Shown piece after piece: positions 1 through 64,000 of a stretch of DNA of 64,000 nucleotides. The position numbers were made by a program, and so were the translations under genes. Position 1 is the stretch's first letter. Each line of letters begins with the position of its first letter. The notes below the pieces were generated by a model. It searched no databases and was not told the DNA's origin. It saw only the letters and a list, made by a program, of their open reading frames with translations. Source of the stretch: a virus. The stretch is taken from IMG/VR virus record IMGVR_UViG_3300005366_000002, positions 40,106 to 104,105 of that record, one strand, 5' to 3'.

Positions 1-2
1 TG

Positions 3-863
3 CTGGTGGCCCTGAAGAAGCTGCGTGACCGCGCGGAGATCCTGCGAGCCGACCAGATCGTGGTGGTCTTCCACGGGCGTCGGCCGTTCCGTGTGGATGT
101 CATGCCAGGTCTCGAACGAGAGGAGCCAACGGAAGACCCGGTGCACCAGCAGCTCACGGGTCCCGGCGAACCCATCGAAGAGCCGATCAACGCATCTGCC
201 ACATCGTCCACTCAGCCTGACCAAGCCGAAGATGAACTCCTGTCCCGACTCATCCGCTCGACCAGCGAGCACGATTTCCACGGTCACGTGGTTCCTCGCT
301 CCGATGGCTGTCGCGCTAAGTGCGGCGGCCCTCAATCCCGAGTCCTACGTTGCTCCGTCTGCGCCGCAGAAGCCGCTCTTCTCGCAGACGGCCGGCACCC
401 GCTGAGCGACCCGGAGGTCTACGCGCACATCAGCGCGACGACCCGACGACTGGAGGCCCGCAAGCCGTTCTCGGAGCTGGCCCACAAGATCTCGGTGGAC
501 CTCGGATCGGCCGACGATGAACTGATGAGGTCGCTCGTCAACTTCCTGGGCGCCGTTGCCTGGTGCGGTCAAGTCGGCCACTCCGCGACGATCTCCATGT
601 TCGTCGATGGTGACGGTGCCGGATCGCTCCGCATCGAAGGGCTGCCGGCTACCGATCTCAAGCTGGGTGCCGCGATGGCAGAAGCCGCGTCGAACCACGG
701 AGACTCGCTGATGGTCGAGGTCGGGCCCTCCTCCGCGTCCGCCTACTCGACGCAGTACGATGAACAAGATCGCACCTACTACACGCGCACCTGCGTGTTC
801 CCGAAATCCGAAGAACCCTCTGAAGAACTCTCCAAAGAACCCAAGTCCAAGGACTCGCAATGA
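3..863 (+). CDS. Hypothetical protein, probably 5' truncated by window edge
   Basis: The frame is already open at the window edge. A GTG at base 6 could start it, but no Shine-Dalgarno is visible, so the true start is probably upstream. I recognise no family. A cysteine cluster (CRAKC, then CSVC) near residues 103-122 could bind zinc. An acidic stretch precedes it, and the C-terminus is a low-complexity Ser/Glu/Lys tail that looks disordered. The stop overlaps the next start (ATGA), suggesting translational coupling to the following unknown gene. Confidence 0.75.
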   Translation: MVALKKLRDRAEILRADQIVVVFHGRRPFRVDVMPGLEREEPTEDPVHQQLTGPGEPIEEPINASATSSTQPDQAEDELLSRLIRSTSEHDFHGHVVPRSDGCRAKCGGPQSRVLRCSVCAAEAALLADGRHPLSDPEVYAHISATTRRLEARKPFSELAHKISVDLGSADDELMRSLVNFLGAVAWCGQVGHSATISMFVDGDGAGSLRIEGLPATDLKLGAAMAEAASNHGDSLMVEVGPSSASAYSTQYDEQDRTYYTRTCVFPKSEEPSEELSKEPKSKDSQ

Positions 864-2065
864 ACACCCAAGTGCAAGCCGCTGAAGGCAACCAGAACTT
901 CCGCTCCATCGAAGAGGTGAAGCGGTATCTCAAGGACCAGGCTTCCGACATCGCCGAGTTCAAGACGGTGTTCGACAAGCAGATGACGCAGATGGCGCGC
1001 ATGGTCGCCCGGGCCATCACCGCGTCCGGTGAAACCCAGATCCTCGACTTCTCGGGCTCCGGTGGACGTCGGAAGAAGACGATGAACGTCGACTTCCCCG
1101 TCGTCGAAGTGCCGAACAAGGAAAAGCTCCGCGAGCACTACAAGCTGGCCGAGCTGCTCAGCGAGCGCTACAAGAACCTGACGCAGGCCGAGAACGCGAT
1201 GCGCATGGACTTTGCTGGCGACCAGAGCCCGGCCTTCAAGGAGGCGATGGGCTCGTTCAACAAGCTGAAGTCCCACGTGGAGGCCATGCTGAAGGAAGTG
1301 TTCACGGCGCTCAACCAGATCGCCGAAGGCCACGCTCCCAAGCAGTACCTGAAGTTCGTGAAGGCGCTCGCCGACGAGCTGGAGGCCAACAAGCACATCG
1401 AGTGCGACGGCCTCCAAACCATGACCTACGCGTCGCTGGACGGTGAAGACAACCTGGTGTTCGCCGGCTACATCATCCTCCTGAACGCCGTGTCGGACGA
1501 CCAGAAGATCGTGCCGCACCTCTACATCGTGATCAAGTGGACCGTTGGCGGCAACGTCGAGCTGTTCATCGAGCACGACTTCGTGGCCCCGGGTCTGCTG
1601 AAAGGCGGGATCGTCATCGAGAGCCTGCGGGCCGCCGCATCGGCGATCGCCACGCAGATGGCCCTCGAAGGCTTCTCGTCCCAGATCGGCAACCTGCCGG
1701 TCTCCATGCAGATCAAGGAGCCGGCCGGTGGTCTCCGCAAGGAGGCGTTCTCGGCTGCCGACTGGATCGAGGACGTGAAGGGCGAGGAAGACGCGCTGGT
1801 CTTCGTCCTCAAGACGAGCGATCCCAAGCAGGTGTCGGAGATCCGTGCGCAGATCTACGCGCAGGTCCGGGAGATGCTGAAGCGCAAGCGCAGCACCTAC
1901 GTGAAGATCCACCAGGACGGGCCGAACGTGCTGCGCTACACGTTCTCCAACATCGAGCATGGCGGCGGGATCCACCCGCATGACCTGGAATGGCTGCGCG
2001 ACAAGTACAAGCTGGACGACGCGCAGCTCCGCAAGATCGCGAACAACATCAACTCCGGGGAGTAG
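860..2065 (+). CDS. Hypothetical protein (401 aa)
   Basis: No family recognised. The ATG overlaps the previous stop by four bases (ATGA), so the two genes are probably co-translated. The first ~180 residues are charged and look helical. A central hydrophobic beta-type stretch (residues about 200-245) is followed by a mixed C-terminal half. There is no signal peptide, membrane segment or catalytic motif I can name. The kinase-fold gene follows after three bases, in the same apparent operon. Confidence 0.8.
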   Translation: MNTQVQAAEGNQNFRSIEEVKRYLKDQASDIAEFKTVFDKQMTQMARMVARAITASGETQILDFSGSGGRRKKTMNVDFPVVEVPNKEKLREHYKLAELLSERYKNLTQAENAMRMDFAGDQSPAFKEAMGSFNKLKSHVEAMLKEVFTALNQIAEGHAPKQYLKFVKALADELEANKHIECDGLQTMTYASLDGEDNLVFAGYIILLNAVSDDQKIVPHLYIVIKWTVGGNVELFIEHDFVAPGLLKGGIVIESLRAAASAIATQMALEGFSSQIGNLPVSMQIKEPAGGLRKEAFSAADWIEDVKGEEDALVFVLKTSDPKQVSEIRAQIYAQVREMLKRKRSTYVKIHQDGPNVLRYTFSNIEHGGGIHPHDLEWLRDKYKLDDAQLRKIANNINSGE

Positions 2066-2068
2066 GCC

Positions 2069-2611
2069 ATGCAGGTGCTCGCGGAGGATCTCAAGCAGTA
2101 CCTGGCACGCCTCCGTGACGCGTTCGTCATGCTGCCCATGGGGCATGGCGCCTACGGAGTCGTCTACGACCACCCAAGCGATCGTGACATGGTGGTCAAG
2201 ATCAGCGCCAACGATCCCGGCTACATGGAGTACGTGAAGTTCTGCATGAACAACAGCGGGAACCGTTGGCTGCCGGAAGTCCATGACGTGCATCTCCTGG
2301 ACCTCGACGAGCCGTACGAAGTGTACGCCGTGTTCCTCCAGCGCCTGGAGAAGACGACACCACAGGCTGTGCAGCGCGTGTTCGCCCGTGAGATCGCTCC
2401 GTGGGTGACTTCCTGGGACACCTACAGTGAGCGGACGCGCCTGAGCTTTCCCGAGTGGAAGAACGTGCTGCGGACTGCCCCTGACCCGCAGACGCGGCGA
2501 CTCGCCCAGTTCCTGATCACCCACTTCAACCGGCTGGATCTGCTCAACCAGAACTTCATGCAGCGTGGCTCCCAGGTCGTGTTCAACGATCCGCTGACGC
2601 CCATCAAGTAG
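2069..2611 (+). CDS. Protein-kinase-fold protein, probably small or degenerate
   Basis: Seen: a glycine-rich-loop pattern GHGAYGVVYD (about residues 25-34), a VVKIS segment with the expected beta-3 lysine (about 43-47), an EVYAVFLQRLE hinge-like segment, and near the C-terminus RLDLLNQNFMQRG followed by VVFNDP, which resembles the catalytic-loop N and the metal-binding D of kinase-fold proteins. At 180 residues it is much shorter than a canonical kinase (about 260), and the usual HRD is reduced to RLD. Whether it phosphorylates anything is unknown. The start at 2069 follows the upstream stop by three bases. Confidence 0.6.
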   Translation: MQVLAEDLKQYLARLRDAFVMLPMGHGAYGVVYDHPSDRDMVVKISANDPGYMEYVKFCMNNSGNRWLPEVHDVHLLDLDEPYEVYAVFLQRLEKTTPQAVQRVFAREIAPWVTSWDTYSERTRLSFPEWKNVLRTAPDPQTRRLAQFLITHFNRLDLLNQNFMQRGSQVVFNDPLTPIK

Positions 2612-2621
2612 AGGACAGAAG

Positions 2622-3608
2622 ATGAACAAACTCAACGCGGAGTCCCGGCTCCTCACAGCAGGTCTGCCCATCGAGGAGCGGCTGGCCCGTCTCGAGAACC
2701 GCCGTGAAGGTGACGGGCTCATGACGCCCCAGACAAGCCGCCACGAGGACACGGCGATCGAGGAGCAACTCGACACGCCCATGCACCCGGTGGACAACAT
2801 GGACGTCCAGTGCGAGGAGCCGCTGCCTGTCGTGGCCAAGCCGCTGTCGCAGCAGGTGCAGGTCATGGACCAGAAGCTCCAACAGCAAGACCAGGCTGAC
2901 GCCGAGTTCCAGGCCAAGGAAGGCGAGAAGAAGGCCAAGGCCAACCAGAAGGCGCGCCTGGGAGCGTCCGCCGAGGGCCACCCGATCTCCGAGTGGGACG
3001 TGCACCTGCCTGTCTCCTACAACGAGGACGACGGCACGATGAACATCCGCGTGCTCTCCGTGATCGCCCGTGGTGCCGAAGAGGCCGTCGAGTTCGCGGA
3101 AGCCAAGTGGAAGTTCATGCAGGCCTCGCCGGTTCAGCCGGTGAAGGCCGGTCGTGGCACCGGCTTCGGCGCTGGCGTGCTGCTCATGGCTGCTGACACC
3201 GGCCGGATCTTCCTGGCCAAGCGGTCCTCCAAGGGCGATGAAGGTGGCACCTGGTGCTGCGGTGGCGGTGGCGTCGAGGACTACGAGACCATCGAAGAGG
3301 CGGCGCGCCGCGAGAACATGGAGGAGCTGGGCTTCGACCTGAAGGGCGTGCAGTTGCTCCACATGCACCGGTCCGTCCAGCCTGGTTTCATCTTCCACAA
3401 CCACATGGCAGTCATCCCGCATGAACTGGAAGCGCGTCTCAACGACGAGCACAGCGAGTGTGGCTGGTTCTCCGACCTGCCCGAGCCGATGCATCCGAAG
3501 CTCATGGAGGCGATCAACACCTGGGCGGCCGCCCACGCCGACAACGAGCTGGTGAAGCAGGCCCAGGCGGAGGAAATGGCGAGCAAGATGGGCAAGGCAA
3601 ACCAATAG
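2622..3608 (+). CDS. Nudix hydrolase with long N-terminal extension and N-terminal LxAxxRLxxA tag
   Basis: A complete Nudix box (G-x5-E-x7-RE-x-x-EE-x-G-F) lies at about residues 216-238, ending in RENMEELGF. This family cleaves nucleoside diphosphates linked to another moiety; the substrate here is unknown. The catalytic domain begins only near residue 170. Residues 1-110 are polar and low-complexity (Gln/Glu/Lys), probably disordered or coiled-coil. The protein begins MNKLNAESRLLTAG, matching the N-terminal peptide shared by many small proteins of this phage, so it may be delivered with the virion or targeted elsewhere (inference). A GGACAG-type ribosome site precedes the ATG. Confidence 0.85.
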   Translation: MNKLNAESRLLTAGLPIEERLARLENRREGDGLMTPQTSRHEDTAIEEQLDTPMHPVDNMDVQCEEPLPVVAKPLSQQVQVMDQKLQQQDQADAEFQAKEGEKKAKANQKARLGASAEGHPISEWDVHLPVSYNEDDGTMNIRVLSVIARGAEEAVEFAEAKWKFMQASPVQPVKAGRGTGFGAGVLLMAADTGRIFLAKRSSKGDEGGTWCCGGGGVEDYETIEEAARRENMEELGFDLKGVQLLHMHRSVQPGFIFHNHMAVIPHELEARLNDEHSECGWFSDLPEPMHPKLMEAINTWAAAHADNELVKQAQAEEMASKMGKANQ

Positions 3609-3621
3609 ACGAGGGTCGATC

Positions 3622-4635
3622 ATGCGTCTCCAAGAGGTCAAGACTTTCCTGACCAAGCGTGGCTTCAACGGCCTCCAGTATGTGTCGCATTCGGAGGAGA
3701 CGAAGACCTTCAACTTCAAGTACACCGAGTTCAACGACTACCACATGGGTATCGAGCCTACGGTGGCCGCCAAGGGCCAGGTCGCGGTCTACAACATCCC
3801 CGAGGTCGGCAAGATCGGGGTGAGTCCCGCAAACCGGATGGTCCGGTTCATCGACGCCGGCAAGGCGATCGCCAAGAAGGCGGTCAACGACTCCCATCTC
3901 GGATTCGTCGAGGTCACGCCGGAGCTCACCGAGTTGTTCAACAAGGCCGTGACCAACTCGACGCAGCGCGTGCCCTACATGAAGGCTTTGTGGCACTACC
4001 TGAACACTGAGAAGTTCCAGGGCCGCATGCGAGAGCCGGAGTTGAAGACCGGTCCGAGGAGTGGGAGCCGCCACAAGAACGCCCGCGGTGTCTACTTCTC
4101 GACGAACTGGCACTCGAACGGTCCTGGCAAGATCTGGATGGCCGACTTCATGTTCAACGCGCGCGAGCCGTTCTTCCTGGAGGTCTTCCTCCACGAGATG
4201 TGCCACCAGGCTGCGCGTGAGATCGACCGCGACAGCTCCTTCGACGAGCAAGGCCACGGTCCCGTCTGGCAGAAGTGGATGCGCCACGCTGGCCTCGATC
4301 CCCGCCGCTTCGACCCGACTGACGACTACGAGTACAAGAGCACCGACGAGACGATGCACCAGGAGGAGCAGCTCGACGAGCAGTTTGGGCCACGTCAGGA
4401 CGGTGCTGCGCTGGCGAAGCTGAAGAAGCTCACCAAGTTCGAACCAGGCCCTTGCTTCTACGTCTACAAGTCGCGGGCCATCCGAGGCGTGCTCCAGATG
4501 GGCTTCGACGGCAAGTCCGTGATCTTCGAGTTCAAGAATCCGAAGGGGCAGACCCGCATGCTCAGCTGGAAGACGCTGAAGCTGTTCAACAGCGGCAAGC
4601 AGGGCGGTCTGATCCACTGCTACCATATCAACTGA
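3622..4635 (+). CDS. SprT-like zinc metalloprotease-domain protein
   Basis: A zinc-protease signature HEMCHQAAREID occurs near residue 191, followed by GHGPVWQKWM about 25 residues later. HExxH plus a downstream GHG-x-x-W is typical of SprT/Spartan-type proteins, which in cells act at protein-DNA crosslinks. The 337-residue protein has about 180 N-terminal residues of unknown fold and a C-terminal domain (about 255-337) rich in beta-type segments. It lacks the shared N-terminal tag of the preceding Nudix protein. It lies 13 bases downstream of that gene in the same orientation. The target is unknown; a role on host or phage DNA-protein complexes is inference. Confidence 0.7.
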   Translation: MRLQEVKTFLTKRGFNGLQYVSHSEETKTFNFKYTEFNDYHMGIEPTVAAKGQVAVYNIPEVGKIGVSPANRMVRFIDAGKAIAKKAVNDSHLGFVEVTPELTELFNKAVTNSTQRVPYMKALWHYLNTEKFQGRMREPELKTGPRSGSRHKNARGVYFSTNWHSNGPGKIWMADFMFNAREPFFLEVFLHEMCHQAAREIDRDSSFDEQGHGPVWQKWMRHAGLDPRRFDPTDDYEYKSTDETMHQEEQLDEQFGPRQDGAALAKLKKLTKFEPGPCFYVYKSRAIRGVLQMGFDGKSVIFEFKNPKGQTRMLSWKTLKLFNSGKQGGLIHCYHIN

Positions 4636-4644
4636 GGACTTCTC

Positions 4645-6126
4645 ATGAACCTCTTCGTGTTCACCAAGACCGCGGCCGACATCGTGAACCAGCTGAGCCC
4701 GCAGCTGAATCCGGGCGAGACCATCACGTCGATCACGCCTGCGGCTGCCACACCGGTGACGGCCAACTCGCCGTCGCTCTCGATCTCCAGCGGGACCGCC
4801 GTGCCCATCCAGTTCACGGTGACTGGCGGTGACACAGGCGTGACCTACGGGTTCCCGCTGACCATCGTGACCTCGCTGCGCACGTTCGTTGTGACGATCG
4901 CTGTGAACGTCCTGTCTGACACGTTCGACCCGTACCCGAACGCGGACCCCAACTCGTACCAGGACCTGGTGGGCAACATCCAGGCCGGCAAGACCGCGCT
5001 GTCCCGTACCGCCATCGTGTTCCCCCCGACCTTCGACGCCTCGGGCGCCTACGTCACGTGGGACATCCTCGACGAGGAGGGCACGATCTACGCCTCGGGC
5101 AATGCATTCGACCTGGTGATCAAGAACAACGGGATCGCCAACACAGTCATTGCCCGCTCCCTGATCAACATCCCGGCTGACATCCCGCCGTCGCCGGATG
5201 CCCCGTACCAGCTGCGATACACGCTGAAGGTCGCCGGCCAGAACTTCTACCAGTCCGAGGCGATCCAGGTCACCGGGCTCGTCGACATCCAGGTGGGGAC
5301 CGTCGACCAGATCGAGATGCAAGGCGACCCTGCGCAGCTCTCGCTGGTCACTTCGGTGCTCTACCAGAACTACGTGATGGAGCTCCGCAAGGACGGCGAC
5401 CTGATTGCGAGCCTCGCGATCACCCAAGACCCGGAGCGTGTCCAACAAGGCTACTGGGTCGGAGCCTCCATGGACACGACGGCCATGGTGCCCACGTGGG
5501 AGCCCTACCAGGTCGTGTGGAAGTTCTGGAACGACCCGAACCAGATCTTCCGCGAGGCCAGCTCTCTGTGGATCGTCACCGACTCGATGATCAACGCCAT
5601 CGAGGACGTGAAGTCCAAGGTCAACAAGGCACGGCAGACCCTGTACGGGACTCCTGACTCGCAGTTCCCGTCCACCGAGATCTCGAAGTGGCTGCGGCGC
5701 GGCATGGACCTGTTCAACGGCTGGCAGGGTCAGTTCACGTCGTTCACCATGACCAAGGCCAAGGGCGTCGTCCGTGAGTACTGGCTGCTCTGCGCCGAGA
5801 AGTCTGCGCTGGAGGCCCAGTACCTCATGGAAGGCGAGAAGGCGTTCAACTTCGCGGGCGCCAACATCAGCCTGGACGTGGACCGCACGTCCTACCTGGA
5901 CAACATGGCCTCGAAGATCCAGTCGCAGCTCGACAACGATCTCAAGCCGATCAAGGTCAACCTCATCGTGAAAGGAAATACCAGTGGCGATGGTTCCGGC
6001 CCGAACGGCGATGGGAACTTCTCGGCTCTCCAGCGCGGTGCGATGGGCAGCGTGCATCTGACGTTGACGACTGCGTCCCTGTACGGCGGTGGTTTCGGCT
6101 GGGGCCGTGGCGGTGTTCCCTTCTGA
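4645..6126 (+). CDS. Putative virion structural protein with Ig-like N-terminus
   Basis: 493 residues. The N-terminal ~90 residues are Thr/Ser/Val/Pro-rich with an alternating pattern typical of Ig-like beta domains. The middle is also beta-rich. Residues about 315-440 look helical (residues 318-340 and 385-440). The C-terminus is glycine-rich and ends GGGFGWGRGG. This composition is typical of phage structural proteins, but I cannot assign a part (neck, fibre attachment or similar). The start is ATG 4645, preceded by GAGGA. Confidence 0.5.
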   Translation: MNLFVFTKTAADIVNQLSPQLNPGETITSITPAAATPVTANSPSLSISSGTAVPIQFTVTGGDTGVTYGFPLTIVTSLRTFVVTIAVNVLSDTFDPYPNADPNSYQDLVGNIQAGKTALSRTAIVFPPTFDASGAYVTWDILDEEGTIYASGNAFDLVIKNNGIANTVIARSLINIPADIPPSPDAPYQLRYTLKVAGQNFYQSEAIQVTGLVDIQVGTVDQIEMQGDPAQLSLVTSVLYQNYVMELRKDGDLIASLAITQDPERVQQGYWVGASMDTTAMVPTWEPYQVVWKFWNDPNQIFREASSLWIVTDSMINAIEDVKSKVNKARQTLYGTPDSQFPSTEISKWLRRGMDLFNGWQGQFTSFTMTKAKGVVREYWLLCAEKSALEAQYLMEGEKAFNFAGANISLDVDRTSYLDNMASKIQSQLDNDLKPIKVNLIVKGNTSGDGSGPNGDGNFSALQRGAMGSVHLTLTTASLYGGGFGWGRGGVPF

Positions 6127-6137
6127 GTGACGAGCGA

Positions 6138-6147
6138 CAATTTCATC
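6138..6147 (+). promoter_or_regulatory. Putative late-type promoter motif (CAATTTCATC)
   Basis: One of seven near-identical AT-rich decamers on the plus strand, here 27 bases upstream of the GIY-YIG gene and just after the stop of the preceding gene. This copy ends CATC rather than CATG. No -35 element is apparent. Confidence 0.45.
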
Positions 6148-6173
6148 CTCAAAGGTAATGAAAGGGTCGCTTC

Positions 6174-6995
6174 ATGTCAGACTTCTACGTGTACGCACTG
6201 CTTGACCCGCGCAAGCCTGGGAAGGCTCGCTGTCCTGGCACTGGCAAGGTCCTCCCTTGCCTGCCCAAGTACATTGGCAAGGGCCGTGGCATTCGTGCTG
6301 AGCGGTCTGCCAACGTAGAAGATCATCGGTTCATTCGGTCGACCAAGGCCGCCTGGATGCGCCGCCTCACCAGTGAAGGGCACGAGCCCCAGCTGGTCAT
6401 GTTGAAGACCAACATGGAAGAGGCGGCTGCATTCGCTCTCGAACGCGACCTGATCGCCCACTTCGGACGCAAGGATCTGAAGCTCGGGCCTCTCCTCAAT
6501 CGCTCGCATGGCGGCGAAGGGGCTACCCACACAACAGATGAAGACCGCGACGAGTACGTTCGCCTGCTCAAGCCTGTGAAGGGCTTCCGTCTCCTAGGGC
6601 GCATGCACGGACGAGGCTGCTATGCAAAGCATGAGTGCAAGGTCCACGGTGTCGTGGAGACTGCACCATGTCACGTTATGACTCGTCTCAAGAAGGGCAT
6701 CCCTCCATGCCCACGTTGCGGCGAGACTGCTCGCGGCCCACAGATCCGTGTCCATCGACTGGCAAACGGCGAGGCCTCCTACAAGGCCTACCTTGCCTCG
6801 AAGTTCAAGACCAAGCAGTACCGCCTCGACGGCCCTTACCTGGGCGCGGTCAAGCACACTGAGCATTGGTGTGCTGTGCATGGTCAGTTCAAGATCACAC
6901 CTTCCAACGTGAGACAAAAGCTCGACCAGGGGCTGACGCCTTGTCCGGCTTGCAACGCGGTCACGCAGAGGCATGGGCCTCGCCCAAGACTGTAA
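6174..6995 (+). CDS. GIY-YIG endonuclease (free-standing homing-type)
   Basis: The N-terminus has the GIY-YIG layout: FYVYALLDP at residues 4-12 and KYIGKGRGIR at about 32-41, then a charged helix and a glutamate-containing segment ALERDLIAHFG near 89-99. Two C-terminal zinc-ribbon-like pairs (CPRCG and CPAC, with upstream Cys/His) could serve DNA recognition. Such genes in phages are often selfish homing endonucleases. No interrupted host gene is visible nearby, so it appears free-standing. Its TAA stop lies inside the putative promoter of the next gene. Confidence 0.75.
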   Translation: MSDFYVYALLDPRKPGKARCPGTGKVLPCLPKYIGKGRGIRAERSANVEDHRFIRSTKAAWMRRLTSEGHEPQLVMLKTNMEEAAAFALERDLIAHFGRKDLKLGPLLNRSHGGEGATHTTDEDRDEYVRLLKPVKGFRLLGRMHGRGCYAKHECKVHGVVETAPCHVMTRLKKGIPPCPRCGETARGPQIRVHRLANGEASYKAYLASKFKTKQYRLDGPYLGAVKHTEHWCAVHGQFKITPSNVRQKLDQGLTPCPACNAVTQRHGPRPRL

Positions 6996-7002
6996 ATACG
7001 TC
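6986..7002 (+). promoter_or_regulatory. Putative promoter of the TAAATA class
   Basis: GACTGTAAATACG lies about 50 bases upstream of the glycosyltransferase start and overlaps the TAA stop of the GIY-YIG gene. It matches the consensus seen ahead of five minus-strand operons and at 14667. Confidence 0.5.
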
Positions 7003-7048
7003 ACAGTGCCCTCTCCGGAGGGCTTCCGCACCTGCACAGGAAACCACC

Positions 7049-8173
7049 ATGAACTTCGGCCGTGCGCCTCATCACCACCCTGGACCACGCGTCCTCTTCG
7101 TCCTCAAGACCCGCCCCGGTGGCGCCTACGGGTCCTGGGGCTACTCTTCCAACGGCGGCCCCCTCCCGTCCGGCATGAGCGTCTCGGTCCAGCAGATGGT
7201 CAAGGCGCTGGAAATGCTGGGCGTCGTCTGCAAGATGGTCCAGGTCGAGAACAACAACTTCATCAACCCGGAGATCGAAGCGTTCAAGCCGACGCACGTG
7301 ATCATCGAGGGCTTCTGGGTTGTCCCGGACAAGTTCAAGGTCCTGGAGGCCCTGCACCCCGAGGCCGAGTTCATCATCCGCTGCCACTCGAACACCGAGT
7401 TCCTGGCCCACGAAGGCAACATGTTCGGCTGGACCATCGACTACCTGCGCAACGGGATCGCCGTCGCGTTCAACAGCCCGGAGGCGGCGCGCAACTTCGA
7501 GGAGCTGAAGAAAGACGAAGGCCTGTCCGGCAAGATCCTGTACCTGCCGAACTACTACGACTTCAAGACCACCTCGTCGGTGTGCTGGGAGTTCCTGCAG
7601 AAGCTGGTCATCCGCCACTCCAAGGTCAAGCAGCACGGCGAGTTCCACGTCGGCTGCTTCGGCGCGATCCGTCCGCTGAAGAACCACATGAACCAGGCGC
7701 TGGCTGCGCTCCACGTGGCAAAGCGCATGGGCCTCACCCTGAAGTTCTACGTGAACGCGAACCGCGTGGAGAACAAGGGCGACTCGCTGCTGACCGCCCT
7801 GCGTTCCCTGTTCAACCGCATGGCTCCGCACCAGCTGATCGAGATCCCGTGGATGGAGCACGAGGAGTTCCAGGCGCTGCTGACCGACATGGACATCGTG
7901 TCGCAGGTCTCCATGTCCGAGACCTTCAATATCGTCCTGGCTGACGCCGTGTCCGTCGGTGTGCCGGTCATCGGCGCCAACATCCCGTGGCTCGACGACG
8001 ACTACCAGGCCGTGCCCAACGACGTGCAGTCCATCGAGCGGGTGCTTCACCACACCTGGCTCAAGAGCGGCAACCAGACGGTGCAGCAACGCCAGCGCCG
8101 GACCCTCAGCCGCTACGTCCAGCGCTCCAAGGACCTGTGGGAGGACTTCCTCCACATGCGGCACTGCGACTGA
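7049..8173 (+). CDS. GT-B-fold glycosyltransferase (GT1/GT4-like)
   Basis: 374 residues. The N-terminal Rossmann-type start PRVLFVLKTRPGG and the C-terminal SETFNIVLADAVSVGVPVIG (near residue 290-310) match the nucleotide-sugar-binding end of retaining GT-B glycosyltransferases. The HVGCFGAIRPLKNH segment near 200 is the usual start of the second Rossmann domain. In phages such enzymes often glycosylate modified DNA bases or modify host surface sugars; the acceptor cannot be told here. ATG 7049 is chosen because it follows an AGGAAA site and the coding pattern starts there. A 48-base gap separates it from nrdA. Confidence 0.8.
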   Translation: MNFGRAPHHHPGPRVLFVLKTRPGGAYGSWGYSSNGGPLPSGMSVSVQQMVKALEMLGVVCKMVQVENNNFINPEIEAFKPTHVIIEGFWVVPDKFKVLEALHPEAEFIIRCHSNTEFLAHEGNMFGWTIDYLRNGIAVAFNSPEAARNFEELKKDEGLSGKILYLPNYYDFKTTSSVCWEFLQKLVIRHSKVKQHGEFHVGCFGAIRPLKNHMNQALAALHVAKRMGLTLKFYVNANRVENKGDSLLTALRSLFNRMAPHQLIEIPWMEHEEFQALLTDMDIVSQVSMSETFNIVLADAVSVGVPVIGANIPWLDDDYQAVPNDVQSIERVLHHTWLKSGNQTVQQRQRRTLSRYVQRSKDLWEDFLHMRHCD

Positions 8174-8221
8174 GCTGCTGCACCCTGACAGATCATCGAC
8201 CAACTACCTGGATCCAAACAC

Positions 8222-10585
8222 ATGGACAAGACCGAATCGACTGCTGCCCTCTCGTTCGCTGGTGAACAAGGAGCCGCACCGGCTCCCAAGCCGACGTCGA
8301 AGGGCCGCGTGACCAAGCGCAACGGCTCGCTGCAAGAACGGGACATCAACAAGATCCACGCCGTGCTGAACTGGGCGGTCAACGGTGACGAGAACCTGCC
8401 ACCCATCAAGGGCGTGTCGGTCGCCGACATCGAGGCCAACGCGGAGCTCAAGTTCTTCGACAAGATGAAGACGTCGGAGATCCACGACACGCTCATCGCG
8501 TCGACGCGTGACCTGATCTCCGAGGACTATCCCAACTACGACCACGTGGCGGCCCGCCTCGTCTGGTTCAAGGTCCGCAAGGAAGCGTTCGCCGACAAGA
8601 AGCCGCCGCATCTGAGCTACGTGATCGCGAAGAACGTCCGCATGAAGTTCTACGATCCGGCGATCTACGACCTCTACACGGAGGACGAGATCGACCAGCT
8701 GAACCGCATGATCGACCACACGCGCGACGACCTGTTCCGCTACGCCGGCGCCGAGCAGATGCGCCTCAAGTACCTGTGCCAGAACCGCAAGACCCGGAAG
8801 CCCACCGAGTCCTTCCAGTTCCCGTACATCATGGTGGCCGCGACCCTGTGCTCCAACGAGCCGCGCGAGACCCGCATGCAGGCCATCAAGGACTACTACG
8901 ACGCGATCTCGACGCACCGCCTCAGCGAGCCCACGCCGGTCATGGCAGGTGTCCGCTCGCTGGTCAAGCAGTTCTCCAGCTGCGTCGTCATCTCCGCTGG
9001 CGACAGCCTGGACTCGATCGAACGGGCTGGTCAGGCGATCCTCCGCTACGCATCGAAGAAGGCCGGCATCGGCATCGACGGCGGCCGCATCCGTGCGGTG
9101 AACCAACCGATCCGTGGCGGTGAAGCGATCTCGACCGGCCAGATCCCGTTCATCAAGAAGTTCAACGGCGATCTCAAGAGCTCGGCCCAGGGTGGCGTCC
9201 GCGGTGCCTCTGCGACCTACAACTACATGTTCTGGCATCTGGAGCTGGAGTCGCTCATCGAGCTGAAGAACGAGAAGGGCACCGAGGAAACGCGCGTCCG
9301 CACGCTCGACTACGTGCCGGCCTTCAACCTCGTGTTCTTCGAGCGGTGGCGTGACGGTCGCGACATCACCCTGTTCTCGCCGGAGGACGTGCCTGGTCTC
9401 TACGATGCGTTTTACAGCTCCAACGTCGACGAGTTCCGTCGCCTCTACGAGAAGTACGAGGGTGACAGCCGGATCACCAAGCGGTCCATCCCTGCCGAAC
9501 TGGTCGCCCAGAAGTTCGTGCTCGAACGGTTCGAGACAGGGCGCGTCTACTGCATGTTCGCCGACACGGTCAACACGCAGACGCCGTTCCTGGAGCCGGT
9601 GACGAGCACCAACCTGTGCGTCGAGATCTGCCTGGCGACCACTCCTGTGTCGTCGGAAGATCACAGCATCGGCCGCATCGCGCTCTGCACCCTGGGCGCG
9701 ATCAACCTCGGCAAGGTCGACATCTCGACTGCCGAAGGCCGCGAAGCTCTGCGTCGCGACTGCCGAATCGCCGTGCGCACCAAGGATGCGCTCCTGACCT
9801 ATCAGGACTACCCGCTCGAGGAAGCGCGTCTCAGCGTCGAGGAGTACCGTCCGCTGGGCATCGGCGTCATCGGGTTCGCCCACTGGCTCGTCAAGAACGG
9901 GCTGCGCTGGGGCGAGGCGAAGACCATCGAGGCGGTCAACCTGCTGTACGAGCACATCAGCTACTACCTCATCGAGGCTTCTGTCGAGCTGGCGGAAGAG
10001 CTGGGTCCGTGCAAGAAGGAGACCAAGTACAGCCGTGGCTGGTTCCCCTGGGAGTCGTCGAAGCTGGTGCTCCCGAAAACCCTGGATTGGGAAGCGCTTC
10101 GCAAGCGCATGATCGCCGCCGGTGGTACTCGCAACGCCACGCTGATGGCCGGCATGCCCAGCGAGACCAGTTCTCAACTGGCGAACGAGACCAACGGCGT
10201 GGAACCTCCGAAGGACCTGGTGTCGACCAAGGACTCGAAGGACGGATCGCTCCCGCAGGTCGTGCCGGACTTCGCCAAGTACAACCACCTGTACGAGACC
10301 CTGTGGGACGTCAATCCCATCGCGTACCTCAAGACTCTGGCCCCGGTCCAGCACTACTACGACCAGGCCATCAGCGCCAACACGTCGTTCGACCCGATGA
10401 AGATGAGCCGCGATCCGGCGACCGACAAGGTACTGCTGTCCAACTTCGCCGAGGTGTTCTGCCTGGCCTACGAGCTGGGCTACAAGACGCTCTACTACTC
10501 GAACGTGCGGAAGCCGAAGCTGGCTGACGGGTCCGAACCGGCAGAAGCCGACGACGGCTGCGAAAGCGGCGCCTGCAAGATCTGA
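8222..10585 (+). CDS. nrdA: Class Ia ribonucleoside-diphosphate reductase, alpha subunit
   Basis: 787 residues, close to the E. coli NrdA length. It reduces NDPs to dNDPs, supplying phage DNA synthesis. Seen: an N-terminal ATP-cone (VTKRNGSLQERDINKIH), the active-site Cys in FSSCVVI (C254), the NLCVE loop (N464, C466, E468), the partner Cys in LCTLGAINLG (C489), the radical-transfer tyrosine pair in TLYYSN (Y758/Y759), and the redox-active tail ending DDGCESGACKI, which matches the E. coli tail as I remember it. All key residues are present. nrdB follows after 19 bases. Confidence 0.97.
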   Translation: MDKTESTAALSFAGEQGAAPAPKPTSKGRVTKRNGSLQERDINKIHAVLNWAVNGDENLPPIKGVSVADIEANAELKFFDKMKTSEIHDTLIASTRDLISEDYPNYDHVAARLVWFKVRKEAFADKKPPHLSYVIAKNVRMKFYDPAIYDLYTEDEIDQLNRMIDHTRDDLFRYAGAEQMRLKYLCQNRKTRKPTESFQFPYIMVAATLCSNEPRETRMQAIKDYYDAISTHRLSEPTPVMAGVRSLVKQFSSCVVISAGDSLDSIERAGQAILRYASKKAGIGIDGGRIRAVNQPIRGGEAISTGQIPFIKKFNGDLKSSAQGGVRGASATYNYMFWHLELESLIELKNEKGTEETRVRTLDYVPAFNLVFFERWRDGRDITLFSPEDVPGLYDAFYSSNVDEFRRLYEKYEGDSRITKRSIPAELVAQKFVLERFETGRVYCMFADTVNTQTPFLEPVTSTNLCVEICLATTPVSSEDHSIGRIALCTLGAINLGKVDISTAEGREALRRDCRIAVRTKDALLTYQDYPLEEARLSVEEYRPLGIGVIGFAHWLVKNGLRWGEAKTIEAVNLLYEHISYYLIEASVELAEELGPCKKETKYSRGWFPWESSKLVLPKTLDWEALRKRMIAAGGTRNATLMAGMPSETSSQLANETNGVEPPKDLVSTKDSKDGSLPQVVPDFAKYNHLYETLWDVNPIAYLKTLAPVQHYYDQAISANTSFDPMKMSRDPATDKVLLSNFAEVFCLAYELGYKTLYYSNVRKPKLADGSEPAEADDGCESGACKI

Positions 10586-10604
10586 TCGACGACCGGAGAA
10601 CACA

Positions 10605-11684
10605 ATGCAAACCATGTACGCGACCCCCACCAACCTGTTCTTCGCGCCGGGCGGCAAGCCCATCGCTCGCTACGACAAGCCGCGCTACCCGATCTTCGAG
10701 AAGCTGAACAAGCTGATGCGCAGCTTCCACTGGGAGCCGGAAGTCATCCCGATGTCCGGCGAGCGACGGAGCTTCAACTCGATGACCGACGCGGACCAGT
10801 TCGTGTTTACCTCGGGCTTGCAGCGAGCGATCATGCTGGACACCAAGCAGGGTGAGGAGCCGTCCCGCGTGTTCGGCACCGTCTGCACCGACCCCTCGCT
10901 GTCGAACTGCATCACGACCTGGCAGCAGTTCGAGACGATCCACAGCGAGTCCTACACGCACATCCTGCGCGCCATCTACCCGGACCCGAGCGCCGTCGTG
11001 GAGCAGATCCCGACGATCAAGGCGATCACCGAGTGCGCGGCCGCCATCAGCGACGCCTACGATCGCATGGTCGCCCATCCTTCGAAGGAGAACCTGTACC
11101 TGGCGCTGTGCGAGGCCAACGCGTTGGAGGCCCTGCGGTTCTTCAACTTCTTCGCCACGCTCTTCAACTTCAAGAAGCGCCTGATGGTTCCCGGTTCCGG
11201 CGACATCGGCAAGCTGATCGCACGCGACGAGAACATCCACCTGTCGCTGGTCATGCACATCATCAAGGCGCTGCCCAAGGACGATCCGGAGTTCGTGGAG
11301 ATCATCGGCGACAACCGTGAACGGGCCCTCCAGATCTACCGGACGGCCGCGGAGCAGGAGAAGGCCTGGGCCCAGTACCTGTTCTCCCACGGCCCGATCA
11401 TGGGTCTCAACGAGGGCATCCTCTGCGAGCACATCGAGTATCGCGAGATCAAGGCGACCAACGGCATGGGTCTGACCTCGAAGAAGCTGCCGCTTCTCAA
11501 CATCAGCTACATGCGCGAGTACGTCGACGACTCGGACAAGATCCAGGCCGCTCCGCAGGAAGACGGCGCGCTGGAATACCTGTCGTCTTCGTCGTTGCAC
11601 AACGACATGGAGAACTTCGTTCCCAAGTTCGGGACGGCCAAGCTGGACCTCAAGGCCCTGCTGGGCGTCGGAGTCGCCGCATGA
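10605..11684 (+). CDS. nrdB: Class Ia ribonucleoside-diphosphate reductase, beta subunit
   Basis: 359 residues. It houses the diiron-tyrosyl radical that drives NrdA. The ligands are visible: D79 in LDTKQG, E110 and H113 and the radical Tyr Y117 in ETIHSESYTH, E175 in EALRFFNFF, and E209/H212 in RDENIHLS. The spacing matches E. coli NrdB. It follows nrdA directly and its stop overlaps the next start (ATGA). Confidence 0.96.
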   Translation: MQTMYATPTNLFFAPGGKPIARYDKPRYPIFEKLNKLMRSFHWEPEVIPMSGERRSFNSMTDADQFVFTSGLQRAIMLDTKQGEEPSRVFGTVCTDPSLSNCITTWQQFETIHSESYTHILRAIYPDPSAVVEQIPTIKAITECAAAISDAYDRMVAHPSKENLYLALCEANALEALRFFNFFATLFNFKKRLMVPGSGDIGKLIARDENIHLSLVMHIIKALPKDDPEFVEIIGDNRERALQIYRTAAEQEKAWAQYLFSHGPIMGLNEGILCEHIEYREIKATNGMGLTSKKLPLLNISYMREYVDDSDKIQAAPQEDGALEYLSSSSLHNDMENFVPKFGTAKLDLKALLGVGVAA

Positions 11685-12103
11685 CCCAAGACCCGAAGGA
11701 GCTGATCAAGCTCAACGACGGGTCGGCTCCCAACGCAGTGGCGCCAACCAAGTGGGCGCCGGACCCTGCGCTGCGCCGCATCGTCTGCGCGGCCGTCCTG
11801 ATCCAATGGGGCTCCAAGTCGCTGAAGCTGGTGAGTCCGCGGCACTGGGACTCGACGATGCATGATCAGCTTCAGCAGATCGTCGTGCTGGCCTACCCTG
11901 CAGCGGAGACCTCGGAAGCCCAGTTCGCCGCCTGGGTCAAGGCCAATCTGGACATGGAGGGCCAGATCCAAGGCTTCGTCGACCAGTTCGGTGACTTCTG
12001 GGATCGTAGTGACGCCTACTCGATCGCCCGGAGGCAACACCAGATCGTGCGGAAGACAGGCAACCAGGATTCCTGGGAGCTGTTCTCGGAGGACCTCTAC
12101 TGA
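11681..12103 (+). CDS. Conserved phage hypothetical protein (140 aa)
   Basis: No catalytic motif identified. The body, with SPRHWDSTMHDQ, GFVDQFGDFWDRSDAY and the C-terminus LFSEDLY, resembles a small family of unknown function that I recall as common in phages and prophages. The start overlaps the nrdB stop (ATGA) and the stop overlaps the next start (TGATG), so it is translationally coupled to both. Confidence 0.75.
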   Translation: MTQDPKELIKLNDGSAPNAVAPTKWAPDPALRRIVCAAVLIQWGSKSLKLVSPRHWDSTMHDQLQQIVVLAYPAAETSEAQFAAWVKANLDMEGQIQGFVDQFGDFWDRSDAYSIARRQHQIVRKTGNQDSWELFSEDLY

Positions 12104-12606
12104 TGAAACCCGTGAAGCAGACGATCATCTACAACGACCAGACGATCGGCAACGGCGACTGCGTGACCGCCTGCTGGGCGTCCATCCTGGAGCTCCCGCT
12201 CTGGATGGTGCCTCCGTTCCACCAGATGTACGGACGCCCGGACTACAACGCACGCCTCGACGAGTACATGAAGCTCGTGCATCGCCTGCAGGTCATCACA
12301 GTTTACAACGTGAACGTCCCGGCAGAGTTCGACAAGGACGATCTGCGGAACCTGCGTGATCTCCCGGAGTTCTACGTGGCGACTGGTCCTACGGTTCGCG
12401 GCGGTCACCACGCAGTCGTCTACGGCGGTGATCGCTCTGTGAGGGCCTCTGCAGGATCTTCCTGGCAGTCCATGTGGCCGTCCGACAGGCTGGTCCACGA
12501 CCCACACAGCAGCGACGCAGGTCTGACATCCGTCTGGAAGATCATGTACCTGCGGCCTCTCGCCGCACCCGCCATCGACGTCAACAACGTCCCGGAGATC
12601 CTCTGA
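12103..12606 (+). CDS. Papain-like (C39/NlpC-like) fold protein
   Basis: The pattern GNGDCVTACWASILELPL at residues 16-33, then GGHHAVVYGG near 105-114 and HDPH near 131-134, gives a Cys-His-Asp order as in papain-like cysteine peptidases. Similar short proteins occur in many prophages. Activity and substrate are unknown. It shares TGATG with the upstream stop. Confidence 0.6.
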   Translation: MKPVKQTIIYNDQTIGNGDCVTACWASILELPLWMVPPFHQMYGRPDYNARLDEYMKLVHRLQVITVYNVNVPAEFDKDDLRNLRDLPEFYVATGPTVRGGHHAVVYGGDRSVRASAGSSWQSMWPSDRLVHDPHSSDAGLTSVWKIMYLRPLAAPAIDVNNVPEIL

Positions 12607-12638
12607 ACTGGGACACCTGGAACTAGAAGGAGCAGCTC

Positions 12639-13016
12639 ATGGCTGACGATCAGAACACTGACACCACGCAGACCGCAACGGTCACCAAGACAGAGACCGC
12701 CACAGAGACGACCACCGTGTCTGTCGAGGAGCAGCAGGTCTCCAAGGTTCTCCGCATCGCTGGCATGTTCTGGGACTGGTTCGACCAGCGGGACGTGGAG
12801 AAGCACCTGGTGGCCTTGTTCACCCTGTTCATGACGTTCATGGAGCTCCGCTGGGGCATGCACTTCGCAGAGGTCAACGAGGCGCGACCGGGCACCGACA
12901 TCGCCCTGGTTCTCGCTGCGATCGGCGTGCCGTTGACGGCCCTCCAGGCGGCTGTCATCAACTGGTACTTCACGGCGCGCACCGTTGCTGTCCAACCGGC
13001 CTCGAAGGATCAATGA
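12639..13016 (+). CDS. Small membrane protein with two transmembrane segments (holin candidate)
   Basis: 125 residues. A Thr/Glu-rich soluble N-terminus (1-35) is followed by hydrophobic segments at about residues 62-81 and 88-112, then a short polar tail. Size and topology would fit a class II-type holin, but small two-helix membrane proteins are common in phages and no endolysin is visible nearby, so the role is open. A good AAGGAG site precedes the ATG. Confidence 0.7.
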   Translation: MADDQNTDTTQTATVTKTETATETTTVSVEEQQVSKVLRIAGMFWDWFDQRDVEKHLVALFTLFMTFMELRWGMHFAEVNEARPGTDIALVLAAIGVPLTALQAAVINWYFTARTVAVQPASKDQ

Positions 13017-13384
13017 TGGGACGCCGTCAGACCATCGTGAAGCCCATGCACTTCAAGATCGCAGAGTCGCAGGAGGACATCCTGCTGACCCTGCGGCCGC
13101 TTCCACCTGGCGCCCCTGTGGAGTCAGGCGACCGGATCATCAAGAACCGGCGGTGTCGGCTCGACGGGTTCACCGTGCTCGAAGATCCCAACTGGGCTCC
13201 TCGCTCCGAATGGGAGCTTCACAACCCGTTCATCGTGTGGAACGTGGAAGGTGGCCCAGTGTTCGTCGCAACCGACGACGAGCTGCATCGCCTCACCGGC
13301 TTGGAGAGCTTGATGGTCCGTGGTGGTCTCCTCTCGTTCGCTTACCTGGATCGCAGGTACAACGGGTCGGACTGCCAGGGCTGA
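13013..13384 (+). CDS. Hypothetical protein (123 aa)
   Basis: No family recognised. It begins at overlapping ATGATG codons on the stop of the membrane-protein gene. Mixed alpha/beta-looking sequence with no membrane segment or metal motif. It is probably coupled to the upstream gene. Confidence 0.7.
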   Translation: MMGRRQTIVKPMHFKIAESQEDILLTLRPLPPGAPVESGDRIIKNRRCRLDGFTVLEDPNWAPRSEWELHNPFIVWNVEGGPVFVATDDELHRLTGLESLMVRGGLLSFAYLDRRYNGSDCQG

Positions 13385-13401
13385 CCAACTCCTGGGGAAC
13401 G

Positions 13402-13411
13402 CAATTTTATG
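13402..13411 (+). promoter_or_regulatory. Putative late-type promoter motif (CAATTTTATG)
   Basis: An exact copy of the recurrent decamer. Unusually, its final ATG is also the apparent start codon of the HNH gene. No ribosome site separates the two. Confidence 0.5.
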
Positions 13412-13771
13412 TTCAACCGACGAAGGCCGTTTGTTCGCAAGAGCGCCAGCGGCACCGCCCGTATCCAACGTGATAGTTACTCCAACGATGCTCAGGGATG
13501 GTGGACGATCCGGGATGCGGTGTGGACTCGCGATGGTGGTCTCTGTCAGTCGCGTCGAGGTGGTGTGGTCTGTGGCAAACCTGGAAAGGAAGTCCACCAC
13601 ATCATCCGACTCAGCGATGGCGGAACGACGACCATGGGAAACCTGATCACTCTGTGTCATGGCTGCCATGACGCGCGCCACACCCACCTGGCGCGCCAAC
13701 CGGAGCGACAGAATGCCAAACCGAAGAACCCCTACGGGCGGAAGCCGAAGCTGAAACCCTACACACCGTGA
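13409..13771 (+). CDS. HNH endonuclease
   Basis: 120 residues with an HNH fold signature: a first Cys pair (LCQSRR, VCGK), then EVHHIIRLSDGG (His-His), MGNLITLCHGCHDARH (Asn, CxxC and final His). The N- and C-termini are basic. It could be a free-standing homing endonuclease or act in DNA processing. Its ATG lies within the putative promoter decamer, so translation initiation is unclear. No in-frame ATG or GTG alternative exists before the domain. Confidence 0.85.
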   Translation: MFNRRRPFVRKSASGTARIQRDSYSNDAQGWWTIRDAVWTRDGGLCQSRRGGVVCGKPGKEVHHIIRLSDGGTTTMGNLITLCHGCHDARHTHLARQPERQNAKPKNPYGRKPKLKPYTP

Positions 13772-13778
13772 GGTCAAG

Positions 13779-13997
13779 ATGACTCGTCGACTCGTCCTCC
13801 AGGCCAAGCAGCGCCTGGCTGAATCCAAAGTGATCGCCAAGATCGGACCGATCAAGCACGGCGACTTCCATCGCTGGCTCGGCAAGTCCGAGGACGAGCC
13901 CATCACGGAAGCCGACATCGCCAAGGGCAAGGCCGCCGGCGGACACGCTGCCAAGATGGCGCAGTTCGCGGAGAACGCCAAGCACTGGCACCACTGA
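13779..13997 (+). CDS. Small tagged protein (LVLQAKQRLAE N-terminus)
   Basis: 72 residues. Residues 1-17 (MTRRLVLQAKQRLAESK) carry the shared N-terminal peptide. The rest is short, charged and unrecognised. It starts eight bases after the HNH stop with an AGGTCA-type site. I infer that it belongs to the tagged set described in the findings. Confidence 0.75.
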   Translation: MTRRLVLQAKQRLAESKVIAKIGPIKHGDFHRWLGKSEDEPITEADIAKGKAAGGHAAKMAQFAENAKHWHH

Positions 13998-14024
13998 AGG
14001 TCTGTGGAAGCCGAACAAAGGAAC

Positions 14025-14648
14025 ATGATGCAAACGCTGAAACTCCAAGCCAAGGAACGACTGCTGGCGACTGCCGACATCGTGCAGGACACGGTGCCTC
14101 CGTCGTCTTACGTCGCAGCTGACGTGGACGAGGACGCGCGCACCGAGCTGGAACGCCAGCTGGGCAAGGCGGAACACGGCGAGCACGAAGCCGAGAAGGC
14201 CGGTGACGACGTCGCCGAGAGCCGCTACAAGGACCTGATGAGCGAAATGGACACCGCATTGTCGCACGGCTCCGATTCGGTCGCAGCCGTGAAGGCCAAC
14301 GACACGTCGGATCAACCCGGCATGACGGTCGCTGATCCCGCGCTGCGTCCCCAGATGCAGCACGCACTGGGCCCGGAAGGCATGCTGACGCTCAACGCCT
14401 CGCTGTTCAACGAGACGGAGCTGAAGGAGCTGGCCCAGCTGAACGCCAAGGACTCGCTGGTTCAAGCCGACACGGAAGACCCGATCTCCGACGGCGCCGC
14501 CTACGACCTGCTGGTCGATGGCGATCCGTCCGAAGAGGAGCCGGTCGTCCAGGAACTGACGAACAACGACGGCTCCACGGAAGCGCCGGACGATCAGCCC
14601 CTGCTGGTCGACGACGTGCCGCCTGCCATCCCGGTCATGAAGGCCTGA
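14025..14648 (+). CDS. Tagged acidic protein (LKLQAKERLLA N-terminus)
   Basis: 207 residues from the ATGATG at 14025/14028, preceded by AAAGGAA. A GTG at 14004 in the same frame is less likely. It starts MMQTLKLQAKERLLATAD, carrying the shared tag, and the first ~35 bases are nearly identical to those of the gene at 37191. The body is strongly acidic (Glu/Asp/Ala), probably largely disordered, with no recognised domain. Confidence 0.75.
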   Translation: MMQTLKLQAKERLLATADIVQDTVPPSSYVAADVDEDARTELERQLGKAEHGEHEAEKAGDDVAESRYKDLMSEMDTALSHGSDSVAAVKANDTSDQPGMTVADPALRPQMQHALGPEGMLTLNASLFNETELKELAQLNAKDSLVQADTEDPISDGAAYDLLVDGDPSEEEPVVQELTNNDGSTEAPDDQPLLVDDVPPAIPVMKA

Positions 14649-14666
14649 TCGGAGCTCCAGGAGCGA

Positions 14667-14680
14667 ACGATAAATAGAGG
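14667..14680 (+). promoter_or_regulatory. Putative promoter of the TAAATA class
   Basis: ACGATAAATAGAGG ahead of the gene at 14686. It shares GAACGnTAAATAGA with the motif ahead of the minus-strand replication operons. Confidence 0.5.
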
Positions 14681-14685
14681 TCACT

Positions 14686-15375
14686 ATGGGTCCACAGTCC
14701 AAACCGTTGGTGAAGCCGCCGGGTCCACTTGACTTCCCGCGGAACTTCAATCCGCACGCGGTCGCCATCTGGTTTGCCGCGTGCCGTTCGCTCCCACAAG
14801 ATACCAGGTCGGCCTGGACTACAGCCATTGCCCGTTACAGGGCCGGTTGCAAGTCCGCCGGCCTCAGTCCATTTGTGGACCCGAAGCAGGACACGGACAT
14901 CGCGATCCGCAACTACCTGTTCATGCAGCGCACCGTCTTCGTCCGCGCCATGAACGTCACCGGGTTGACCAGGGACCTGAAGGTGATTCGGCTCGTCCAC
15001 CGAGAGTGCCGCGTCGAGCCTTACGGGTTCTCGCTGATCGTCTCGGTGCAGTTTCAGATGGACGATCCCACCTGGATCAAGAGTCTGTTCAGGCTCAAGG
15101 GTGGCTATCGGTTCAGCCCTGCGCGTGATGTCCACCGTCGCTACTGCATGGAGCTTGACCCTGGGCTCACGGTGTTCGTCTACAACGACAGCATCAACGG
15201 GCCGCGTCGCTGGCACATCGGCTACGAGATCAAGTGCCCGATCGCTCCCATGTGGAGCTCCGATGGTCCTGCTGATGCGGCGACCAAGGAGCAGTACGTC
15301 CTCGACAACCTGTGGGCGCCCCTGATGAACACGTACAGGGAGCGTCGACGCCTCGACAGGATTCGCCGGCTATGA
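14686..15375 (+). CDS. Hypothetical protein (229 aa)
   Basis: No family recognised. A basic, globular-looking protein with a tryptophan/arginine-rich pattern and no membrane segment. It begins shortly after a TAAATA-class promoter and its stop overlaps the next start (ATGA). Confidence 0.75.
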   Translation: MGPQSKPLVKPPGPLDFPRNFNPHAVAIWFAACRSLPQDTRSAWTTAIARYRAGCKSAGLSPFVDPKQDTDIAIRNYLFMQRTVFVRAMNVTGLTRDLKVIRLVHRECRVEPYGFSLIVSVQFQMDDPTWIKSLFRLKGGYRFSPARDVHRRYCMELDPGLTVFVYNDSINGPRRWHIGYEIKCPIAPMWSSDGPADAATKEQYVLDNLWAPLMNTYRERRRLDRIRRL

Positions 15376-15704
15376 GCAAAGAGCTGACCTTCACCTGGAA
15401 CCGCGACGGTGCCGAAGGGGACGTCAGCGCTGTCTCGTTTCCTCAGGCGCTGGATCGCGCGAAGGTCCAGTTCCTGAAGAAGAGGGGCTGCGGTCCCGGG
15501 ACCGCCAAGTTCCGCATCAACAAGGAAGAACTGCGCGATCGGTTCTTCAAGATCGGGCTCAGTCCGCTGACGTTTCAGCGGTACAAGGAGCTCTACCTGG
15601 GCTTCAAGGAGGATCAGCTGAGTCCGGCTGACCTGGAGGAGCTCGCCCAATTCCAATCGTTCTACAAAGCAAGGTCTGCATATGAACACGAGTACAAGCG
15701 CTGA
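15372..15704 (+). CDS. Hypothetical protein (110 aa)
   Basis: The ATG at 15372 overlaps the previous stop (ATGA); an in-frame GTG upstream at 15312 lies inside the previous gene. A charged, mainly helical-looking sequence of unknown function. Its last 23 bases overlap the giant helicase gene in another frame, suggesting coupled translation. Confidence 0.7.
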   Translation: MSKELTFTWNRDGAEGDVSAVSFPQALDRAKVQFLKKRGCGPGTAKFRINKEELRDRFFKIGLSPLTFQRYKELYLGFKEDQLSPADLEELAQFQSFYKARSAYEHEYKR

Positions 15705-18700
15705 ACGCCAAGCTCTCGTCGAAGCCCACCTGGCGGTTCGCCCGATGACGAACCTCGTCCCGCACGAGGAGTTCGCGCTGACCAAGGAGCAGCTGAACAG
15801 CGGCTTCATGGGTGTCTTCAACTGGAACTATGAAGGCGATCCCCGCAAGACCCTGCTGAAGGTCGCGCTGGGTCCCATCATGGACATGACGGCCATGATC
15901 ACCGGCAAGATGCCGGTCGGCAAGACCGAGGAAGACCGCAAGAACCGGAAGCTGAAGAACCAGAGCCTCCGCAAGTTCGCCGAGAACCGCCTGAAGTCCA
16001 ACCTGGCGCAGTACACGACGCTCCAGAAGGTCAACAAGGGCGACGACTCCTACTTCCTGGTCGGCCTCCCGATCGCGAAGTTCACGGGTCCCGACAGCGC
16101 GGCTGCCCTGATCTCCCTGTTCGACGGCCCGGCCTTGACCGAGGAAGGTCGCGCCAACATCGAATCGTCCATGAAGAACGTGGACGAGAAGTCGGTGGCC
16201 GTGTTCCCCGCTGCCCAGGCCCTGAAGGGCGCTGGCCTCGCCCCGAAGGCCATGAAGGTCTTCAGCGAAGCTCTCGTCGACGTGCGCTACAAGACCGTCC
16301 AGGGTCAGGGCACGATGATGTTCCTGACCCTGAAGCTCGACAAGGCTGCCGCGCAGTACATCACGAGCCAGGACTGGGTCGAGATCCGTCCGTCTGACGT
16401 GTACCCGCTGATGGTCGGCTGGGTCGAGGCCGAGTACGTGTCGGTCAACTACGGCAAGACGTCTATGTCGATGTCGAAGATCGCGACGACGCTGCCCAAG
16501 CACCTGCCGGGTGACGAGCGCGTCGACGCCTTCAACATCGGCATCCTCACCTCCGGCGAGCCCATCTGGATTCCCAAGGAGTGCGACAACACGGAGCGCT
16601 ACGAGTCCATGTACTCGGCGGCCGGCTCCAAGGAGAACGGCGAGTTCGCGCTGCGTCAGCTGGGCCAAGAAGTCGAGCCGCATCTGCCGAACAACATCCC
16701 GATCCTCACCGACTGGGTCAACAACAAGTTCACGTACTCGAACTCCGTGGGCAAGCCGGTCATCCTCGACCTGGCCCACCTGCGCAAGTGCACCGCCTCG
16801 ATGGCGCTCAACGTCCTTCGCCGGGACATGAGCGAGGACTACGTCAAGACCATCAGCTACTACGCGAAGGAGTGCCGCGTCTCGATCGCCGCAACCGACT
16901 ACGGCGCCACGTCGGTCCTCGGTGCCTTCGGCTCGAAGCCGAACCTCGAGATCGGCGACTACGCGGTCTTCGCCTTCAAGACCTGGATGGAGATCACGAA
17001 GAGCGCGCACCTGCGCTACTACGACGTGATGGACAGCCTGACCCTGAAGGCTGACAACGAGGGCACGCCGGTCACCAAGGACTCGATCGTCGACAACCCG
17101 GAGATGTTGCTCGAGCCAATCGCGCGGTTCATCAAGGCCCTCGTGCCGTCGATGATCGCCAACCTCGAGGCTCTGTTCGTCCGCTACGCCGTCAAGACCA
17201 TGACGGAGCAGCTCGGCCTGCTGGCTCTCCTGGCCAACTACGGTGCGGACCTGACAAAGACGACGGTCGAGTCCAACACGATCAACAAGGCTGCGCTCCA
17301 GCAGGGCGTCCTGCCTGGGTGGACTCCGCCTCCGATCCCGCTCCTGACCTCGAAGTTCCAGTCGGAGAACGGCGGTCTCCTGCCTCACCAGCTGAAGATC
17401 CGCAACATCCTGCGTGACCGTCCTGACCTGGCTGCCCTGCCGGTCGATGCCGGTGGCGGCAAGTCCATGCTGGCCATCACGGATGTCCTGAACGAGGTGG
17501 CGGCTGGCGAGAGCGCTCCGTACCTGGTGATGTGCCCGTCCCACCTGGTCGCCAACTACGTGTCGGAGATCGTGGAGTTCACGGATGGCAAGGTCAACGT
17601 GATCCCGGTCACGACCTACAACATCCAGACGACTGGCCTCAAGCGCTTCCAGGAGATCCTGGAGACGGCGCCGATCAACACGATCCTCGTGGTCGACTAC
17701 GACTGCCTGAAGTACATGGGTCGTGCCACGGTCTACGGTACTTCGACGATCTACGTCTACCCGATCGTGGAGATGATCCGCCGCTTCAAGCCTGGCTACG
17801 TCTTCATGGACGAGTCGCACTTCCTGCGCAACGCCGGCAACGCCCGCTTCAAGGCGGTGATGACGCTGGTCGCTGACATCAAGAAGAAGCGCGTGGCGTC
17901 CGGTACGATGAACCCGGACAGCCCGTCTGACCTGCCGGGCCAGATGGCGATCCTCGACCCGACGATCTTCGGCACGCGTGCCCAGTTCAACGCGAAGTAC
18001 GGCGACAAGGTCAGTGGCAACCGCGTGCTGTCCTGGAAGACGACGGGTCCTGACTCGATCAACACCGTGCTGCCGACGCTGCAGAACTCGGTGGTCTGGG
18101 CTCCGGCCAAGCGCAAGGAGTGGGCGTGCGCGCTGCCTCCGCGTCGCGACCGCTTCCTCGCCGTCACGCTGACGGACGCGCAGATGGCGGTCTACGACGC
18201 TCTGTTCGACGAGATGGTGGAGTCGATCCGCAAGAAGGCCGAGACCGACAAGAACGCGAAGAAGCTGCTGGACAAGCTGACCGGCAAGGCCGCGACCGCC
18301 GAAGACGAGGCCGCGTTCTCCGACCTGGGCGGCGACAAGGAGAAGGGCGACGCTGAAGGCGGTGACGACGAGGAGGATGAAGACGAAGAGGACGTGGGTC
18401 CTGCGCTGCAACCCTACCTCGCCAACATCGAGCGGTTCGTCAGCAACCCTGCGTGGCACCCGTACGCCAAGCATGGTTTCAAGGATCGCAACGGCAAGGT
18501 CCACCCACCTCTCTCCGGTGAAGACCTGATCTCGCCGAAGGCTCGCGAGCTGGCGAAGCAACTGAAGCTCTACCTGGACTCGCACGAGACCAAGGCGCTG
18601 ATCTTCACGAACTACAACGAGACCACCGACTCGCTGTTCAACGCGATGCCGGAGGAACTCCGGTCCTGCGGTCTGCTGTACAAGACCGGCAACAAGACCG

Positions 18701-20634
18701 AGTTCGTGAACCGTTTCAAGACGGACCCGAAGATCCGCTGGATGATCGGCATCCGCAAGTCGCTCGAAGTCGGTCTGAACCTCCAGCAAGCCGGCTACCT
18801 GGTCCGCATGGAAGGCGTGTGGAACCCAGGCGAGCAGGAGCAGGGTGACTCCCGGATCGAACGCCCGAACTTCTCGGTTCAGGGCGACCAGCGGACAGAG
18901 CTGCTGTTCGACACGATCGTGGCCAACTACACGATCGACATCACCAAGGCCGCGCGTCTGCGTGCCAAGATCGTGGCGCTCGCCAAGTTCGACAACTCGC
19001 GGAACCCCGCGTACAACGACGAAGCGATCCCGCCGATCCCGGTCATCCCGATGAACCTGGAGACGATCAAGACGATGAACGACTTCAACTCGAACCTGGC
19101 CAAGTACCAGTCGTCGATGAAGGCGCTCAACGACATCACGCAGGCCGAGTATAAGGAGTACAAGGAGCAGACGATCGCCGAGGGCGGCTTCAAGTTCACG
19201 CAAGTCGAGCAGGCGCCGGTTCCTCCGGGTGCGGCCATGCTGGCCCGCGTGCCTTACGCCCAAGGCACCGAGCTCTACAGCGCCAAGGAGATGGGGCTGA
19301 TCCGCGTCGACAACTACCTGGGCATGGAGCTGACCCAGGAGGACGAGGAAGGCGACGACGAGACGCCGGAAGTCGAAGACGACAGCACCGACTCGGAAGT
19401 CGTGAAGGAGCAGCGCGCGAAGGTCATGGGCAAGCGTTGCCACTGCGAGTTCGGCGACGGTCGCATCAGCGGTGCGGCTGCGATCGGCGGCAAGGGCTTC
19501 GTGACCCGGATCAACGTGGCGCTCGACGACGGGACTGCGGCGGTCAAGCTGAAGGCGACCAACGTGTTCATCATGACGCGTACGGAGACCAACGGCATCG
19601 ACATGCGGAACAAGCTGGCGCAAGCGGCCGGCCTGGAGGTCACTGCTCCGATCACCGTGCCTGGTACGGTCATCCGCAATCGTCGCATCACCCGCAAGGA
19701 GATCGAGGAGCGCGAAGCCGAGCAGAAGAAGCAGGCGGTGCAGAAGAAGAGCCTGTTCGTCGAGAAGAAGTCGAAGCTGGCGGTCAACCTCGAGCTGACG
19801 CTGATGAACGGCTACATCCGGCTGTCCTACGCGATGGGCGAGAACGACACGGCGTCCAAGGCGCTCCAGGCCCTGGGCTTCCGCAAGGATCCCAGCTACT
19901 ACGAGACCCGCGTCCGCTCTGCGTCTCAGCTGATCAAGCAGGCGAAGCTCTGGGTGGAGCATGGTCTCGACACGACGAACGCGACCGACAACGACGCGTT
20001 CGAACTGCTGTTCGACGAGCTGCAAGGTGGCAACCTCTCGCACCCGAAGCTCTACACGCAGCTGGTGTCGAAGCCAGGGTTCAACAACTTCATGCGCCAG
20101 GAGTTCAAGCCGAGCGCCGACAAGACCAAGCTCAACCTGTTCGCCCTGGTCGTCAACGACGGCCACACGAACATGGCGGAGCAGGCCGACGCGGCGAAGC
20201 AAGAGCGTGAGCCCTCCTACGGTGTGATCTATATGTGCCTGCCCGCAGGCCCTGGTCACCCGGCTTCGAAGATCGCGATCAGCCCGCAGATGAAGCACCC
20301 GTCGACCCGCTGGTTCCTCAGCTCGCCGACGCTGTCCATCTTCGTCAACAACTCCATGGGAGCGCGGAAGGTGCTGAAGTCCATCATGGACGCCGGCATC
20401 GTCATCGAGAACATGGACGAGCTGAAGCGTGACAACGCGCGCCTCAAGCTGGCACGCCTCGCCAAGGACGACGAGTTCATCGACGTCCACGCTGATCCGG
20501 AGACCAACTCCGGTGATGACGACGAGGATCCGGACGAACGCCGCGAGCTCCAGCGCAAGACGAAGATGAACCGTGAGCAGGCTCCGAAGAAGCCGGTGAA
20601 GCCGGTGCCGAAGAAGCCTGCTGGTCGTCGCTGA
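15682..20634 (+). CDS. Giant SNF2-type helicase/ATPase (1650 aa)
   Basis: Superfamily 2 helicase core in the middle of a very long protein: motif I VDAGGGKSML at about residue 590, DESH (motif II) near 709, SGTMNPDSPSD as motif III near 740, ALIFTNYNETTDS (motif IV area) near 972, and GLNLQQAGYLVRMEGVWNP then QGDSRIERP near 1032-1060, the SNF2-type motifs V and VI. An acidic insert (DDEEDEDEED) at about 890-915 separates the two lobes. The first ~550 residues and the last ~450 match nothing I know. SNF2-type proteins translocate on dsDNA; the role here is unknown. It precedes the head gene block. Confidence 0.85.
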   Translation: MNTSTSAERQALVEAHLAVRPMTNLVPHEEFALTKEQLNSGFMGVFNWNYEGDPRKTLLKVALGPIMDMTAMITGKMPVGKTEEDRKNRKLKNQSLRKFAENRLKSNLAQYTTLQKVNKGDDSYFLVGLPIAKFTGPDSAAALISLFDGPALTEEGRANIESSMKNVDEKSVAVFPAAQALKGAGLAPKAMKVFSEALVDVRYKTVQGQGTMMFLTLKLDKAAAQYITSQDWVEIRPSDVYPLMVGWVEAEYVSVNYGKTSMSMSKIATTLPKHLPGDERVDAFNIGILTSGEPIWIPKECDNTERYESMYSAAGSKENGEFALRQLGQEVEPHLPNNIPILTDWVNNKFTYSNSVGKPVILDLAHLRKCTASMALNVLRRDMSEDYVKTISYYAKECRVSIAATDYGATSVLGAFGSKPNLEIGDYAVFAFKTWMEITKSAHLRYYDVMDSLTLKADNEGTPVTKDSIVDNPEMLLEPIARFIKALVPSMIANLEALFVRYAVKTMTEQLGLLALLANYGADLTKTTVESNTINKAALQQGVLPGWTPPPIPLLTSKFQSENGGLLPHQLKIRNILRDRPDLAALPVDAGGGKSMLAITDVLNEVAAGESAPYLVMCPSHLVANYVSEIVEFTDGKVNVIPVTTYNIQTTGLKRFQEILETAPINTILVVDYDCLKYMGRATVYGTSTIYVYPIVEMIRRFKPGYVFMDESHFLRNAGNARFKAVMTLVADIKKKRVASGTMNPDSPSDLPGQMAILDPTIFGTRAQFNAKYGDKVSGNRVLSWKTTGPDSINTVLPTLQNSVVWAPAKRKEWACALPPRRDRFLAVTLTDAQMAVYDALFDEMVESIRKKAETDKNAKKLLDKLTGKAATAEDEAAFSDLGGDKEKGDAEGGDDEEDEDEEDVGPALQPYLANIERFVSNPAWHPYAKHGFKDRNGKVHPPLSGEDLISPKARELAKQLKLYLDSHETKALIFTNYNETTDSLFNAMPEELRSCGLLYKTGNKTEFVNRFKTDPKIRWMIGIRKSLEVGLNLQQAGYLVRMEGVWNPGEQEQGDSRIERPNFSVQGDQRTELLFDTIVANYTIDITKAARLRAKIVALAKFDNSRNPAYNDEAIPPIPVIPMNLETIKTMNDFNSNLAKYQSSMKALNDITQAEYKEYKEQTIAEGGFKFTQVEQAPVPPGAAMLARVPYAQGTELYSAKEMGLIRVDNYLGMELTQEDEEGDDETPEVEDDSTDSEVVKEQRAKVMGKRCHCEFGDGRISGAAAIGGKGFVTRINVALDDGTAAVKLKATNVFIMTRTETNGIDMRNKLAQAAGLEVTAPITVPGTVIRNRRITRKEIEEREAEQKKQAVQKKSLFVEKKSKLAVNLELTLMNGYIRLSYAMGENDTASKALQALGFRKDPSYYETRVRSASQLIKQAKLWVEHGLDTTNATDNDAFELLFDELQGGNLSHPKLYTQLVSKPGFNNFMRQEFKPSADKTKLNLFALVVNDGHTNMAEQADAAKQEREPSYGVIYMCLPAGPGHPASKIAISPQMKHPSTRWFLSSPTLSIFVNNSMGARKVLKSIMDAGIVIENMDELKRDNARLKLARLAKDDEFIDVHADPETNSGDDDEDPDERRELQRKTKMNREQAPKKPVKPVPKKPAGRR

Positions 20635-20647
20635 CCTGCGCAGTCCG

Positions 20648-20657
20648 CAATTTCATG
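20648..20657 (+). promoter_or_regulatory. Putative late-type promoter motif (CAATTTCATG)
   Basis: A recurrent decamer after the helicase stop, 51 bases before the coiled-coil gene that opens the head module. Confidence 0.55.
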
Positions 20658-20665
20658 AAGCACAC

Positions 20666-20686
20666 GGGGCACCCTCGCGGTGCCCC
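20666..20686 (+). terminator. Perfect hairpin in leader (attenuator or terminator-like)
   Basis: GGGGCACC and GGTGCCCC form an 8-bp perfect stem with a 5-base loop. No T-run follows, so it may end the helicase transcript in another way or stabilise the 5' end of the transcript started at the upstream promoter motif. Confidence 0.5.
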
Positions 20687-20707
20687 TCCCAACATCAAGG
20701 AACAACC

Positions 20708-21223
20708 ATGCTGACCCTGAAGCAAGCAATGATCGAAGCCGGACACGTCCTCAGCGAGGGCGAAGGCTTCCTCGTCTCCGAGTTCCAGAAGGTCCGCGAC
20801 TTTCTCCACAGCTCGGGCTTCGCCCACATCGGCGACAACTTCCACCTCTACGAGCAGGAAGTGGCGAAGCGCGCTGCCACCGTGAAGACTGTCGTCGAGG
20901 ACGACGTCGCAAAGATCGAGGCGGCTGCGAAGAAGGCGGCGGAAGAAGCGGAGGCCGCCAAGGCCAAGGCCGAACAACTGGCGGCGGAAGCCAAGGCTGC
21001 CGAGGAGAAGGCCGTCGAGGAAGCGAAGAAGCTGGAAGCGGAGGCCAAGGCTGCCGCTGAAGCTGCTGCCGCCGAGACGGCGCGTGTCGCCGCGGAAGCT
21101 GCCGCCGCTGCGAACGCCGTCAAGGACGAGGCGACCAAGCTGGCCGGCCCTGCCGCTGAAGACGCCGAAGAAGGTGCGGCGTCCGAAGAAGCCGGCGACG
21201 CCGACCAAGCCCACAAGGAGTAA
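20708..21223 (+). CDS. Ala/Glu/Lys-rich coiled-coil protein
   Basis: 171 residues. A 60-residue globular start is followed by about 90 residues almost entirely Ala, Glu and Lys (residues 60-150) in a long helix or coiled-coil pattern, with an acidic tail. It opens the head gene block, after a promoter motif. Position and composition suggest a head core or scaffold-associated protein, which is inference. An AAGGAA ribosome site precedes the ATG. Confidence 0.8.
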   Translation: MLTLKQAMIEAGHVLSEGEGFLVSEFQKVRDFLHSSGFAHIGDNFHLYEQEVAKRAATVKTVVEDDVAKIEAAAKKAAEEAEAAKAKAEQLAAEAKAAEEKAVEEAKKLEAEAKAAAEAAAAETARVAAEAAAAANAVKDEATKLAGPAAEDAEEGAASEEAGDADQAHKE

Positions 21224-21226
21224 ACG

Positions 21227-21646
21227 ATGGCCCGAATCATTGGCAACGCCGGTCCCGGCATGAACCCGACGCGCACTGGTTCGGGTATCGACAAGCGCCG
21301 TTCCCCGTTCGCCCGCATCACGATCATCGCTGACGAAGACGGCGACGTCTTCCGTCTCCCGTCGTCCGATCTGTTCCCGAAGTTCGCCCAGGTCTACCAG
21401 GGCATCTTCGTGCAAGGCCAAGGGCTGACTGGTGGCACGGTCCAGGTGGACGCGACGCTGGTTCCCGCTGACCAGGCGCTGAACCCTGCGCAGGACACGC
21501 CGGAGACCGGCGAGCAGTCCATCTGGCACGCGGACACCACGGTGGCCGTCGGCAACGCGATCTCCAAGCTGAGCTGCCCGTGCCCCTCGGCTCTTCGCAT
21601 CACGTTCGCCAAGAAGGGCACGCTGCTCCACCTGGTGGGAGTCTGA
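21227..21646 (+). CDS. Hypothetical head-module protein (139 aa)
   Basis: No family recognised. Glycine-rich start, then beta-type sequence. It sits three bases after the coiled-coil gene and one base before the protease gene, so it is probably a virion or morphogenesis protein expressed with them. Confidence 0.7.
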   Translation: MARIIGNAGPGMNPTRTGSGIDKRRSPFARITIIADEDGDVFRLPSSDLFPKFAQVYQGIFVQGQGLTGGTVQVDATLVPADQALNPAQDTPETGEQSIWHADTTVAVGNAISKLSCPCPSALRITFAKKGTLLHLVGV

Positions 21647-21647
21647 C

Positions 21648-22415
21648 ATGGGCTTTCCTCGACAATACTTCGACTCCGAAGAGCGAGCACGACTGCTGAC
21701 GGCGGCTCAGCTCATCAAGGGCGTCGGCATTTCCCAGGAGCCTGCGGTCGATCTGGAGCACGCTCCCGAGATCATCAGCCGTCTCGACTTCGAGACGTGG
21801 CTCCCGTTCGCGGCGAAGACGTACCACATCAGCCCGCGCATCGAGGACTACATCCTCAAGGCGATGCCGATCTGCCCGTCGGACTTCCCGAACCGCAACG
21901 GCATCGGGTTCCCGCTCGCCGAGCTGATCAAGTTCCAACCGCCGCCGATCAATCGACAGGTCTTCAAGGCCTGGACTGGCTGCCCGGTGCATCTGGAGCA
22001 TGACAACGAGGACTGCACCAAAGCCTACGGTGTGATCTTCGACACGGCGCTGACGGCGATCTCCAAGTACGGCCAGGGCAAGCACTACAAGGTCATGGGC
22101 CTCGTCGGGATCGACAAGACCAAGTACCCGGACATCGCGCAGGAGGTGATGGAGGGCAAGATCATCACCGGCTCCATGGGAGCGATGGCTGACGCGTTCA
22201 CCTGTTCCGTCTGCGGCCGTGAAGCCCACGAGAACAAGTTCATGAACTGCGGCCACGTGGGCTCCACCAAGGAGGTCAACTGGCGGTACGTGGACTACCA
22301 GGGCAAGCGCCACATCGCGTACCTCAACGCGCACGGCCTCTCGCCGATCGAGTACTCCCTGGTTCGCGACCCTGCGTGGGTCACGGCCCTGTCTGACCAC
22401 CAGATGAGCTGGTGA
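21648..22415 (+). CDS. Prohead maturation protease
   Basis: 255 residues. The probable catalytic His lies in VHLEHDNED (H118) and the Ser in ITGSMGAMAD (S176), the order and spacing seen in phage prohead serine proteases, including T4 gp21-type enzymes. Directly after the serine is a CSVCG ... CGHV cysteine/histidine cluster (residues about 187-206) that looks like a zinc insert, as I recall for some large-phage proteases. It would cleave scaffold and other internal head proteins during capsid maturation. It lies upstream of the scaffold-like and capsid genes. Confidence 0.75.
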   Translation: MGFPRQYFDSEERARLLTAAQLIKGVGISQEPAVDLEHAPEIISRLDFETWLPFAAKTYHISPRIEDYILKAMPICPSDFPNRNGIGFPLAELIKFQPPPINRQVFKAWTGCPVHLEHDNEDCTKAYGVIFDTALTAISKYGQGKHYKVMGLVGIDKTKYPDIAQEVMEGKIITGSMGAMADAFTCSVCGREAHENKFMNCGHVGSTKEVNWRYVDYQGKRHIAYLNAHGLSPIEYSLVRDPAWVTALSDHQMSW

Positions 22416-22456
22416 CCTGAACTCAACGACCATCATCGACCATCATCGAGGAACTC

Positions 22457-22639
22457 ATGAAGAACCCGTACATCCGCAAGCTCGACCTGCAGGCGAAGTC
22501 GCGTCTGCAAGCCAGCACCAGTCTCCACGGAGACGACTACACGTCCGTGCCCAACGCCGAGAAGAACAGCGTCGGGCAGAAGCTGAACAACGGGGGCTCG
22601 GAAGCCCAGAAGGTCCAGCTGGCGTCCAAGAAGAAGTAA
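22457..22639 (+). CDS. Small tagged protein downstream of protease
   Basis: 60 residues. Starts MKNPYIRKLDLQAKSRLQAS, carrying the shared tag slightly further in (residues 9-19). The remainder is polar and basic. Its location directly after the prohead protease is where T4-like phages keep small head-core genes, which fits a head destination for the tag (inference). A good GAGGAA site precedes it. Confidence 0.75.
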   Translation: MKNPYIRKLDLQAKSRLQASTSLHGDDYTSVPNAEKNSVGQKLNNGGSEAQKVQLASKKK

Positions 22640-22700
22640 CTCGACGAGCACCTTCAAGGGGCACGGAGGGAGGGACGTGCTTCACACTTGGTAGAAACCA

Positions 22701-23108
22701 ATGGGTACGACGCACTTGCAGAGGATCAGTGTCTCGCAGCGTGCGTACATCGCGATCGTGGTCGCGATGATGGACGGTCGTATGAAGCTGGACCAAGGAC
22801 CAGCTTCTACCGTCGCGCGCTACCTGCGGGCTCACAGGCCGCCCGAAGGGGTCCTGTGTCTGGTGGGAGAGTCTTTCAACGATCCGTTGCCCTTGCACTG
22901 CTTCTTGACCCACGTAGATGGGCGGAGGCTTGCCGACGCGAACAGAGTCTGCCGCATCCGCGGCCGGTTCTATGATTGGAAAGACAAAACAGGGAAGGCG
23001 ATGAGCGGAGTGATCACGACGAGGATCCACGTTCACGTGCTCTACGGAGGTCCTATGATCTCCGCTGCGGCACTCCGACAACGGAGGGCCACCGACTTAC
23101 GAACTTGA
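22701..23108 (+). CDS. Hypothetical protein (135 aa)
   Basis: No family recognised. The ribosome site is weak. It is basic, with no clear membrane segment or catalytic motif. An imperfect hairpin (GCACG/CGTGC) lies between it and the previous gene. Codon use is less GC-polarised than in the neighbouring capsid genes. Confidence 0.6.
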   Translation: MGTTHLQRISVSQRAYIAIVVAMMDGRMKLDQGPASTVARYLRAHRPPEGVLCLVGESFNDPLPLHCFLTHVDGRRLADANRVCRIRGRFYDWKDKTGKAMSGVITTRIHVHVLYGGPMISAAALRQRRATDLRT

Positions 23109-23124
23109 GACACTGGAGTGGTCA

Positions 23125-23610
23125 ATGCTCAAGGCGCTGAAGAACTTTCCGAAGACGTTGGTTGTTCCGGGGATCGCGCTGTTCGTAGGCGCGGTCACTG
23201 ACATGGCGATCAAGCCGGTGGGTCTTCCACCAGGCATGACGTTCTACGACCAGTCTGGTCTCCACGGATGGGGCGTGCTGCGCCTGATCTGCTTCGTCTG
23301 GATTGCCTTGTCCCTGGTGATCCTGGCAACGATCACGCAACGCGACGCCGGCGAACGACGGAACGAGGCGTTGAAGAAGCGAGGCTTCGTCCTCGCCAGC
23401 TTCTACTCCACGTTCGGTTGGTGGTGCTTCACCTTCAGCGGAGTGCTACTCCTCGGAGGTGATTGGAATGTCTACTCGTGGATCTTCGGGTTCGCGTGTT
23501 GCTTCACCGCTGTTCGTGCAGTTCTGATCTCCCTGCTCACCGCGTCGGAGATCTTGAAGCTGGAACGTCGCTGGCGCGCCATGCAAGACGAGTACGTTCT
23601 GCGGGAGTAG
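23125..23610 (+). CDS. Multi-pass membrane protein (161 aa)
   Basis: About four hydrophobic segments: near residues 12-28, 48-68, 88-110 and 114-138. The loops are basic. No family recognised. It would sit in the host inner membrane. It lies in the head block but is followed by a strong terminator, so it ends a transcription unit. Confidence 0.75.
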   Translation: MLKALKNFPKTLVVPGIALFVGAVTDMAIKPVGLPPGMTFYDQSGLHGWGVLRLICFVWIALSLVILATITQRDAGERRNEALKKRGFVLASFYSTFGWWCFTFSGVLLLGGDWNVYSWIFGFACCFTAVRAVLISLLTASEILKLERRWRAMQDEYVLRE

Positions 23611-23640
23611 CGCTCTGCAGATGACCACAAGATGACAACG

Positions 23641-23674
23641 AAGCCGCACACCGGAAACGGGTGCGGCTTTTTTC
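23641..23674 (+). terminator. Rho-independent terminator
   Basis: AAGCCGCAC...GTGCGGCTT with CCG-GAAA-CGG closing the loop and a single bulged A, followed by a T-run. It separates the membrane-protein unit from the scaffold/capsid unit. Confidence 0.85.
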
Positions 23675-23725
23675 TTGGCCTGACAAACTGGTCGACCTGC
23701 CAAATCAGCCAAGAGTTGCGGGATG

Positions 23726-23734
23726 CAATTTTAG
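23726..23734 (+). promoter_or_regulatory. Putative late-type promoter motif (CAATTTTAG variant)
   Basis: A variant of the recurrent decamer, just after a terminator and about 100 bases before the scaffold-like gene, as expected for a promoter of the capsid operon. Confidence 0.5.
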
Positions 23735-23771
23735 TCTGCGGGCGAACAGCCTGATTTCTAGCTGAGAAGGT

Positions 23772-23801
23772 TAGGCCCTGTGGACTAGTACACAGAGCCT
23801 A
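23772..23801 (+). promoter_or_regulatory. Leader hairpin upstream of scaffold-like gene
   Basis: TAGGC-C-CTGTG pairs with CACAG-A-GCCTA (10 pairs, one mismatch, 8-base loop), 32 bases before the ATG. It lies in the leader if the motif at 23726 is a promoter. It may stabilise or regulate the capsid mRNA. Confidence 0.45.
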
Positions 23802-23833
23802 GCCGACTCGTTCATTCAACACAAGGAGTGCTC

Positions 23834-25330
23834 ATGACCAAGACAGTCCGAGCCGCTTCCACCACGATGACGCATGACGGCAACGACCTCAAGCTGAAGG
23901 TGGAGCAGGGCGACCAGGATCTGGAGAACTCGCAGAAGTCGATGATGCTCATCGACCCTGACGAGCTCGAAAGCGGCTTCACGCATTCGACGGAGACCCC
24001 CAAGATGCCGGGTGACAAGAAGGCGCCGACGACGGCTGCCGTCAAGAAGGTGGAGGCCACGGCCGCCAAGCCGGCACCGAAGGCCCCCGTGAAGGCCAAC
24101 GGCGCACCCGCGCAAGACCTGGTGGACAAGGAAGTGCCGAAGGGCGCTCCCGACGGCACCGTCGAGCTCGCGGAGCTGCCGAACGAGGAAGATCCCTCGG
24201 CCGGCTACCTCGAGAAGGAAGCGGGCATGCCCGTCCTGAACAACGCGTCGGTCGACGACAGCGAGTTCCACGACGAAGGCGAGAACGACATCGACAGCGC
24301 CAACGAGTTCGACGATCTGCCGAACATGACGGCCGCGCCGATGATGGACGAAGGCCTGGACGGCGAGTTCGAGGACCTGGGCACCGGTGAGCCGGTCGCC
24401 GACGAGAACGCGGTGGAAGCCGAAGGCATGGCCGGTACGCCGAACATGGCGCCGGCTGCCGAGTGCGCGGACTTCGCGTCCCCGGAATCGACCGCCGAGG
24501 AAATGCCGCTGCTGGACGTCGACGGCGTGCCGGACGACGAAGGCACCGACGACCTCGCGTTCGCCTGCGTGGCCGGCAACGTGCTGGTCCTCCGCAAGGA
24601 CCGCGTGATCGCTTCGATGGGCCCCAAGCAGGCCAAGAAGATCGGCGCTGCCGACGTCTACGACGGCGAGCAGTACCAGGCCGTGACGGCGCACGCGATC
24701 GAGCAGAAGGGCCTCCGCAAGGGCCTGGTGCAGCAAGGCTTCGTCCTGTCCAAGGTCAAGATGACGGCCAGCGCGGCGACCGCCAAGGTCGTGGCCGCCA
24801 AGGTGGAAGCGGGCCTCAAGGCACGTCACGAGCAGCTCGCTGCCCGCGACAAGGCCCTGGAGCACTCCATCGCGATCGCCTCCGTCGGCATCAACAAGCG
24901 CTTCTTCAAGGACGCGGAGAACCCGCTGAAGGACGCCCTGATCGCCGAGCTGAAGACCGCCGGCGTCCGTGGCGCCGAGAAGCTGGTCGCCAACGCGTTC
25001 GCCGAGCACGGCCCGGGCTACGCCAAGTCGATCATGACGCTGGCCAACCGCATCGTCGCTGCTCCGGAAGAAGTGCGCAACCAGTACGCTGACGCGCTGG
25101 ACATGACGTCCGACGAGGACTTCATGGACGACGAGCCGGCGATGGAAGTCGAGGGCGGCGAAGGCTGCATCGACGGCGAAGACGAGTTCGAGGACCTGGG
25201 CCACGGCGCGACCGTGACCGCTGCCCTCAGCGCTCCGTCGATTCGCAAGTACCCGGGCGCGCTGCTCGCCGGCATGAAGGACGCCGGCTCGCATGCCCTG
25301 CTCTTCGGCGACACCCCGCTCGTGGGCTGA
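23834..25330 (+). CDS. Probable prohead scaffold/core protein
   Basis: 498 residues from ATG 23834, preceded by AAGGAG; an in-frame GTG at 23828 overlaps that site. The first ~240 residues are very acidic and Ala/Pro/Lys-rich, probably disordered. Residues about 245-420 look like a folded helical domain, and the end is acidic again. Its position between protease and major capsid protein, its composition and its strongly GC-polarised codons (high expression) fit a scaffold or core protein. No sequence family was recognised, so this is inference from context. Confidence 0.55.
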   Translation: MTKTVRAASTTMTHDGNDLKLKVEQGDQDLENSQKSMMLIDPDELESGFTHSTETPKMPGDKKAPTTAAVKKVEATAAKPAPKAPVKANGAPAQDLVDKEVPKGAPDGTVELAELPNEEDPSAGYLEKEAGMPVLNNASVDDSEFHDEGENDIDSANEFDDLPNMTAAPMMDEGLDGEFEDLGTGEPVADENAVEAEGMAGTPNMAPAAECADFASPESTAEEMPLLDVDGVPDDEGTDDLAFACVAGNVLVLRKDRVIASMGPKQAKKIGAADVYDGEQYQAVTAHAIEQKGLRKGLVQQGFVLSKVKMTASAATAKVVAAKVEAGLKARHEQLAARDKALEHSIAIASVGINKRFFKDAENPLKDALIAELKTAGVRGAEKLVANAFAEHGPGYAKSIMTLANRIVAAPEEVRNQYADALDMTSDEDFMDDEPAMEVEGGEGCIDGEDEFEDLGHGATVTAALSAPSIRKYPGALLAGMKDAGSHALLFGDTPLVG

Positions 25331-25372
25331 TCGCAACCTCCCTCACCATCCGTTTCCCAACAGGAGATACAC

Positions 25373-26059
25373 ATGCTGTACCTGCCCCTCACGAAGATCG
25401 TCGACAGCGCCGAAGTGAACGTCGCCGCCGGTTCTTCCATCACCGCCGAAGGCCAAGCGCTGGTCCGCGCCGCCGGTGCCACCGCCTCGGGCGTGACCCC
25501 GTCGCAAGGCACCGCGGGCGAGATCTTCGTCGGCTTCTCGTTCGCCGGCCTGTCGGCCGCGCCGCTGCCCATCAGCTTCGCGTCCAAGGTCGAGCAGTTC
25601 GTCGTGCCGTCGTCCGGCACCATCCAGCTGGCCTTCACCCCGCAGAGCGGCCAGGTCTACGTCTACGACATCACCTCCGGCGCCGGCGTGCCGATCACCG
25701 GTGGCGTGACGCTCGTGGGCAACGCGATCAACGGCCTCACCGCCGGCGACAGCGTCCGCGTGACCTACCACTACGCCCTGTCGGTCGTGCAGGCCCGTGC
25801 CCTCCAGGGTGACGTGCAGCCCGGCGGCTACTCCGGCGCCTACGTCGGCCAGGTCGGCGCGATCAAGCGCGGCACGGTCTACACCGACTGCTTCGACGCG
25901 TCCAAGGACTGGTCGAACGTCGCCAAGGACGGCATCCTGCTGCAAGCGGGCGGCTACCTGACGACCTCCGGTTCCGGCGTGGCCCTGACCGGCGCCTACG
26001 TCGTCGCCATCCCGACCCAGGAAGTTCCGTTCCTGGGCCTCGAGTTCAGCGCCGTCTAA
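25373..26059 (+). CDS. Beta-rich capsid-associated protein (decoration candidate)
   Basis: 228 residues, rich in Gly, Ala, Ser, Thr and Val with alternating beta patterns throughout and few charges. It lies just before the major capsid gene, with the same extremely GC-polarised codon use. This fits an abundant virion protein such as a capsid decoration or vertex protein. No family recognised. Confidence 0.55.
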   Translation: MLYLPLTKIVDSAEVNVAAGSSITAEGQALVRAAGATASGVTPSQGTAGEIFVGFSFAGLSAAPLPISFASKVEQFVVPSSGTIQLAFTPQSGQVYVYDITSGAGVPITGGVTLVGNAINGLTAGDSVRVTYHYALSVVQARALQGDVQPGGYSGAYVGQVGAIKRGTVYTDCFDASKDWSNVAKDGILLQAGGYLTTSGSGVALTGAYVVAIPTQEVPFLGLEFSAV

Positions 26060-26098
26060 GCGTAGACGTCGACCACCCAACCACCTAGGAGCATCAAC

Positions 26099-27169
26099 AT
26101 GCAAAAGGCAACTCTCCGTGCCGCCAAGAACCCCGTCGTGCTGGCCACGGAGCTGAAGCTCGCCGGTTCCGACGAGTACGCGATCGGCCGCTTCGGTTCC
26201 GGCAAGGGCGAACTGAACGCGTCCAACAAGAAGGACCTGCTGGCCCAGCAGCAGAAGTTCCTGCAGGCCGCGTCGCAGGGCAACATGCTGGCGATCACGG
26301 CGGCCCAGTCCAAGGACATGGTGCACGCCGCGTTCAACAGCCCGGAAGCCCACCGCGTCCTCGGCGAGAAGATCAGCGAGTCGCTGTACATCACCGCGAA
26401 CCGCCAGGGCTTCATGCGCAAGTACCTCGCGAAGATCGACGTCCAGCAAGGCTCGATCCCGCGCTTCCCGCTGCGCACCAAGAACGTGACCGCCGTCTGG
26501 TCGACCTCGCCGACCAAGGTCGAGTCGCAGATCACCCGCGACAAGTGGTTCACGCCGCCCGAACTGTCGGTCGTGGCCCGCCCGTTCATCACGCAGATCG
26601 ACCTGCACCAGTCGAGCGGCGACCTCCTGCAGGAGAAGTACATCGAGGCCGTCGAGGCCACGATGGTCGCCGAAGATCGCCTGTACTACAACCAGCTGCA
26701 AGCGCTGGTGGGCGTCGACAACAACCTGACCATCGTGTCGGGCCAGCTGACGCCGTACTCGCTGATGACGGTCGTCACGAACGTCACCCGCTGGGGCCTG
26801 AAGGGCGCGCACCTGCTGATGGCGACGGACCTGTGGCAGGACGTGGTCGGCAACTCCGACTTCTTCACCGCCATCGACCCGGTGGCCCGCCACGAACTGC
26901 TGCTGACCGGCGAGCTGGGCACGATGTACGGCATGACCGTCACGTCGGACGCCTTCCGTCACCCGGAGCACAAGGTCCTGGGCCAGGGCGAGTTCTACGT
27001 GATCTCGGACGCGCTGAACCACGGCGCGTACTCGGATCGCGGCGGCCTCCAGTCGACCCCGATCGACATCTCGATGGAGAAGGTGCCGGGCCGCGGCTTC
27101 GTCGTGCACGAAGCGCTGGCCGTGTCGGTGGCGAACAGCCGCTCCTTCGCCAAGGGCTACCGCCTGTAA
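26099..27169 (+). CDS. Major capsid protein (HK97-fold type, probable)
   Basis: 356 residues. The order scaffold, this gene, then tail genes, the extreme codon bias and the strong ribosome site (AGGAG) indicate the most abundant head protein. The sequence has features typical of HK97-fold capsid proteins of myoviruses: a charged helical start, an internal QGSIPRFPLRTKN loop, TPPELSVVARPFITQID in the middle, and a C-terminal beta segment RGFVVHEALAVSVAN. The start MQKATLRAAK is faintly like the shared tag. A hairpin follows the stop. Confidence 0.75.
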   Translation: MQKATLRAAKNPVVLATELKLAGSDEYAIGRFGSGKGELNASNKKDLLAQQQKFLQAASQGNMLAITAAQSKDMVHAAFNSPEAHRVLGEKISESLYITANRQGFMRKYLAKIDVQQGSIPRFPLRTKNVTAVWSTSPTKVESQITRDKWFTPPELSVVARPFITQIDLHQSSGDLLQEKYIEAVEATMVAEDRLYYNQLQALVGVDNNLTIVSGQLTPYSLMTVVTNVTRWGLKGAHLLMATDLWQDVVGNSDFFTAIDPVARHELLLTGELGTMYGMTVTSDAFRHPEHKVLGQGEFYVISDALNHGAYSDRGGLQSTPIDISMEKVPGRGFVVHEALAVSVANSRSFAKGYRL

Positions 27170-27183
27170 GCGGATGCGGCTGG

Positions 27184-27218
27184 GGAGGGATGTCTAGCCG
27201 TCTAAACTAGCTCCCTCC
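27184..27218 (+). terminator. Hairpin after capsid gene
   Basis: GGAGGGA and TCCCTCC form a 7-bp stem, with CTAG/CTAG pairing further in. Only a weak T content follows. It may be a partial terminator lowering expression of the downstream gene, or it may protect the capsid mRNA 3' end. Confidence 0.5.
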
Positions 27219-27268
27219 TCAGTCGGTCCACTCATCAGGCCTCAACCCTCAGCTCCAAGGAGATCGAC

Positions 27269-27805
27269 ATGAAGTACAACGCATCGCTCGACGTGCTGGC
27301 GATGGCACTGCACGAGCTGGTCAAGGCCAACACCGGCAAGGCGAAGGACGCGGGCAAGGCTCGCACCCTGGCCGCTCGCCTCCTGGCGAAGGCTGCTGCC
27401 ATGCCCGACGCGGAAGCCGCCATCGACATCATCGAGGCGTCCAACCGCCAGGCGCACGCCCAGCTGATGGCTTCCCGCAAGGAAGCCGAGAAGGTGGCCG
27501 CTGCCGCCAAGAAGGAAGGCGACGACAAGCCCGCCGCGTCCAAGACGACCGCTGCCGCCAAGCGCGTGCAGGCCGCCGAGGACATGGACGGCGCCGGCGA
27601 GTTCCCGATGGAAGGCGAAGGCGACGGTGACGGCGGCGAGGCCGTGATCGAAGCCGACGAGTTCGACGGCGACCCCGTGCTCGAAGTCGAAGACGAGGAA
27701 GAAGTCCCGGCCCCGGTCGAGGAAGTCATCCCCGCCAAGACGATGGCCGGCGTGCTGGCGCGCCTGGCTGCCAAGGCCGACAAGCCGAAGGCCGCGACGA
27801 AGTAA
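27269..27805 (+). CDS. Ala-rich protein with acidic C-terminus
   Basis: 178 residues. Residues 1-110 are Ala/Lys-rich and helical. Residues 110-155 are strongly acidic (Glu/Asp/Gly), and the end is basic. It resembles the coiled-coil and scaffold-like proteins upstream in composition. A virion or head-core role is suggested by its position after the capsid gene. No family recognised. Confidence 0.7.
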   Translation: MKYNASLDVLAMALHELVKANTGKAKDAGKARTLAARLLAKAAAMPDAEAAIDIIEASNRQAHAQLMASRKEAEKVAAAAKKEGDDKPAASKTTAAAKRVQAAEDMDGAGEFPMEGEGDGDGGEAVIEADEFDGDPVLEVEDEEEVPAPVEEVIPAKTMAGVLARLAAKADKPKAATK

Positions 27806-27830
27806 TTCGTCACCGCACCCTACCGGTGCT

Positions 27831-27857
27831 AGAAAGGGAGCTCCGTGCTCCCTTTCT
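27831..27857 (+). terminator. Terminator hairpin
   Basis: AGAAAGGGAGC and GCTCCCTTTCT form a perfect 11-bp stem with a 5-base loop. It closes the capsid transcription unit. Confidence 0.75.
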
Positions 27858-27861
27858 CCGT

Positions 27862-27888
27862 AATGGGACTCTGAAAAGCAGTCCCGTT
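27862..27888 (+). terminator. Second terminator-like hairpin
   Basis: AATGGGACT pairs with AGTCCCGTT (one G-T pair), with a 9-base loop. It stands directly before a putative late promoter, forming a tandem insulator between the capsid and tail units. Confidence 0.55.
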
Positions 27889-27891
27889 CAC

Positions 27892-27901
27892 CAATTTTAT
27901 G
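27892..27901 (+). promoter_or_regulatory. Putative late-type promoter motif (CAATTTTATG)
   Basis: An exact copy of the recurrent decamer, 10 bases before the start of the gene opening the tail unit and immediately after two hairpins. Confidence 0.55.
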
Positions 27902-27911
27902 GGGAACTGCC

Positions 27912-28568
27912 ATGACACAAGAGGCTGCACAGCAGTCGATCGAGCCGGTCGATGACCTTGTGCGGGCTGGGTTCATCCAGGAGTTGATGCGGCAGTTTCG
28001 GACGCGCAGTGTGTTCGTGACCAGCCCGGACATGACGGAGAACGTGAAGAAGATGTTCGGCAATAAGCAGCCGTCCTATCCGTACATGTTCGCCCTGATC
28101 ACCAACACCTCGCCGAACCCGGACTCCTACAACTCGCGTCGCCTGTCGAGCCAGGGCGTACCTGTCACCATGAACCGTGACGGCAAGCAGTTCCAGGCTG
28201 CGCGGATCATCCCGGTGAACTTCGACGTGGAGCTCACGTTCATCACCAACAACTACGATGGGATGGACGTTCAAACGGTCAACGGTTTCATCCGCCGGTG
28301 GCATCTGAGTCGCCGGACCAACGCGCTCAACTTCGAGATCGAGTACGGCCTGCTTCGGCTGACCGTCGGCTCTACCCTCTCCGAGTCCCTGGCGGTTCCC
28401 AAGCGGGACAGCCCTGCTGACACGGAGTCGGTGTACCCCGTGATCGCCAACCTGACGATCCACGGCTTCGTCAGCGAACCGGCCTTGCTCACGCGTGGCC
28501 GGATCAACCAGGTCGTGCTCGCCGAGGACATCGCTGTCCCTCCAGGCGGGCAGTTCTTCCCCTTCTGA
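27912..28568 (+). CDS. Probable virion protein between capsid and tail sheath
   Basis: 218 residues, no family recognised. In T4-like phages neck or tail-completion proteins are encoded near here, and the mixed alpha/beta sequence would allow that, but there is no motif proof. It opens the tail unit behind a promoter motif. Confidence 0.5.
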   Translation: MTQEAAQQSIEPVDDLVRAGFIQELMRQFRTRSVFVTSPDMTENVKKMFGNKQPSYPYMFALITNTSPNPDSYNSRRLSSQGVPVTMNRDGKQFQAARIIPVNFDVELTFITNNYDGMDVQTVNGFIRRWHLSRRTNALNFEIEYGLLRLTVGSTLSESLAVPKRDSPADTESVYPVIANLTIHGFVSEPALLTRGRINQVVLAEDIAVPPGGQFFPF

Positions 28569-28586
28569 CCAGACAACGAGGATCAC

Positions 28587-28901
28587 ATGGACGTGCTGAA
28601 CATGAATGCGCACCAAGTCAGCGTGCGCTGCAAGGGCCCTGCGGGCATCAAGGACTACGTCACGGTCGCTCCGAAGCGTCGGGTCACCCTGCCCGAAGGC
28701 TACGCGGTCGACAACAACTGGCTGGCCCAGGCGGAGAACGTCTCCGTGTTCGCCGACAAGACTGCGAAGTCGCCGATCGTGCTCCAGGCCTCGTCCGAGG
28801 TCGCGATCGCACCGGCGTCCACCCAGTCCGCACCGGCGCCGACGGCTACCAAGATTTCGGCGAGCGCTCCTGCCGCCCCTGCGCCTTCGCCGGCCGCCTG
28901 A
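28587..28901 (+). CDS. Small hypothetical protein with Ala/Pro tail
   Basis: 104 residues. A ~65-residue beta-looking start is followed by an Ala/Pro/Ser-rich, probably disordered tail. It lies between a presumed neck or tail protein and the sheath. No family recognised. A GAGGA site precedes the ATG. Confidence 0.65.
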   Translation: MDVLNMNAHQVSVRCKGPAGIKDYVTVAPKRRVTLPEGYAVDNNWLAQAENVSVFADKTAKSPIVLQASSEVAIAPASTQSAPAPTATKISASAPAAPAPSPAA

Positions 28902-28954
28902 ACGAAGAGCCGCTGAGCTACTGACATCCACCCTCCACCATAGGGCAGAATGAC

Positions 28955-30892
28955 ATGACCCAAATCATCAGCCGCGCGTCTGACGTTCGCGTCACGGAGA
29001 TCAACCTCTCGCAGGTGATCACTTCGTCGTCGATCACGGTGGCCGCGTTCCCCATCATCAGCGCGCAAGGCTCGACCAAGCCGATGCACTTCACCAACGG
29101 AAACGACGTGCTCAACGAGTACGGCAATCCGGACCCGTCGGTGTCGATGACGATCCAGTCGGCGCTCAACTACTTCTCCGAGGGCAACGATGCCTGGTGC
29201 CTCCGCGTCGTCGGCTCGGGCGCCATGTACGCCGGCATCCTCATGTTCCAGCAGGCTGGCGCGACCAACCTGGTGGGCCAGGCAACTGCCGATCCCCTCA
29301 ACACCGACCTGAGCACCCTGGTCACGTCGGGTCAAGAAGCGATCGCGCTGTTCTACCCGATCCACGGTCCCGGCTCGTACGGCGACAACATCTCGATCGC
29401 CATCGACACCGCCGTCATCGGCACGCCGACGAACCTGGATGCGAACGCGCAACTGGGCTCCGGCTCGATGCCTGCGACGACCTACTCGTACCAGGTCTCG
29501 GCCGTGGGCCCGAACGGCGAGTCGCTGGCCTCCAGCATCGTTCAGGTCCTCCTGGGTGGCGTGTCGGTCCCGGTGGCTTCGATCACCCTGACCTGGGATG
29601 CGGTCGTGGGCGCCATCGGCTACAACCTCTACGGTCGCCTGCACCCGAACTCGAGCTATGGCCTGCTGGCGCAGACCGGTGCATCCACCCTGACGTTCGT
29701 CGACAACGGCACGATCACGCCGGACAACACGAAGCAACCGATCACCGACATCGGCCAGGTCGTGGGCGGCGACGAGTTCATCGTCAGCGTGTACGACAAC
29801 ACGAAGCCGAACCAGAGCGCCCTGGAGGAGTTCACCTGCACCCTGCGCGCACACGTGGACGGCTCGGGCGTGCAGACGGAGCTGGAAGATCGCATCAACC
29901 CGTTCTCGTCCTACATCCAGGTCAAGTCGAACGTGCCGGCACTGTCCGACACGCCGGCGATCACCACCGTGGACGAGACGGCGATGGACGGTGGCGACAG
30001 CGGCTCCACGCCGACGTCGTACCAGATCGCGAACGCCATGCAGGTGTTCACGAACAAGCAGCTCTACAACACCAACGTGTTCGTCAACGGCGGCATCTCC
30101 GATCCGGTGTACCAGCTGGCGATCGACACGCTGGTCCAGGGTCGTGGTGACGCGGTCTCGCTGCTGGACACCCCGCCGACGGCCCAGCGCTTCCAGGCTG
30201 CGATCGACAACCGCAACCTCACGCTGAACCTCCAGTCGACCTACAGCGCGATCTTCTGCCCGGACCTGCTCCAGGCGGACATGATCAACGGCAAGCAGAT
30301 CTACTGCCCGCCGTCCGGCTGGGCCGCCGCCCTGTGCGCGCGTACCGACCGTGTCGCCAACAGCGCCTACTCGATCGCCGGCCTGAACCGCGGTGTGGTC
30401 AATGTGCTGAAGCAACGGTACACCTACGACGACGGACAAGCCACAGAGCTGTTCAACGCGCAGGTGAACTACTTCCGCACGTTCGTCGGCCAGGGCATCG
30501 CCCTGTGGGAGCAGCAGACGCTGACGGGCGAAAAGTCCGCCCTGCAGTGGCTGTCGGTCCGCCGTATCGTCAACGTGATCAAGGTCGCGCTGTACAAGTT
30601 CCTGCTCTACTCCCTCCAGGAGATGGACACGGACGCGGTGCGTCGCCAGATCATCAACTCGTGCTCGCAGTACCTGGACACCGTCGTCAACAGCAACGGC
30701 CTGTTCTCGTACACGGTCGAGTGCGACAACGGCAACAACACGGCAGCGACGGCCAACGCCGGTATCCTCGTGGTCAACGTGGTGCTCGTCCCGAACATCC
30801 CGATCCACGAGATCCAGCTGAACGTGATCGTGTCCAAGCAGGGCGTCACGTTCACCGAGGTGCTCCGCCAGGTCAACGGCAACACGCAGTAA
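28955..30892 (+). CDS. Contractile tail sheath protein
   Basis: 645 residues. The N-terminus (RASDVRVTEINLSQVI) and the C-terminal half (GLNRGVVNVLKQRYTYDD, SVRRIVNVIKVALYKFLL, YTVECDNGNNT, VLVPNIPIHEIQL) match the myovirus sheath family (T4 gp18-like). Residues about 162-255 form a fibronectin-III-like or Ig-like insert (TYSYQVSAVGPNGES, then ITLTWDAVVGAIGYNLYG), probably exposed on the sheath surface. The tail tube gene follows after 63 bases. Confidence 0.93.
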   Translation: MTQIISRASDVRVTEINLSQVITSSSITVAAFPIISAQGSTKPMHFTNGNDVLNEYGNPDPSVSMTIQSALNYFSEGNDAWCLRVVGSGAMYAGILMFQQAGATNLVGQATADPLNTDLSTLVTSGQEAIALFYPIHGPGSYGDNISIAIDTAVIGTPTNLDANAQLGSGSMPATTYSYQVSAVGPNGESLASSIVQVLLGGVSVPVASITLTWDAVVGAIGYNLYGRLHPNSSYGLLAQTGASTLTFVDNGTITPDNTKQPITDIGQVVGGDEFIVSVYDNTKPNQSALEEFTCTLRAHVDGSGVQTELEDRINPFSSYIQVKSNVPALSDTPAITTVDETAMDGGDSGSTPTSYQIANAMQVFTNKQLYNTNVFVNGGISDPVYQLAIDTLVQGRGDAVSLLDTPPTAQRFQAAIDNRNLTLNLQSTYSAIFCPDLLQADMINGKQIYCPPSGWAAALCARTDRVANSAYSIAGLNRGVVNVLKQRYTYDDGQATELFNAQVNYFRTFVGQGIALWEQQTLTGEKSALQWLSVRRIVNVIKVALYKFLLYSLQEMDTDAVRRQIINSCSQYLDTVVNSNGLFSYTVECDNGNNTAATANAGILVVNVVLVPNIPIHEIQLNVIVSKQGVTFTEVLRQVNGNTQ

Positions 30893-30955
30893 TCCTGAGC
30901 CTCAGCTCCGCCTCGCCAGCCAGCTGGGCGGGGCTCACCCTCACAAGGAACAGAC

Positions 30956-31474
30956 ATGGCACGTACCTCTTACCAACAGATCCTCAACCTGCCGGATGCC
31001 GCGCAGTCGTGGAACTTCGACCTGTTCATTCCAACCATCCCGGGAGCCTCCGGCTCTTCGCAGTCGCTGACCTACAAGGTCCGGACGACCGCGCTGCCGG
31101 GTGCGAAGATCGAACCGGTGCCCATCGAACTCCACGGCGCCAAGAAGCAAGAAGCGGGTCGCGCGATCTACGATCACACCCTGCCGGTCACGCTGCTCGA
31201 GACGATCGACTGGGAGACGATCCTCAAGTTCCGTGCGTGGCGCGACTACATGCGCTCGTGGAAGAACAACAAGGGCTCGGACTCCACCGCCTACAAGGTG
31301 AACCTGGAGCTCGACGTCTACGACAACCAGGGCAACATCAGCCAGACCTTCATCATCGCCGGCGCGTTCCCGACGGACGTGGGCGACGTGCAGCTCGACG
31401 GCGCTGCCTCGACGGCGCTGGACGTGTCGATCACGTTCAGCTACGACTACATCAGCGACGGCCTGACCTGGTAA
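30956..31474 (+). CDS. Tail tube protein
   Basis: 172 residues, close to T4 gp19 length. The sequence pattern (SWNFDLFIPTIPG, TALPGAKIEPVPIELHG, YDHTLPVTLLETIDW, FRAWRDYMRSW) and the position right after the sheath identify it as the inner tail tube. AAGGA precedes the ATG. The tagged gene cluster starts nine bases later. Confidence 0.92.
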   Translation: MARTSYQQILNLPDAAQSWNFDLFIPTIPGASGSSQSLTYKVRTTALPGAKIEPVPIELHGAKKQEAGRAIYDHTLPVTLLETIDWETILKFRAWRDYMRSWKNNKGSDSTAYKVNLELDVYDNQGNISQTFIIAGAFPTDVGDVQLDGAASTALDVSITFSYDYISDGLTW

Positions 31475-31483
31475 GGAGTGACC

Positions 31484-31867
31484 ATGCACCTCCAAGCACG
31501 ACAACGGGTGATCGCGCTCGACATGCACCCACACCTCGAACAGCAGACGGCGCTCGAGGAGAGCCTGCTCGAACTGTTCTGCGGCTCGGGCGCTGGCGAG
31601 CGCGGCTACCAGTTCGTCGACGCGTCGGACGTGCAGGGTGGCCGCTCGCTGAAGATCGACGCCACGGACGTGTTCCGTCTCGGCACTATGCTCGACGACT
31701 ACCTGGAAGCCCAGGGCTACGCCGTCGAGCCGTTCGAGAGCGCCGAAGATCTGAGCCGGCAGGCCACCTCGCTCCAACTGCGGAGCCCTGAATCGAACAT
31801 CGTGATCTGGCTGACGGCCCACGCCTGCACGCTCGAGATCACGCTGTTCGAGTTCCAAGGAAGCTGA
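31484..31867 (+). CDS. Tagged protein (HLQARQRVIA N-terminus)
   Basis: 127 residues from ATG 31484; the in-frame GTG at 31478 lies in the AAGGAG ribosome site. Starts MHLQARQRVIALD, a slightly divergent copy of the shared tag. The rest is a mixed alpha/beta sequence of unknown function. First gene of the tagged cassette behind the tail tube. Confidence 0.75.
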   Translation: MHLQARQRVIALDMHPHLEQQTALEESLLELFCGSGAGERGYQFVDASDVQGGRSLKIDATDVFRLGTMLDDYLEAQGYAVEPFESAEDLSRQATSLQLRSPESNIVIWLTAHACTLEITLFEFQGS

Positions 31868-31869
31868 CC

Positions 31870-32112
31870 ATGCGTCTCCTCGCACACGAACGGCTGCAAG
31901 CCAATACGTCCACCTACAAGGACGAGCAGGCCATGGACGACTCGATGGTCGTCCAACAAGATGCCCCTGAAGAGCAGCTGGAAGCGCGCGACGAGCAGCT
32001 CCTGGCTGACCAGCAGGACGTCTACCCGGACACGATGATGTTCGGCAAGCTGAACGCCGGTGAGCGTCTGCTGTCGATCAGCGCTTTTCGTGTCCACTTC
32101 CACGGAGACTGA
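31870..32112 (+). CDS. Small tagged protein with a second internal tag-like copy
   Basis: 80 residues. Starts MRLLAHERLQA, carrying the shared tag. The body is acidic and Gln-rich. Near the end is KLNAGERLLS (residues about 58-67), resembling the tag of the Nudix protein. This could be a decayed fusion of two tagged genes. It follows the previous stop by two bases. Confidence 0.7.
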   Translation: MRLLAHERLQANTSTYKDEQAMDDSMVVQQDAPEEQLEARDEQLLADQQDVYPDTMMFGKLNAGERLLSISAFRVHFHGD

Positions 32113-32113
32113 G

Positions 32114-32782
32114 ATGCGCCTGATGGCAAAGCAACGTCTCACGGCAACTGCGCTGACCGACAAACTGAAGGTCGAGTTCTACATGGGCCTCCAGGAGGCC
32201 TGTCCTTACTTCAAGACCTGGTCGGTGGAGCACCGCACCGAGTTCCAGAAGAAAGGCGACTCCAAGAAGGTCGAGGCAAACGCCCTGAAGTACCTGCAGG
32301 AGCTCGGCTGGACGATCGAGAAGACGCCCAGCGCGCTGCCTGGTACGACGTTCCTCAGCCGTGGCGAACACAAGGACTGGATCGTCAAGGTCACACGCTG
32401 GGGCTTTGGTGGTGCCTCGATGGTTCTCGTCGCTGAACGGTTTCGCAAGTTCAGCGACTTCCCACATGGTCACGAGATCGAGGAGGCTCTGCGGAGCCAA
32501 GGCCACAAGGTCAAGGAGCTGCCGGAGGATCCGTTGCAGCATCTCCGTGACGACGGCGCGATCCTCAAGATCTGGCGCGACAAGAGTGATCAGTGGTACA
32601 CCTCCAAGGTCTACGAGGTCATCAAGGGTATCGTCGGTGCCCACAAGGACAAGACCCGTCCTGGCGCCCTCAGCCTCGAAGCCGGTCCGTGCACCTACAC
32701 GGTGACCGCCGACGGTCAGGAGGTCACCGTGACCGTCTCCTACACCGATGACTACGTTCAACCTGTGACGAGGTGGCGATGA
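32114..32782 (+). CDS. Tagged protein (RLMAKQRLTA N-terminus)
   Basis: 222 residues from ATG 32114, one base after the previous stop. Starts MRLMAKQRLTA. The body is globular, basic and Trp-containing, with no family recognised. A 54-base upstream extension of the frame lies inside the previous gene and is rejected. Its stop overlaps the next start (ATGA). Confidence 0.75.
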   Translation: MRLMAKQRLTATALTDKLKVEFYMGLQEACPYFKTWSVEHRTEFQKKGDSKKVEANALKYLQELGWTIEKTPSALPGTTFLSRGEHKDWIVKVTRWGFGGASMVLVAERFRKFSDFPHGHEIEEALRSQGHKVKELPEDPLQHLRDDGAILKIWRDKSDQWYTSKVYEVIKGIVGAHKDKTRPGALSLEAGPCTYTVTADGQEVTVTVSYTDDYVQPVTRWR

Positions 32783-33441
32783 GCGATCCAGTGCAGTGCT
32801 TCATGCTCGAGATCGAGGAGATTCATCAGTGGTGGGTTGGCCTTCTGACCCGCGACATGAATCAGATCTGCCCTTCGACTGGCAAGCCTCATCGGCTGGA
32901 CCTCGAAGTGCCGGAAGGCGTGTCGATCTCTGATCTGATCTCGCTGGGTGACGGCATGGCACTCCAACTGCCTGATCGCCTCGAGCCTATGGTCTGCGCC
33001 TGCGGCCTCAGGTTCACGCGTGAGAACTCGACGTCCCACAGCACCGAGTCGAAGCACAGGTTCCGCAACCCCAAGACCGGCAAGGTCGGCTCGTGCTACG
33101 AGGTGGCGACACCCGGTGCCATGTGGTACTGTCCGTGGCTTGTCGATCGAGACCTCGAGAAGCTGAAGCAGCTGGTCGCCGAGGGCAAGAACACGTACCT
33201 GTCGCCCATGTACGTGAACCAATGGATGGACAAGCGCGATCCGCTGTGTGTCATGTGCCCGGACGGTTCGCACTGGATGCCGGACGCTCGCTCGACGAAT
33301 GGTGATGGCTGGACCGTCATCGGCGAGGCTCCGAACATCACCGCCAGTCCTTCGATCCTCACCCCTGGCTACCACTCCTTCCTGGTCAATGGCGTCTTCG
33401 GCGCCGACCCCAACTGCAAACCCTGGACGCCAAGAACATGA
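32779..33441 (+). CDS. DUF6527-like hypothetical protein
   Basis: 220 residues from ATG 32779, overlapping the previous stop. It lacks the tag. The C-terminal GWTVIGEAPNITASPSILTP followed by GYHSFLVNGVF resembles the small DUF6527-type phage proteins, and two Cys pairs (VCACG; LCVMCPDG) may bind zinc. Function unknown. The stop overlaps the following tagged gene. Confidence 0.65.
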   Translation: MSDPVQCFMLEIEEIHQWWVGLLTRDMNQICPSTGKPHRLDLEVPEGVSISDLISLGDGMALQLPDRLEPMVCACGLRFTRENSTSHSTESKHRFRNPKTGKVGSCYEVATPGAMWYCPWLVDRDLEKLKQLVAEGKNTYLSPMYVNQWMDKRDPLCVMCPDGSHWMPDARSTNGDGWTVIGEAPNITASPSILTPGYHSFLVNGVFGADPNCKPWTPRT

Positions 33442-33881
33442 TGAAGCTTCAAGCCCGCCAGCGCCTCATGGCCCGCCCCGAAGTGGAACGCGTCATGGAG
33501 GAGTCGGTCATCCGCATCGCCAACGAGCGGATCGCGCGCCTGGCTCGTCCGTGCGCAGCGCTCGGTATCTCCCAGGAGATGCTGACCACGTACTTCGGCG
33601 AGTACCTGCACGAAGAAGTGCTGCCAGGCATCGAGCACGGCGCCTACGACGCGCACAAGGCTGCCGAGGTCATCAACTCGATCACGGCACTCCAGATCGC
33701 CCACCACTTCCTGATCTCCGGGTCCAAGCACTCGCCGGCCGAGATCCATCAGCACGGCAAGCTGATGGCGGACGACCCGGAGTTCAAGAAGAAGATCCTG
33801 GCGAAGATGGGCCTGACGCCGCACGAGTTCCACGCGCTGTCGCTCATGATCCTCCAGGAAGCCAAGGAGACGATGCGATGA
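33438..33881 (+). CDS. Tagged protein (KLQARQRLMA N-terminus)
   Basis: 147 residues. Starts at ATGATG overlapping the previous stop: MMKLQARQRLMARPEVE. The rest is mainly helical with His-rich stretches (HHFLISGSKHSPAEIHQHG). No family recognised. Both ends overlap neighbours by four bases, indicating tight translational coupling across the cassette. Confidence 0.75.
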   Translation: MMKLQARQRLMARPEVERVMEESVIRIANERIARLARPCAALGISQEMLTTYFGEYLHEEVLPGIEHGAYDAHKAAEVINSITALQIAHHFLISGSKHSPAEIHQHGKLMADDPEFKKKILAKMGLTPHEFHALSLMILQEAKETMR

Positions 33882-34576
33882 GCCGCCAGCTGGTCCTCCA
33901 AGCCCGCCAGCGTCTGCTGGCAGAGGTTCCCAAGCGTGATGACTTGAAACCTGCGACGAACGTTGTGGTTCACAAGTTTGCCGAGGCGGGCATCGAGGTC
34001 ACACCCAACTTCAACTACGCATCCAACCTGTACCCTGACATCGGGTTCTTCTACCTGCCAGGTACTGGTCGCGATCTGGGAGATCGCTGGAACATCCATC
34101 CCGGTCAGCAGGAAGGGCACATGATGGAGATCTCGGTCTCCATGGATGCCAGCCGCTCCAACGAGCTCTATCGTCTGGCTCAAGAAGGCCAGGACCTGAC
34201 GGATGCGAAGAAAGCCGTGCAGGCTGTGGCAAAACTGCTGGCCAAGACCGGCATCAAGTTCAAGCCAGGCAAGCCGAATCCGCACTCGCCGATCGACAAG
34301 GCGCTCGGTGGCTCGCCCCGTTTCATTGGTGTCGTCGACATCACGGAAGAAGCCCCTGACTCCGACCCCAAGTCGAAGCCCTTGTGGGGCATTGCCGTCA
34401 AGGACACGCAGGGCAAGATCCACGTGTGGACCATGACGCCGCACTCGCGCGGCCCTTGGACCTACTACGAGGCCGAGCACAACATCCGTGACCTCCAGCA
34501 GCATCTGGAATACGACGACGAGTACAAGCGCGCCGACTACTTCAAGGTCGTGAAGGCCCCAAAGGAGAAAGCATGA
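33878..34576 (+). CDS. Tagged protein (LVLQARQRLLAE N-terminus)
   Basis: 232 residues from ATG 33878 (ATGA overlap). The longer open frame upstream is out of phase with the real preceding gene. Starts MSRQLVLQARQRLLAEV. The body is an alpha/beta-looking globular domain with an aromatic-rich C-terminal part; no family recognised. The stop overlaps the next start. Confidence 0.75.
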   Translation: MSRQLVLQARQRLLAEVPKRDDLKPATNVVVHKFAEAGIEVTPNFNYASNLYPDIGFFYLPGTGRDLGDRWNIHPGQQEGHMMEISVSMDASRSNELYRLAQEGQDLTDAKKAVQAVAKLLAKTGIKFKPGKPNPHSPIDKALGGSPRFIGVVDITEEAPDSDPKSKPLWGIAVKDTQGKIHVWTMTPHSRGPWTYYEAEHNIRDLQQHLEYDDEYKRADYFKVVKAPKEKA

Positions 34577-35025
34577 AGATCATCTACGTGACCGCCAACT
34601 CGATCCCTGACCGTCTGATCCGTTACTTCGACGGCGGCGAGTTCAGCCACTGCGCGATGGTGTTCGGGGACAACGTAGTCCAGGCCATCCGACAAGGCGT
34701 GGTCGTCACGCCTCTCAAGAACCTGCTGGACATCTGCACGGTCACGAAGACGATCGACGTGCCCCTCAAGGATGAAGAGGCTGCGAAGTCCTGGGCGTAC
34801 CACAAGGTCGGTGCGTCCTACGACTTCCTGGCCGTCGCGATCCTCGGCTGGCGCGACGTGTTCGGTGTCGCCCCTCGCTGGGACTCGAACGGCCGCTTCT
34901 TCTGCGACGAGCTGGTGCTGAGCGCCTGCATCGCCGGCGGTCTTCAGGAGCCGGAGCAGTACCCGCGCTTCTACGGGATCAAGCGCTCCTTCGAGTTCCT
35001 CTCCATGTTTGCCACCAAGGGGTGA
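34573..35025 (+). CDS. Permuted NlpC/P60 (YiiX-like) papain-fold protein
   Basis: 150 residues. The order His first (GEFSHCAMVF, about residues 23-32), then GASYDFLAV near 78 and a Cys in RFFCDELV near 109, matches circularly permuted papain-like enzymes of the YiiX/NlpC type, which include cell-wall and lipid hydrolases. No signal peptide and no shared tag. It sits inside the tagged cassette with four-base overlap to the previous gene. Confidence 0.6.
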   Translation: MKIIYVTANSIPDRLIRYFDGGEFSHCAMVFGDNVVQAIRQGVVVTPLKNLLDICTVTKTIDVPLKDEEAAKSWAYHKVGASYDFLAVAILGWRDVFGVAPRWDSNGRFFCDELVLSACIAGGLQEPEQYPRFYGIKRSFEFLSMFATKG

Positions 35026-35032
35026 CCTGATC

Positions 35033-35989
35033 ATGCGTCTCCAAGCCAGTGCACGGCTCCTCGCTGAGGAGGCCGACGTCTCCTACGAGGACTACGTGAA
35101 GGTCGTGGCGTCGCTGGCGCGTCCCGACAATCAGCTCGTGGCGTTTGACTTCAAGGTGCCGGGCGCCCTGAAGAAGCTGTGGTCGGAACTCAAGGAGATC
35201 GGCCAAGAGCTGACCGAGAGCGCAGGTATCGGCTGGGACGCGATCGTCAAAGCGTTCCAGGAGAAGTCCGTGTTCACCCTCCTCAAGGGGCTAGGCTTCT
35301 CCGTCAAGAAGCTGCTGAAGGCAGTGTCGAAGGCCTCGGCGATCCCTGCGCACGCCCTGTTCATCGCTCTCGACGAGTTGATCGAGGCGTTCGGTGACAG
35401 CGAGACGCTGAAACGTCTGAACGTGCATGAACGAGTTGAGCGCCTCGACGAAGTGATCAAGCGCCACCCGGTGCTGTCGAAGCTGACCGGTGTGGCTGTC
35501 GCAGGCTTCCTCATCTGGCAGTACCTGCACACGTCGAACACCGGTGACGTCCACTACGACCTCTCGCTGGTCGACACGATCCTGAACTGCATCAAGGGCG
35601 ACTACTCCCTGGCGGACATGTTCGCGTCCAAGCAAGGTCTCAAGGACATCAGCGTGCTCTTGTTCGGACTGGCCTCCGGCGGCATGGGCCTCACCAGCTA
35701 CGGTGCATCGCACGTGGAGCACGCGCTGACTTTCCTCGGCAAGCACGCAGGGACTGCCGCGTCGATCCTCCTGGCCCTGTTCTACGCGGGTGCGAAGAAG
35801 CTGGGCATGCACATCGACTACTCCCACGAGCCAGTGCATGCTGGCCTGTCGGTCGAGCAAGGCGATCCTGCAGGACGAACCCAACGCTGGTTCAACCAGC
35901 TCAGCGGGCCTGAACGCGAGAAGTACCGGAAGAAGTATCCGGGCACCAAGTTCAACGACAAGACCAAACTCATCCTTCCGAAAGCCTGA
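35033..35989 (+). CDS. Tagged protein with hydrophobic segments (RLQASARLLAE N-terminus)
   Basis: 318 residues from ATG 35033; an upstream TTG in the same frame overlaps the previous gene. Starts MRLQASARLLAEEAD. Three hydrophobic stretches near residues 150-165, 206-228 and 240-256 could span or enter a membrane. The C-terminal 60 residues are basic and polar. No family recognised. If it is virion-borne, membrane interaction on entry is conceivable (inference). Confidence 0.7.
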   Translation: MRLQASARLLAEEADVSYEDYVKVVASLARPDNQLVAFDFKVPGALKKLWSELKEIGQELTESAGIGWDAIVKAFQEKSVFTLLKGLGFSVKKLLKAVSKASAIPAHALFIALDELIEAFGDSETLKRLNVHERVERLDEVIKRHPVLSKLTGVAVAGFLIWQYLHTSNTGDVHYDLSLVDTILNCIKGDYSLADMFASKQGLKDISVLLFGLASGGMGLTSYGASHVEHALTFLGKHAGTAASILLALFYAGAKKLGMHIDYSHEPVHAGLSVEQGDPAGRTQRWFNQLSGPEREKYRKKYPGTKFNDKTKLILPKA

Positions 35990-35991
35990 TC

Positions 35992-36303
35992 ATGCGCCAA
36001 CTCGTTCTCCAAGCCAAGCAACGTCTGATCGCCGCGCCGTTCGGCAAGAAGCCTGGTCGTGCTCCGGCTGGCCCGCGTGACCGCGAAGCCGACATCGAGG
36101 CGCTGCTTCACCAGGCGTGGGCGGAGTGCCAGTCGGCCGCACGGCAGGATGGCGATGATGTGTCGCACTGGAACCCGGAGACGGCGGCCGACTACCTGAT
36201 CGGCTACGCTGAAGGCCGCCCGGAGTACCGCGAGCTCGGCATCTCTCCAGGCGAACTGGACAAGTACGCCGAGGCGTTCATCAACAAGGTGCAGAGCCGC
36301 TGA
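35992..36303 (+). CDS. Small tagged protein (LVLQAKQRLIA N-terminus)
   Basis: 103 residues. Starts MRQLVLQAKQRLIAAP, carrying the shared tag. A basic linker (residues 15-30) precedes a helical domain of unknown function. Last member of the cassette before the promoter motif at 36315. Confidence 0.75.
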   Translation: MRQLVLQAKQRLIAAPFGKKPGRAPAGPRDREADIEALLHQAWAECQSAARQDGDDVSHWNPETAADYLIGYAEGRPEYRELGISPGELDKYAEAFINKVQSR

Positions 36304-36314
36304 GCTGCACCACG

Positions 36315-36324
36315 CAATTTCATG
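36315..36324 (+). promoter_or_regulatory. Putative late-type promoter motif (CAATTTCATG)
   Basis: A recurrent decamer after the tagged cassette, 64 bases before the next gene. Confidence 0.5.
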
Positions 36325-36388
36325 TCCTAGCGAATCCCGTATCGGATAGCTCTCATTGCGCACTGACGCTCACAATAGAGGAACTCTC

Positions 36389-37129
36389 ATGTTCAACACC
36401 GAAACCGTTGCGATCACCGACTACCGCCTGATGACGCCTTCGCTGGCCAAGGTCATCGTCTCCTTCACCGGCAACATCGACCGCCGCTTCCTCCACGAGA
36501 AGCTGACCGAGATGTTCGACGGCTGCGCTCAACCGGTGCGCGCGTCGTTCAAGCAGATCCAGGAAGGCGTGGCCGTCGGCTTCATCAAGGCCAACCGCGC
36601 GATCCGCATGGTCGACGAGAAGCAACTGAAGGCCTACCGCCTGATGGGCTCGAACATCATGATGGACGAGTCGGACAAGAGCCTGTGGGAAGTCAAGACC
36701 GGCGCGTCCGGCAAGTACCTGGCCCGCCACGGCCAGGAAGACCTGCAGGCGCTGGTGCAGGCCTCGAAGATCACCCGCACCGACATCCCGCGCATCGCTC
36801 ACCTGACCATCGCCCGCGCGGCCGCCGCCGAGCTGGTGTCGTTCGTGGACGACGAAGGCGACGTGGATCACGGCTTCGCCTACCAGACCTCCGAGTCGCA
36901 GGTGCGCGTCGTCTCGTTCGCCCGCAAGATGCCCATGACGGTCGACTACGACGCCGTCGTCGGGATCGTGCCGATGGACGTGCCGGCCCACGTGCGCGCG
37001 CAGGTCATCGCCTCGATGACCCCGGAGGAAAAGAAGCAGGCCAACGCCTACTGGACGCGCCTCTACAGCTACGCGCCGGACTACATGCGCGAGACGATCA
37101 AGCAGGTGAACGAAGGCACGTTCGCCTGA
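36389..37129 (+). CDS. Hypothetical, probably abundant late protein (246 aa)
   Basis: The start is ATG 36389 after GAGGAA; an in-frame upstream codon at 36356 is less likely. No family recognised. Its codon choice is as extremely GC-polarised as in the capsid genes, and it has its own promoter motif and a UUCG-loop terminator. This suggests a highly expressed monocistronic gene. The sequence looks soluble and alpha/beta. Confidence 0.75.
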   Translation: MFNTETVAITDYRLMTPSLAKVIVSFTGNIDRRFLHEKLTEMFDGCAQPVRASFKQIQEGVAVGFIKANRAIRMVDEKQLKAYRLMGSNIMMDESDKSLWEVKTGASGKYLARHGQEDLQALVQASKITRTDIPRIAHLTIARAAAAELVSFVDDEGDVDHGFAYQTSESQVRVVSFARKMPMTVDYDAVVGIVPMDVPAHVRAQVIASMTPEEKKQANAYWTRLYSYAPDYMRETIKQVNEGTFA

Positions 37130-37144
37130 TCCTGGTCGACATGG

Positions 37145-37167
37145 ACGGGACCTTCGGGTCCCGTTTC
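37145..37167 (+). terminator. Rho-independent terminator with TTCG loop
   Basis: ACGGGACC and GGTCCCGT form an 8-bp perfect stem closed by TTCG, followed by TTTC. It ends the 36389 transcript. Confidence 0.8.
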
Positions 37168-37190
37168 TACAGCTCACGTAGAGGTGCAAG

Positions 37191-37481
37191 ATGCAAACAC
37201 TGAAGCTCCAAGCAAAAGAACGGCTGGCCGCAGCTGATGTCAAGAGAACCGCGCCCGAGTGGTCCGGCATGCCGGTGGTCTATGACGCCATCCTGTCCAT
37301 GTGCTCGCTCTGCCACGAGTGGGAAATCGCTGACGACGCGGTCAAGGCCTTGCGAAACAAGAAAGCCTTGGTGACCAAGAAAGAATTCCTGGCCAACTGC
37401 AAGACCATGTGCGGCGAGCTGACAGATGCCATGAAGGGCCAGTACAGCGCCATCAAGGACATGGCTGACGGCGTGAAGTAG
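37191..37481 (+). CDS. Small tagged protein (LKLQAKERLAA N-terminus)
   Basis: 96 residues. Starts MQTLKLQAKERLAAADV, nearly identical at protein and DNA level to the start of the gene at 14025, while the bodies are unrelated. The rest is helical with a few cysteines. No family recognised. Last plus-strand gene before the convergent junction. Confidence 0.75.
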   Translation: MQTLKLQAKERLAAADVKRTAPEWSGMPVVYDAILSMCSLCHEWEIADDAVKALRNKKALVTKKEFLANCKTMCGELTDAMKGQYSAIKDMADGVK

Positions 37482-37616
37482 GGCAACCGAACAGCGGGCT
37501 CGCGAACCGGGCTCGTTGTGTGTGGTGTTTTGCTGAGGTCCGCCCGTCTCACACGCGGGCATGGAACGTCAGGGCTATAGAGGCCTCAGCTCCTTTTTCC
37601 ACACGCAGAAACGACG

Positions 37617-37652
37617 AAGGGCCCCACGGGATTCAGTTCCCGTGGGGCCCTT
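37617..37652. terminator. Bidirectional terminator between convergent gene blocks
   Basis: AAGGGCCCCACGGGA and its exact complement form a perfect 15-bp stem with a 6-base loop. T-rich sequence follows on the plus strand (TTCTGCTTTT). It lies between the last plus-strand gene and the end of the minus-strand block. The rest of the 37482-37752 gap shows only a short GCCCG/CGGGC inverted repeat and a CGGGCTCG direct repeat; I see no gene there. Confidence 0.85.
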
Positions 37653-37752
37653 CTGCTTTTCCGGCTCTGAAACCGCCGTTCTGGTTCGTCATACGGAATG
37701 CCCGATTTAGGCTTCATTCCAGACGTTGGCATCGCGGTCTAGCACCTGCTAA

Positions 37753-38064
37753 TCACGCGTATTCCTGCCTCGCGTGATCGTAGTCGATCGCCTTGAACAG
37801 TGCCCAGACGTCGCGCACAGGGACGCAGGTTGGACGCACCAGCTTCGCCTCCTGTGCTTCGATCCAGCAGGTGAAGCTGACGCGCCGCGAGAACCGCGAG
37901 CTCTGGGAACGCGCCAGTTCCGCGTTCCTGAACGCATTGAACGCCGTGACGGACTGCCTGAACTTCGGGTCGTCCCACTGTGGCAGCGTCAGGTCGTACT
38001 GGGCGGAGGTCTTGCCGCTGTCGCGAACGATCACGAGCCAGCGGAATGGGATTTCCTTGGTCAT
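37753..38064 (-). CDS. Hypothetical protein (103 aa)
   Basis: No family recognised. A compact, basic alpha/beta-looking sequence. Last gene of the minus-strand block. Its ATG overlaps the stop of the DUF2591-like gene (ATGA). Confidence 0.7.
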   Translation of the reverse strand: MTKEIPFRWLVIVRDSGKTSAQYDLTLPQWDDPKFRQSVTAFNAFRNAELARSQSSRFSRRVSFTCWIEAQEAKLVRPTCVPVRDVWALFKAIDYDHARQEYA

Positions 38065-38492
38065 TGGTCAGGAAGGTCGATGGTTGCGCGGTAGACGAGT
38101 GACACGTAGGCCCTGCAGAACGCGACGAGTCGTGTGGGCCCGTAGCACATGATCTCCAAGTCCTTGCCTGTCGATCGTCCATTGTAGACGCGGATCTCGC
38201 AGCACTGAATCCGGCCGTGCTGAGTCTCGGCATGCCAGAACGAGACGCCATCGAGGGCCTCGATGATCGGACCTGCCCAGTCCCAATCCTTCGTGGGCTT
38301 GAACGGAACGAACTCACCTTCGCTGTCGTAGCCGAGGCCGTGGAAGTTCTTGCCCAGGGAGTAGACCCTGTATTCACCGCTGCCAAGACGGCCAACGCTG
38401 AAGAACGGCGCACCTTCACGCTGACCGTAGACGAGGGCGACGGCCGCGTCCAGTGCCGAGCCCTCCATGTGAATCACCAGATGTTCGCTCAT
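38061..38492 (-). CDS. DUF2591/NinX-like phage protein
   Basis: 143 residues from the ATG at 38492. The segments ALDAAVALVYG, DWAGPIIEALDGVSFWHAE and GPTRLVAFCRAYVS follow the layout I know from DUF2591 (NinX-type) phage proteins, whose function is not established. Four-base overlaps with both neighbours couple it to the replicative helicase. Confidence 0.6.
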   Translation of the reverse strand: MSEHLVIHMEGSALDAAVALVYGQREGAPFFSVGRLGSGEYRVYSLGKNFHGLGYDSEGEFVPFKPTKDWDWAGPIIEALDGVSFWHAETQHGRIQCCEIRVYNGRSTGKDLEIMCYGPTRLVAFCRAYVSLVYRATIDLPDQ

Positions 38493-39808
38493 ACGTCCGC
38501 CAGATTTGCCATGGTCTCGGAGCTCTCTGTTGATGTGTCCGGCATCGACTCGACGGGCATGACACGCATCCACGCCCAGTGGAAGCCGACCTCGAACGGA
38601 TAGGAGCCGCTGTTGCGCGCCTTCGGTTGCTCGACCTTGATTCGGCCGATCTCCTTCTCGCGCTCTTCCTTCTTCGTGACCCAGATCCACGAGTTGTTCG
38701 AGTGCTCGCTGATGGCCTGCGCGTAGCGGATCTTGCCGTCCTGGTTGACCTGACACAGCAGCACGTTGACCGTGTTGGTGTTGTCCGCGTTGATCTTCGC
38801 AGTGCGAGCGATCGCACCCAGGGCCTGCCACGAGTCCTCACCGGTCGTGCCCTTCAGCAGCGAGATGTAGTCGATGATCCGCACGTCGCAGTCGTAAGCG
38901 TTGACCGCGGCCAGCACGTCCTCGATCGACACGTCCTCGTCCGGCTTGTAGATCGTGAGGCGGCCGCCCTTCTTCGCGATGTGCTTCATCCACCGCTGGA
39001 ACTTGGCGTACCCTGCATCGCGTTCGACGTCGGTCAGCTTGCCGGTCAGGATCCGCGTGACGTCCACCTTGTTGAGGTTGGCGCCGATGCGGCTCATCAT
39101 CTCGTCCTTGGTCATCTCCAGAGGGACGATCACGACCTTGTAGCCCTGCTGCGCGATGTTCATCGCGAGCTGACAGGCCAGCAACGACTTGCCACCACCG
39201 GACGAGGCGCCGACGGTGAACAGGCCGCCGCGAAGCAGACCGCCAGAGCGCTCGTCGAACGGTCCGATCATCGTGGGGATCACGTTCTCGGTCTTGTCAC
39301 CGTAGAACAGGTTCTTGACGGCCTCACGGCTGTTGTTGTTCAGCCCGAAGTGCAGGAAGTTGTTCTTCTGCGACTTGTTGGCCCGAGCCGAAGCGATGGT
39401 CGACGACGCCTGCTCCATCAGCTTGTCGATATCGCACTTCGATCCGCTCATCGCTTCGTCGATGGCGAACTTCAGCTCGTTCATCATCCGGTACTGCCGG
39501 TACGTGCTGAGGATCTTGACGGCCTTGCGCGCGTCGTCCTTCGTCTGGATCGCTGCCTCCGAGTCGCGGAAGAACGACCGCGCTTCCTCAGACAGGTCAG
39601 GGTCGGAGATCACCAGCTTGTAGAGCGGCGGCTCACCGGTGTCGACCATCTGCTTGCGGATGGCCTTCAGCACCTCCTTCGATTCGGGCGCGTCGAAGAA
39701 CGACTCGTCCACCGAGCTGAGAATCGAACCGGCGATGACGCGGTTCTTGTTTGTCATCCCCCGCAGAACCATGAGTTCGGTGCGGGGGCTTACGGTCTTG
39801 ACTGCCAT
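38489..39808 (-). CDS. Replicative DNA helicase (DnaB/gp41 type)
   Basis: 439 residues. RecA-type core with Walker A GASSGGGKS (about residues 200-208), an LEMTKDEMMSRI segment just after, as in DnaB H1a/motif regions, and Walker B VRIIDYISLL near 310. A small N-terminal helical domain precedes it. It corresponds in role to T4 gp41, unwinding DNA 5' to 3' ahead of the polymerase. A TAAATA-class promoter lies about 20 bases upstream. Confidence 0.92.
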   Translation of the reverse strand: MAVKTVSPRTELMVLRGMTNKNRVIAGSILSSVDESFFDAPESKEVLKAIRKQMVDTGEPPLYKLVISDPDLSEEARSFFRDSEAAIQTKDDARKAVKILSTYRQYRMMNELKFAIDEAMSGSKCDIDKLMEQASSTIASARANKSQKNNFLHFGLNNNSREAVKNLFYGDKTENVIPTMIGPFDERSGGLLRGGLFTVGASSGGGKSLLACQLAMNIAQQGYKVVIVPLEMTKDEMMSRIGANLNKVDVTRILTGKLTDVERDAGYAKFQRWMKHIAKKGGRLTIYKPDEDVSIEDVLAAVNAYDCDVRIIDYISLLKGTTGEDSWQALGAIARTAKINADNTNTVNVLLCQVNQDGKIRYAQAISEHSNNSWIWVTKKEEREKEIGRIKVEQPKARNSGSYPFEVGFHWAWMRVMPVESMPDTSTESSETMANLADV

Positions 39809-39827
39809 TGGCTTCCTCTCGTTGACA

Positions 39828-39841
39828 GTCTATTTACAGGT
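39828..39841 (-). promoter_or_regulatory. Putative promoter of the TAAATA class (helicase)
   Basis: On the minus strand ACCTGTAAATAGAC. It overlaps the TAA stop of the preceding gene and lies 20 bases before the helicase start. Confidence 0.55.
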
Positions 39842-40568
39842 CCAGCTCGCGGTACATGACGGACCCGTCGCGGGCGAAGGTGTAGAGGTAGTCGCCGTTC
39901 TGGGAAATCGACTCGTCCTCTTCGCCGATGTCGATGTAGACGCGGATGCCAAGGAGCTGGCCGATCATGCCGGACTCCTCGACCTCGGCGAACGACGGCG
40001 GACAGCTCATGCACGTCATGATCGCCTTGGTGCACATGAGGCGTACCAGCACGCGCTTGTTGATCAGGACAGCGTTGACACCCAGGTTCGACGACAGTGC
40101 CTGGAAAGCGCCCAGCGAGAACGTGAGAGGGAGGCCGCGCAATGCATCCTGGGAGCGCATCTTGGCGCGCAGCTCCTGCATGGTCGTCCGCTTGACCATC
40201 GGGTACTCGACGAAGTAGGTGCCGCCGCCCACCGCGTGGTTCTTGACGACCAGCGCGCTCATGTGGGACACGAAGCGGCTCTCGGGCGTCAGGTAGGCGT
40301 CGGTCAGCATCTGGGTGTCGCCGATGTGGCCGATCTGGCCTTGCAGGACATGTCCGTTGTCCGCCGACTGGCGGATCATGCGGATCGTCAGCTCCTGCGA
40401 GCACATGAGCTCCCAGAGGCCGGCACCGACGACGATCGCTTCGACCTCGTCGTCTTCGGCCAGCTTCTTCAGGAGATCACGCGACCAGAACTGCGGCTCG
40501 GACTTCACGATGTCCTTGCCGTAGGTACGAGCTTCGAACTCGACGAGGGGTTTGACTTGAGCATTCAT
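39834..40568 (-). CDS. Hypothetical protein (244 aa)
   Basis: No family recognised. Mixed alpha/beta sequence with a CTKAIMTCMSCPP cysteine-containing segment near residue 180. It starts on the stop of the degenerate P-loop gene (TGATG) and its own TAA lies within the helicase promoter. Confidence 0.7.
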   Translation of the reverse strand: MNAQVKPLVEFEARTYGKDIVKSEPQFWSRDLLKKLAEDDEVEAIVVGAGLWELMCSQELTIRMIRQSADNGHVLQGQIGHIGDTQMLTDAYLTPESRFVSHMSALVVKNHAVGGGTYFVEYPMVKRTTMQELRAKMRSQDALRGLPLTFSLGAFQALSSNLGVNAVLINKRVLVRLMCTKAIMTCMSCPPSFAEVEESGMIGQLLGIRVYIDIGEEDESISQNGDYLYTFARDGSVMYRELDL

Positions 40569-41146
40569 CAGATGATCTCCTGGACTTGCTTCACGCTGGT
40601 GTTGGCGAAGTAGGCGATGCCGTGGCAGGGCACGTGCAGCCGCGTTTGGGCAAACGAAATCGGGTCTTCGCCGGCGACGACCACGATCTTGGGAACCGAC
40701 GAGAACCGCTCGATGATGTCGCGGGCCTTGTCGTACTTGAGGTAGTTGGACTTCGTGCTCAGGTTCGAGATCACGATTATCGACGGACTGAGGTCACGCT
40801 TGAGGATCGGGTTGTCATAGCCGTTGAAGACCGGCTCCCAGATCGGGTCGGCGTTGATGCCGAGGCGCAGCCTGTGGATCTCGACCAGGTAGGCCGCGAA
40901 ATACTTGGCCTTCTCGTCGTCCGGTGATCCAGCAACAACGTAGGTCAGCGGAGTCCTCGGCGACCTGGTGAACAGGTCCAGCGAGTTCTGCTGTACCTTG
41001 GCTTCGATGATCTTCTTCTCGCGCCGCGAGCTCTCGGTCATGAAAGCCTTCGGCTCCCAGAGCAGGCGCTTGCGACGGAACGCCGTGCAGTCCGGGAACA
41101 TGGCGAGTGTGTCTCTCCCGACCTTGATGTAGTTCTTCTCGGTCAC
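40568..41146 (-). CDS. Possible degenerate AAA+/DnaC-like ATPase-fold protein
   Basis: 192 residues. YVVAGSPDDEKAKYFAAYLV near residue 70 sits where a Walker A would be, but it lacks GKT. SPSIIVISNLSTKSNYLKYD near 121-140 looks like a Walker B strand and following loop without the acidic residue. KIVVVAGEDPISFA near 153 resembles the next core strand. The order suggests a helicase-loader-like AAA+ fold that lost nucleotide binding, close to the helicase gene. This is inference; it could be an unrelated fold. Confidence 0.4.
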   Translation of the reverse strand: MTEKNYIKVGRDTLAMFPDCTAFRRKRLLWEPKAFMTESSRREKKIIEAKVQQNSLDLFTRSPRTPLTYVVAGSPDDEKAKYFAAYLVEIHRLRLGINADPIWEPVFNGYDNPILKRDLSPSIIVISNLSTKSNYLKYDKARDIIERFSSVPKIVVVAGEDPISFAQTRLHVPCHGIAYFANTSVKQVQEII

Positions 41147-41316
41147 TTCTTCGGCTCCCTGATGATCACGGTATGAGCGTTGAGCCTGCCGCTGATGCTC
41201 GAGGGCTTCTGGTAGGTGAACAGGACGTGTCGCACGTCCTTACCAGCGCAGAACGCACAGCCACCGAACACCTTCGGGAACATCGAAGACAGGCATCGCC
41301 CGCATTGCATCTTCAT
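41143..41316 (-). CDS. Small zinc-ribbon protein (57 aa)
   Basis: Starts MKMQCGRCLSSM, with GGCAFCAGKD following: two CxxC pairs about 11 residues apart, a probable zinc ribbon. The ATG at 41316 follows a GGAGG site. It overlaps the next gene by four bases. Function unknown; small zinc ribbons often bind nucleic acid or partner proteins. Confidence 0.7.
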   Translation of the reverse strand: MKMQCGRCLSSMFPKVFGGCAFCAGKDVRHVLFTYQKPSSISGRLNAHTVIIREPKK

Positions 41317-41324
41317 GGCTCCTC

Positions 41325-42854
41325 CTAGAGCTCGAACTTGGTGCCCATACCGGGCCGATCCTTCGCCTTGAAGTAGGCATCCAGCAGCGCCTGGTCCCGC
41401 TCGCCGATGTGCGGCTTGAGCTTGGGCTTCAGCACGTTGAAGAACTCGTTGCGCAGGCAGTTCCGGCGCACGTTCATGTTGTCGAGGAACAGGCGGATGA
41501 CCGGCTGCGGCTTGTCGTCCATGGCGGTCAGCACGCGCATCATCCGCTGCTCCGCGTTCTCCTTGTTCGACGACATGGAGACCTCGTAGAGCATCGAGGC
41601 CCGCGGGATGTTGAGGCCGACGGACAGCTTCTTGGTCGTGCCCACCAGGATCTTCACGCGGTACTGGGTGGCCCTGGCCAGCGTCTCGTCCAGGATCTCC
41701 TTCTTGATCCCACCGTAGTACGGGTACGCGACCTTGCGACCTGCCAGCCGGTTGATCTCGTCGATGCACTTCTGCACCGGCTTGACCTGCGTGAACGGGA
41801 TCATGACGAGGTGACCAGCCTCCATGTCCTTGACGGCCATGCGCGCGATCAGCTTGATCCGGTCCTTGTCGTTCTCCAGCGAGGAGACCATACGTGTCCA
41901 CGGCACGTTGCCCTTGTAGGTCTTCACGTACTTGGTCGCCGTGACCTTGACCACCGGGCGCAGGCGTTCGACGATGACCTCGTGGATGATTCGACCGACG
42001 ACGTGACGGACCAGCACGAACTTGGCATCCTTGCGCGACGGAGTAGCCGACAGGCCGATCATCCAGCGCACGTTGAACTTGGCGAGGATGCCGATGTAGC
42101 GATCAGCGGCACCCATGTGGCATTCGTCGATGAACATGACCTCGAACTCATCGCGCAGTTCATCGAGGATCTTCTGGCCCTTGTCCGAGTAGAACAGGTT
42201 TGGCGTGCAGAGGCAGATGTCGTGGGTCTTGAAGTCCTCGAGGGTCTTGCACAGCTTGATCCGCTTCGGGTCGATGTCCGTCAGCTTGGGCGCCTTCTTC
42301 TTCGGGTTGCCGAGGAAGGTGTCGATGAAGCCGTTGAGCCACTCGCGCTGACCAGCGATGATCAGCGTCTTCCGCGAGAGCCGGCAGATGGTGGCAGTGC
42401 CACTGACGGTCTTGCCGGACCGCGGAGGCGCTTTCATCACGCCCTTCTTCTTGCGGATCATCGTCTCGACGGCCTCTTCCTGGCCTTCGCGGAACGACCC
42501 TGTGAACTTGATCGGCTTGATCGGCTTGCGTGGGCTCTTGTCCCGAAGGTTGATCTCGTAGCCCTTGGCCTCCAGCAGGTGCTCGATCACCGGGTACGAC
42601 CCGACCGGCACCTTCAGGTACTTGTTCTCGCCGACCTTCTGCACCGTGCCCAGCTCGTAGCCGCTCTTGAACGCTGGACAGTTGTCGCAGATGTCGCAGT
42701 GCCGCTCCGCCAGCCACTCACAGCTCTTGCAGGCCTTCTCCTCGTAGAACTTGAAGGTCAGCTTCTCCTTGATCCTGTCGACGGTCGGCCGATCGAGGCT
42801 CTTGATCGGGATGAACACGCCTTCGCGCTTGGTGACGGTGAGTTCCTTGGTCAT
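41325..42854 (-). CDS. SF2 DNA helicase, UvsW-like
   Basis: 509 residues. Motif I APPRSGKT near residue 143-150, DECH near 240, SATP near 269, and a C-terminal lobe with VGTTKKLSVGLNIPRASM and QRMMRVL (motifs V and VI) near 410-450. An N-terminal Cys cluster (CKSCEW, CDICDNC) at about residues 42-59 is likely a zinc site. T4 UvsW-type enzymes unwind branched DNA and R-loops and shift replication to the recombination-dependent mode. It is coupled to its neighbour by ATGA. Confidence 0.85.
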   Translation of the reverse strand: MTKELTVTKREGVFIPIKSLDRPTVDRIKEKLTFKFYEEKACKSCEWLAERHCDICDNCPAFKSGYELGTVQKVGENKYLKVPVGSYPVIEHLLEAKGYEINLRDKSPRKPIKPIKFTGSFREGQEEAVETMIRKKKGVMKAPPRSGKTVSGTATICRLSRKTLIIAGQREWLNGFIDTFLGNPKKKAPKLTDIDPKRIKLCKTLEDFKTHDICLCTPNLFYSDKGQKILDELRDEFEVMFIDECHMGAADRYIGILAKFNVRWMIGLSATPSRKDAKFVLVRHVVGRIIHEVIVERLRPVVKVTATKYVKTYKGNVPWTRMVSSLENDKDRIKLIARMAVKDMEAGHLVMIPFTQVKPVQKCIDEINRLAGRKVAYPYYGGIKKEILDETLARATQYRVKILVGTTKKLSVGLNIPRASMLYEVSMSSNKENAEQRMMRVLTAMDDKPQPVIRLFLDNMNVRRNCLRNEFFNVLKPKLKPHIGERDQALLDAYFKAKDRPGMGTKFEL

Positions 42855-43048
42855 GGGTTCTCGAGTTCTTCGGGGTCAGGGTGATCGTCGTTGGGGTCGA
42901 TGCTGTCGAAGTGGATGACCTCGTTGTCGCGGTCGCGACGCGCCTTGGCAAGCAGCTCGTCCCATGCACGACGGTGGTTGAGCGCATCCGCACGCGCGAG
43001 CTCCAGCACCTCCTCCGACGAGTAGGACTTGGGGAACCGTGCTCGCAT
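42851..43048 (-). CDS. Small acidic hypothetical protein
   Basis: 65 residues from ATG 43048, which follows an AAGG site. A TTG at 43075 would add nine residues and cannot be excluded. The C-terminal half is Asp/Glu/Pro-rich. No family recognised. Its stop overlaps the UvsW-like start. Confidence 0.6.
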   Translation of the reverse strand: MRARFPKSYSSEEVLELARADALNHRRAWDELLAKARRDRDNEVIHFDSIDPNDDHPDPEELENP

Positions 43049-43080
43049 GGTCTCGGCCTTGAGCTGGAGTTCCAAGTCCG

Positions 43081-43383
43081 TCAGCTTGTACTCGCGCTTG
43101 CGCGCCGGTCGTAGGGTTGGACCGCCTCGTCGCCGCTGTAGGTTTGCCCTGCCTTTCCCTCCTGCTTGTCACGCAGCTTCTTCTGCGACCAGTAGTTCAC
43201 TTGCAACGTGAACGTGTAGTTGCCGTACAGCATCGCGTTGGACATCCGCAGCGGCAGGATGAATCCCATGACCTCCAGATACTCCCTGTAGGCCTTGGAC
43301 ACGTAGCGCACCTTGGTCTTGCGTCGCCTGTTGGACTGCGAAGGGTAGGCGAACAGACCCTTCGGCTTGACGACGCGCTTCAC
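43081..43383 (-). CDS. Small basic hypothetical protein, GTG start
   Basis: 100 residues starting at GTG 43383, which overlaps the previous stop (GTGA). Very basic N-terminus (SNRRRKTKVRY), a central beta-type stretch, and a polar tail. The N-terminal part is faintly like RusA resolvases, but their Asp-Asn metal motif is missing, so I leave it unassigned. Confidence 0.6.
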   Translation of the reverse strand: MKRVVKPKGLFAYPSQSNRRRKTKVRYVSKAYREYLEVMGFILPLRMSNAMLYGNYTFTLQVNYWSQKKLRDKQEGKAGQTYSGDEAVQPYDRRASASTS

Positions 43384-43946
43384 AGCACGCGCCCCTTGCC
43401 CTCGCTGAGCAGAGCCACGAGGTCGCCCATGCGCTTGAGGGCGAAGCCGGCCGCGTCGATGTCCTTGATCAGCACGTCGATGTTGGACAGGAGGGTTTCG
43501 CCGTCGGCGATGTACTCGAGCGCCGGCTTGATGCAGCGATCTGCGAACGCCTTCTGCGCGGTGATCTGCCCGTACTCCTCCTTGAGGTCGTCCTTGTACT
43601 TGGTCAGGATGTGCTTGCGCATCGCTGCGATCGCAGAGCGGAGAGTCGACAGCCGCAGGTCCGACTTGACGCGAATCTCGGCCATGCGCGACCGCGCGCT
43701 CATGTCCTTGGAGTTGGCCTCCAGCATGGCCTTCGGGGAGTAGCGCGACTCGCCCACCATGTTGCGACTCGTCCGGCCGGCGTGCAAGCCCTGGATCTCC
43801 TCGGTCATCTCCTCGATGTTGACCATCTTCTTGGCCTTCTCGTAGACGCCGATGAACTGGACGAACACCGGATCCTCGCGGATCTCGCTCATCAGGCTCT
43901 TGGTCCCGCCGGAACCACCGGTCTTCTTGCTTGTCGTTGCCATCAT
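43380..43946 (-). CDS. Helical hypothetical protein (188 aa)
   Basis: Start chosen at ATGATG 43946 after GAAGGAC. The longer frame to 44180 runs over the preceding gene and is rejected. A mainly helical, charged protein (Lys/Glu/Arg) with a Gly/Ser-rich start. No family recognised. Overlaps both neighbours by four bases. Confidence 0.7.
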   Translation of the reverse strand: MMATTSKKTGGSGGTKSLMSEIREDPVFVQFIGVYEKAKKMVNIEEMTEEIQGLHAGRTSRNMVGESRYSPKAMLEANSKDMSARSRMAEIRVKSDLRLSTLRSAIAAMRKHILTKYKDDLKEEYGQITAQKAFADRCIKPALEYIADGETLLSNIDVLIKDIDAAGFALKRMGDLVALLSEGKGRVL

Positions 43947-44314
43947 TGTCCTTCCAGGATCTGTTGCATGTGGTCCGAGACCGCCGTCGAGATCGCCATA
44001 GCTCCACAGCCAGGGAAGTCGAACAACAGGAACTCGTCGCACCGTAGGATCAGTTTCCCCACATCGGCGCGTCCACGTTTGGTCTCCATGAAGGTCGCGA
44101 TGTAGGCGCCTTTCGACTCGACCCGCATGCCTGACAAGAAGAAGTGACCTACCTTCTTGCCATCGCGCAGCAGGTCCCACATCTGGAACATGCAGACCAG
44201 GTTGAACTTGTTGCCCAGCTCGTACTCACCGGGCTCTTGCGGGCTGCTGACGAGTGCATGCCCCTGGCCTAGCCTGTAGAACAGGCCTGTCGTCCATGGG
44301 ATTCGACTCTTCAT
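43943..44314 (-). CDS. Hypothetical protein (123 aa)
   Basis: No family recognised. A compact beta-rich sequence. It lies seven bases after the sliding clamp gene and overlaps the next gene, so it is expressed from the clamp operon. Confidence 0.7.
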   Translation of the reverse strand: MKSRIPWTTGLFYRLGQGHALVSSPQEPGEYELGNKFNLVCMFQMWDLLRDGKKVGHFFLSGMRVESKGAYIATFMETKRGRADVGKLILRCDEFLLFDFPGCGAMAISTAVSDHMQQILEGQ

Positions 44315-44321
44315 CAGTCCC

Positions 44322-45395
44322 TCACTGGTTCAGGGCCACCAGCGCGTAGCCCCCGCTCAGCTTCATCGACAGGAACGCACCGTCGACCACGTTGAGCGTC
44401 AGCTCGTCGGAGGCCTTGGAGATCAGCTCCTGGATGTACTCGAGGTCGACACGGAAGCCCTTGGCCTTCGACGAGCCGCCAGCGATCAGCGACTTGACCT
44501 GACCTTGACCGGTCTTGACCAGCAGCTCGACCTTGTCGCCCTTCGTGCCCTTGCCGGACGAGACCTGGATCTCGGCGCGCTCCTTGCCGATGACGGCACG
44601 CGCGTTGTCCATGAATCCCAGCACGTCCTTCTGGCCGATCGTGAACGTGGTGGCCTTGACCGCCATCGCCTCCTTGATCTTGCCGCGCACGTCTTCGAGC
44701 GACGGGATCTCGTCCGTGTTCGGGATCGAGAGGATGACGTTGGTCAGCTTGTTCCGCACGCGGATGAACGATGGGGCGACCGAGATCTGGAAGTCGGAAG
44801 CGCCGAACACCTCGACGACCGCCTTCAGCGTGTCGATCGGCATGACGCATTCGAAGTCGCCCTTCACGTCCTTGTTGTTGACCCAGCTCATGTGCTGCGT
44901 GTCGTAGCAGCAGACGAAGCCGCCCTTCTCGGACAGCTTGACGCCCACCGGCATCCACGCCGAAAGGATCGCCGTCGGCTTGAGCGTCACTTCCTTGAGC
45001 GCCTTCTTGAGCCAGTTGGCCTGCTCGCCGGTCAGCTTCCAGTCCTTGGTCTCGTCCTTCGGAGCCTCGTCGGCAGGAATCACGTCCAGCGTTGCCAGGT
45101 CTGCCGAGTAGCCGCCGGCCGCGTTGACGGTCAGCGTGCCTTCCTTGTAGGTCAGCGTGACCTCCTTGCGGGCCTTCGTCGCGTCACGCAGGCTCTGCAT
45201 GAGAATCGCGAACTCGCCGTCGCCCTTGACTTCGCAGGGCACGACGACCGTCGCGCGCGACAGGTCAGCGACCGAGTGGACGGTCAGACGGCCCTTGTTG
45301 GAACGGAAGGTCACTTCGCCTTCGAGCGGCGGAGCAGTCTTGGAGATCACGTCCAGCGCATTCTGGACCGCGTCGGTGTCTACTTGGATTTTCAT
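44322..45395 (-). CDS. Sliding clamp (DnaN/beta-type processivity factor)
   Basis: 357 residues, near the three-domain bacterial beta-clamp length and far longer than T4 gp45 (about 228). The start MKIQVDTDAVQNALDVISK, repeated strand-helix patterns in three sections and the end GGYALVALNQ agree with a DnaN-like ring. It would tether the phage polymerase and be loaded by the clamp loader at 54004. A TAAATA-class promoter and two hairpins lie upstream. Confidence 0.8.
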   Translation of the reverse strand: MKIQVDTDAVQNALDVISKTAPPLEGEVTFRSNKGRLTVHSVADLSRATVVVPCEVKGDGEFAILMQSLRDATKARKEVTLTYKEGTLTVNAAGGYSADLATLDVIPADEAPKDETKDWKLTGEQANWLKKALKEVTLKPTAILSAWMPVGVKLSEKGGFVCCYDTQHMSWVNNKDVKGDFECVMPIDTLKAVVEVFGASDFQISVAPSFIRVRNKLTNVILSIPNTDEIPSLEDVRGKIKEAMAVKATTFTIGQKDVLGFMDNARAVIGKERAEIQVSSGKGTKGDKVELLVKTGQGQVKSLIAGGSSKAKGFRVDLEYIQELISKASDELTLNVVDGAFLSMKLSGGYALVALNQ

Positions 45396-45430
45396 GGTCT
45401 AACGTGTGATGAGGTTGTTGAGGCGCCTAA

Positions 45431-45448
45431 CGACTCTATTTACAGTTC
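45431..45448 (-). promoter_or_regulatory. Putative promoter of the TAAATA class (clamp operon)
   Basis: On the minus strand GAACTGTAAATAGAGTCG, about 36 bases before the clamp start and downstream of two terminators. Confidence 0.6.
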
Positions 45449-45458
45449 CAGAACAAAG

Positions 45459-45491
45459 AAGGCCCCGGCAAGACAAGCTCACCAGGGCCTT
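45459..45491 (-). terminator. Terminator of the 45526 gene
   Basis: On the minus strand AAGGCCCTGG pairs with CCGGGGCCTT (one G-T pair) and is followed by CTTTGTT. It stands just before the clamp promoter. Confidence 0.7.
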
Positions 45492-45495
45492 GAAA

Positions 45496-45513
45496 CCCAG
45501 GCCGAGACCTGGG
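45496..45513 (-). terminator. Second hairpin after the 45526 gene
   Basis: CCCAGG/CCTGGG, 6-bp stem with a 6-base loop, right after the stop. Together with the next hairpin it forms a tandem terminator. Confidence 0.5.
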
Positions 45514-45525
45514 GTCGTTGGGTTC

Positions 45526-46320
45526 TTACGCGACGGTCAGGTTCAGCGTGACCGCCGTGACCTGGCCCAGCACGTCGTACACGTTGAACGTGAACGCGTA
45601 GGCGCCAGGGATGAGGTCGGCCAGCTTCATGATCCGGATCGAGTCGTAGACGACACCGTTGACGGTCGCTTGCGGCTTGCCGATCACGGACGCGACCATC
45701 GGGGGCACCGTCGCCGGCGCGATCGGCGCGGGGTTCGACGTCACGACGATGCGCAGCGGAGCCGCCGTGCCGGTCGTCGCAGCGAACAGCGTGATCCAGT
45801 TGAAGTCGAAGAACTCGCAGTCGCCGAGCAGCGACTCGTACTCGACGGAGGCTTGCCAGGTGATCGCGGCAGGAGTGGTCACGCCAGGTGCTCCCGGGTT
45901 GGTCGCAGGCGCGACGGTCAGGTTCATGCGGGTGCTCATGGCCGTCAGGAGCGTACCGAGGCCGAAGTTCAGGACCCACGTCTCCGCCGGCATCTGGTAC
46001 CAGCGGAAGTAGCCTTGGTCAGCCGGCACCAGCGATGACGAAGCCCAGGGCTTGTAGTTGGAAGCCTTGCCTTGGCCGCCCACCGGGAACAGGGCAGCCA
46101 TGTACTGGCCCACGCCGTTGCCGCTGTCGGTCGTGACCGTCGTGATCGGCAGCGTGATGTGACCGGCCGACGAGCTGTCCGGGACGTTGTAGGTCGTCTC
46201 CGTGCCGTCGAAGGTGTGCGCCGTGATCGGGAACCAGCCGTGGACACGACCGTCCCTGGTCAGCACCGGCAGGAGCGTCTGCGAGATCGAAGCCTTGAGA
46301 GGCTGGCCATACTTGTTCAT
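45526..46320 (-). CDS. Virion-like protein with Ig-type C-terminus, in the replication block
   Basis: 264 residues, rich in Thr, Val, Ala, Pro and Gly with beta patterns. The C-terminus (PGAYAFTFNVYDVLGQ, then AVTLNLTVA) looks like an Ig-like strand pair. Such composition suits a structural or surface protein rather than a replication enzyme. Its codons are strongly GC-polarised, and two hairpins end the transcript, suggesting strong expression. No family recognised. Confidence 0.6.
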   Translation of the reverse strand: MNKYGQPLKASISQTLLPVLTRDGRVHGWFPITAHTFDGTETTYNVPDSSSAGHITLPITTVTTDSGNGVGQYMAALFPVGGQGKASNYKPWASSSLVPADQGYFRWYQMPAETWVLNFGLGTLLTAMSTRMNLTVAPATNPGAPGVTTPAAITWQASVEYESLLGDCEFFDFNWITLFAATTGTAAPLRIVVTSNPAPIAPATVPPMVASVIGKPQATVNGVVYDSIRIMKLADLIPGAYAFTFNVYDVLGQVTAVTLNLTVA

Positions 46321-46358
46321 CTTGCTTCCTTGGGTTGAACTGAACTGAATTGAAAGGG

Positions 46359-46730
46359 TCAGGGGCTGGTGGTGACTTGGATGTACTGGAGGTCAGTGCC
46401 TGCACAGCTGATGCCGCACACGCACTGGCCGTTGTTCGGATCCACGATGGTCTCGACGTCAGTACCGACGACCGCGGCCGACGTGACTCCGATGACCTTG
46501 CAGAGGAACCTGTTGTTCCACGTGGCGCTGATCTGGTTCACGTCGTTCGACTCCGGGTAGAGGTCTCCCGGGATGTCACCCGTCACGTTCTGCACGGTCA
46601 CCAGCATCACGTAATCCGCGTCCTGCGGGCGCACGAACTGATTGCCGTCGAAGACCAGCACGTCGCTGCTGCCGAGCCCGAGATAGACTTTCTGGCCCAG
46701 GTACCAGGCTTCGATGACCGGTTGGCTCAT
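46359..46730 (-). CDS. Hypothetical beta-rich protein (123 aa)
   Basis: No family recognised. Beta-rich, with a CVCGISC cysteine cluster near residue 103-109. It lies 38 bases before the virion-like gene and overlaps the upstream gene (ATGA). Confidence 0.65.
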   Translation of the reverse strand: MSQPVIEAWYLGQKVYLGLGSSDVLVFDGNQFVRPQDADYVMLVTVQNVTGDIPGDLYPESNDVNQISATWNNRFLCKVIGVTSAAVVGTDVETIVDPNNGQCVCGISCAGTDLQYIQVTTSP

Positions 46731-47434
46731 GACTTGTCCTTCTTCGCCTTGCCTTTCCCTGCCGAGCTTAGGTACATGATGTCGAAGGACGGAACGCCGG
46801 TCATGGACTGGATCGTCTCGGCATCATGTGTGGCCAGCATGGCAACCGCAGCCTTCAGTTCGTCTCCCATCAGCACGACCTCCTTCAGCTTCTCCAGCCG
46901 CAGGTTGGTGTTGAGAAACGACATCATGGCACGCCTGCTTGTCTTCGAGTTGAAGTAGGCCAGGGTGAACGCAACCGCCTCCTTGCGGAGCGAATACGGT
47001 TGGATTCGCAGGAGCTCAGTCTGGATCTTGTTGAGCAGCGAGGGCTTGGCGATCGTGTTGATGTAGTCCACGGGCGTCAGCTTGCTGACCTTCACGGCCG
47101 TCAACTGCGCACTCATCAGCGCGATCTTCAGGGCCTCGTGAAGGCCTGCAGACGCTGAGAACGGCAACGACGGAATGTTGGTCACGCTGAGCGCACCGTA
47201 GGATGCGACGATAAAATTGACCGCATGCGGCTTCACCGTCTTCAGCGTGTGAGTCACGTGCACCTGCCTCGGTTGAGGCTGACCCATGTCGATGGTCCGT
47301 GTCGGCTTGGTCTTGTCCCGCGGATCCAGCGTGTGGGTCACGCGCAAGGAGGCCAGTGCGTCGCTGATATCCCACTCGGAGTACGCCGAGCTGCTCCAGA
47401 TCGCGATCTTGGTTGTCTTCAGGTTGGGTTTCAT
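46727..47434 (-). CDS. Hypothetical protein (235 aa)
   Basis: No family recognised. A basic, helical C-terminal half ending in a Lys-rich tail (GKGKAKKDK). Coupled by ATGA to the Rad50-like gene upstream and to the gene downstream. It stands where T4-like phages may encode a recombination partner, but I see no nuclease motif. Confidence 0.7.
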   Translation of the reverse strand: MKPNLKTTKIAIWSSSAYSEWDISDALASLRVTHTLDPRDKTKPTRTIDMGQPQPRQVHVTHTLKTVKPHAVNFIVASYGALSVTNIPSLPFSASAGLHEALKIALMSAQLTAVKVSKLTPVDYINTIAKPSLLNKIQTELLRIQPYSLRKEAVAFTLAYFNSKTSRRAMMSFLNTNLRLEKLKEVVLMGDELKAAVAMLATHDAETIQSMTGVPSFDIMYLSSAGKGKAKKDKS

Positions 47435-49593
47435 AGAGCGCTCGGGTGCCCCTTCTTGATTTGAGCGCCACCTGCATCACGGAAGACCGTGTACTCGGCA
47501 GCGCCTTGGTAGCGTTCGTAGTCCTTCGGGGTCAGGACCAGGATCGACGGAATGAGGACCAGCATGTGCGGCAGCAGCGCGTGGAACCGTTCGATCATGC
47601 CCTGCCCGAAGTTGGCGCACGGCTCGTCGAGGATCAGCAGCGACAGCCGCTTCTTCGTGGGTACGAACATGAGCAGCGAGAACACGAGCATCAGCGTGAA
47701 CAGCTTCGACTCGGCACCGCTGAGGGTCCGCACGTCCGTCGGCGGCCTGTTGCCACGATGCACCAGCAGACGGATCTCCGTGTCCCACACGAACTCGAAG
47801 CGGAAGTCGTTGAACACGATGGCGCTCATCTTGTTGATCGTTGCCATCATCTTCTCGCTGATCGCCTCGACTGCCATCTTCTTCATGGCCTTGTCGTCGT
47901 AGGCCTCGAGTGCGAACAACAGGGCTTCTTCGTCCGCCAGCTCAGCAGAGAACTCCTGGAGCCGCTTGCGCATCGTCGAGGCTCTGGCCTTCACCGTGTT
48001 GTGGACCTCGAGCTTGGTCTTGGCCTTGCTCATCTTGTCCTGTGCGGCTTCCAGCTTGTCTGCGTCGAACTTGATGGCCCGCTGCTCGTCAGTGAGAGCA
48101 CGAAGGTCCTTGATGGTCTGGAGGTTCTGCAGGCCCCACTCGAAGACGCCTAGCACCCGGTTCAGAGCTACCACGTCTTCGGGCTTCTCCGGTTTCTCGA
48201 CCGGTTCAGGCTTGGCAATCCGCTGCCGCTTCTTGTACAGCGCGTGGTCTTCGCGGTACTTGTTCTGGATGCGCTCGGCGCGCTCACGCGCCTCAGCCTT
48301 GGGACCGTAGTCCTCCATCTCCTTGTCGTACTTGGCCTTCAGCTCGACGTAGCGATCCCACTGTTGCCACTCCATCTCCAGGAGCTCAAGCTGGGTCTTC
48401 AACTCGTCGATCTTGTCCGGGTCGTGGGCCTTCACAGGCTGACCACACTCGCCGCAGACACCACCCTTGAACTTGCGCGAGTGGTTGACCATCTGGTCGA
48501 GCCGGACTTCCATCTTCGCCATCTCGGCGCGCGACACGTCCGGCTTCTGTGCGCTCTGACGCATCTGCTTGAGCGCAGGCTTGTACAGCAGGTCTGGGCT
48601 GACCAGCTTCTCGTACAGCTTGAGCTCCGTCGTGGCCTCGACGAACTTGGCACTCCTGCGAGCCAGCTCATCGAGGTCAAGTGTCATGTCGAGGTCAGCC
48701 GTGGCCTCCTGGTACTGGACCAAAGCAGCCTTGTAGATCTTCCACTCGTCCATCGACTCGCTGAGGCGCCGTGCCCTGCGGATGCGCTTGCGCACCTGGT
48801 CCACAACGTCCTCGTCCAGGGAGTCGATGTCGCACGCCGCCTCCAGCTCCTCGAGTTGGTTCTTGGAGAACCGCTCGAAGTCGAGCAGCGACTTGATCCG
48901 CTGTGCCTCGTCACCACGCGACCGCAGGGCCTTCAGCCTGTCCTCGAGCTGCTCGACCTGTGCTTCCAGTTCGATGCGCTGGTCCTTGGTCAGCATGTCG
49001 GCCTTGACGGCCCTGAACGTAGTGTCGAGCTCCGAGAAGCGCGCACGGATCTTCTTCAGCTCGTTGGAGTGGGCACTCAGCACCTTCTTCTCGGCATCCA
49101 GTCGGTCGAGCTGGAAGAACGACGTGAAGAACGCCTTGCGTTCGAGGGTGGAACCGCGCACGAGCTTGTGCGGCACGTTCGCGTCGAGGTGGCCGTAGGT
49201 GCGGTACTCGTCTTCGCTGACCGTCCAGAACTTCGGGATCAGCTCCTTGGTCATCGACGGCGTGCGGCCTTTGCGCTCCTCGCCGTCCACGTAGATCTTG
49301 AACCGCTCCGAGCGACCGACGTGCGACTGCTGGATCTGAACCTTCTTGCCCTCGCGCTCGAACTCGATGAAGCGCACGCCGGTCTTGGCCTTGTCCTTCT
49401 TGGTGCCGACGATGGGCGTGTCGTAAAAGATGCCGGCCACGGTGGAACCCAGCAGCGACTTGCCTGCCGCGTTGCCGGTCCCACCCATCAGCATGTTCTT
49501 CCCGTACACGTAGGTCACGCCGGGTCCGATCTTCAAGACGGACTTCTTGAAGTCGGCGATCCCGGACAGACCAATGGCGCGGATGATGTTCAT
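47431..49593 (-). CDS. Rad50/SbcC-like recombination ATPase (gp46-type)
   Basis: 720 residues. Walker A GGTGNAAGKS near residues 37-46, long coiled coil from about 165 to 600 with a CGECG zinc-hook-type motif near 380, ABC signature LSGAESKLF near 623, Walker B LSLLILDEP near 650. This is the layout of Rad50/T4 gp46, the ATPase of the end-resection nuclease needed for recombination-dependent replication. Only one CxxC is needed per chain because two chains join at the hook. Its nuclease partner (Mre11/gp47) is not in the window. Confidence 0.9.
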   Translation of the reverse strand: MNIIRAIGLSGIADFKKSVLKIGPGVTYVYGKNMLMGGTGNAAGKSLLGSTVAGIFYDTPIVGTKKDKAKTGVRFIEFEREGKKVQIQQSHVGRSERFKIYVDGEERKGRTPSMTKELIPKFWTVSEDEYRTYGHLDANVPHKLVRGSTLERKAFFTSFFQLDRLDAEKKVLSAHSNELKKIRARFSELDTTFRAVKADMLTKDQRIELEAQVEQLEDRLKALRSRGDEAQRIKSLLDFERFSKNQLEELEAACDIDSLDEDVVDQVRKRIRRARRLSESMDEWKIYKAALVQYQEATADLDMTLDLDELARRSAKFVEATTELKLYEKLVSPDLLYKPALKQMRQSAQKPDVSRAEMAKMEVRLDQMVNHSRKFKGGVCGECGQPVKAHDPDKIDELKTQLELLEMEWQQWDRYVELKAKYDKEMEDYGPKAEARERAERIQNKYREDHALYKKRQRIAKPEPVEKPEKPEDVVALNRVLGVFEWGLQNLQTIKDLRALTDEQRAIKFDADKLEAAQDKMSKAKTKLEVHNTVKARASTMRKRLQEFSAELADEEALLFALEAYDDKAMKKMAVEAISEKMMATINKMSAIVFNDFRFEFVWDTEIRLLVHRGNRPPTDVRTLSGAESKLFTLMLVFSLLMFVPTKKRLSLLILDEPCANFGQGMIERFHALLPHMLVLIPSILVLTPKDYERYQGAAEYTVFRDAGGAQIKKGHPSAL

Positions 49594-50330
49594 GGTTTCT
49601 TCTGGCGATCAGCGCCCTTGGATTCGAGGAACTTGACGAGAGGCGTGTAGAGCTCCGGGAAGGTCCCGGTGTTGGGCAGCACCTTGTCGTAGTCGTTCCA
49701 GAGGACGTGCTGCCATTCCGACTCGTGGACCTGGAGGTCGAACGGGACAGCGTGCATGCAGTCGGCACCATAGGCCAGCATGGTCAGCTGGTGCTTCCGG
49801 TCCATCAGGTCCCACTCCTGCGGAGCTTCTCGTCCGGAGAGCTGGAGCATGTGCTCCATGGACTTGTAGAACGGCTTGAGCCACGGTGGGTCCTTGCGGT
49901 GGACACCGAGGATCAGGCCGCCCATGCGGCGCACCGACGCCAGCTCGTTGAAGAAGCGCGTGTCGGTGATGACGACGGCACCGCCGAAGTTCTTGATGCG
50001 ACGTTCCAGCGACAGCACCCAGATGTCCGGGTGGAAATGGTGACGCATGGTCTCCGTCGCGTAGTTGACCATGACCCAGCGCGGCGTGATCGGCACACCG
50101 ATCGCGAGCCGGTCGGTCCACCATTGGTCCGCCGTGGACCTGAAGGTCCTGGACTCCTCGGTGAGGCCGTCAAGGAGCTCACGGTCCCACCCGAAGATGG
50201 CGGCCACGCTGTCCTTGACGGCACCAGCCCAGCTCATGCGCGTGTAGCCGTGATACTTCACGAGGAAGTCGCCGACCGTGTCCTTGCCTGCTCCGATGAC
50301 ACCAGAGACGCTGACGATTTGCTGCTTCAT
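49590..50330 (-). CDS. Deoxynucleoside monophosphate kinase (gp1-like)
   Basis: 246 residues from ATG 50330. The P-loop GVIGAGKDT at about residues 9-17 is of the type seen in T4 gp1 and related phage dNMP kinases, followed by a lid-like Arg-rich region and VVITDTRFFNELASVRR near 122-138. It would phosphorylate dNMPs, complementing the ribonucleotide reductase. The stop overlaps the Rad50-like start. Confidence 0.82.
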   Translation of the reverse strand: MKQQIVSVSGVIGAGKDTVGDFLVKYHGYTRMSWAGAVKDSVAAIFGWDRELLDGLTEESRTFRSTADQWWTDRLAIGVPITPRWVMVNYATETMRHHFHPDIWVLSLERRIKNFGGAVVITDTRFFNELASVRRMGGLILGVHRKDPPWLKPFYKSMEHMLQLSGREAPQEWDLMDRKHQLTMLAYGADCMHAVPFDLQVHESEWQHVLWNDYDKVLPNTGTFPELYTPLVKFLESKGADRQKKP

Positions 50331-50331
50331 G

Positions 50332-50709
50332 TCATTCGTCCTGGGCAAAGTCGTTCTTCGCGGCCCTGGTGACCTCCTTGGCGAGACCGGTCAGGACAGC
50401 CGTCTTCGGCATGACTTTCAGCAGCAGGCGGATCATGCCTTTGATCTCGTTGCCGGTCGGCTCGTTCTTGAAGCTCATGCCATTGATGTAGTGGACGGTC
50501 CCATCGCGCTTGCGGATGACCTGCTTGATCGAACGGAACTTGCGGCCGTCGCTGCACTTGGACAGCTGGGCTTCCCACTCGTGACCGTCCGTGACCTGGA
50601 ATGCGGCAACCCGCTTGTTCTCCCAGGTCACGCCGGTCTTGGCCTTCGTGTGCTTGACCTTCGAGAGGTCCGGGGCCTTGCGGGCCGTCTTCTTTGCTGT
50701 TGCCATCAT
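50332..50709 (-). CDS. Basic hypothetical protein (125 aa)
   Basis: Starts at ATGATG 50709 after AAGGAG. A Lys/Ala-rich N-terminal tail (residues 1-25) looks like a DNA-binding or disordered segment. The rest is unrecognised. It lies one base upstream of the dNMP kinase gene. Confidence 0.7.
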   Translation of the reverse strand: MMATAKKTARKAPDLSKVKHTKAKTGVTWENKRVAAFQVTDGHEWEAQLSKCSDGRKFRSIKQVIRKRDGTVHYINGMSFKNEPTGNEIKGMIRLLLKVMPKTAVLTGLAKEVTRAAKNDFAQDE

Positions 50710-50722
50710 GGCTCCTTGTTGG

Positions 50723-51121
50723 TCAGGGGAGGATCTTGCGGTACGCACACCATACGCGTTTCCACCAGGGCATGCGCTCCCAGGTGCGGAGATCGCTACG
50801 GAGGGTCGTGAACTTCTGGCACTCCTTCGCGTTCTCCCGGATCAGCTCCGAGATACGGCCTTCGAGTTCACGTCGTTCTTCCTCGAACATGAAGGTGTAG
50901 GCGCGCTTGGCCGTCTCGTCGTAGGCCACGTGGAACTCGCGGCCGTCCTCGATCCAGGTCCTGACCTCCAGGTGTTTGCGCACGTACTGGGCACGGACCG
51001 CGAAGTGATCTCCAGGGCCACGCGGCCGCTCGAACTCGTGCTGAAGATCCTGGACCGTAATGACCCCGCCTCGGCGCTCGTGCATTTCCTTGACGAGCCT
51101 GTAGACTTCGACTTGTGGCAT
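50723..51121 (-). CDS. Hypothetical protein, possible winged-helix domain
   Basis: 132 residues. The first ~60 residues (VYRLVKEMHERRGGVITVQDL, continuing) could form a small winged-helix-type fold, followed by a charged helix and a Trp-rich basic end. No family recognised. First gene behind a TAAATA-class promoter, with an AGGAGA ribosome site. Confidence 0.65.
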   Translation of the reverse strand: MPQVEVYRLVKEMHERRGGVITVQDLQHEFERPRGPGDHFAVRAQYVRKHLEVRTWIEDGREFHVAYDETAKRAYTFMFEEERRELEGRISELIRENAKECQKFTTLRSDLRTWERMPWWKRVWCAYRKILP

Positions 51122-51147
51122 GAACTCTCCTGTGTGGTGTAGCGTCG

Positions 51148-51161
51148 GTCTATTTAGTGTT
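51148..51161 (-). promoter_or_regulatory. Putative promoter of the TAAATA class
   Basis: On the minus strand ACACTAAATAGACC. It contains the TAG stop of the J-domain gene and lies 27 bases before the gene at 51121. Confidence 0.5.
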
Positions 51162-51812
51162 CGGCCCTGCGCCCCATTGACCGGGGTTCATCGTGAAGAA
51201 GACCGAGCCGTGGATCGTCGTTGTCGTCGGCTGGGGTGGCGGAGGAGGCGGGGCAACGTCGTCATAGTCCGTGATCAGATCAGACACGATCTCGAGGACG
51301 CCCAGGCCCTTCGTCATGTTGGAGACGGCCAGCGTGGCCAGCCTGATCTTCTCGTCGATGACCTCGTAGGCCAGGTTGCGGCGGCCGGTGGCCTTGACCA
51401 GGATCTTCTTGCGCTGGATCTCGAGCTTGTTTCGCTTGGACGTCATGTCGGCAATGCCAGCGCGAAGAGCGTTCTCATTGGCGCTCCGCGCTTGCCGAAC
51501 CCAGGCCACGATGTTCGGCTGATCCTCGTCCACTGCCTTCGCGAAGTGCTGGTGCAGCCAGGTCTTGGCCTGTGCCTCCAGCTCGTCCTGCGTGAGCACC
51601 GACTCGCCCTTGTCGTAGGCGATGCGCTTCTGACCATCACCGAGCACCGACCACGCCTCGTTGATTTCCAGCATGCGCGCCGCGTGGTCGGGTTCGGTCG
51701 ACACGTCAGGGTGGTACTTGCGGGCCAGCTTCTGGTACGCCTTCTTGATGTCGTCCTTCGACGAACCCTTGGCGACCCCCAGCACCTGGTAGTAGTCGCG
51801 CGCCCCGTTCAC
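51150..51812 (-). CDS. J-domain (DnaJ-like) co-chaperone protein
   Basis: 220 residues starting at GTG 51812 (GTGA overlap). A J-domain occupies residues about 5-68: DYYQVLGVAKGSSKDDIKKA, then LARKYHPDVS with the HPD tripeptide, then LEINEAWSVLGD. The G/F and zinc-finger parts of DnaJ are absent. The C-terminus has a proline run (PPPPPPQP). J-domains stimulate Hsp70 (DnaK), so the protein may recruit host DnaK for replication or assembly (inference). Confidence 0.9.
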   Translation of the reverse strand: MNGARDYYQVLGVAKGSSKDDIKKAYQKLARKYHPDVSTEPDHAARMLEINEAWSVLGDGQKRIAYDKGESVLTQDELEAQAKTWLHQHFAKAVDEDQPNIVAWVRQARSANENALRAGIADMTSKRNKLEIQRKKILVKATGRRNLAYEVIDEKIRLATLAVSNMTKGLGVLEIVSDLITDYDDVAPPPPPPQPTTTTIHGSVFFTMNPGQWGAGPNTK

Positions 51813-52405
51813 AGCATGATCCTCGTCGGCTTCTTCACAATCATGGTGTTGACCTTGCCCTCGCGGTTCGTCGTGTTCCAGACCTTGCCGCAGGTCTTGC
51901 ACTCACGCTCCTGGCTGTAGGTCCCTTCGGAACCAAAGTCCCACTGGCCGTTGATCATGATCGGCGTCTGGCTCTGCATGTCGTCGTTCTTGACCTTGAT
52001 CTGGCAGCGCCCGAACTCGATGCACTTGGAGTCCGGGCGGACCGTCACCGGCACCACGATCTCGTCCTTGGTGGTCTCGTAGTTGTCGAGGATCGAGTCC
52101 AGCGACTTCAGCGCGGCCTTCCACTTGGGCATCGGCTCCGTCGTGTGCTCGGCCCAGAAGGCGTCCTGCTCTTCCAGCAGGGTGCGGTACTGGAGCAGGA
52201 CACCGCGCATGCGGGGCGTCAGCGGCTCCTTCGCGTCGGTCTCTTCTACGTCGTGGAGCTCGTAGTTGAGGTCGCCGAGCATGGCCTTCCAGGTCTTCAG
52301 CGGATCACCTGGGAAGGGCTCGCGGCCAACCCAGGACTCGATCTTGCCTTGGACGATCTGCTTGGCGATGCCAAGGTGCTTGAGGACGTTGCGATTGACT
52401 TTCAT
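51809..52405 (-). CDS. Hypothetical protein with C-terminal zinc pair
   Basis: 198 residues. Helical N-terminal two thirds; a CKTCGKVWN pair near residue 170 plus upstream Cys residues could bind zinc. No family recognised. Coupled to the J-domain gene (GTGA). Confidence 0.7.
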   Translation of the reverse strand: MKVNRNVLKHLGIAKQIVQGKIESWVGREPFPGDPLKTWKAMLGDLNYELHDVEETDAKEPLTPRMRGVLLQYRTLLEEQDAFWAEHTTEPMPKWKAALKSLDSILDNYETTKDEIVVPVTVRPDSKCIEFGRCQIKVKNDDMQSQTPIMINGQWDFGSEGTYSQERECKTCGKVWNTTNREGKVNTMIVKKPTRIML

Positions 52406-52656
52406 GTTCTATGCTCTACTGAGACTTCGACGTAGGTGATGGAGCCGCGAAGCGTTCGCTCGCGGTTGAAGAATTTGTTGTGGGTCGTGCAGCGGCAGAC
52501 TGAACCGAAGTACGACTCTACGCGGGGCCGCGCGGTCTCACGCGGTCCTGTAGGAGCAGCAAACGAGGACTGCGATGCCACTGTCCTCTTCTTCAGCTCT
52601 TCGCGGACCAACGTGGCGATCACACAGGACTCACCAAGAGGGCACCTAGGCTCCAT
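52402..52656 (-). CDS. Small basic hypothetical protein (84 aa)
   Basis: Starts at ATG 52656, MEPRCPLGESC. Contains two Cys pairs in all (RCPLGESC; SVCRC) and is Arg-rich. It overlaps the previous gene by 11 bases and the next by four. No family recognised. Confidence 0.6.
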   Translation of the reverse strand: MEPRCPLGESCVIATLVREELKKRTVASQSSFAAPTGPRETARPRVESYFGSVCRCTTHNKFFNRERTLRGSITYVEVSVEHRT

Positions 52657-52855
52657 AGGAGCCGTCGTGCTCGTGTACCACGTAGTGCCCGAGGTCCTTG
52701 CTGCAGAACTCGCAGATGGCATGGTCGTGCGAGTCCCGATAGCACGCCTCGTGGTCGCATGCTTTCTGACGGACCCAGCGGACAAACGCACGCGCTCCGA
52801 CGATCAGCACGATCGCAAAGACGCCTGCGAGAAAGCACTTCGAATCCGTGTTCAT
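52646..52855 (-). CDS. Small membrane-anchored Cys/His-rich protein
   Basis: 69 residues. One transmembrane segment at about residues 8-27 followed by RWVRQK. A Cys/His cluster follows (CDHEAC, CEFCSKDLGHYVVHEH). It would present a small zinc-binding domain on the cytoplasmic side if the positive-inside rule holds. Good GAGGAGA ribosome site. No family recognised. Confidence 0.65.
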   Translation of the reverse strand: MNTDSKCFLAGVFAIVLIVGARAFVRWVRQKACDHEACYRDSHDHAICEFCSKDLGHYVVHEHDGSYGA

Positions 52856-52868
52856 GATGATCTCCTCT

Positions 52869-53540
52869 TCAGGTTGGATGAGCCTCTTCCCAGGCCTTCT
52901 TGACTTCGGTGAACAGGTACAGGCTCGTCGTCTCCCACGACTTGAACTCGTTCCGCTTGGCCTGATCCACTGCACGCTCCGTGTCCCAGACCGAGGCAAA
53001 CGCCAGCGCATGCATCAGCGTGGGCTCCTGGAGCGCACGGGCCACCAGGTCCTTCAGGTTCGTGATGCCTGCCTTGATCGCCTCTTGCGCCTTCGCCTGG
53101 TTGAACCGCGCAAGCGAGTCGTCCATACGGCGGAACGAGTTGAGCACCGAGTCCGGCTCGGGTCCGATGACCGACACGTCGAGCCGAGGTCCGTGTGGGC
53201 CGTCGGAGGACAGGTGGATGGTCCACGCGTAGCGGCCATGCGGTTTCGGCTCTGCACCACGCAGCGTGAAGTCGTATGGGTCGCAGGCCACAGAGTCCAC
53301 AACCTGGCCTCCGCAGTGCTCGGCCATCGCCTTGATCAACTCCTCGGCCGGCTTGGCCCCGTGGACCCATGCGACGGCGCACAAGTCGAAGTCGCGGCAC
53401 AGGCTGCCGTGGACCATGAGGTTGTAGCCCATGGAGTCCGCCAGCTTGTAGAGCCCGCTGAGGAGAGCCATGTAGAACGCAGGGCGCCCACCGTCCTGGA
53501 ACTTCTTGTTGCGTGGCTGTTGAATCTCCTTGTCGTCCAT
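52869..53540 (-). CDS. Nucleotidyltransferase-like protein
   Basis: 223 residues from ATG 53540 (AGGAG site). MVHGSLCRDFDLCAVAW near residues 43-59 has the GS...RDxDL pattern of nucleotidyltransferase-fold proteins, followed by GRYAWTIHLSS and RLDVSVI strands. I recall similar phage proteins with RDLDLVAVPW. The reaction is unknown and the second part is helical. Confidence 0.55.
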   Translation of the reverse strand: MDDKEIQQPRNKKFQDGGRPAFYMALLSGLYKLADSMGYNLMVHGSLCRDFDLCAVAWVHGAKPAEELIKAMAEHCGGQVVDSVACDPYDFTLRGAEPKPHGRYAWTIHLSSDGPHGPRLDVSVIGPEPDSVLNSFRRMDDSLARFNQAKAQEAIKAGITNLKDLVARALQEPTLMHALAFASVWDTERAVDQAKRNEFKSWETTSLYLFTEVKKAWEEAHPT

Positions 53541-53542
53541 GG

Positions 53543-53734
53543 TCACTCCTGCTTCGACAGAGCGAACTGGCAGGCCTCCATGAGGGACTCGATCTGCTCG
53601 CGGCCGCAGAGCATGGAGGACCCACCGAAGTTGAGCACGCTGATCTGCGGCTGCTCCGACGTGTCGGGATCCGGCTGGGACGCCGTGATCGCCATGCAGG
53701 CATTGTTGGGGACAGCGAACGCTTTGGTCTTCAT
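53543..53734 (-). CDS. Small hypothetical protein (63 aa)
   Basis: Starts at ATG 53734, preceded by TAGGAGC. Short soluble sequence, no family recognised. It lies two bases before the nucleotidyltransferase-like gene. The long upstream frame extension is a shadow of the next gene. Confidence 0.65.
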   Translation of the reverse strand: MKTKAFAVPNNACMAITASQPDPDTSEQPQISVLNFGGSSMLCGREQIESLMEACQFALSKQE

Positions 53735-53742
53735 GGTTGCTC

Positions 53743-54000
53743 CTAGCGGTGTTGCTTGTGATGCCGTGCGGCCCAGACGAAGCGGTACGTCCGCATGCGG
53801 ATGCCGCTCTTCGACAGGTGGGAGTGCGAGGGCTTGGACTTCCGCGGCTCGAGGCGATGCTCGAGCTGACGGATCCGCATGACCTCTTCCTGGATCTGCA
53901 CGTTGATCTCCTGGAGCTGACTGAACAGCCACTTGAGTCCCAGGAGGAGTCCGCAGATCAGGAGGCCCAGCAGCAGGATCGGATCTTCACTGTGCAGCAT
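53743..54000 (-). CDS. Small membrane protein with coiled coil
   Basis: 85 residues. A strongly hydrophobic N-terminal segment (residues 8-25, LLLGLLICGLLLGL) is followed by an amphipathic helix (27-52) and a basic tail. The plan resembles Rz-type spanins, but these are also common small-membrane-protein features and no overlapping partner gene is seen. Located three bases after the clamp loader gene. Confidence 0.65.
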   Translation of the reverse strand: MLHSEDPILLLGLLICGLLLGLKWLFSQLQEINVQIQEEVMRIRQLEHRLEPRKSKPSHSHLSKSGIRMRTYRFVWAARHHKQHR

Positions 54001-54003
54001 CGC

Positions 54004-55119
54004 TCACCCCTTCGCCGGCGGTTGTTGGTTCTTGATGAACCGGTAGACCTTCGAGGAGATCAGCGACTGCGCGTCCACCGTGAACTGCATGGACTCGGTC
54101 TTCAGCTGCACCGCCATCTCGAGGAATGCCGCGTAGGCACCCAGTGAGATCTTCTGGCCCTTGAGACCGTTGAGGGCAGCACGGTTCGACGGCATCCAGA
54201 TCACCTTCGACGACTTCTTGCCGTCGAGCACCTGGAGGTTCAGCAGGAACTGCGCCGCCCAGAGGATCTTGTTGATGACCTGGAACGGATCGCCGATCTC
54301 CAGGACAGCCAGCTGAACCGGCACGAACTTGCCGATCAGGGCCGACGACACGATCTGGGCCGCCAGCTTGTCATCGTCCTGCTCCGTGGAACCCAGGGCT
54401 TCGATGAGCGTGTCCATCGACAGCTTCTTCGGCTTCTCGTCGAGACCTGCGTAGTAGTCGGCCACCGCCTGGATCGACGAGGCGACGCCGCGCATGTCCG
54501 ACGTGCCCTCGACGATGCGCTGGAGCAGCTCGTTGTCCTTGAGGAAGGTCAGTTCTTCGCCGACGACGATCCGCTTCGCCTGCTTCATGCGGTCGATCTC
54601 GGTGTGCGGGCCCAGCACGAACTGGACGCAGCGGCCGGCGATGGCCTTGCCTTCCGTGGTCGACTGGAACTTGCCCGGATCCATCGAGCAGAGGATCCAG
54701 ATCGTGTCCTTGGTGCCAGAGTCCTCGATGGGCTTCAGCAGCGCCTGCGCGGCCACCTTGTTGGTCAGGATCGACTGCGCCTCGTCGATCACGAAGATCC
54801 GCTTGGCACCGCCCATCGGCTTGTGACGCGAGAGCTGCACGAGGTCGCGCACGTCCTCGATGGAGCGCTGCGATCCGCCGTCGAGCTCCTTGTAGAGGCC
54901 TTGGCGTTGCTGCTCCTCGATGGTCTTGCCATTGACCTGCGCGGCGATCGCGCGGGCCAGCGTGGTCTTGCCGGCCGCCGGGGCACCCGTGAACAGCATG
55001 GCCGAGGGCCAGTTGCCGTTGTTGATGATGCCCTTGAGACGGGTCACGGCCTGCTCGTGACCGATCATCTTGTCCAAGGTCTGCGGACGGTACTTGGTAT
55101 GCCAAAGGGTCGAAGTCAT
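54004..55119 (-). CDS. Clamp loader ATPase (gp44/DnaX-like AAA+)
   Basis: 371 residues. The start LWHTKYRPQTLDKMIGHEQA is typical of clamp-loader large subunits. Walker A GAPAAGKTT lies at about residues 45-53, Walker B IFVIDEAQ near 108-115, and GRCVQFVL near 161 (arginine-finger SRC position, here GRC). A C-terminal collar-type helical region follows. It would load the clamp encoded at 44322. No small subunit (gp62 type) is visible. Preceded by a TAAATA-class promoter. Confidence 0.9.
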   Translation of the reverse strand: MTSTLWHTKYRPQTLDKMIGHEQAVTRLKGIINNGNWPSAMLFTGAPAAGKTTLARAIAAQVNGKTIEEQQRQGLYKELDGGSQRSIEDVRDLVQLSRHKPMGGAKRIFVIDEAQSILTNKVAAQALLKPIEDSGTKDTIWILCSMDPGKFQSTTEGKAIAGRCVQFVLGPHTEIDRMKQAKRIVVGEELTFLKDNELLQRIVEGTSDMRGVASSIQAVADYYAGLDEKPKKLSMDTLIEALGSTEQDDDKLAAQIVSSALIGKFVPVQLAVLEIGDPFQVINKILWAAQFLLNLQVLDGKKSSKVIWMPSNRAALNGLKGQKISLGAYAAFLEMAVQLKTESMQFTVDAQSLISSKVYRFIKNQQPPAKG

Positions 55120-55150
55120 GTGGTGAGTTTCCGTTGTTGTCTGTGTGGAA

Positions 55151-55169
55151 CCGCTCTATTTACCGTCTC
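55151..55169 (-). promoter_or_regulatory. Putative promoter of the TAAATA class (clamp loader)
   Basis: On the minus strand GAGACGGTAAATAGAGCGG, about 32 bases before the clamp loader ATG and right after the stop of the previous gene. Confidence 0.55.
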
Positions 55170-55452
55170 AGCGGCGAATGCGGTCCATGTCCTTGGAGTG
55201 CTCGATCGCGTTGTTCATCAACTCGAAGCGGAGCCATGCGGCCTCCGGATGGTACGGGATGCCGTTGCGCTGGACCTCGCGCGCCGGGAGCTGGAACATC
55301 TCCTGGCGCTCGCCTTCGCGCGACACGTAGATCAGTCCGTTCTCGAGAACGTAGTCCACGACTGCGTGATCGCCGGCCGCCAGGACGTGCTTCGGTGGCG
55401 GCAAGGGCCTGAACGAACTCGGCGAGTTGAACATTGCTCGGTGAGGGAACAT
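55168..55452 (-). CDS. Hypothetical protein (94 aa)
   Basis: Starts at ATG 55452 after TAGGAGA. Proline-rich start, then a small alpha/beta-looking domain. No family recognised. Confidence 0.65.
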   Translation of the reverse strand: MFPHRAMFNSPSSFRPLPPPKHVLAAGDHAVVDYVLENGLIYVSREGERQEMFQLPAREVQRNGIPYHPEAAWLRFELMNNAIEHSKDMDRIRR

Positions 55453-55460
55453 GGTGTCTC

Positions 55461-55958
55461 CTAGCGGCGCTTGCGATGGCGCCCGTACCACGGGTGATTG
55501 GAACGCTGGGGTCCGCGGATGTCGGTCTGCTGGCCCATCAGCCGCACCTCGTTGTCCTTCGCACGCTCCATGATGAGTGCCTGGGCAATCCTGGGGTCGT
55601 TCTTGTTGTAGACCATCCCCTTGAGGCCCATCGTGTGGATGATCGCCAGGCTCAGATCATCGCGCACGATATACAGTGCCGCATCGGGATCAGCACCACG
55701 CAGGAGATCGACGAGCAGCTCACGGGTCTTGGTGAACCAGCTCTCGAAGTTCTGACGGACAGCGAAGTCCACGTGGCCATCAGCTTCGTGGATCGGACAG
55801 CACATGCCGTCCTCGTCAATCCAGAACATGGGCACTTCCGAGATCTTCAGCCTGGAATTGCCATACGTGTCGAGCAGCTCGAGGTGTTCGACACGCTTCG
55901 ACCACGGGCCCATGTTCACCGTCTTGATGGTCCACTGGCGATCGTCATGCTGGTTCAT
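55461..55958 (-). CDS. Hypothetical protein (165 aa)
   Basis: No family recognised. Mixed sequence with a very basic end (HPWYGRHRKRR). Its start overlaps the previous gene by 14 bases. Confidence 0.7.
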   Translation of the reverse strand: MNQHDDRQWTIKTVNMGPWSKRVEHLELLDTYGNSRLKISEVPMFWIDEDGMCCPIHEADGHVDFAVRQNFESWFTKTRELLVDLLRGADPDAALYIVRDDLSLAIIHTMGLKGMVYNKNDPRIAQALIMERAKDNEVRLMGQQTDIRGPQRSNHPWYGRHRKRR

Positions 55959-56286
55959 CGCCGTCTCCCGCCTGCTGCATCATGCCGCGCCACAGGCCCT
56001 CCAGCTCGGCGATCTTCTCGAGCGTCAGGACCTGCCCCTCGTTGAGGTTCAGCCAGTGGACAATCACGTCGGTGAGGGGCGTCATCTTCTCGAACCAGTC
56101 GTAGACGCTCTTCGACCACTCCTTGCCGTTGGGTCCCACGTAGTTGACCGTCGCGGGATACTCCTTCTGGCGGTCGCTCAGGTTGGTCACCGAAGTGACC
56201 TGGTAGATGCGACCGTTGCGATGCTTCCAGTAGGAGTTCTTGCGAGGCAGCGTCTGCAGCCCCTTGCTCGTCATGACCTGCATCAT
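55945..56286 (-). CDS. Hypothetical protein (113 aa)
   Basis: YWKHRNGRIYQVTSV, then YPATVNYVGPNGKEWSKSV, resembles small beta-barrel DUF1653-type phage proteins of unknown function. Overlaps both neighbours. Confidence 0.65.
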   Translation of the reverse strand: MMQVMTSKGLQTLPRKNSYWKHRNGRIYQVTSVTNLSDRQKEYPATVNYVGPNGKEWSKSVYDWFEKMTPLTDVIVHWLNLNEGQVLTLEKIAELEGLWRGMMQQAGDGDEPA

Positions 56287-56672
56287 GCGCTTGCCCTCGG
56301 TTGTTCCTTGCCCAGCGAGGACCAGCTGTGTTCCTTGCCCCTCGTGAACGCCGTTGCGATCGCCGCGTCAGCCTCGGCAACCTTGGCAGCCCAGCGCTCT
56401 TCGTTCCCGTTCTTCAGGGCCGGTCGAGCCATGATGAGGCGCACGTTCGTCTCCGGAGTAACCGACGGTTCCCAGTCCTCGGTGGCGAAGCGCCAGATCA
56501 TGGCCTCGCGTTGACCCAGCTCGGGCCGGTTGATCTCGAAGCGTCCTTCGCAGGGCATGTTCTTGTAGCCCCTTGCGAACAGGTTCGTCTGGATGTCCGG
56601 GAGAAGATCGTCCTTCGTCCAGGAGTCGACGTGCGCCTGGGCACTCGCCGTGGTGTTGTCAGGGTCGGTCAT
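56283..56672 (-). CDS. Hypothetical protein (129 aa)
   Basis: Start at ATG 56672, preceded by GGAG; the upstream extension lies over the next gene. Polar, with no recognised motif. Four-base overlap with the following gene. Confidence 0.65.
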   Translation of the reverse strand: MTDPDNTTASAQAHVDSWTKDDLLPDIQTNLFARGYKNMPCEGRFEINRPELGQREAMIWRFATEDWEPSVTPETNVRLIMARPALKNGNEERWAAKVAEADAAIATAFTRGKEHSWSSLGKEQPRASA

Positions 56673-56673
56673 T

Positions 56674-57042
56674 TCAATCTCCGTTGAGGCGCTTGTCGAG
56701 GGCTTCGCGGAATCCTTCGACGCCGGCGGCCTTGCAGTCCTCGATCGTTGCTCCGAGGTTGTCGCGACTGTGGGACGTGGCAGCGACACGGAACGCCTCG
56801 GTGCAGACCTCGATATCCTTGTCGGACAGCCAGGACGAGGCGGCGATCAGCGCCTGGTCGTCCGCGTGTTCGATCTGGCGCACCTGGATGCCGGGACGAA
56901 ACGCCATGACGGCGCCCACCGGGTCGGTCTTCGCCGACATGAACACGTTGACCAGCTCCTGGAGTTCTTGGCCGGAAGGCTCCCACTCGGCAGAGCCGGC
57001 AGTGATCACGGTGAGCTTCTTGGGTGGTGTGGGATCAGTCAT
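56674..57042 (-). CDS. Hypothetical protein (122 aa)
   Basis: Start at ATG 57042, overlapping the end of the previous gene by eight bases. A helical C-terminal half. No family recognised. Confidence 0.65.
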   Translation of the reverse strand: MTDPTPPKKLTVITAGSAEWEPSGQELQELVNVFMSAKTDPVGAVMAFRPGIQVRQIEHADDQALIAASSWLSDKDIEVCTEAFRVAATSHSRDNLGATIEDCKAAGVEGFREALDKRLNGD

Positions 57043-57271
57043 CGGTCTGCTCGTCTCTTTCCGCCTTCTTGGCTGCACGGTACTTGCGCACCTCGTTGTC
57101 GACCGCGTTCTTGACGAACTTGGTGACGCCCTTGTAGAGCTCCATGCGGGCCTCCGCAACGTCTTCGCCATCGGCGACGGTGATAGTCTCTTCGACCTCC
57201 ACCGACACCGGCTCGTAGCGTTCGACCTGCGTGGTCCGCCCTACTCTGATTGTGATCTTGCGCATCGTCAT
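57035..57271 (-). CDS. Small charged hypothetical protein (78 aa)
   Basis: A short beta-like start followed by a long Glu/Lys/Arg helix and an acidic end. ATG 57271; a second in-frame ATG lies six bases later. No family recognised. Confidence 0.65.
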   Translation of the reverse strand: MTMRKITIRVGRTTQVERYEPVSVEVEETITVADGEDVAEARMELYKGVTKFVKNAVDNEVRKYRAAKKAERDEQTDD

Positions 57272-57274
57272 CTT

Positions 57275-57640
57275 CTAGCCTTGGTTGAAGCCGTTGAGGA
57301 GGTCGAGTTGGTCCTGCTGGACCTTGTAGAGAGGCCTCCGCTCGGTTCGTGCGACCTGCAGGTCGTGATCGGACTGGATGCACGCGAGCTTGGCCAGCGC
57401 GAGCGCCATGTCGAGCGTGCAGCGCCGCGTCGAGTAGATCTCCTCGTGCAGGCGCTCCTCCAGGTGCCTGATCCTCGCCATGTTCTCGTTCGTCGCCTGG
57501 AGGCCCAGGAAAGCCTGGGCTTGAGACAGCCAGTGGCCTCCAGGCGACGGATCGGCAACGTAGCTCGACGTCTGGACGATCATGGGTGTCATGCTTCGCC
57601 CTTGTCTGTTCAGCTCCGGTTTGTCAGGGTTGTGGTCCAT
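57275..57640 (-). CDS. Hypothetical helical protein (121 aa)
   Basis: A polar N-terminal third followed by helices (residues 50-115). No family recognised. Weak ribosome site. Confidence 0.65.
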   Translation of the reverse strand: MDHNPDKPELNRQGRSMTPMIVQTSSYVADPSPGGHWLSQAQAFLGLQATNENMARIRHLEERLHEEIYSTRRCTLDMALALAKLACIQSDHDLQVARTERRPLYKVQQDQLDLLNGFNQG

Positions 57641-57649
57641 GTGGTGATC

Positions 57650-57880
57650 TCACTTCATGTTGGTGATCTTCTCGAGGATCTTCAAGTCCTCTTTCGTTGC
57701 CTGGTCACGCTTGACCCTCTCGCGTGCCCGGCTGATGTAGGTCTGCACCAGGTCGATCAGAAGATCGAACGAGGGAACGCCGAAGCGCTCCATGTGCTTG
57801 GTCAGTTGTTTCTCCAGGTCGAGCGCCTTCTGCTCGTCCCGGTCCAGCGCCCGACGTTGCCACTTCGGATTGGAGCTCAT
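57650..57880 (-). CDS. Small helical hypothetical protein (76 aa)
   Basis: Entirely helical, highly charged. The ATG overlaps the stop of the Cas4-like nuclease gene (ATGA), so it is probably produced with it. No family recognised. Confidence 0.65.
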   Translation of the reverse strand: MSSNPKWQRRALDRDEQKALDLEKQLTKHMERFGVPSFDLLIDLVQTYISRARERVKRDQATKEDLKILEKITNMK

Positions 57881-58767
57881 GCTGCGACCTCCGCCAGCTT
57901 CTGCAGCCTGATCTTCTCCTTGGTCTTGTCGTCCATGATCGGGAACTTGTGAAGGTTCTTCTTGATCTTGGCGAGCAGCGAGTTCACGTCAGCCTTGCAG
58001 TTGTCGCAGTAGGGGTTCTGGCAGTTGGCCTTGAACACCTCGCGGAAGTCGGCCAACGTGCGGGCCTCCATCGTCTTCTTGTGGAGGCGCTTGTCAGCCA
58101 TCAGCTCTTCGCGGATCGAATCCATGTCGTCGGCCTTGACGATCGTCTCCCAGATGATCGGCTCCCACGGGTTGTCGCGTGGCAAGAAGACGAGCATGCA
58201 GCCTTCGACGCGGATCCCGTACTGCTTCCACAGGAGGTACGCGTAGGCTCGGACCTGCCGCTTGTAGTTGGCGCCTGGCTGAGTCCGCTTCTTCGGACCG
58301 CTCTTCAGCGAAGTCGTCTTGAAGTCGACGATCCAGTACCGGCCTCGCTTGTCCTTGAAGATCGCGTCGATGTGGCCGACGATCCCCTTGTAGTCGATGG
58401 TCACTTCTTCGTACCGCGTGGGGAATCCGCAGCACTCGTACTTGTGACTGAACGGGTACTTCTTGCCACACTCGCGGCAATCGTAGTCGGCGAGCAGCGA
58501 GCCACTGCTCGCCAGGTACGTCTGCATCACGTGGTGGACAGCGTGGCCCACACCAACGTAGTAGGCCATCCGCATGTCCATGCACTGGTACATGCCGACA
58601 ATCGCGTAGTTGAGAGCCACCGATCGCGGGCAGTAGGGCATCTGCGAACAGCGGAGATTGAACAGGCGGGCCGGATCCGACTTGTTGGTCGTCATCGCGT
58701 TGGCCAGCACGTCCTTGTACATGCTCAGGAACTCGGCGGATCCTGAGCGGGCAGGACTGATCTTCAT
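57877..58767 (-). CDS. PD-(D/E)XK nuclease, Cas4/RecB-like with Cys cluster
   Basis: 296 residues. Nuclease core GIVGHIDAIFKD near residues 123-134 and WIVDFKTTS near 143-151, then a QVRAYAYLL helix, the RecB/Cas4 pattern. Cysteines in RCSQMPYC near 39-46 and CQNPYCDNC near 249-257 match the four-Cys iron-sulphur arrangement of Cas4/AddB enzymes. A separate CRECG ... CCG pair near 97-112 is probably a zinc insert. Likely a DNA end-processing exonuclease in recombination. First gene of the minus block. Confidence 0.82.
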   Translation of the reverse strand: MKISPARSGSAEFLSMYKDVLANAMTTNKSDPARLFNLRCSQMPYCPRSVALNYAIVGMYQCMDMRMAYYVGVGHAVHHVMQTYLASSGSLLADYDCRECGKKYPFSHKYECCGFPTRYEEVTIDYKGIVGHIDAIFKDKRGRYWIVDFKTTSLKSGPKKRTQPGANYKRQVRAYAYLLWKQYGIRVEGCMLVFLPRDNPWEPIIWETIVKADDMDSIREELMADKRLHKKTMEARTLADFREVFKANCQNPYCDNCKADVNSLLAKIKKNLHKFPIMDDKTKEKIRLQKLAEVAA

Positions 58768-58790
58768 CGTCGTAGGTCCTCGGGCTTATG

Positions 58791-58806
58791 AGAGTATTTA
58801 CGGTTC
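58791..58806 (-). promoter_or_regulatory. Putative promoter of the TAAATA class (nuclease operon)
   Basis: On the minus strand GAACCGTAAATACTCT, 24 bases before the nuclease start, in the divergent region 58768-58890. Confidence 0.55.
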
Positions 58807-58846
58807 TCGGGTGCTGGTCTGAGGCTCCCGAGAGACAAGAGGTGCG

Positions 58847-58856
58847 CAATTTTATG
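58847..58856 (+). promoter_or_regulatory. Putative late-type promoter motif (CAATTTTATG)
   Basis: An exact recurrent decamer in the divergent region, 34 bases before the plus-strand gene at 58891. This spacer thus carries one motif of each class, back to back. Confidence 0.6.
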
Positions 58857-58890
58857 CAGTTCCACAGCCATCAAACTAACGGATTGACCC

Positions 58891-59256
58891 ATGATCGCCG
58901 ACTTCATCGCACTCCTGTTCTTCTCGCGCGACTACGCTCATCGGGCTCACCTGCGCACCACCAGCTACGCGGTGCACATGGCCCTCGAAAAGTTCTACGA
59001 GGACCTTCTGGAGGCTGTGGACGAGCTGACGGAGACCTACCAAGGTCGCTTCGACATCCTGGAAATCGGCTACTACACCGCAGAGGCTGACGCCGACGCG
59101 ACGGATCCGGTGGCGGTCCTCCAGCGCCACTACCAGCTGGTCAAGCGTCTCCGCTACGAGGCGGTCCCTAAGGCGGAGACGATGCTTCACAATCAGATCG
59201 ACACCATCGAATCGATCTACGCCCGCGCCCTCTACAAGCTCAAGCACCTCTCGTAA
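58891..59256 (+). CDS. DUF5856/ferritin-like small phage protein
   Basis: 121 residues, all-helical looking. HLRTTSYAVHMALEKFYEDL and DELTETYQG resemble the small T4-like phage proteins (DUF5856, Dps-like helical bundle) I know with the pattern SYAxHxALxxFY and ETYxG. Function not established. It is the first gene behind the late-type motif and precedes the tailspike by eight bases. Confidence 0.6.
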   Translation: MIADFIALLFFSRDYAHRAHLRTTSYAVHMALEKFYEDLLEAVDELTETYQGRFDILEIGYYTAEADADATDPVAVLQRHYQLVKRLRYEAVPKAETMLHNQIDTIESIYARALYKLKHLS

Positions 59257-59264
59257 GGATCACG

Positions 59265-62200
59265 ATGAGCACCATCCAGATCACTGACGCCGGCGTGGCG
59301 ATCATGCAGGCGGCGACGGCTCCGGTCGTCCTGACCTCGTATCGCCTTGGCACCGGCTTCGGCTACATCCCCACGTCCGGCCAGACGGCGCTGCAGGGCT
59401 CCACGGTCTTCACCGGGACACCTGGTGCACCTGTGGTCAAAGACGCGAACACCGTCCTCTACCCATCGCAGGTTCCGTCGAACGCCGGCACGTTCCAGTT
59501 CGGTGAGGTCGGGTACTACTACGGCTCCACCCTGTTCGCGATCCTCGTCTGCGACACGCTGATCACGAAGACGCCCCTGGACCCGCAGACCAACCAGGGC
59601 GGCCCGATCATCATCGACGCGTTCATCCCGATGGTGGGTGGCAACTACCAGATGTGGGCGAACATCTCGGAGTCGAACACCAACAAGGTCTCCGTCGCAT
59701 CGGGCCCTGAAGGTCTGCCCTACAGCGTCAATGCGCTGCCCAACATCTGGATCGTCAACGCTGTCGGTGCCGCCAAGTCGTTCCTCGCTTACACGGACCG
59801 CCAAGGTCTCTGGAGCTTCGACACCTACAACGAAGCCCTCGAGAGCCACGCCACCGGCTCGACGACGACGGCGATCAAGCTGGACGCTTCGATCTGGGCG
59901 GCCTCGAACCTGACCTACACTGGTCTCGGGTCGCTGCTGATTCAGTGCGCCTCGGGGACCAACGCTGCGGCTTCGCGGTACGTCGTCTCGGCGCTGGAGG
60001 ACAACAGCGGCAACATCGTACTGTCACTGAACGCTCCGCTGACCAAGCCCTGCAACGTCGGTGACTTCATCAAGGTCTACGTGCCGACGGCTGACGCGAT
60101 TCAGAGCGGTGGCGGCGGTTCCGACGTGACGACGTTCCCGCCGGTCCCCTCGACGCCCAGCACGAGCGACAAGATCGTGATGCTCCAGGGCGGTCAGGGC
60201 TACACCTACACGTTCGGCCAGTTCGCCAACTGGCTCTCGTCGGTCGCCGGATTCAACCGTCCGCCACAAGGCACCGACATCGGGTCCACGACCTTCGACA
60301 CGGCCTCGCAGATCACCGGCAACCTCTACTCCACGATCTCGGATCCGGACGGCGATCCGCTGACCCTCACGTCCATCGGCTACACCGACGACGGCGGTAC
60401 GTTCACCACGTTCGATCCCAACGCGGGGTCCGTCCAGACCGGACTTGGTGTGTTCTTCGCAGACCCTGCGACCGGCAACTGGACGTTCACGCTGGGCAAG
60501 GGTGCGCGGGCACTTCTCGACGGTCAGACGGGTCACGAGATCATCACCTACGTGATGGCTGACGGTCGCGGTGGCATCCGCACCAATCACCTGACGATCA
60601 CGGTCAACGGCACCAACCAGAAGCCGATCGTCGCGTTCGTCAACGGCGGGACACCGATGAACGTGGAGGTGACGGGCAACCTGCTGTACCGCCTGGCCTT
60701 CGACTACGAGACCGGCGTGACCGTCGCGTCCTACACCGTGGCTGGCATGACTGGCACGTTCACCGGGACGACAACGGTCGTCGTCGGTGGCACGACCTAC
60801 GGTGTGATCGACATCGAGAGCAACGGCGACTGGTCGTTCACACCTGCCACGGACTTCGTCGGACCGGTCCCGACCATCACCTACGGGGTCACTGACGGCG
60901 TCAACGTCGTGCCCTCGTACCTGACGCTGGCCGTCACTCCTCTGATCTCCGGGTCCCAACCGCAGATCCTGGGTACTGACGTGGTGGCAGGGCCCACCAC
61001 GGGCGGCGAGAACAACCAGGGCCAGTACCTCACGATCTTTGGCCGCCGATTCGGTCCCAACAGCGGCATCGGCACCAACACCAAGGTCTACATCGGCGGT
61101 GTCGAGGTTGTCCACTACATCCAGATGGTGGACGATCAACTGGCCCCGAAGTTCAGCGGCCTCCAGCGAATCGACGTGCGCGTCGGTTCCCTCGGCTCGC
61201 CGGTGCAGGGGCAGGCCCTCCACATCAAGGTCACGTACAACGGACAGGACTCGAACCAGGACTTCACGTTCACGCCGAACCCCGGTCGCTTCCTCTACGT
61301 GTCGCACGCAGGTAACGACTCGACGGCCGTTGTCGGTGACATCAACCATCCGTTCCGGATGCTCCAGTACCCAGATCGGACACAGCGTTCCGTCTACACG
61401 GAGCTCCTGCCTGGTGACACCGTGATCCTCATGGACTCGGACGGCCAACCGTGGACTGACATCGGGTACAACTCGACATGGCTGCGCTTCCGCGATCCTC
61501 AGCAGCAAGGCTCTGCACCTACGGGTCAAGCCGGCACTGGCTGGATCACGTTCAAGGGCTACCCAGGGCAGACCATCCACTACATCACGACCGGCAACGG
61601 TCTGGCGGGTGGCATCCAGGGTCCTGGCTCTGCGTTCACCGGCACCTGCGGCGACTGGATTGTCGTCTCGAACCTGTCGATCGAAGTTCAGGGTGGGTCG
61701 CGGCGCGATGCGGGCCCGATCAACATGCAGTACAACAGCGAGCGCTGGCGCATCGTTGGTTGCAACCTCGGCCCCTGGGTTGCTGGCGACTCGGCCGTGC
61801 TCAACTGCGCGTGCATCTCCGGTGAAGGCAACTTCATCTACATCGCGTTCAACAAGATGCACGACGTGGAAGGCACGTCGGCGCTCCAGAACCACGGCAT
61901 CTACGCAGGCACGACCTCCTACGGCTGGGAGATCTGCTTCAACTGGATGTTCAACATGACCGGCGGGTCGCTCATCCAGTTCAACGACTCGGACGGCGGC
62001 ACCAACCTGTTCCAAACGCCTTACGGTGTGTGGACTGGCTTCACCAACATCAAGATCCACCACAACTGGCTCGAGACGTCGGCGAAGTACGGCATCCTGT
62101 TCGCCGACATCAACACCGGCAACGGTGGCGAGCTCGACTTCCGGGTCTGGAACAACATCATCCTCAACACCGGTCTGGCCCCGCTGCGCCTCAACACGAA

Positions 62201-63917
62201 CACGACGACCTCCGACGGTTTGTACGCGTTCAACACCTGCTACAACTGCGTGCAGGTGGATCAGGCAGGGACCGGCAACGGCTTCCTCCGCAACGAGGGC
62301 TCGCAGGGTGCACCGTCGCACGTCATCCGCGCCTACGACAACATCTTCGCATGCGGTCCGGACACGGTTACCAACTCGATGCACTGGTTCGTCGCGTCCT
62401 CGGACTCGAACGGCAGCGACGGCTACGACCTGAAGCGCAACCTCTACTCGGCGGCCGGGCGGACGATCCCGAACGACCCGACCGAGACCATGGGCGTCTA
62501 CGGCGATCCGCTGTTCACCAACCCATCGGCGTCGGACTTCACGCTTCAGGCTGCCTCGCCGGCGGTCAACGCGGCCACCTACCCGCTGGGTTCGCTGCTG
62601 ACTGTCCAGGACGACTTCACCGCGATGAACACGCGCCTCTACGGTGGCGTGCCGGACATCGGGGCGCTGGAACGTGTGGGCGTCACGCCCTTCCCGATCA
62701 ATCCTCCTACGTTCTCCGGTGGTCCGCAGGTTGGCGTGTCGACTCACGTGACACCTGGCACTTGGGGCAACACCCCGACGAGCGAGGCCTACGACTTCCA
62801 GGTCGCTACGGTCTCCAAGCTGACGGCCACAGGGTTCGCGGGTGCCAACTACACCCCGGACTACACCGGCGTTCGCCTCGATCTCCAATGCGTGATCACG
62901 GCGACCAACGGGGCTGGCAGCTCTCAGTACGTGCTGGAGATCGGAACGATTGCCCAAGGTGTGGGTGGTCCTACGAACACGGTGACCCCAACGCTCAGCG
63001 GTACGTTCCGTGTCGGTGGGACCGCGACCTGTAACCCGGGCTCGTGGTCCGGGACCAACAGCGGGTACGACTACCAGTGGTACTCGGTGGTCGGTTCTAC
63101 GTCGACGCCGATCAGTGGTGCGACGGCTCAGACCTACACGTTCACCAACGGGGACTATCTGAACAACGTGTTCTGCAAGGTCTTCGCCCGCAACACGACG
63201 ACCGGTTCCGGTGTGGCTCAGTCGGCGAACAGCCCGCAGATCGCGGCCGGTATCGCTGACCCTGTCGTGGTCCAGTCGAAGACTGGCAACGCTCCGACCT
63301 CGACCAACACGTCGATCACGATGAACAGCTCCGTCACAAGCGGAAACTGGATCATCGCTGTCGGCCAGGTCTGGGACAACGCGATCGACAACGGGAACAT
63401 CAGCGACAATCAGGGCCACATCTATGGGTCCGGCGGTAACGGCACGTACACGATGTACGCGCGTGCTCCGGCTCCGAACAGCAACAACCCGAACTCGCAG
63501 TTCTTCGCGGTCAAGCTCACGGCAGGTGGGACCTACACAACGACCGTCAACCCGCAAGCGTCCAACGGCACCAACCTGATCTTCCTGGAGATCGGTGGCA
63601 CCGACGTGACAACGCTGGTCGACCTCGCGCAGGTCTCGGCTACTTCGAGCGGCACGTCGAGCTCGGTGGTGCTGACCGGCAGTGTGGCGAACACGAAGAA
63701 CAACGACCTGGAGCTGGTGCAAGTGACCGTCCCAGGTACGGGTATCGCGTTCTCCGCCTACACCGGGTGGAACCTGGAGGCCCAGGTCAGCACCTCACTG
63801 GCCACGCTGGCCGTGTTCTCGCGCAAGGCGAGCACGACGGAGACCCTGTCGTTCTCGTGCACAACCACCGGCACTGCATGGACTGCGCAGTCGCTGGTTC
63901 TCAAGGGAGGCCTGTGA
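59265..63917 (+). CDS. Tailspike/tail fibre with beta-helix domain (1550 aa)
   Basis: The N-terminal ~160 residues (TDAGVAIMQAATAPVVLTSY onward) resemble phage fibre attachment domains. Then two VCBS/cadherin-like repeats (about 330-450 and 450-560; ITGNLYSTISDPDGDPLTLT), an IPT/TIG-like domain (about 565-670), a right-handed beta-helix region (about 680-1135) of the pectate-lyase/depolymerase type starting GRFLYVSHAGNDST, and two Ig-like repeats (about 1140-1330), then a C-terminal domain. This suits a receptor-binding spike that may cut host polysaccharide; no catalytic residues can be assigned. Confidence 0.85.
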   Translation: MSTIQITDAGVAIMQAATAPVVLTSYRLGTGFGYIPTSGQTALQGSTVFTGTPGAPVVKDANTVLYPSQVPSNAGTFQFGEVGYYYGSTLFAILVCDTLITKTPLDPQTNQGGPIIIDAFIPMVGGNYQMWANISESNTNKVSVASGPEGLPYSVNALPNIWIVNAVGAAKSFLAYTDRQGLWSFDTYNEALESHATGSTTTAIKLDASIWAASNLTYTGLGSLLIQCASGTNAAASRYVVSALEDNSGNIVLSLNAPLTKPCNVGDFIKVYVPTADAIQSGGGGSDVTTFPPVPSTPSTSDKIVMLQGGQGYTYTFGQFANWLSSVAGFNRPPQGTDIGSTTFDTASQITGNLYSTISDPDGDPLTLTSIGYTDDGGTFTTFDPNAGSVQTGLGVFFADPATGNWTFTLGKGARALLDGQTGHEIITYVMADGRGGIRTNHLTITVNGTNQKPIVAFVNGGTPMNVEVTGNLLYRLAFDYETGVTVASYTVAGMTGTFTGTTTVVVGGTTYGVIDIESNGDWSFTPATDFVGPVPTITYGVTDGVNVVPSYLTLAVTPLISGSQPQILGTDVVAGPTTGGENNQGQYLTIFGRRFGPNSGIGTNTKVYIGGVEVVHYIQMVDDQLAPKFSGLQRIDVRVGSLGSPVQGQALHIKVTYNGQDSNQDFTFTPNPGRFLYVSHAGNDSTAVVGDINHPFRMLQYPDRTQRSVYTELLPGDTVILMDSDGQPWTDIGYNSTWLRFRDPQQQGSAPTGQAGTGWITFKGYPGQTIHYITTGNGLAGGIQGPGSAFTGTCGDWIVVSNLSIEVQGGSRRDAGPINMQYNSERWRIVGCNLGPWVAGDSAVLNCACISGEGNFIYIAFNKMHDVEGTSALQNHGIYAGTTSYGWEICFNWMFNMTGGSLIQFNDSDGGTNLFQTPYGVWTGFTNIKIHHNWLETSAKYGILFADINTGNGGELDFRVWNNIILNTGLAPLRLNTNTTTSDGLYAFNTCYNCVQVDQAGTGNGFLRNEGSQGAPSHVIRAYDNIFACGPDTVTNSMHWFVASSDSNGSDGYDLKRNLYSAAGRTIPNDPTETMGVYGDPLFTNPSASDFTLQAASPAVNAATYPLGSLLTVQDDFTAMNTRLYGGVPDIGALERVGVTPFPINPPTFSGGPQVGVSTHVTPGTWGNTPTSEAYDFQVATVSKLTATGFAGANYTPDYTGVRLDLQCVITATNGAGSSQYVLEIGTIAQGVGGPTNTVTPTLSGTFRVGGTATCNPGSWSGTNSGYDYQWYSVVGSTSTPISGATAQTYTFTNGDYLNNVFCKVFARNTTTGSGVAQSANSPQIAAGIADPVVVQSKTGNAPTSTNTSITMNSSVTSGNWIIAVGQVWDNAIDNGNISDNQGHIYGSGGNGTYTMYARAPAPNSNNPNSQFFAVKLTAGGTYTTTVNPQASNGTNLIFLEIGGTDVTTLVDLAQVSATSSGTSSSVVLTGSVANTKNNDLELVQVTVPGTGIAFSAYTGWNLEAQVSTSLATLAVFSRKASTTETLSFSCTTTGTAWTAQSLVLKGGL

Positions 63918-64000
63918 TGGCTATGGACTTCAGCAAGAACCGCTTCTTCTTCGCCGCTGGCACCAAGGTCAAGGTGCGTGACACCTTCGGTGCCGTCTGC
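63917..64000 (+). CDS. Start of a further gene, cut by window end
   Basis: The ATG at 63917 overlaps the tailspike stop (TGATG). 28 codons are visible (MAMDFSKNRFFFAAGTKVKV onward), too little to classify. Its position suggests another tail or fibre gene. Confidence 0.6.
   Translation, partial: MAMDFSKNRFFFAAGTKVKVRDTFGAVC

Follow-up and report, generated by a model that had tools for sequence, protein, structure and literature searches.

A single short peptide of 12 residues, with the consensus M-[KEQ]-[LI]-[QNE]-A-[AKR]-x-R-L-x-A-[TSA], is found at the N-terminus of proteins with unrelated bodies in a jumbo-myovirus contig of 104 kb (IMGVR_UViG_3300005366_000002), and genes carrying it turn over between fixed structural genes. 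We propose that this tag is an address label for the virion, and that it probably acts as a capsid (prohead) targeting signal which loads a variable set of injected cargo proteins.

The tagged cassette and its surroundings

The analysis was centred on a window of 64,000 nt, corresponding to positions 40,106 to 104,105 of the record. Nine consecutive genes on the + strand (31478-36303) are bounded by the tail tube gene (30956-31474) and the gene at 36389-37129, and seven of them (starts 31478, 31870, 32114, 33438, 33878, 35033 and 35992) begin with the tag:

28955..30892 (+): tail sheath, conserved left anchor
30956..31474 (+): tail tube, conserved anchor
31478..31867 (+): c1, tagged (MTMHLQARQRVIA), 129 aa, without known family
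31870..32112 (+): c2, tag MRLLAHERLQA, 80 aa, without known family
32114..32782 (+): c3, tag MRLMAKQRLTA, 222 aa, DUF7028 weakly matched (E=0.0097)
32779..33441 (+): c4, untagged, DUF6527-like
33438..33881 (+): c5, tagged (MMKLQARQRLMA), 147 aa
33878..34576 (+): c6, tagged (MSRQLVLQARQRLLAE), 232 aa
34573..35025 (+): c7, untagged, permuted papain-like (Peptidase_C92, YaeF/YiiX; PHROG 1128)
35033..35989 (+): c8, tagged (MRLQASARLLAEE), 318 aa
35992..36303 (+): c9, tagged (MRQLVLQAKQRLIAA), 103 aa, without known family
36389..37129 (+): right anchor, PHROG 17573, 38-66% identity in relatives

An earlier, sequence-only reading of this DNA had already counted seven tagged genes among nine, and the same seven are selected by a tag profile built from relatives alone. 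It placed the start of the cassette at 31484, where an ATG is indeed a possible alternative, while we give the start codon of c1 as the GTG at 31478. Its description of most genes as linked by four-base overlaps was too generous, since this applies to 4 of the 8 internal junctions and the other four are gaps of 1-7 nt. Its assignment of the two untagged members as DUF6527-like and of permuted NlpC/P60 fold agrees with family matches that in both cases lie below the Pfam cut-offs. For c4, the DUF6527 match (E=0.032) falls under the curated cut-off and is accompanied by a match to PHROG 33338, a family of phage proteins (E=3e-7); the gene is found again in relatives at 37-44% identity. A fold search with its structure model (pLDDT 80) returned no similar solved structure, and the only proteins that the model resembled are phage proteins still uncharacterised (Ralstonia phage RP12). 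For c7, Peptidase_C92 is matched slightly short of the cut-off (E=7.7e-5).

The tagged members differ in their conservation. The tag of c2 is the most divergent of the set, and the protein has an additional internal LNAGERL at residue 61. Compared with the near-identical contig L006, c3 is the quickest-evolving gene of the cassette (94.6% identity, against 100% for the tube). No relative of c5 was found in sister phages, and c6 has only a distant one (29%), in L009, L010 and L011. The sole PADLOC match in the cassette, c6 as an oligonucleotide cyclase, is marginal (E=0.027) and was not trusted. The most conserved gene is c8 (32-66% identity in relatives), predicted to be all-helical and to include hydrophobic helices, and it has a W..L....Q..Y...YP.(S/T)K module at the C-terminus; a fold search with its AlphaFold model was dropped given a mean pLDDT of 54.

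Seven further tagged genes lie outside the cassette, five in the window and two (contig positions 37610 and 37878) immediately to its left. Those in the window are listed here together with two head genes:

2622..3608 (+): tagged NUDIX hydrolase (MNKLNAESRLLTA)
13779..13997 (+): tagged small protein (MTRRLVLQAKQRLAE)
14028..14648 (+): tagged protein (MQTLKLQAKERLLATA)
21648..22415 (+): head maturation protease, PHROG 18299
22457..22639 (+): tagged small protein, between head protease and core region (KLDLQAKSRLQASTSLHGDD)
26099..27169 (+): major head protein, N-terminus conserved in the clade as ..V.[VL]RA[AS]K.P..A[ST]E
37191..37481 (+): tagged gene past the right-hand anchor (MQTLKLQAKERLAAA)

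The N-terminus of the head maturation protease has the top profile score (2.2) of all untagged genes. That of the major head protein was considered as an instance of the same tag and rejected, as it scores -1.8 and the likeness is a loose one. The ASTSLH stretch of the 22457 protein is seen again in relatives, there in the N-terminus of its neighbour, the 23834 protein.

A conserved peptide on exchangeable bodies

The recurrence of the tag in the contig is not due to chance: the pattern occurs 14 times in windows of the first 12 residues, while its internal rate would predict 0.38 occurrences over the 104-kb contig. Further, the profile trained on relatives alone, when scored against the contig genes, selects exactly 14 of them (scores 4.8-18), the next gene scoring 2.2 and the null maximum being 0.44. 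All 14 are located in the structural half of the contig. A set of 90 tagged proteins can be aligned only over MxLxAxxRLxA, with conservation dropping sharply past residue 12, and their bodies fall into 67 clusters, 59 of them singletons. Synonymous codons vary within the tags, with all those for Ala, Arg and Leu in use, and therefore the conserved entity is the peptide; a DNA or RNA element is ruled out by the same variation. LxE/IxE (or AxE/SxE) cleavage sites are not enriched behind the tag relative to positions further along (22, 16, 22 and 21 of 89 proteins); the tag might still be removed under a different cleavage rule. The tag was also tested as an amphipathic helix, which was unsupported, its amphipathicity being no greater than that of shuffled versions of the same tag.

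The tag is found throughout a clade of soil jumbo myoviruses, Burkholderia phage BcepSauron and Achromobacter phage Motura among them. BcepSauron, BcepSaruman and Motura share clade, tag and gene frame with the contig, and their tagged genes are annotated mostly as hypothetical proteins; a limited literature search on BcepSauron and BcepSaruman found no published description of the tag, and a literature search found no published virion proteomics or functional data on the clade. In Motura, tags cluster around the head-tail connector, upstream of the helicase/head-protease block and behind the tube, and the replication regions contain at most isolated, chance-like matches. Among more distant relatives, the tag is absent from the corresponding regions of PaBG and of the XacN1-like PhiXhv-12, and the NCTB homologs of c8 and of DarA_C do not carry it.

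Comparison of 15 related loci gives the outcome that the sequence-only reading had named as support for an arsenal, a variable set of genes with near-constant tags, here within a conserved structural frame. The sheath, the tube and the gene corresponding to 36389 are kept, while the intervening genes differ and are nearly all tagged; in several relatives tagged genes are also found between sheath and tube. Sister phages retain 2-3 of the nine cassette genes, and most cassette genes have no relative there, whereas the surrounding assembly genes are 60-88% conserved. In none of these loci did the interval look like a conserved block of assembly genes, except that c8 recurs in near relatives. The same reading had called this an unusual place for cargo, which holds with respect to T4; within the clade, tagged genes here are the rule.

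Tagged bodies and the proposed function of the label

Several tagged bodies are complete enzyme domains (RNase_T/oligoribonuclease-like, NUDIX, and saccharopine-dehydrogenase/homospermidine-synthase-like) that start at residues 20-25, directly after the tag. The Motura homolog of the homospermidine synthase lacks the tag extension, so that one enzyme exists both tagged and untagged, and the label is therefore separable. The tagged homolog of c8 in a related contig (L014:6384-7730) extends into Pfam DarA_C (E=5.8e-14), a fusion also visible as similarity to P1 DarA in tblastn; a domain search did not detect DarA_C in c8 of the window. The match covers the part of P1 DarA that is unresolved in the virion, outside the capsid-binding domains, and therefore supports the identity of the protein as cargo rather than its location. 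PHROG 1926, described as 'released from the phage upon host infection', is matched by one of the tagged proteins.

From the tagged DarA_C relative and the analogy with T4 and P1 we infer that the tagged proteins are injected effectors; they would reside in the head and take part in counter-defence. Proteins with the N-terminal tag would be gathered into the assembling head and would enter the bacterium together with the phage DNA at infection, where they would probably act in the first minutes through counter-restriction, nucleotide or host take-over functions. The cassette behind the tail tube would be one of several slots where cargo genes can be acquired, lost or exchanged, with the constant label making any new body immediately usable.

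Other functions of the tag have to be weighed against this one. The tagged proteins could be mainly prohead core or assembly components, with the tag as a scaffold-binding or maturation element, staying or leaving at maturation without being effectors. The partial N-terminal likeness of the head protease (RLLTA), the major head protein (V.RA[AS]K.P..A[ST]E) and the 23834 core-position protein (ASTSLH) agrees with this, as do the conserved position of the 35033 type of protein and internal tag-like stretches in BcepSauron gp75 and gp77, which look as though processed or multiply bound. However, the bodies are mostly restricted to single phages, the neighbouring assembly genes are far better conserved than the cassette, and a free-standing exonuclease, NUDIX hydrolase or homospermidine synthase has no reason to take part in assembly, which makes this explanation rather unlikely. 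The position of the cassette directly after the tube gene, and of tagged genes between sheath and tube in relatives, would also suit targeting to a virion compartment other than the head, such as the lumen of the tail tube or the baseplate, by analogy with contractile injection systems. We consider this very unlikely, since there are further tagged clusters at the connector side and beside the head protease, multi-domain cargo of 471-576 aa is big for the tube lumen, and the analogues in T4 and P1 use the head.

Other kinds of short N-terminal sorting signal are known, and the tag might act within the infected cell, for import into a compartment, attachment to a membrane or turnover of proteins, unrelated to the virion; the confinement of tagged genes to the structural region in the contig and in Motura, and the presence on one of them of a domain from an antirestriction protein that is packaged, leave this idea very little probability indeed. 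Finally, L058 has six genes in a row whose tags closely resemble one another, so that local copying of gene starts may occur, but recent duplication, or a conserved nucleotide element, as the general origin of the tags has a probability close to nil given the full use of synonymous codons, the unrelated bodies and the abrupt halt of conservation after residue 12.

Counted against loading of cargo into the capsid, which nevertheless is our preferred explanation, are the two untagged genes of the nine, the dissimilarity of the tag to the N-termini of T4 IPII and IPIII or P1 Dar proteins, an amphipathicity no higher than in shuffled tags, and the lack of enriched cleavage sites, unlike T4 and SPN3US/phiKZ propeptides. 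A more specific version, possible but on balance doubtful, is that the tag is an uncleaved, sequence-specific peptide with its own prohead receptor, distinct from the T4 and P1 propeptides, loading at least 14 delivered proteins per phage, among them enzymes of metabolism and of nucleic acids, via exchangeable slots.

Cargo proteins of jumbo phages are usually unrecognisable from sequence. If the tag is an address label, its carriers can be listed from their first 12 residues, and dozens of hypothetical proteins become testable candidates for early-infection or counter-defence functions. It would also offer a short, defined peptide with which proteins of choice could be loaded into the head of a very large phage, and would allow the swapping of delivered proteins under a constant delivery system to be followed at the sequence level.

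Comparison with known head-cargo systems

Internal proteins of T4 have only an N-terminal packaging leader in common and include injected inhibitors of restriction enzymes (PMC12373910, PMC3012670). Like the tagged set, IPI-IPIII and Alt are unrelated, fast-replaced proteins with a short common leader, but the T4 sequence, MKTYQEFIAEA, is unlike the tag, with profile scores below zero (-0.7 for IPII and -8.3 for IPIII, against 4.8-18 for true tags). Also unlike T4, each genome of the clade encodes at least 14 tagged proteins, enzymes included. The head ejection (inner body) proteins of SPN3US and phiKZ carry N-terminal propeptides thought to be targeting signals (PMC5694885). They resemble the proposed cargo in being a large set of jumbo-phage head proteins ejected with the DNA. 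Their propeptides are mostly ~80-160 residues and are cut at AxE/SxE-type sites, whereas the label of the clade has 12 residues, beyond which conservation stops, enzyme domains start at residues 20-25, and such sites are not enriched.

The Dar proteins of P1 (DarA, DarB, Hdf, DdrA and DdrB) are capsid-packaged antirestriction proteins, and it is the C-terminal domain of DarA that is fused to a tagged c8 homolog in the clade. The 30 N-terminal residues of DarB direct a reporter into the capsid, and no common consensus of the Dar N-termini was found by the P1 authors (PMC9024508). Of these proteins, Hdf, DarA, DdrA and DdrB were scored with the tag profile and gave -2.7 to -14.4. In contrast to P1, one explicit consensus label serves all tagged proteins of the clade; it differs in sequence from the T4 and P1 signals and is more widely used. 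Our best explanation is a system analogous to the T4 internal proteins and the P1 Dar proteins, which would have an unrelated signal sequence.

Layout of the cassette and recognition of the tag

The window, which spans positions 40106-104105 of an IMG/VR viral contig of 104,105 bases, encodes a contractile-tailed phage, in which the nine cassette genes directly follow the tail tube. Seven of the nine start with the tag, a 12-residue N-terminal label found on otherwise unrelated proteins.

Head and tail genes around the cassette (window positions)
21648-22415, head maturation protease
25373-26059, virion structural protein
26099-27169, major head protein
28955-30892, tail sheath
30956-31474, tail tube
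31478-36303, + strand, nine cassette genes
36389-37129, conserved gene (PHROG 17573) after the cassette
37191 (start), small tagged gene beyond gene 36389

The sequence-only reading had recognized this tagged cassette correctly but counted most of its junctions as four-base overlaps; such overlaps exist at four of the eight, the other four being gaps of 1-7 nt. Since all junctions are tight, translational coupling is plausible. The two untagged members (32779-33441 and 34573-35025) may be ordinary accessory genes, or their product may be packaged via another route. The DUF6527-like protein of 32779-33441 was found again in several relatives of the clade (jumbo myoviruses including BcepSauron, BcepSaruman and Achromobacter phage Motura); in structure it resembles a protein of Ralstonia jumbo phage RP12, and its predicted model had no match among solved structures.

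With a tag profile made solely from other phages' tags, we scored residues 1-16 of each of the contig's 133 called genes. Exactly 14 genes scored 4.8-18.0, the next being the head protease at 2.2, and windows deeper inside the contig's proteins reached a maximum of 0.44. Matches to the bare pattern [ILV].A..R[LV] number 14 within residues 1-12, against an expectation of 0.38 from the background of 7 matches in the other 29,670 residues. All 14 tagged genes are confined to the structural half, at 37.6-77.6 kb of the contig. Every synonymous codon for Ala, Arg and Leu is used in the tag, and therefore the conserved entity is the peptide, whose amphipathicity is not unusual.

A constant label on changing bodies

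In an alignment of ninety tagged proteins the shared part is MxLxAxxRLxA only, in which Arg never varies and Ala and Leu hardly do; the Ala after RLx is present in 65 of 89, though it lay outside the search pattern. Conservation stops after about residue 12, and the tag-stripped bodies fall into 67 clusters, 59 of them singletons. Compared with three sister phages (L008, L011, L012), the window shows identities of 62-75% for sheath, tube and gene 36389 and of 87-88% for the major head protein. Within the cassette, relatives were found in these phages only for 35033 (63-66%), 32779 (37-44%) and, in L011, 33878 (29%), with none for the other six genes. Even in the near-identical contig L006 cassette genes diverge (32114, 94.6%) while the tube and gene 36389 remain at 100%. 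This is the pattern of variable genes under constant tags that had been proposed for an arsenal, and it supports the earlier claim of a swappable, tagged set.

In three cases, entire enzyme domains start immediately behind the tag.

Tagged enzymes
L054 (related locus), 4409-5005, +, RNase_T/oligoribonuclease-like exonuclease, domain from residue 20
L057 (related locus), 1284-1850, -, NUDIX, domain from residue 25
L057, 2490-3902, -, saccharopine-dehydrogenase/homospermidine-synthase-like enzyme, domain from residue 23
Window, 2622-3608, NUDIX hydrolase

The homospermidine synthase of Motura, 34% identical to the L057 enzyme, begins at the nucleotide-binding motif, without a tag, and the untagged window gene 2069-2611 is 28% identical to a tagged L057 protein. 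Judged from these sequences, the label is separable from the bodies. Further tagged bodies include a ribosome-modulation-factor-like protein (Motura) and a HEFGH zincin-like protein.

Some of these bodies deserve separate mention. The tagged DEDDh exonuclease resembling oligoribonuclease (RLVMIDCEMTGLD) occurs in two relatives, at L054:4409-5005 (+) and from L052:5669 onward; if delivered to degrade short RNA or signal nucleotides, it would be a striking counter-defence candidate. The untagged Motura homospermidine synthase homolog adjoins a glutathionylspermidine synthase gene, and polyamine metabolism may be delivered together with phage DNA through the tagged L057:2490-3902. In Motura, the tagged L043:5824-6057 (-) is apparently the protein matching Pfam RMF (E=1.7e-5, set scan), possibly a delivered ribosome-silencing protein. 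Its neighbour L043:6060-6581 (-) is tagged and carries, immediately after the tag, an LYHGTT motif that by eye is like ADP-ribosyltransferase folds; a Pfam search gave no match.

Spread of the tag among relatives

The tail tube query retrieved 33 IMG/VR loci, and the sheath query BcepSaruman, BcepSauron and Motura at ~50% identity, the next records being at ~31%. Almost all relatives examined have tagged genes in the interval from sheath to gene 36389, often flanking the tube on both sides, and one locus (L018) has seven further consecutive ones behind gene 36389. The complete genome of Motura has its tagged ORFs grouped at 112.9-113.3, 133-139, 140.0 and 142.8-145.2 kb, the structural region, and replication regions contain at most isolated, chance-like matches; starts are the same as those of independent annotators in eleven ORFs and a few codons off in four. 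A search of all IMG/VR contigs with the exact DNA patterns for three versions of the tag gave 13 stretches in total, most in known clade contigs or with several tags of the same type; two of the 13 (L051, L055) encode no convincing tag. The tag is absent from the corresponding regions of a XacN1-like phage and of PaBG. BcepSauron gp75 and gp77 have tag-like stretches inside the protein.

At L058:1098-2704 (-), the starts of six neighbouring tagged genes closely resemble one another (MKLQAATRLQVTA and variants) and the bodies mostly differ, which would fit local copying of gene starts. In phage NCTB, adjoining proteins (L061:3486-4670 and 4680-6246) beside a DarA_C-like gene share a different start, MKI[IV]SISA, which may be an address tag of the PaBG/NCTB group unrelated to that of the clade.

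The DarA link and known capsid-targeting signals

The most conserved cassette gene is 35033-35989, whose tagged homolog in the related locus L014 (43% identity) has a C-terminal extension containing Pfam DarA_C (E=5.8e-14). PHROG 1926 was matched by one protein of the tagged set; this family is labelled 'released from the phage upon host infection', as P1 DarA is. Similarity to the DarA proteins of P1 and P1 relatives was confirmed by tblastn. P1 DarA is a proteolytically processed internal head protein linked to restriction protection (PMC12810830; also P1 annotation). Because the DarA_C match maps to about residues 413-469 of P1 DarA, in the C-terminal part unresolved in the virion, the fusion tells the kind of cargo, not its location. 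The 35033 protein is predicted to be all-helical with hydrophobic segments, and may act at the membrane. Its counterparts at the same position in more distant relatives are tagged and combine a hydrophobic helix with a W..L....Q..Y..EHP.SK module. The module recurs in tagged proteins (window 35033-35989 C-terminus, L012:14284-14781, L039:22980-24707, L045:21530-21910), is repeated in BcepSauron gp75, and occurs untagged in a XacN1-like phage and NCTB.

What we observed is a separable tag used throughout the clade, together with the turnover of bodies and the DarA_C fusion. By analogy, a constant label on changing bodies among head and tail genes, one of them DarA-related, is probably the same kind of device as known capsid-targeting signals. 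Tagged proteins would enter the prohead, be injected into the host as cargo, and act there in counter-defence or on the host; the earlier description of the cassette proteins as 'injected effectors' is what we infer from this analogy. A reporter carrying the N-terminal 30 residues of P1 DarB is directed to the capsid, and a common consensus of Dar N-termini was not found (PMC9024508). The tag is dissimilar in sequence to the T4 leader and to the P1 Dar N-termini tested. Propeptides of T4 and SPN3US undergo cleavage (PMC5694885), whereas LxE/AxE/SxE sites are not enriched behind the clade tag. PaBG head proteins undergo processing (PMC7412058), and therefore a protease is active in a group related to the clade. 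The major head protein (window 26099 and homologs) has a clade-conserved N-terminus, ..V.[VL]RA[AS]K.P..A[ST]E[YLF], possibly a maturation cleavage site. We classify the tagged set as probable capsid-targeted internal proteins, a known kind, whose address label is new and more explicit than usual.
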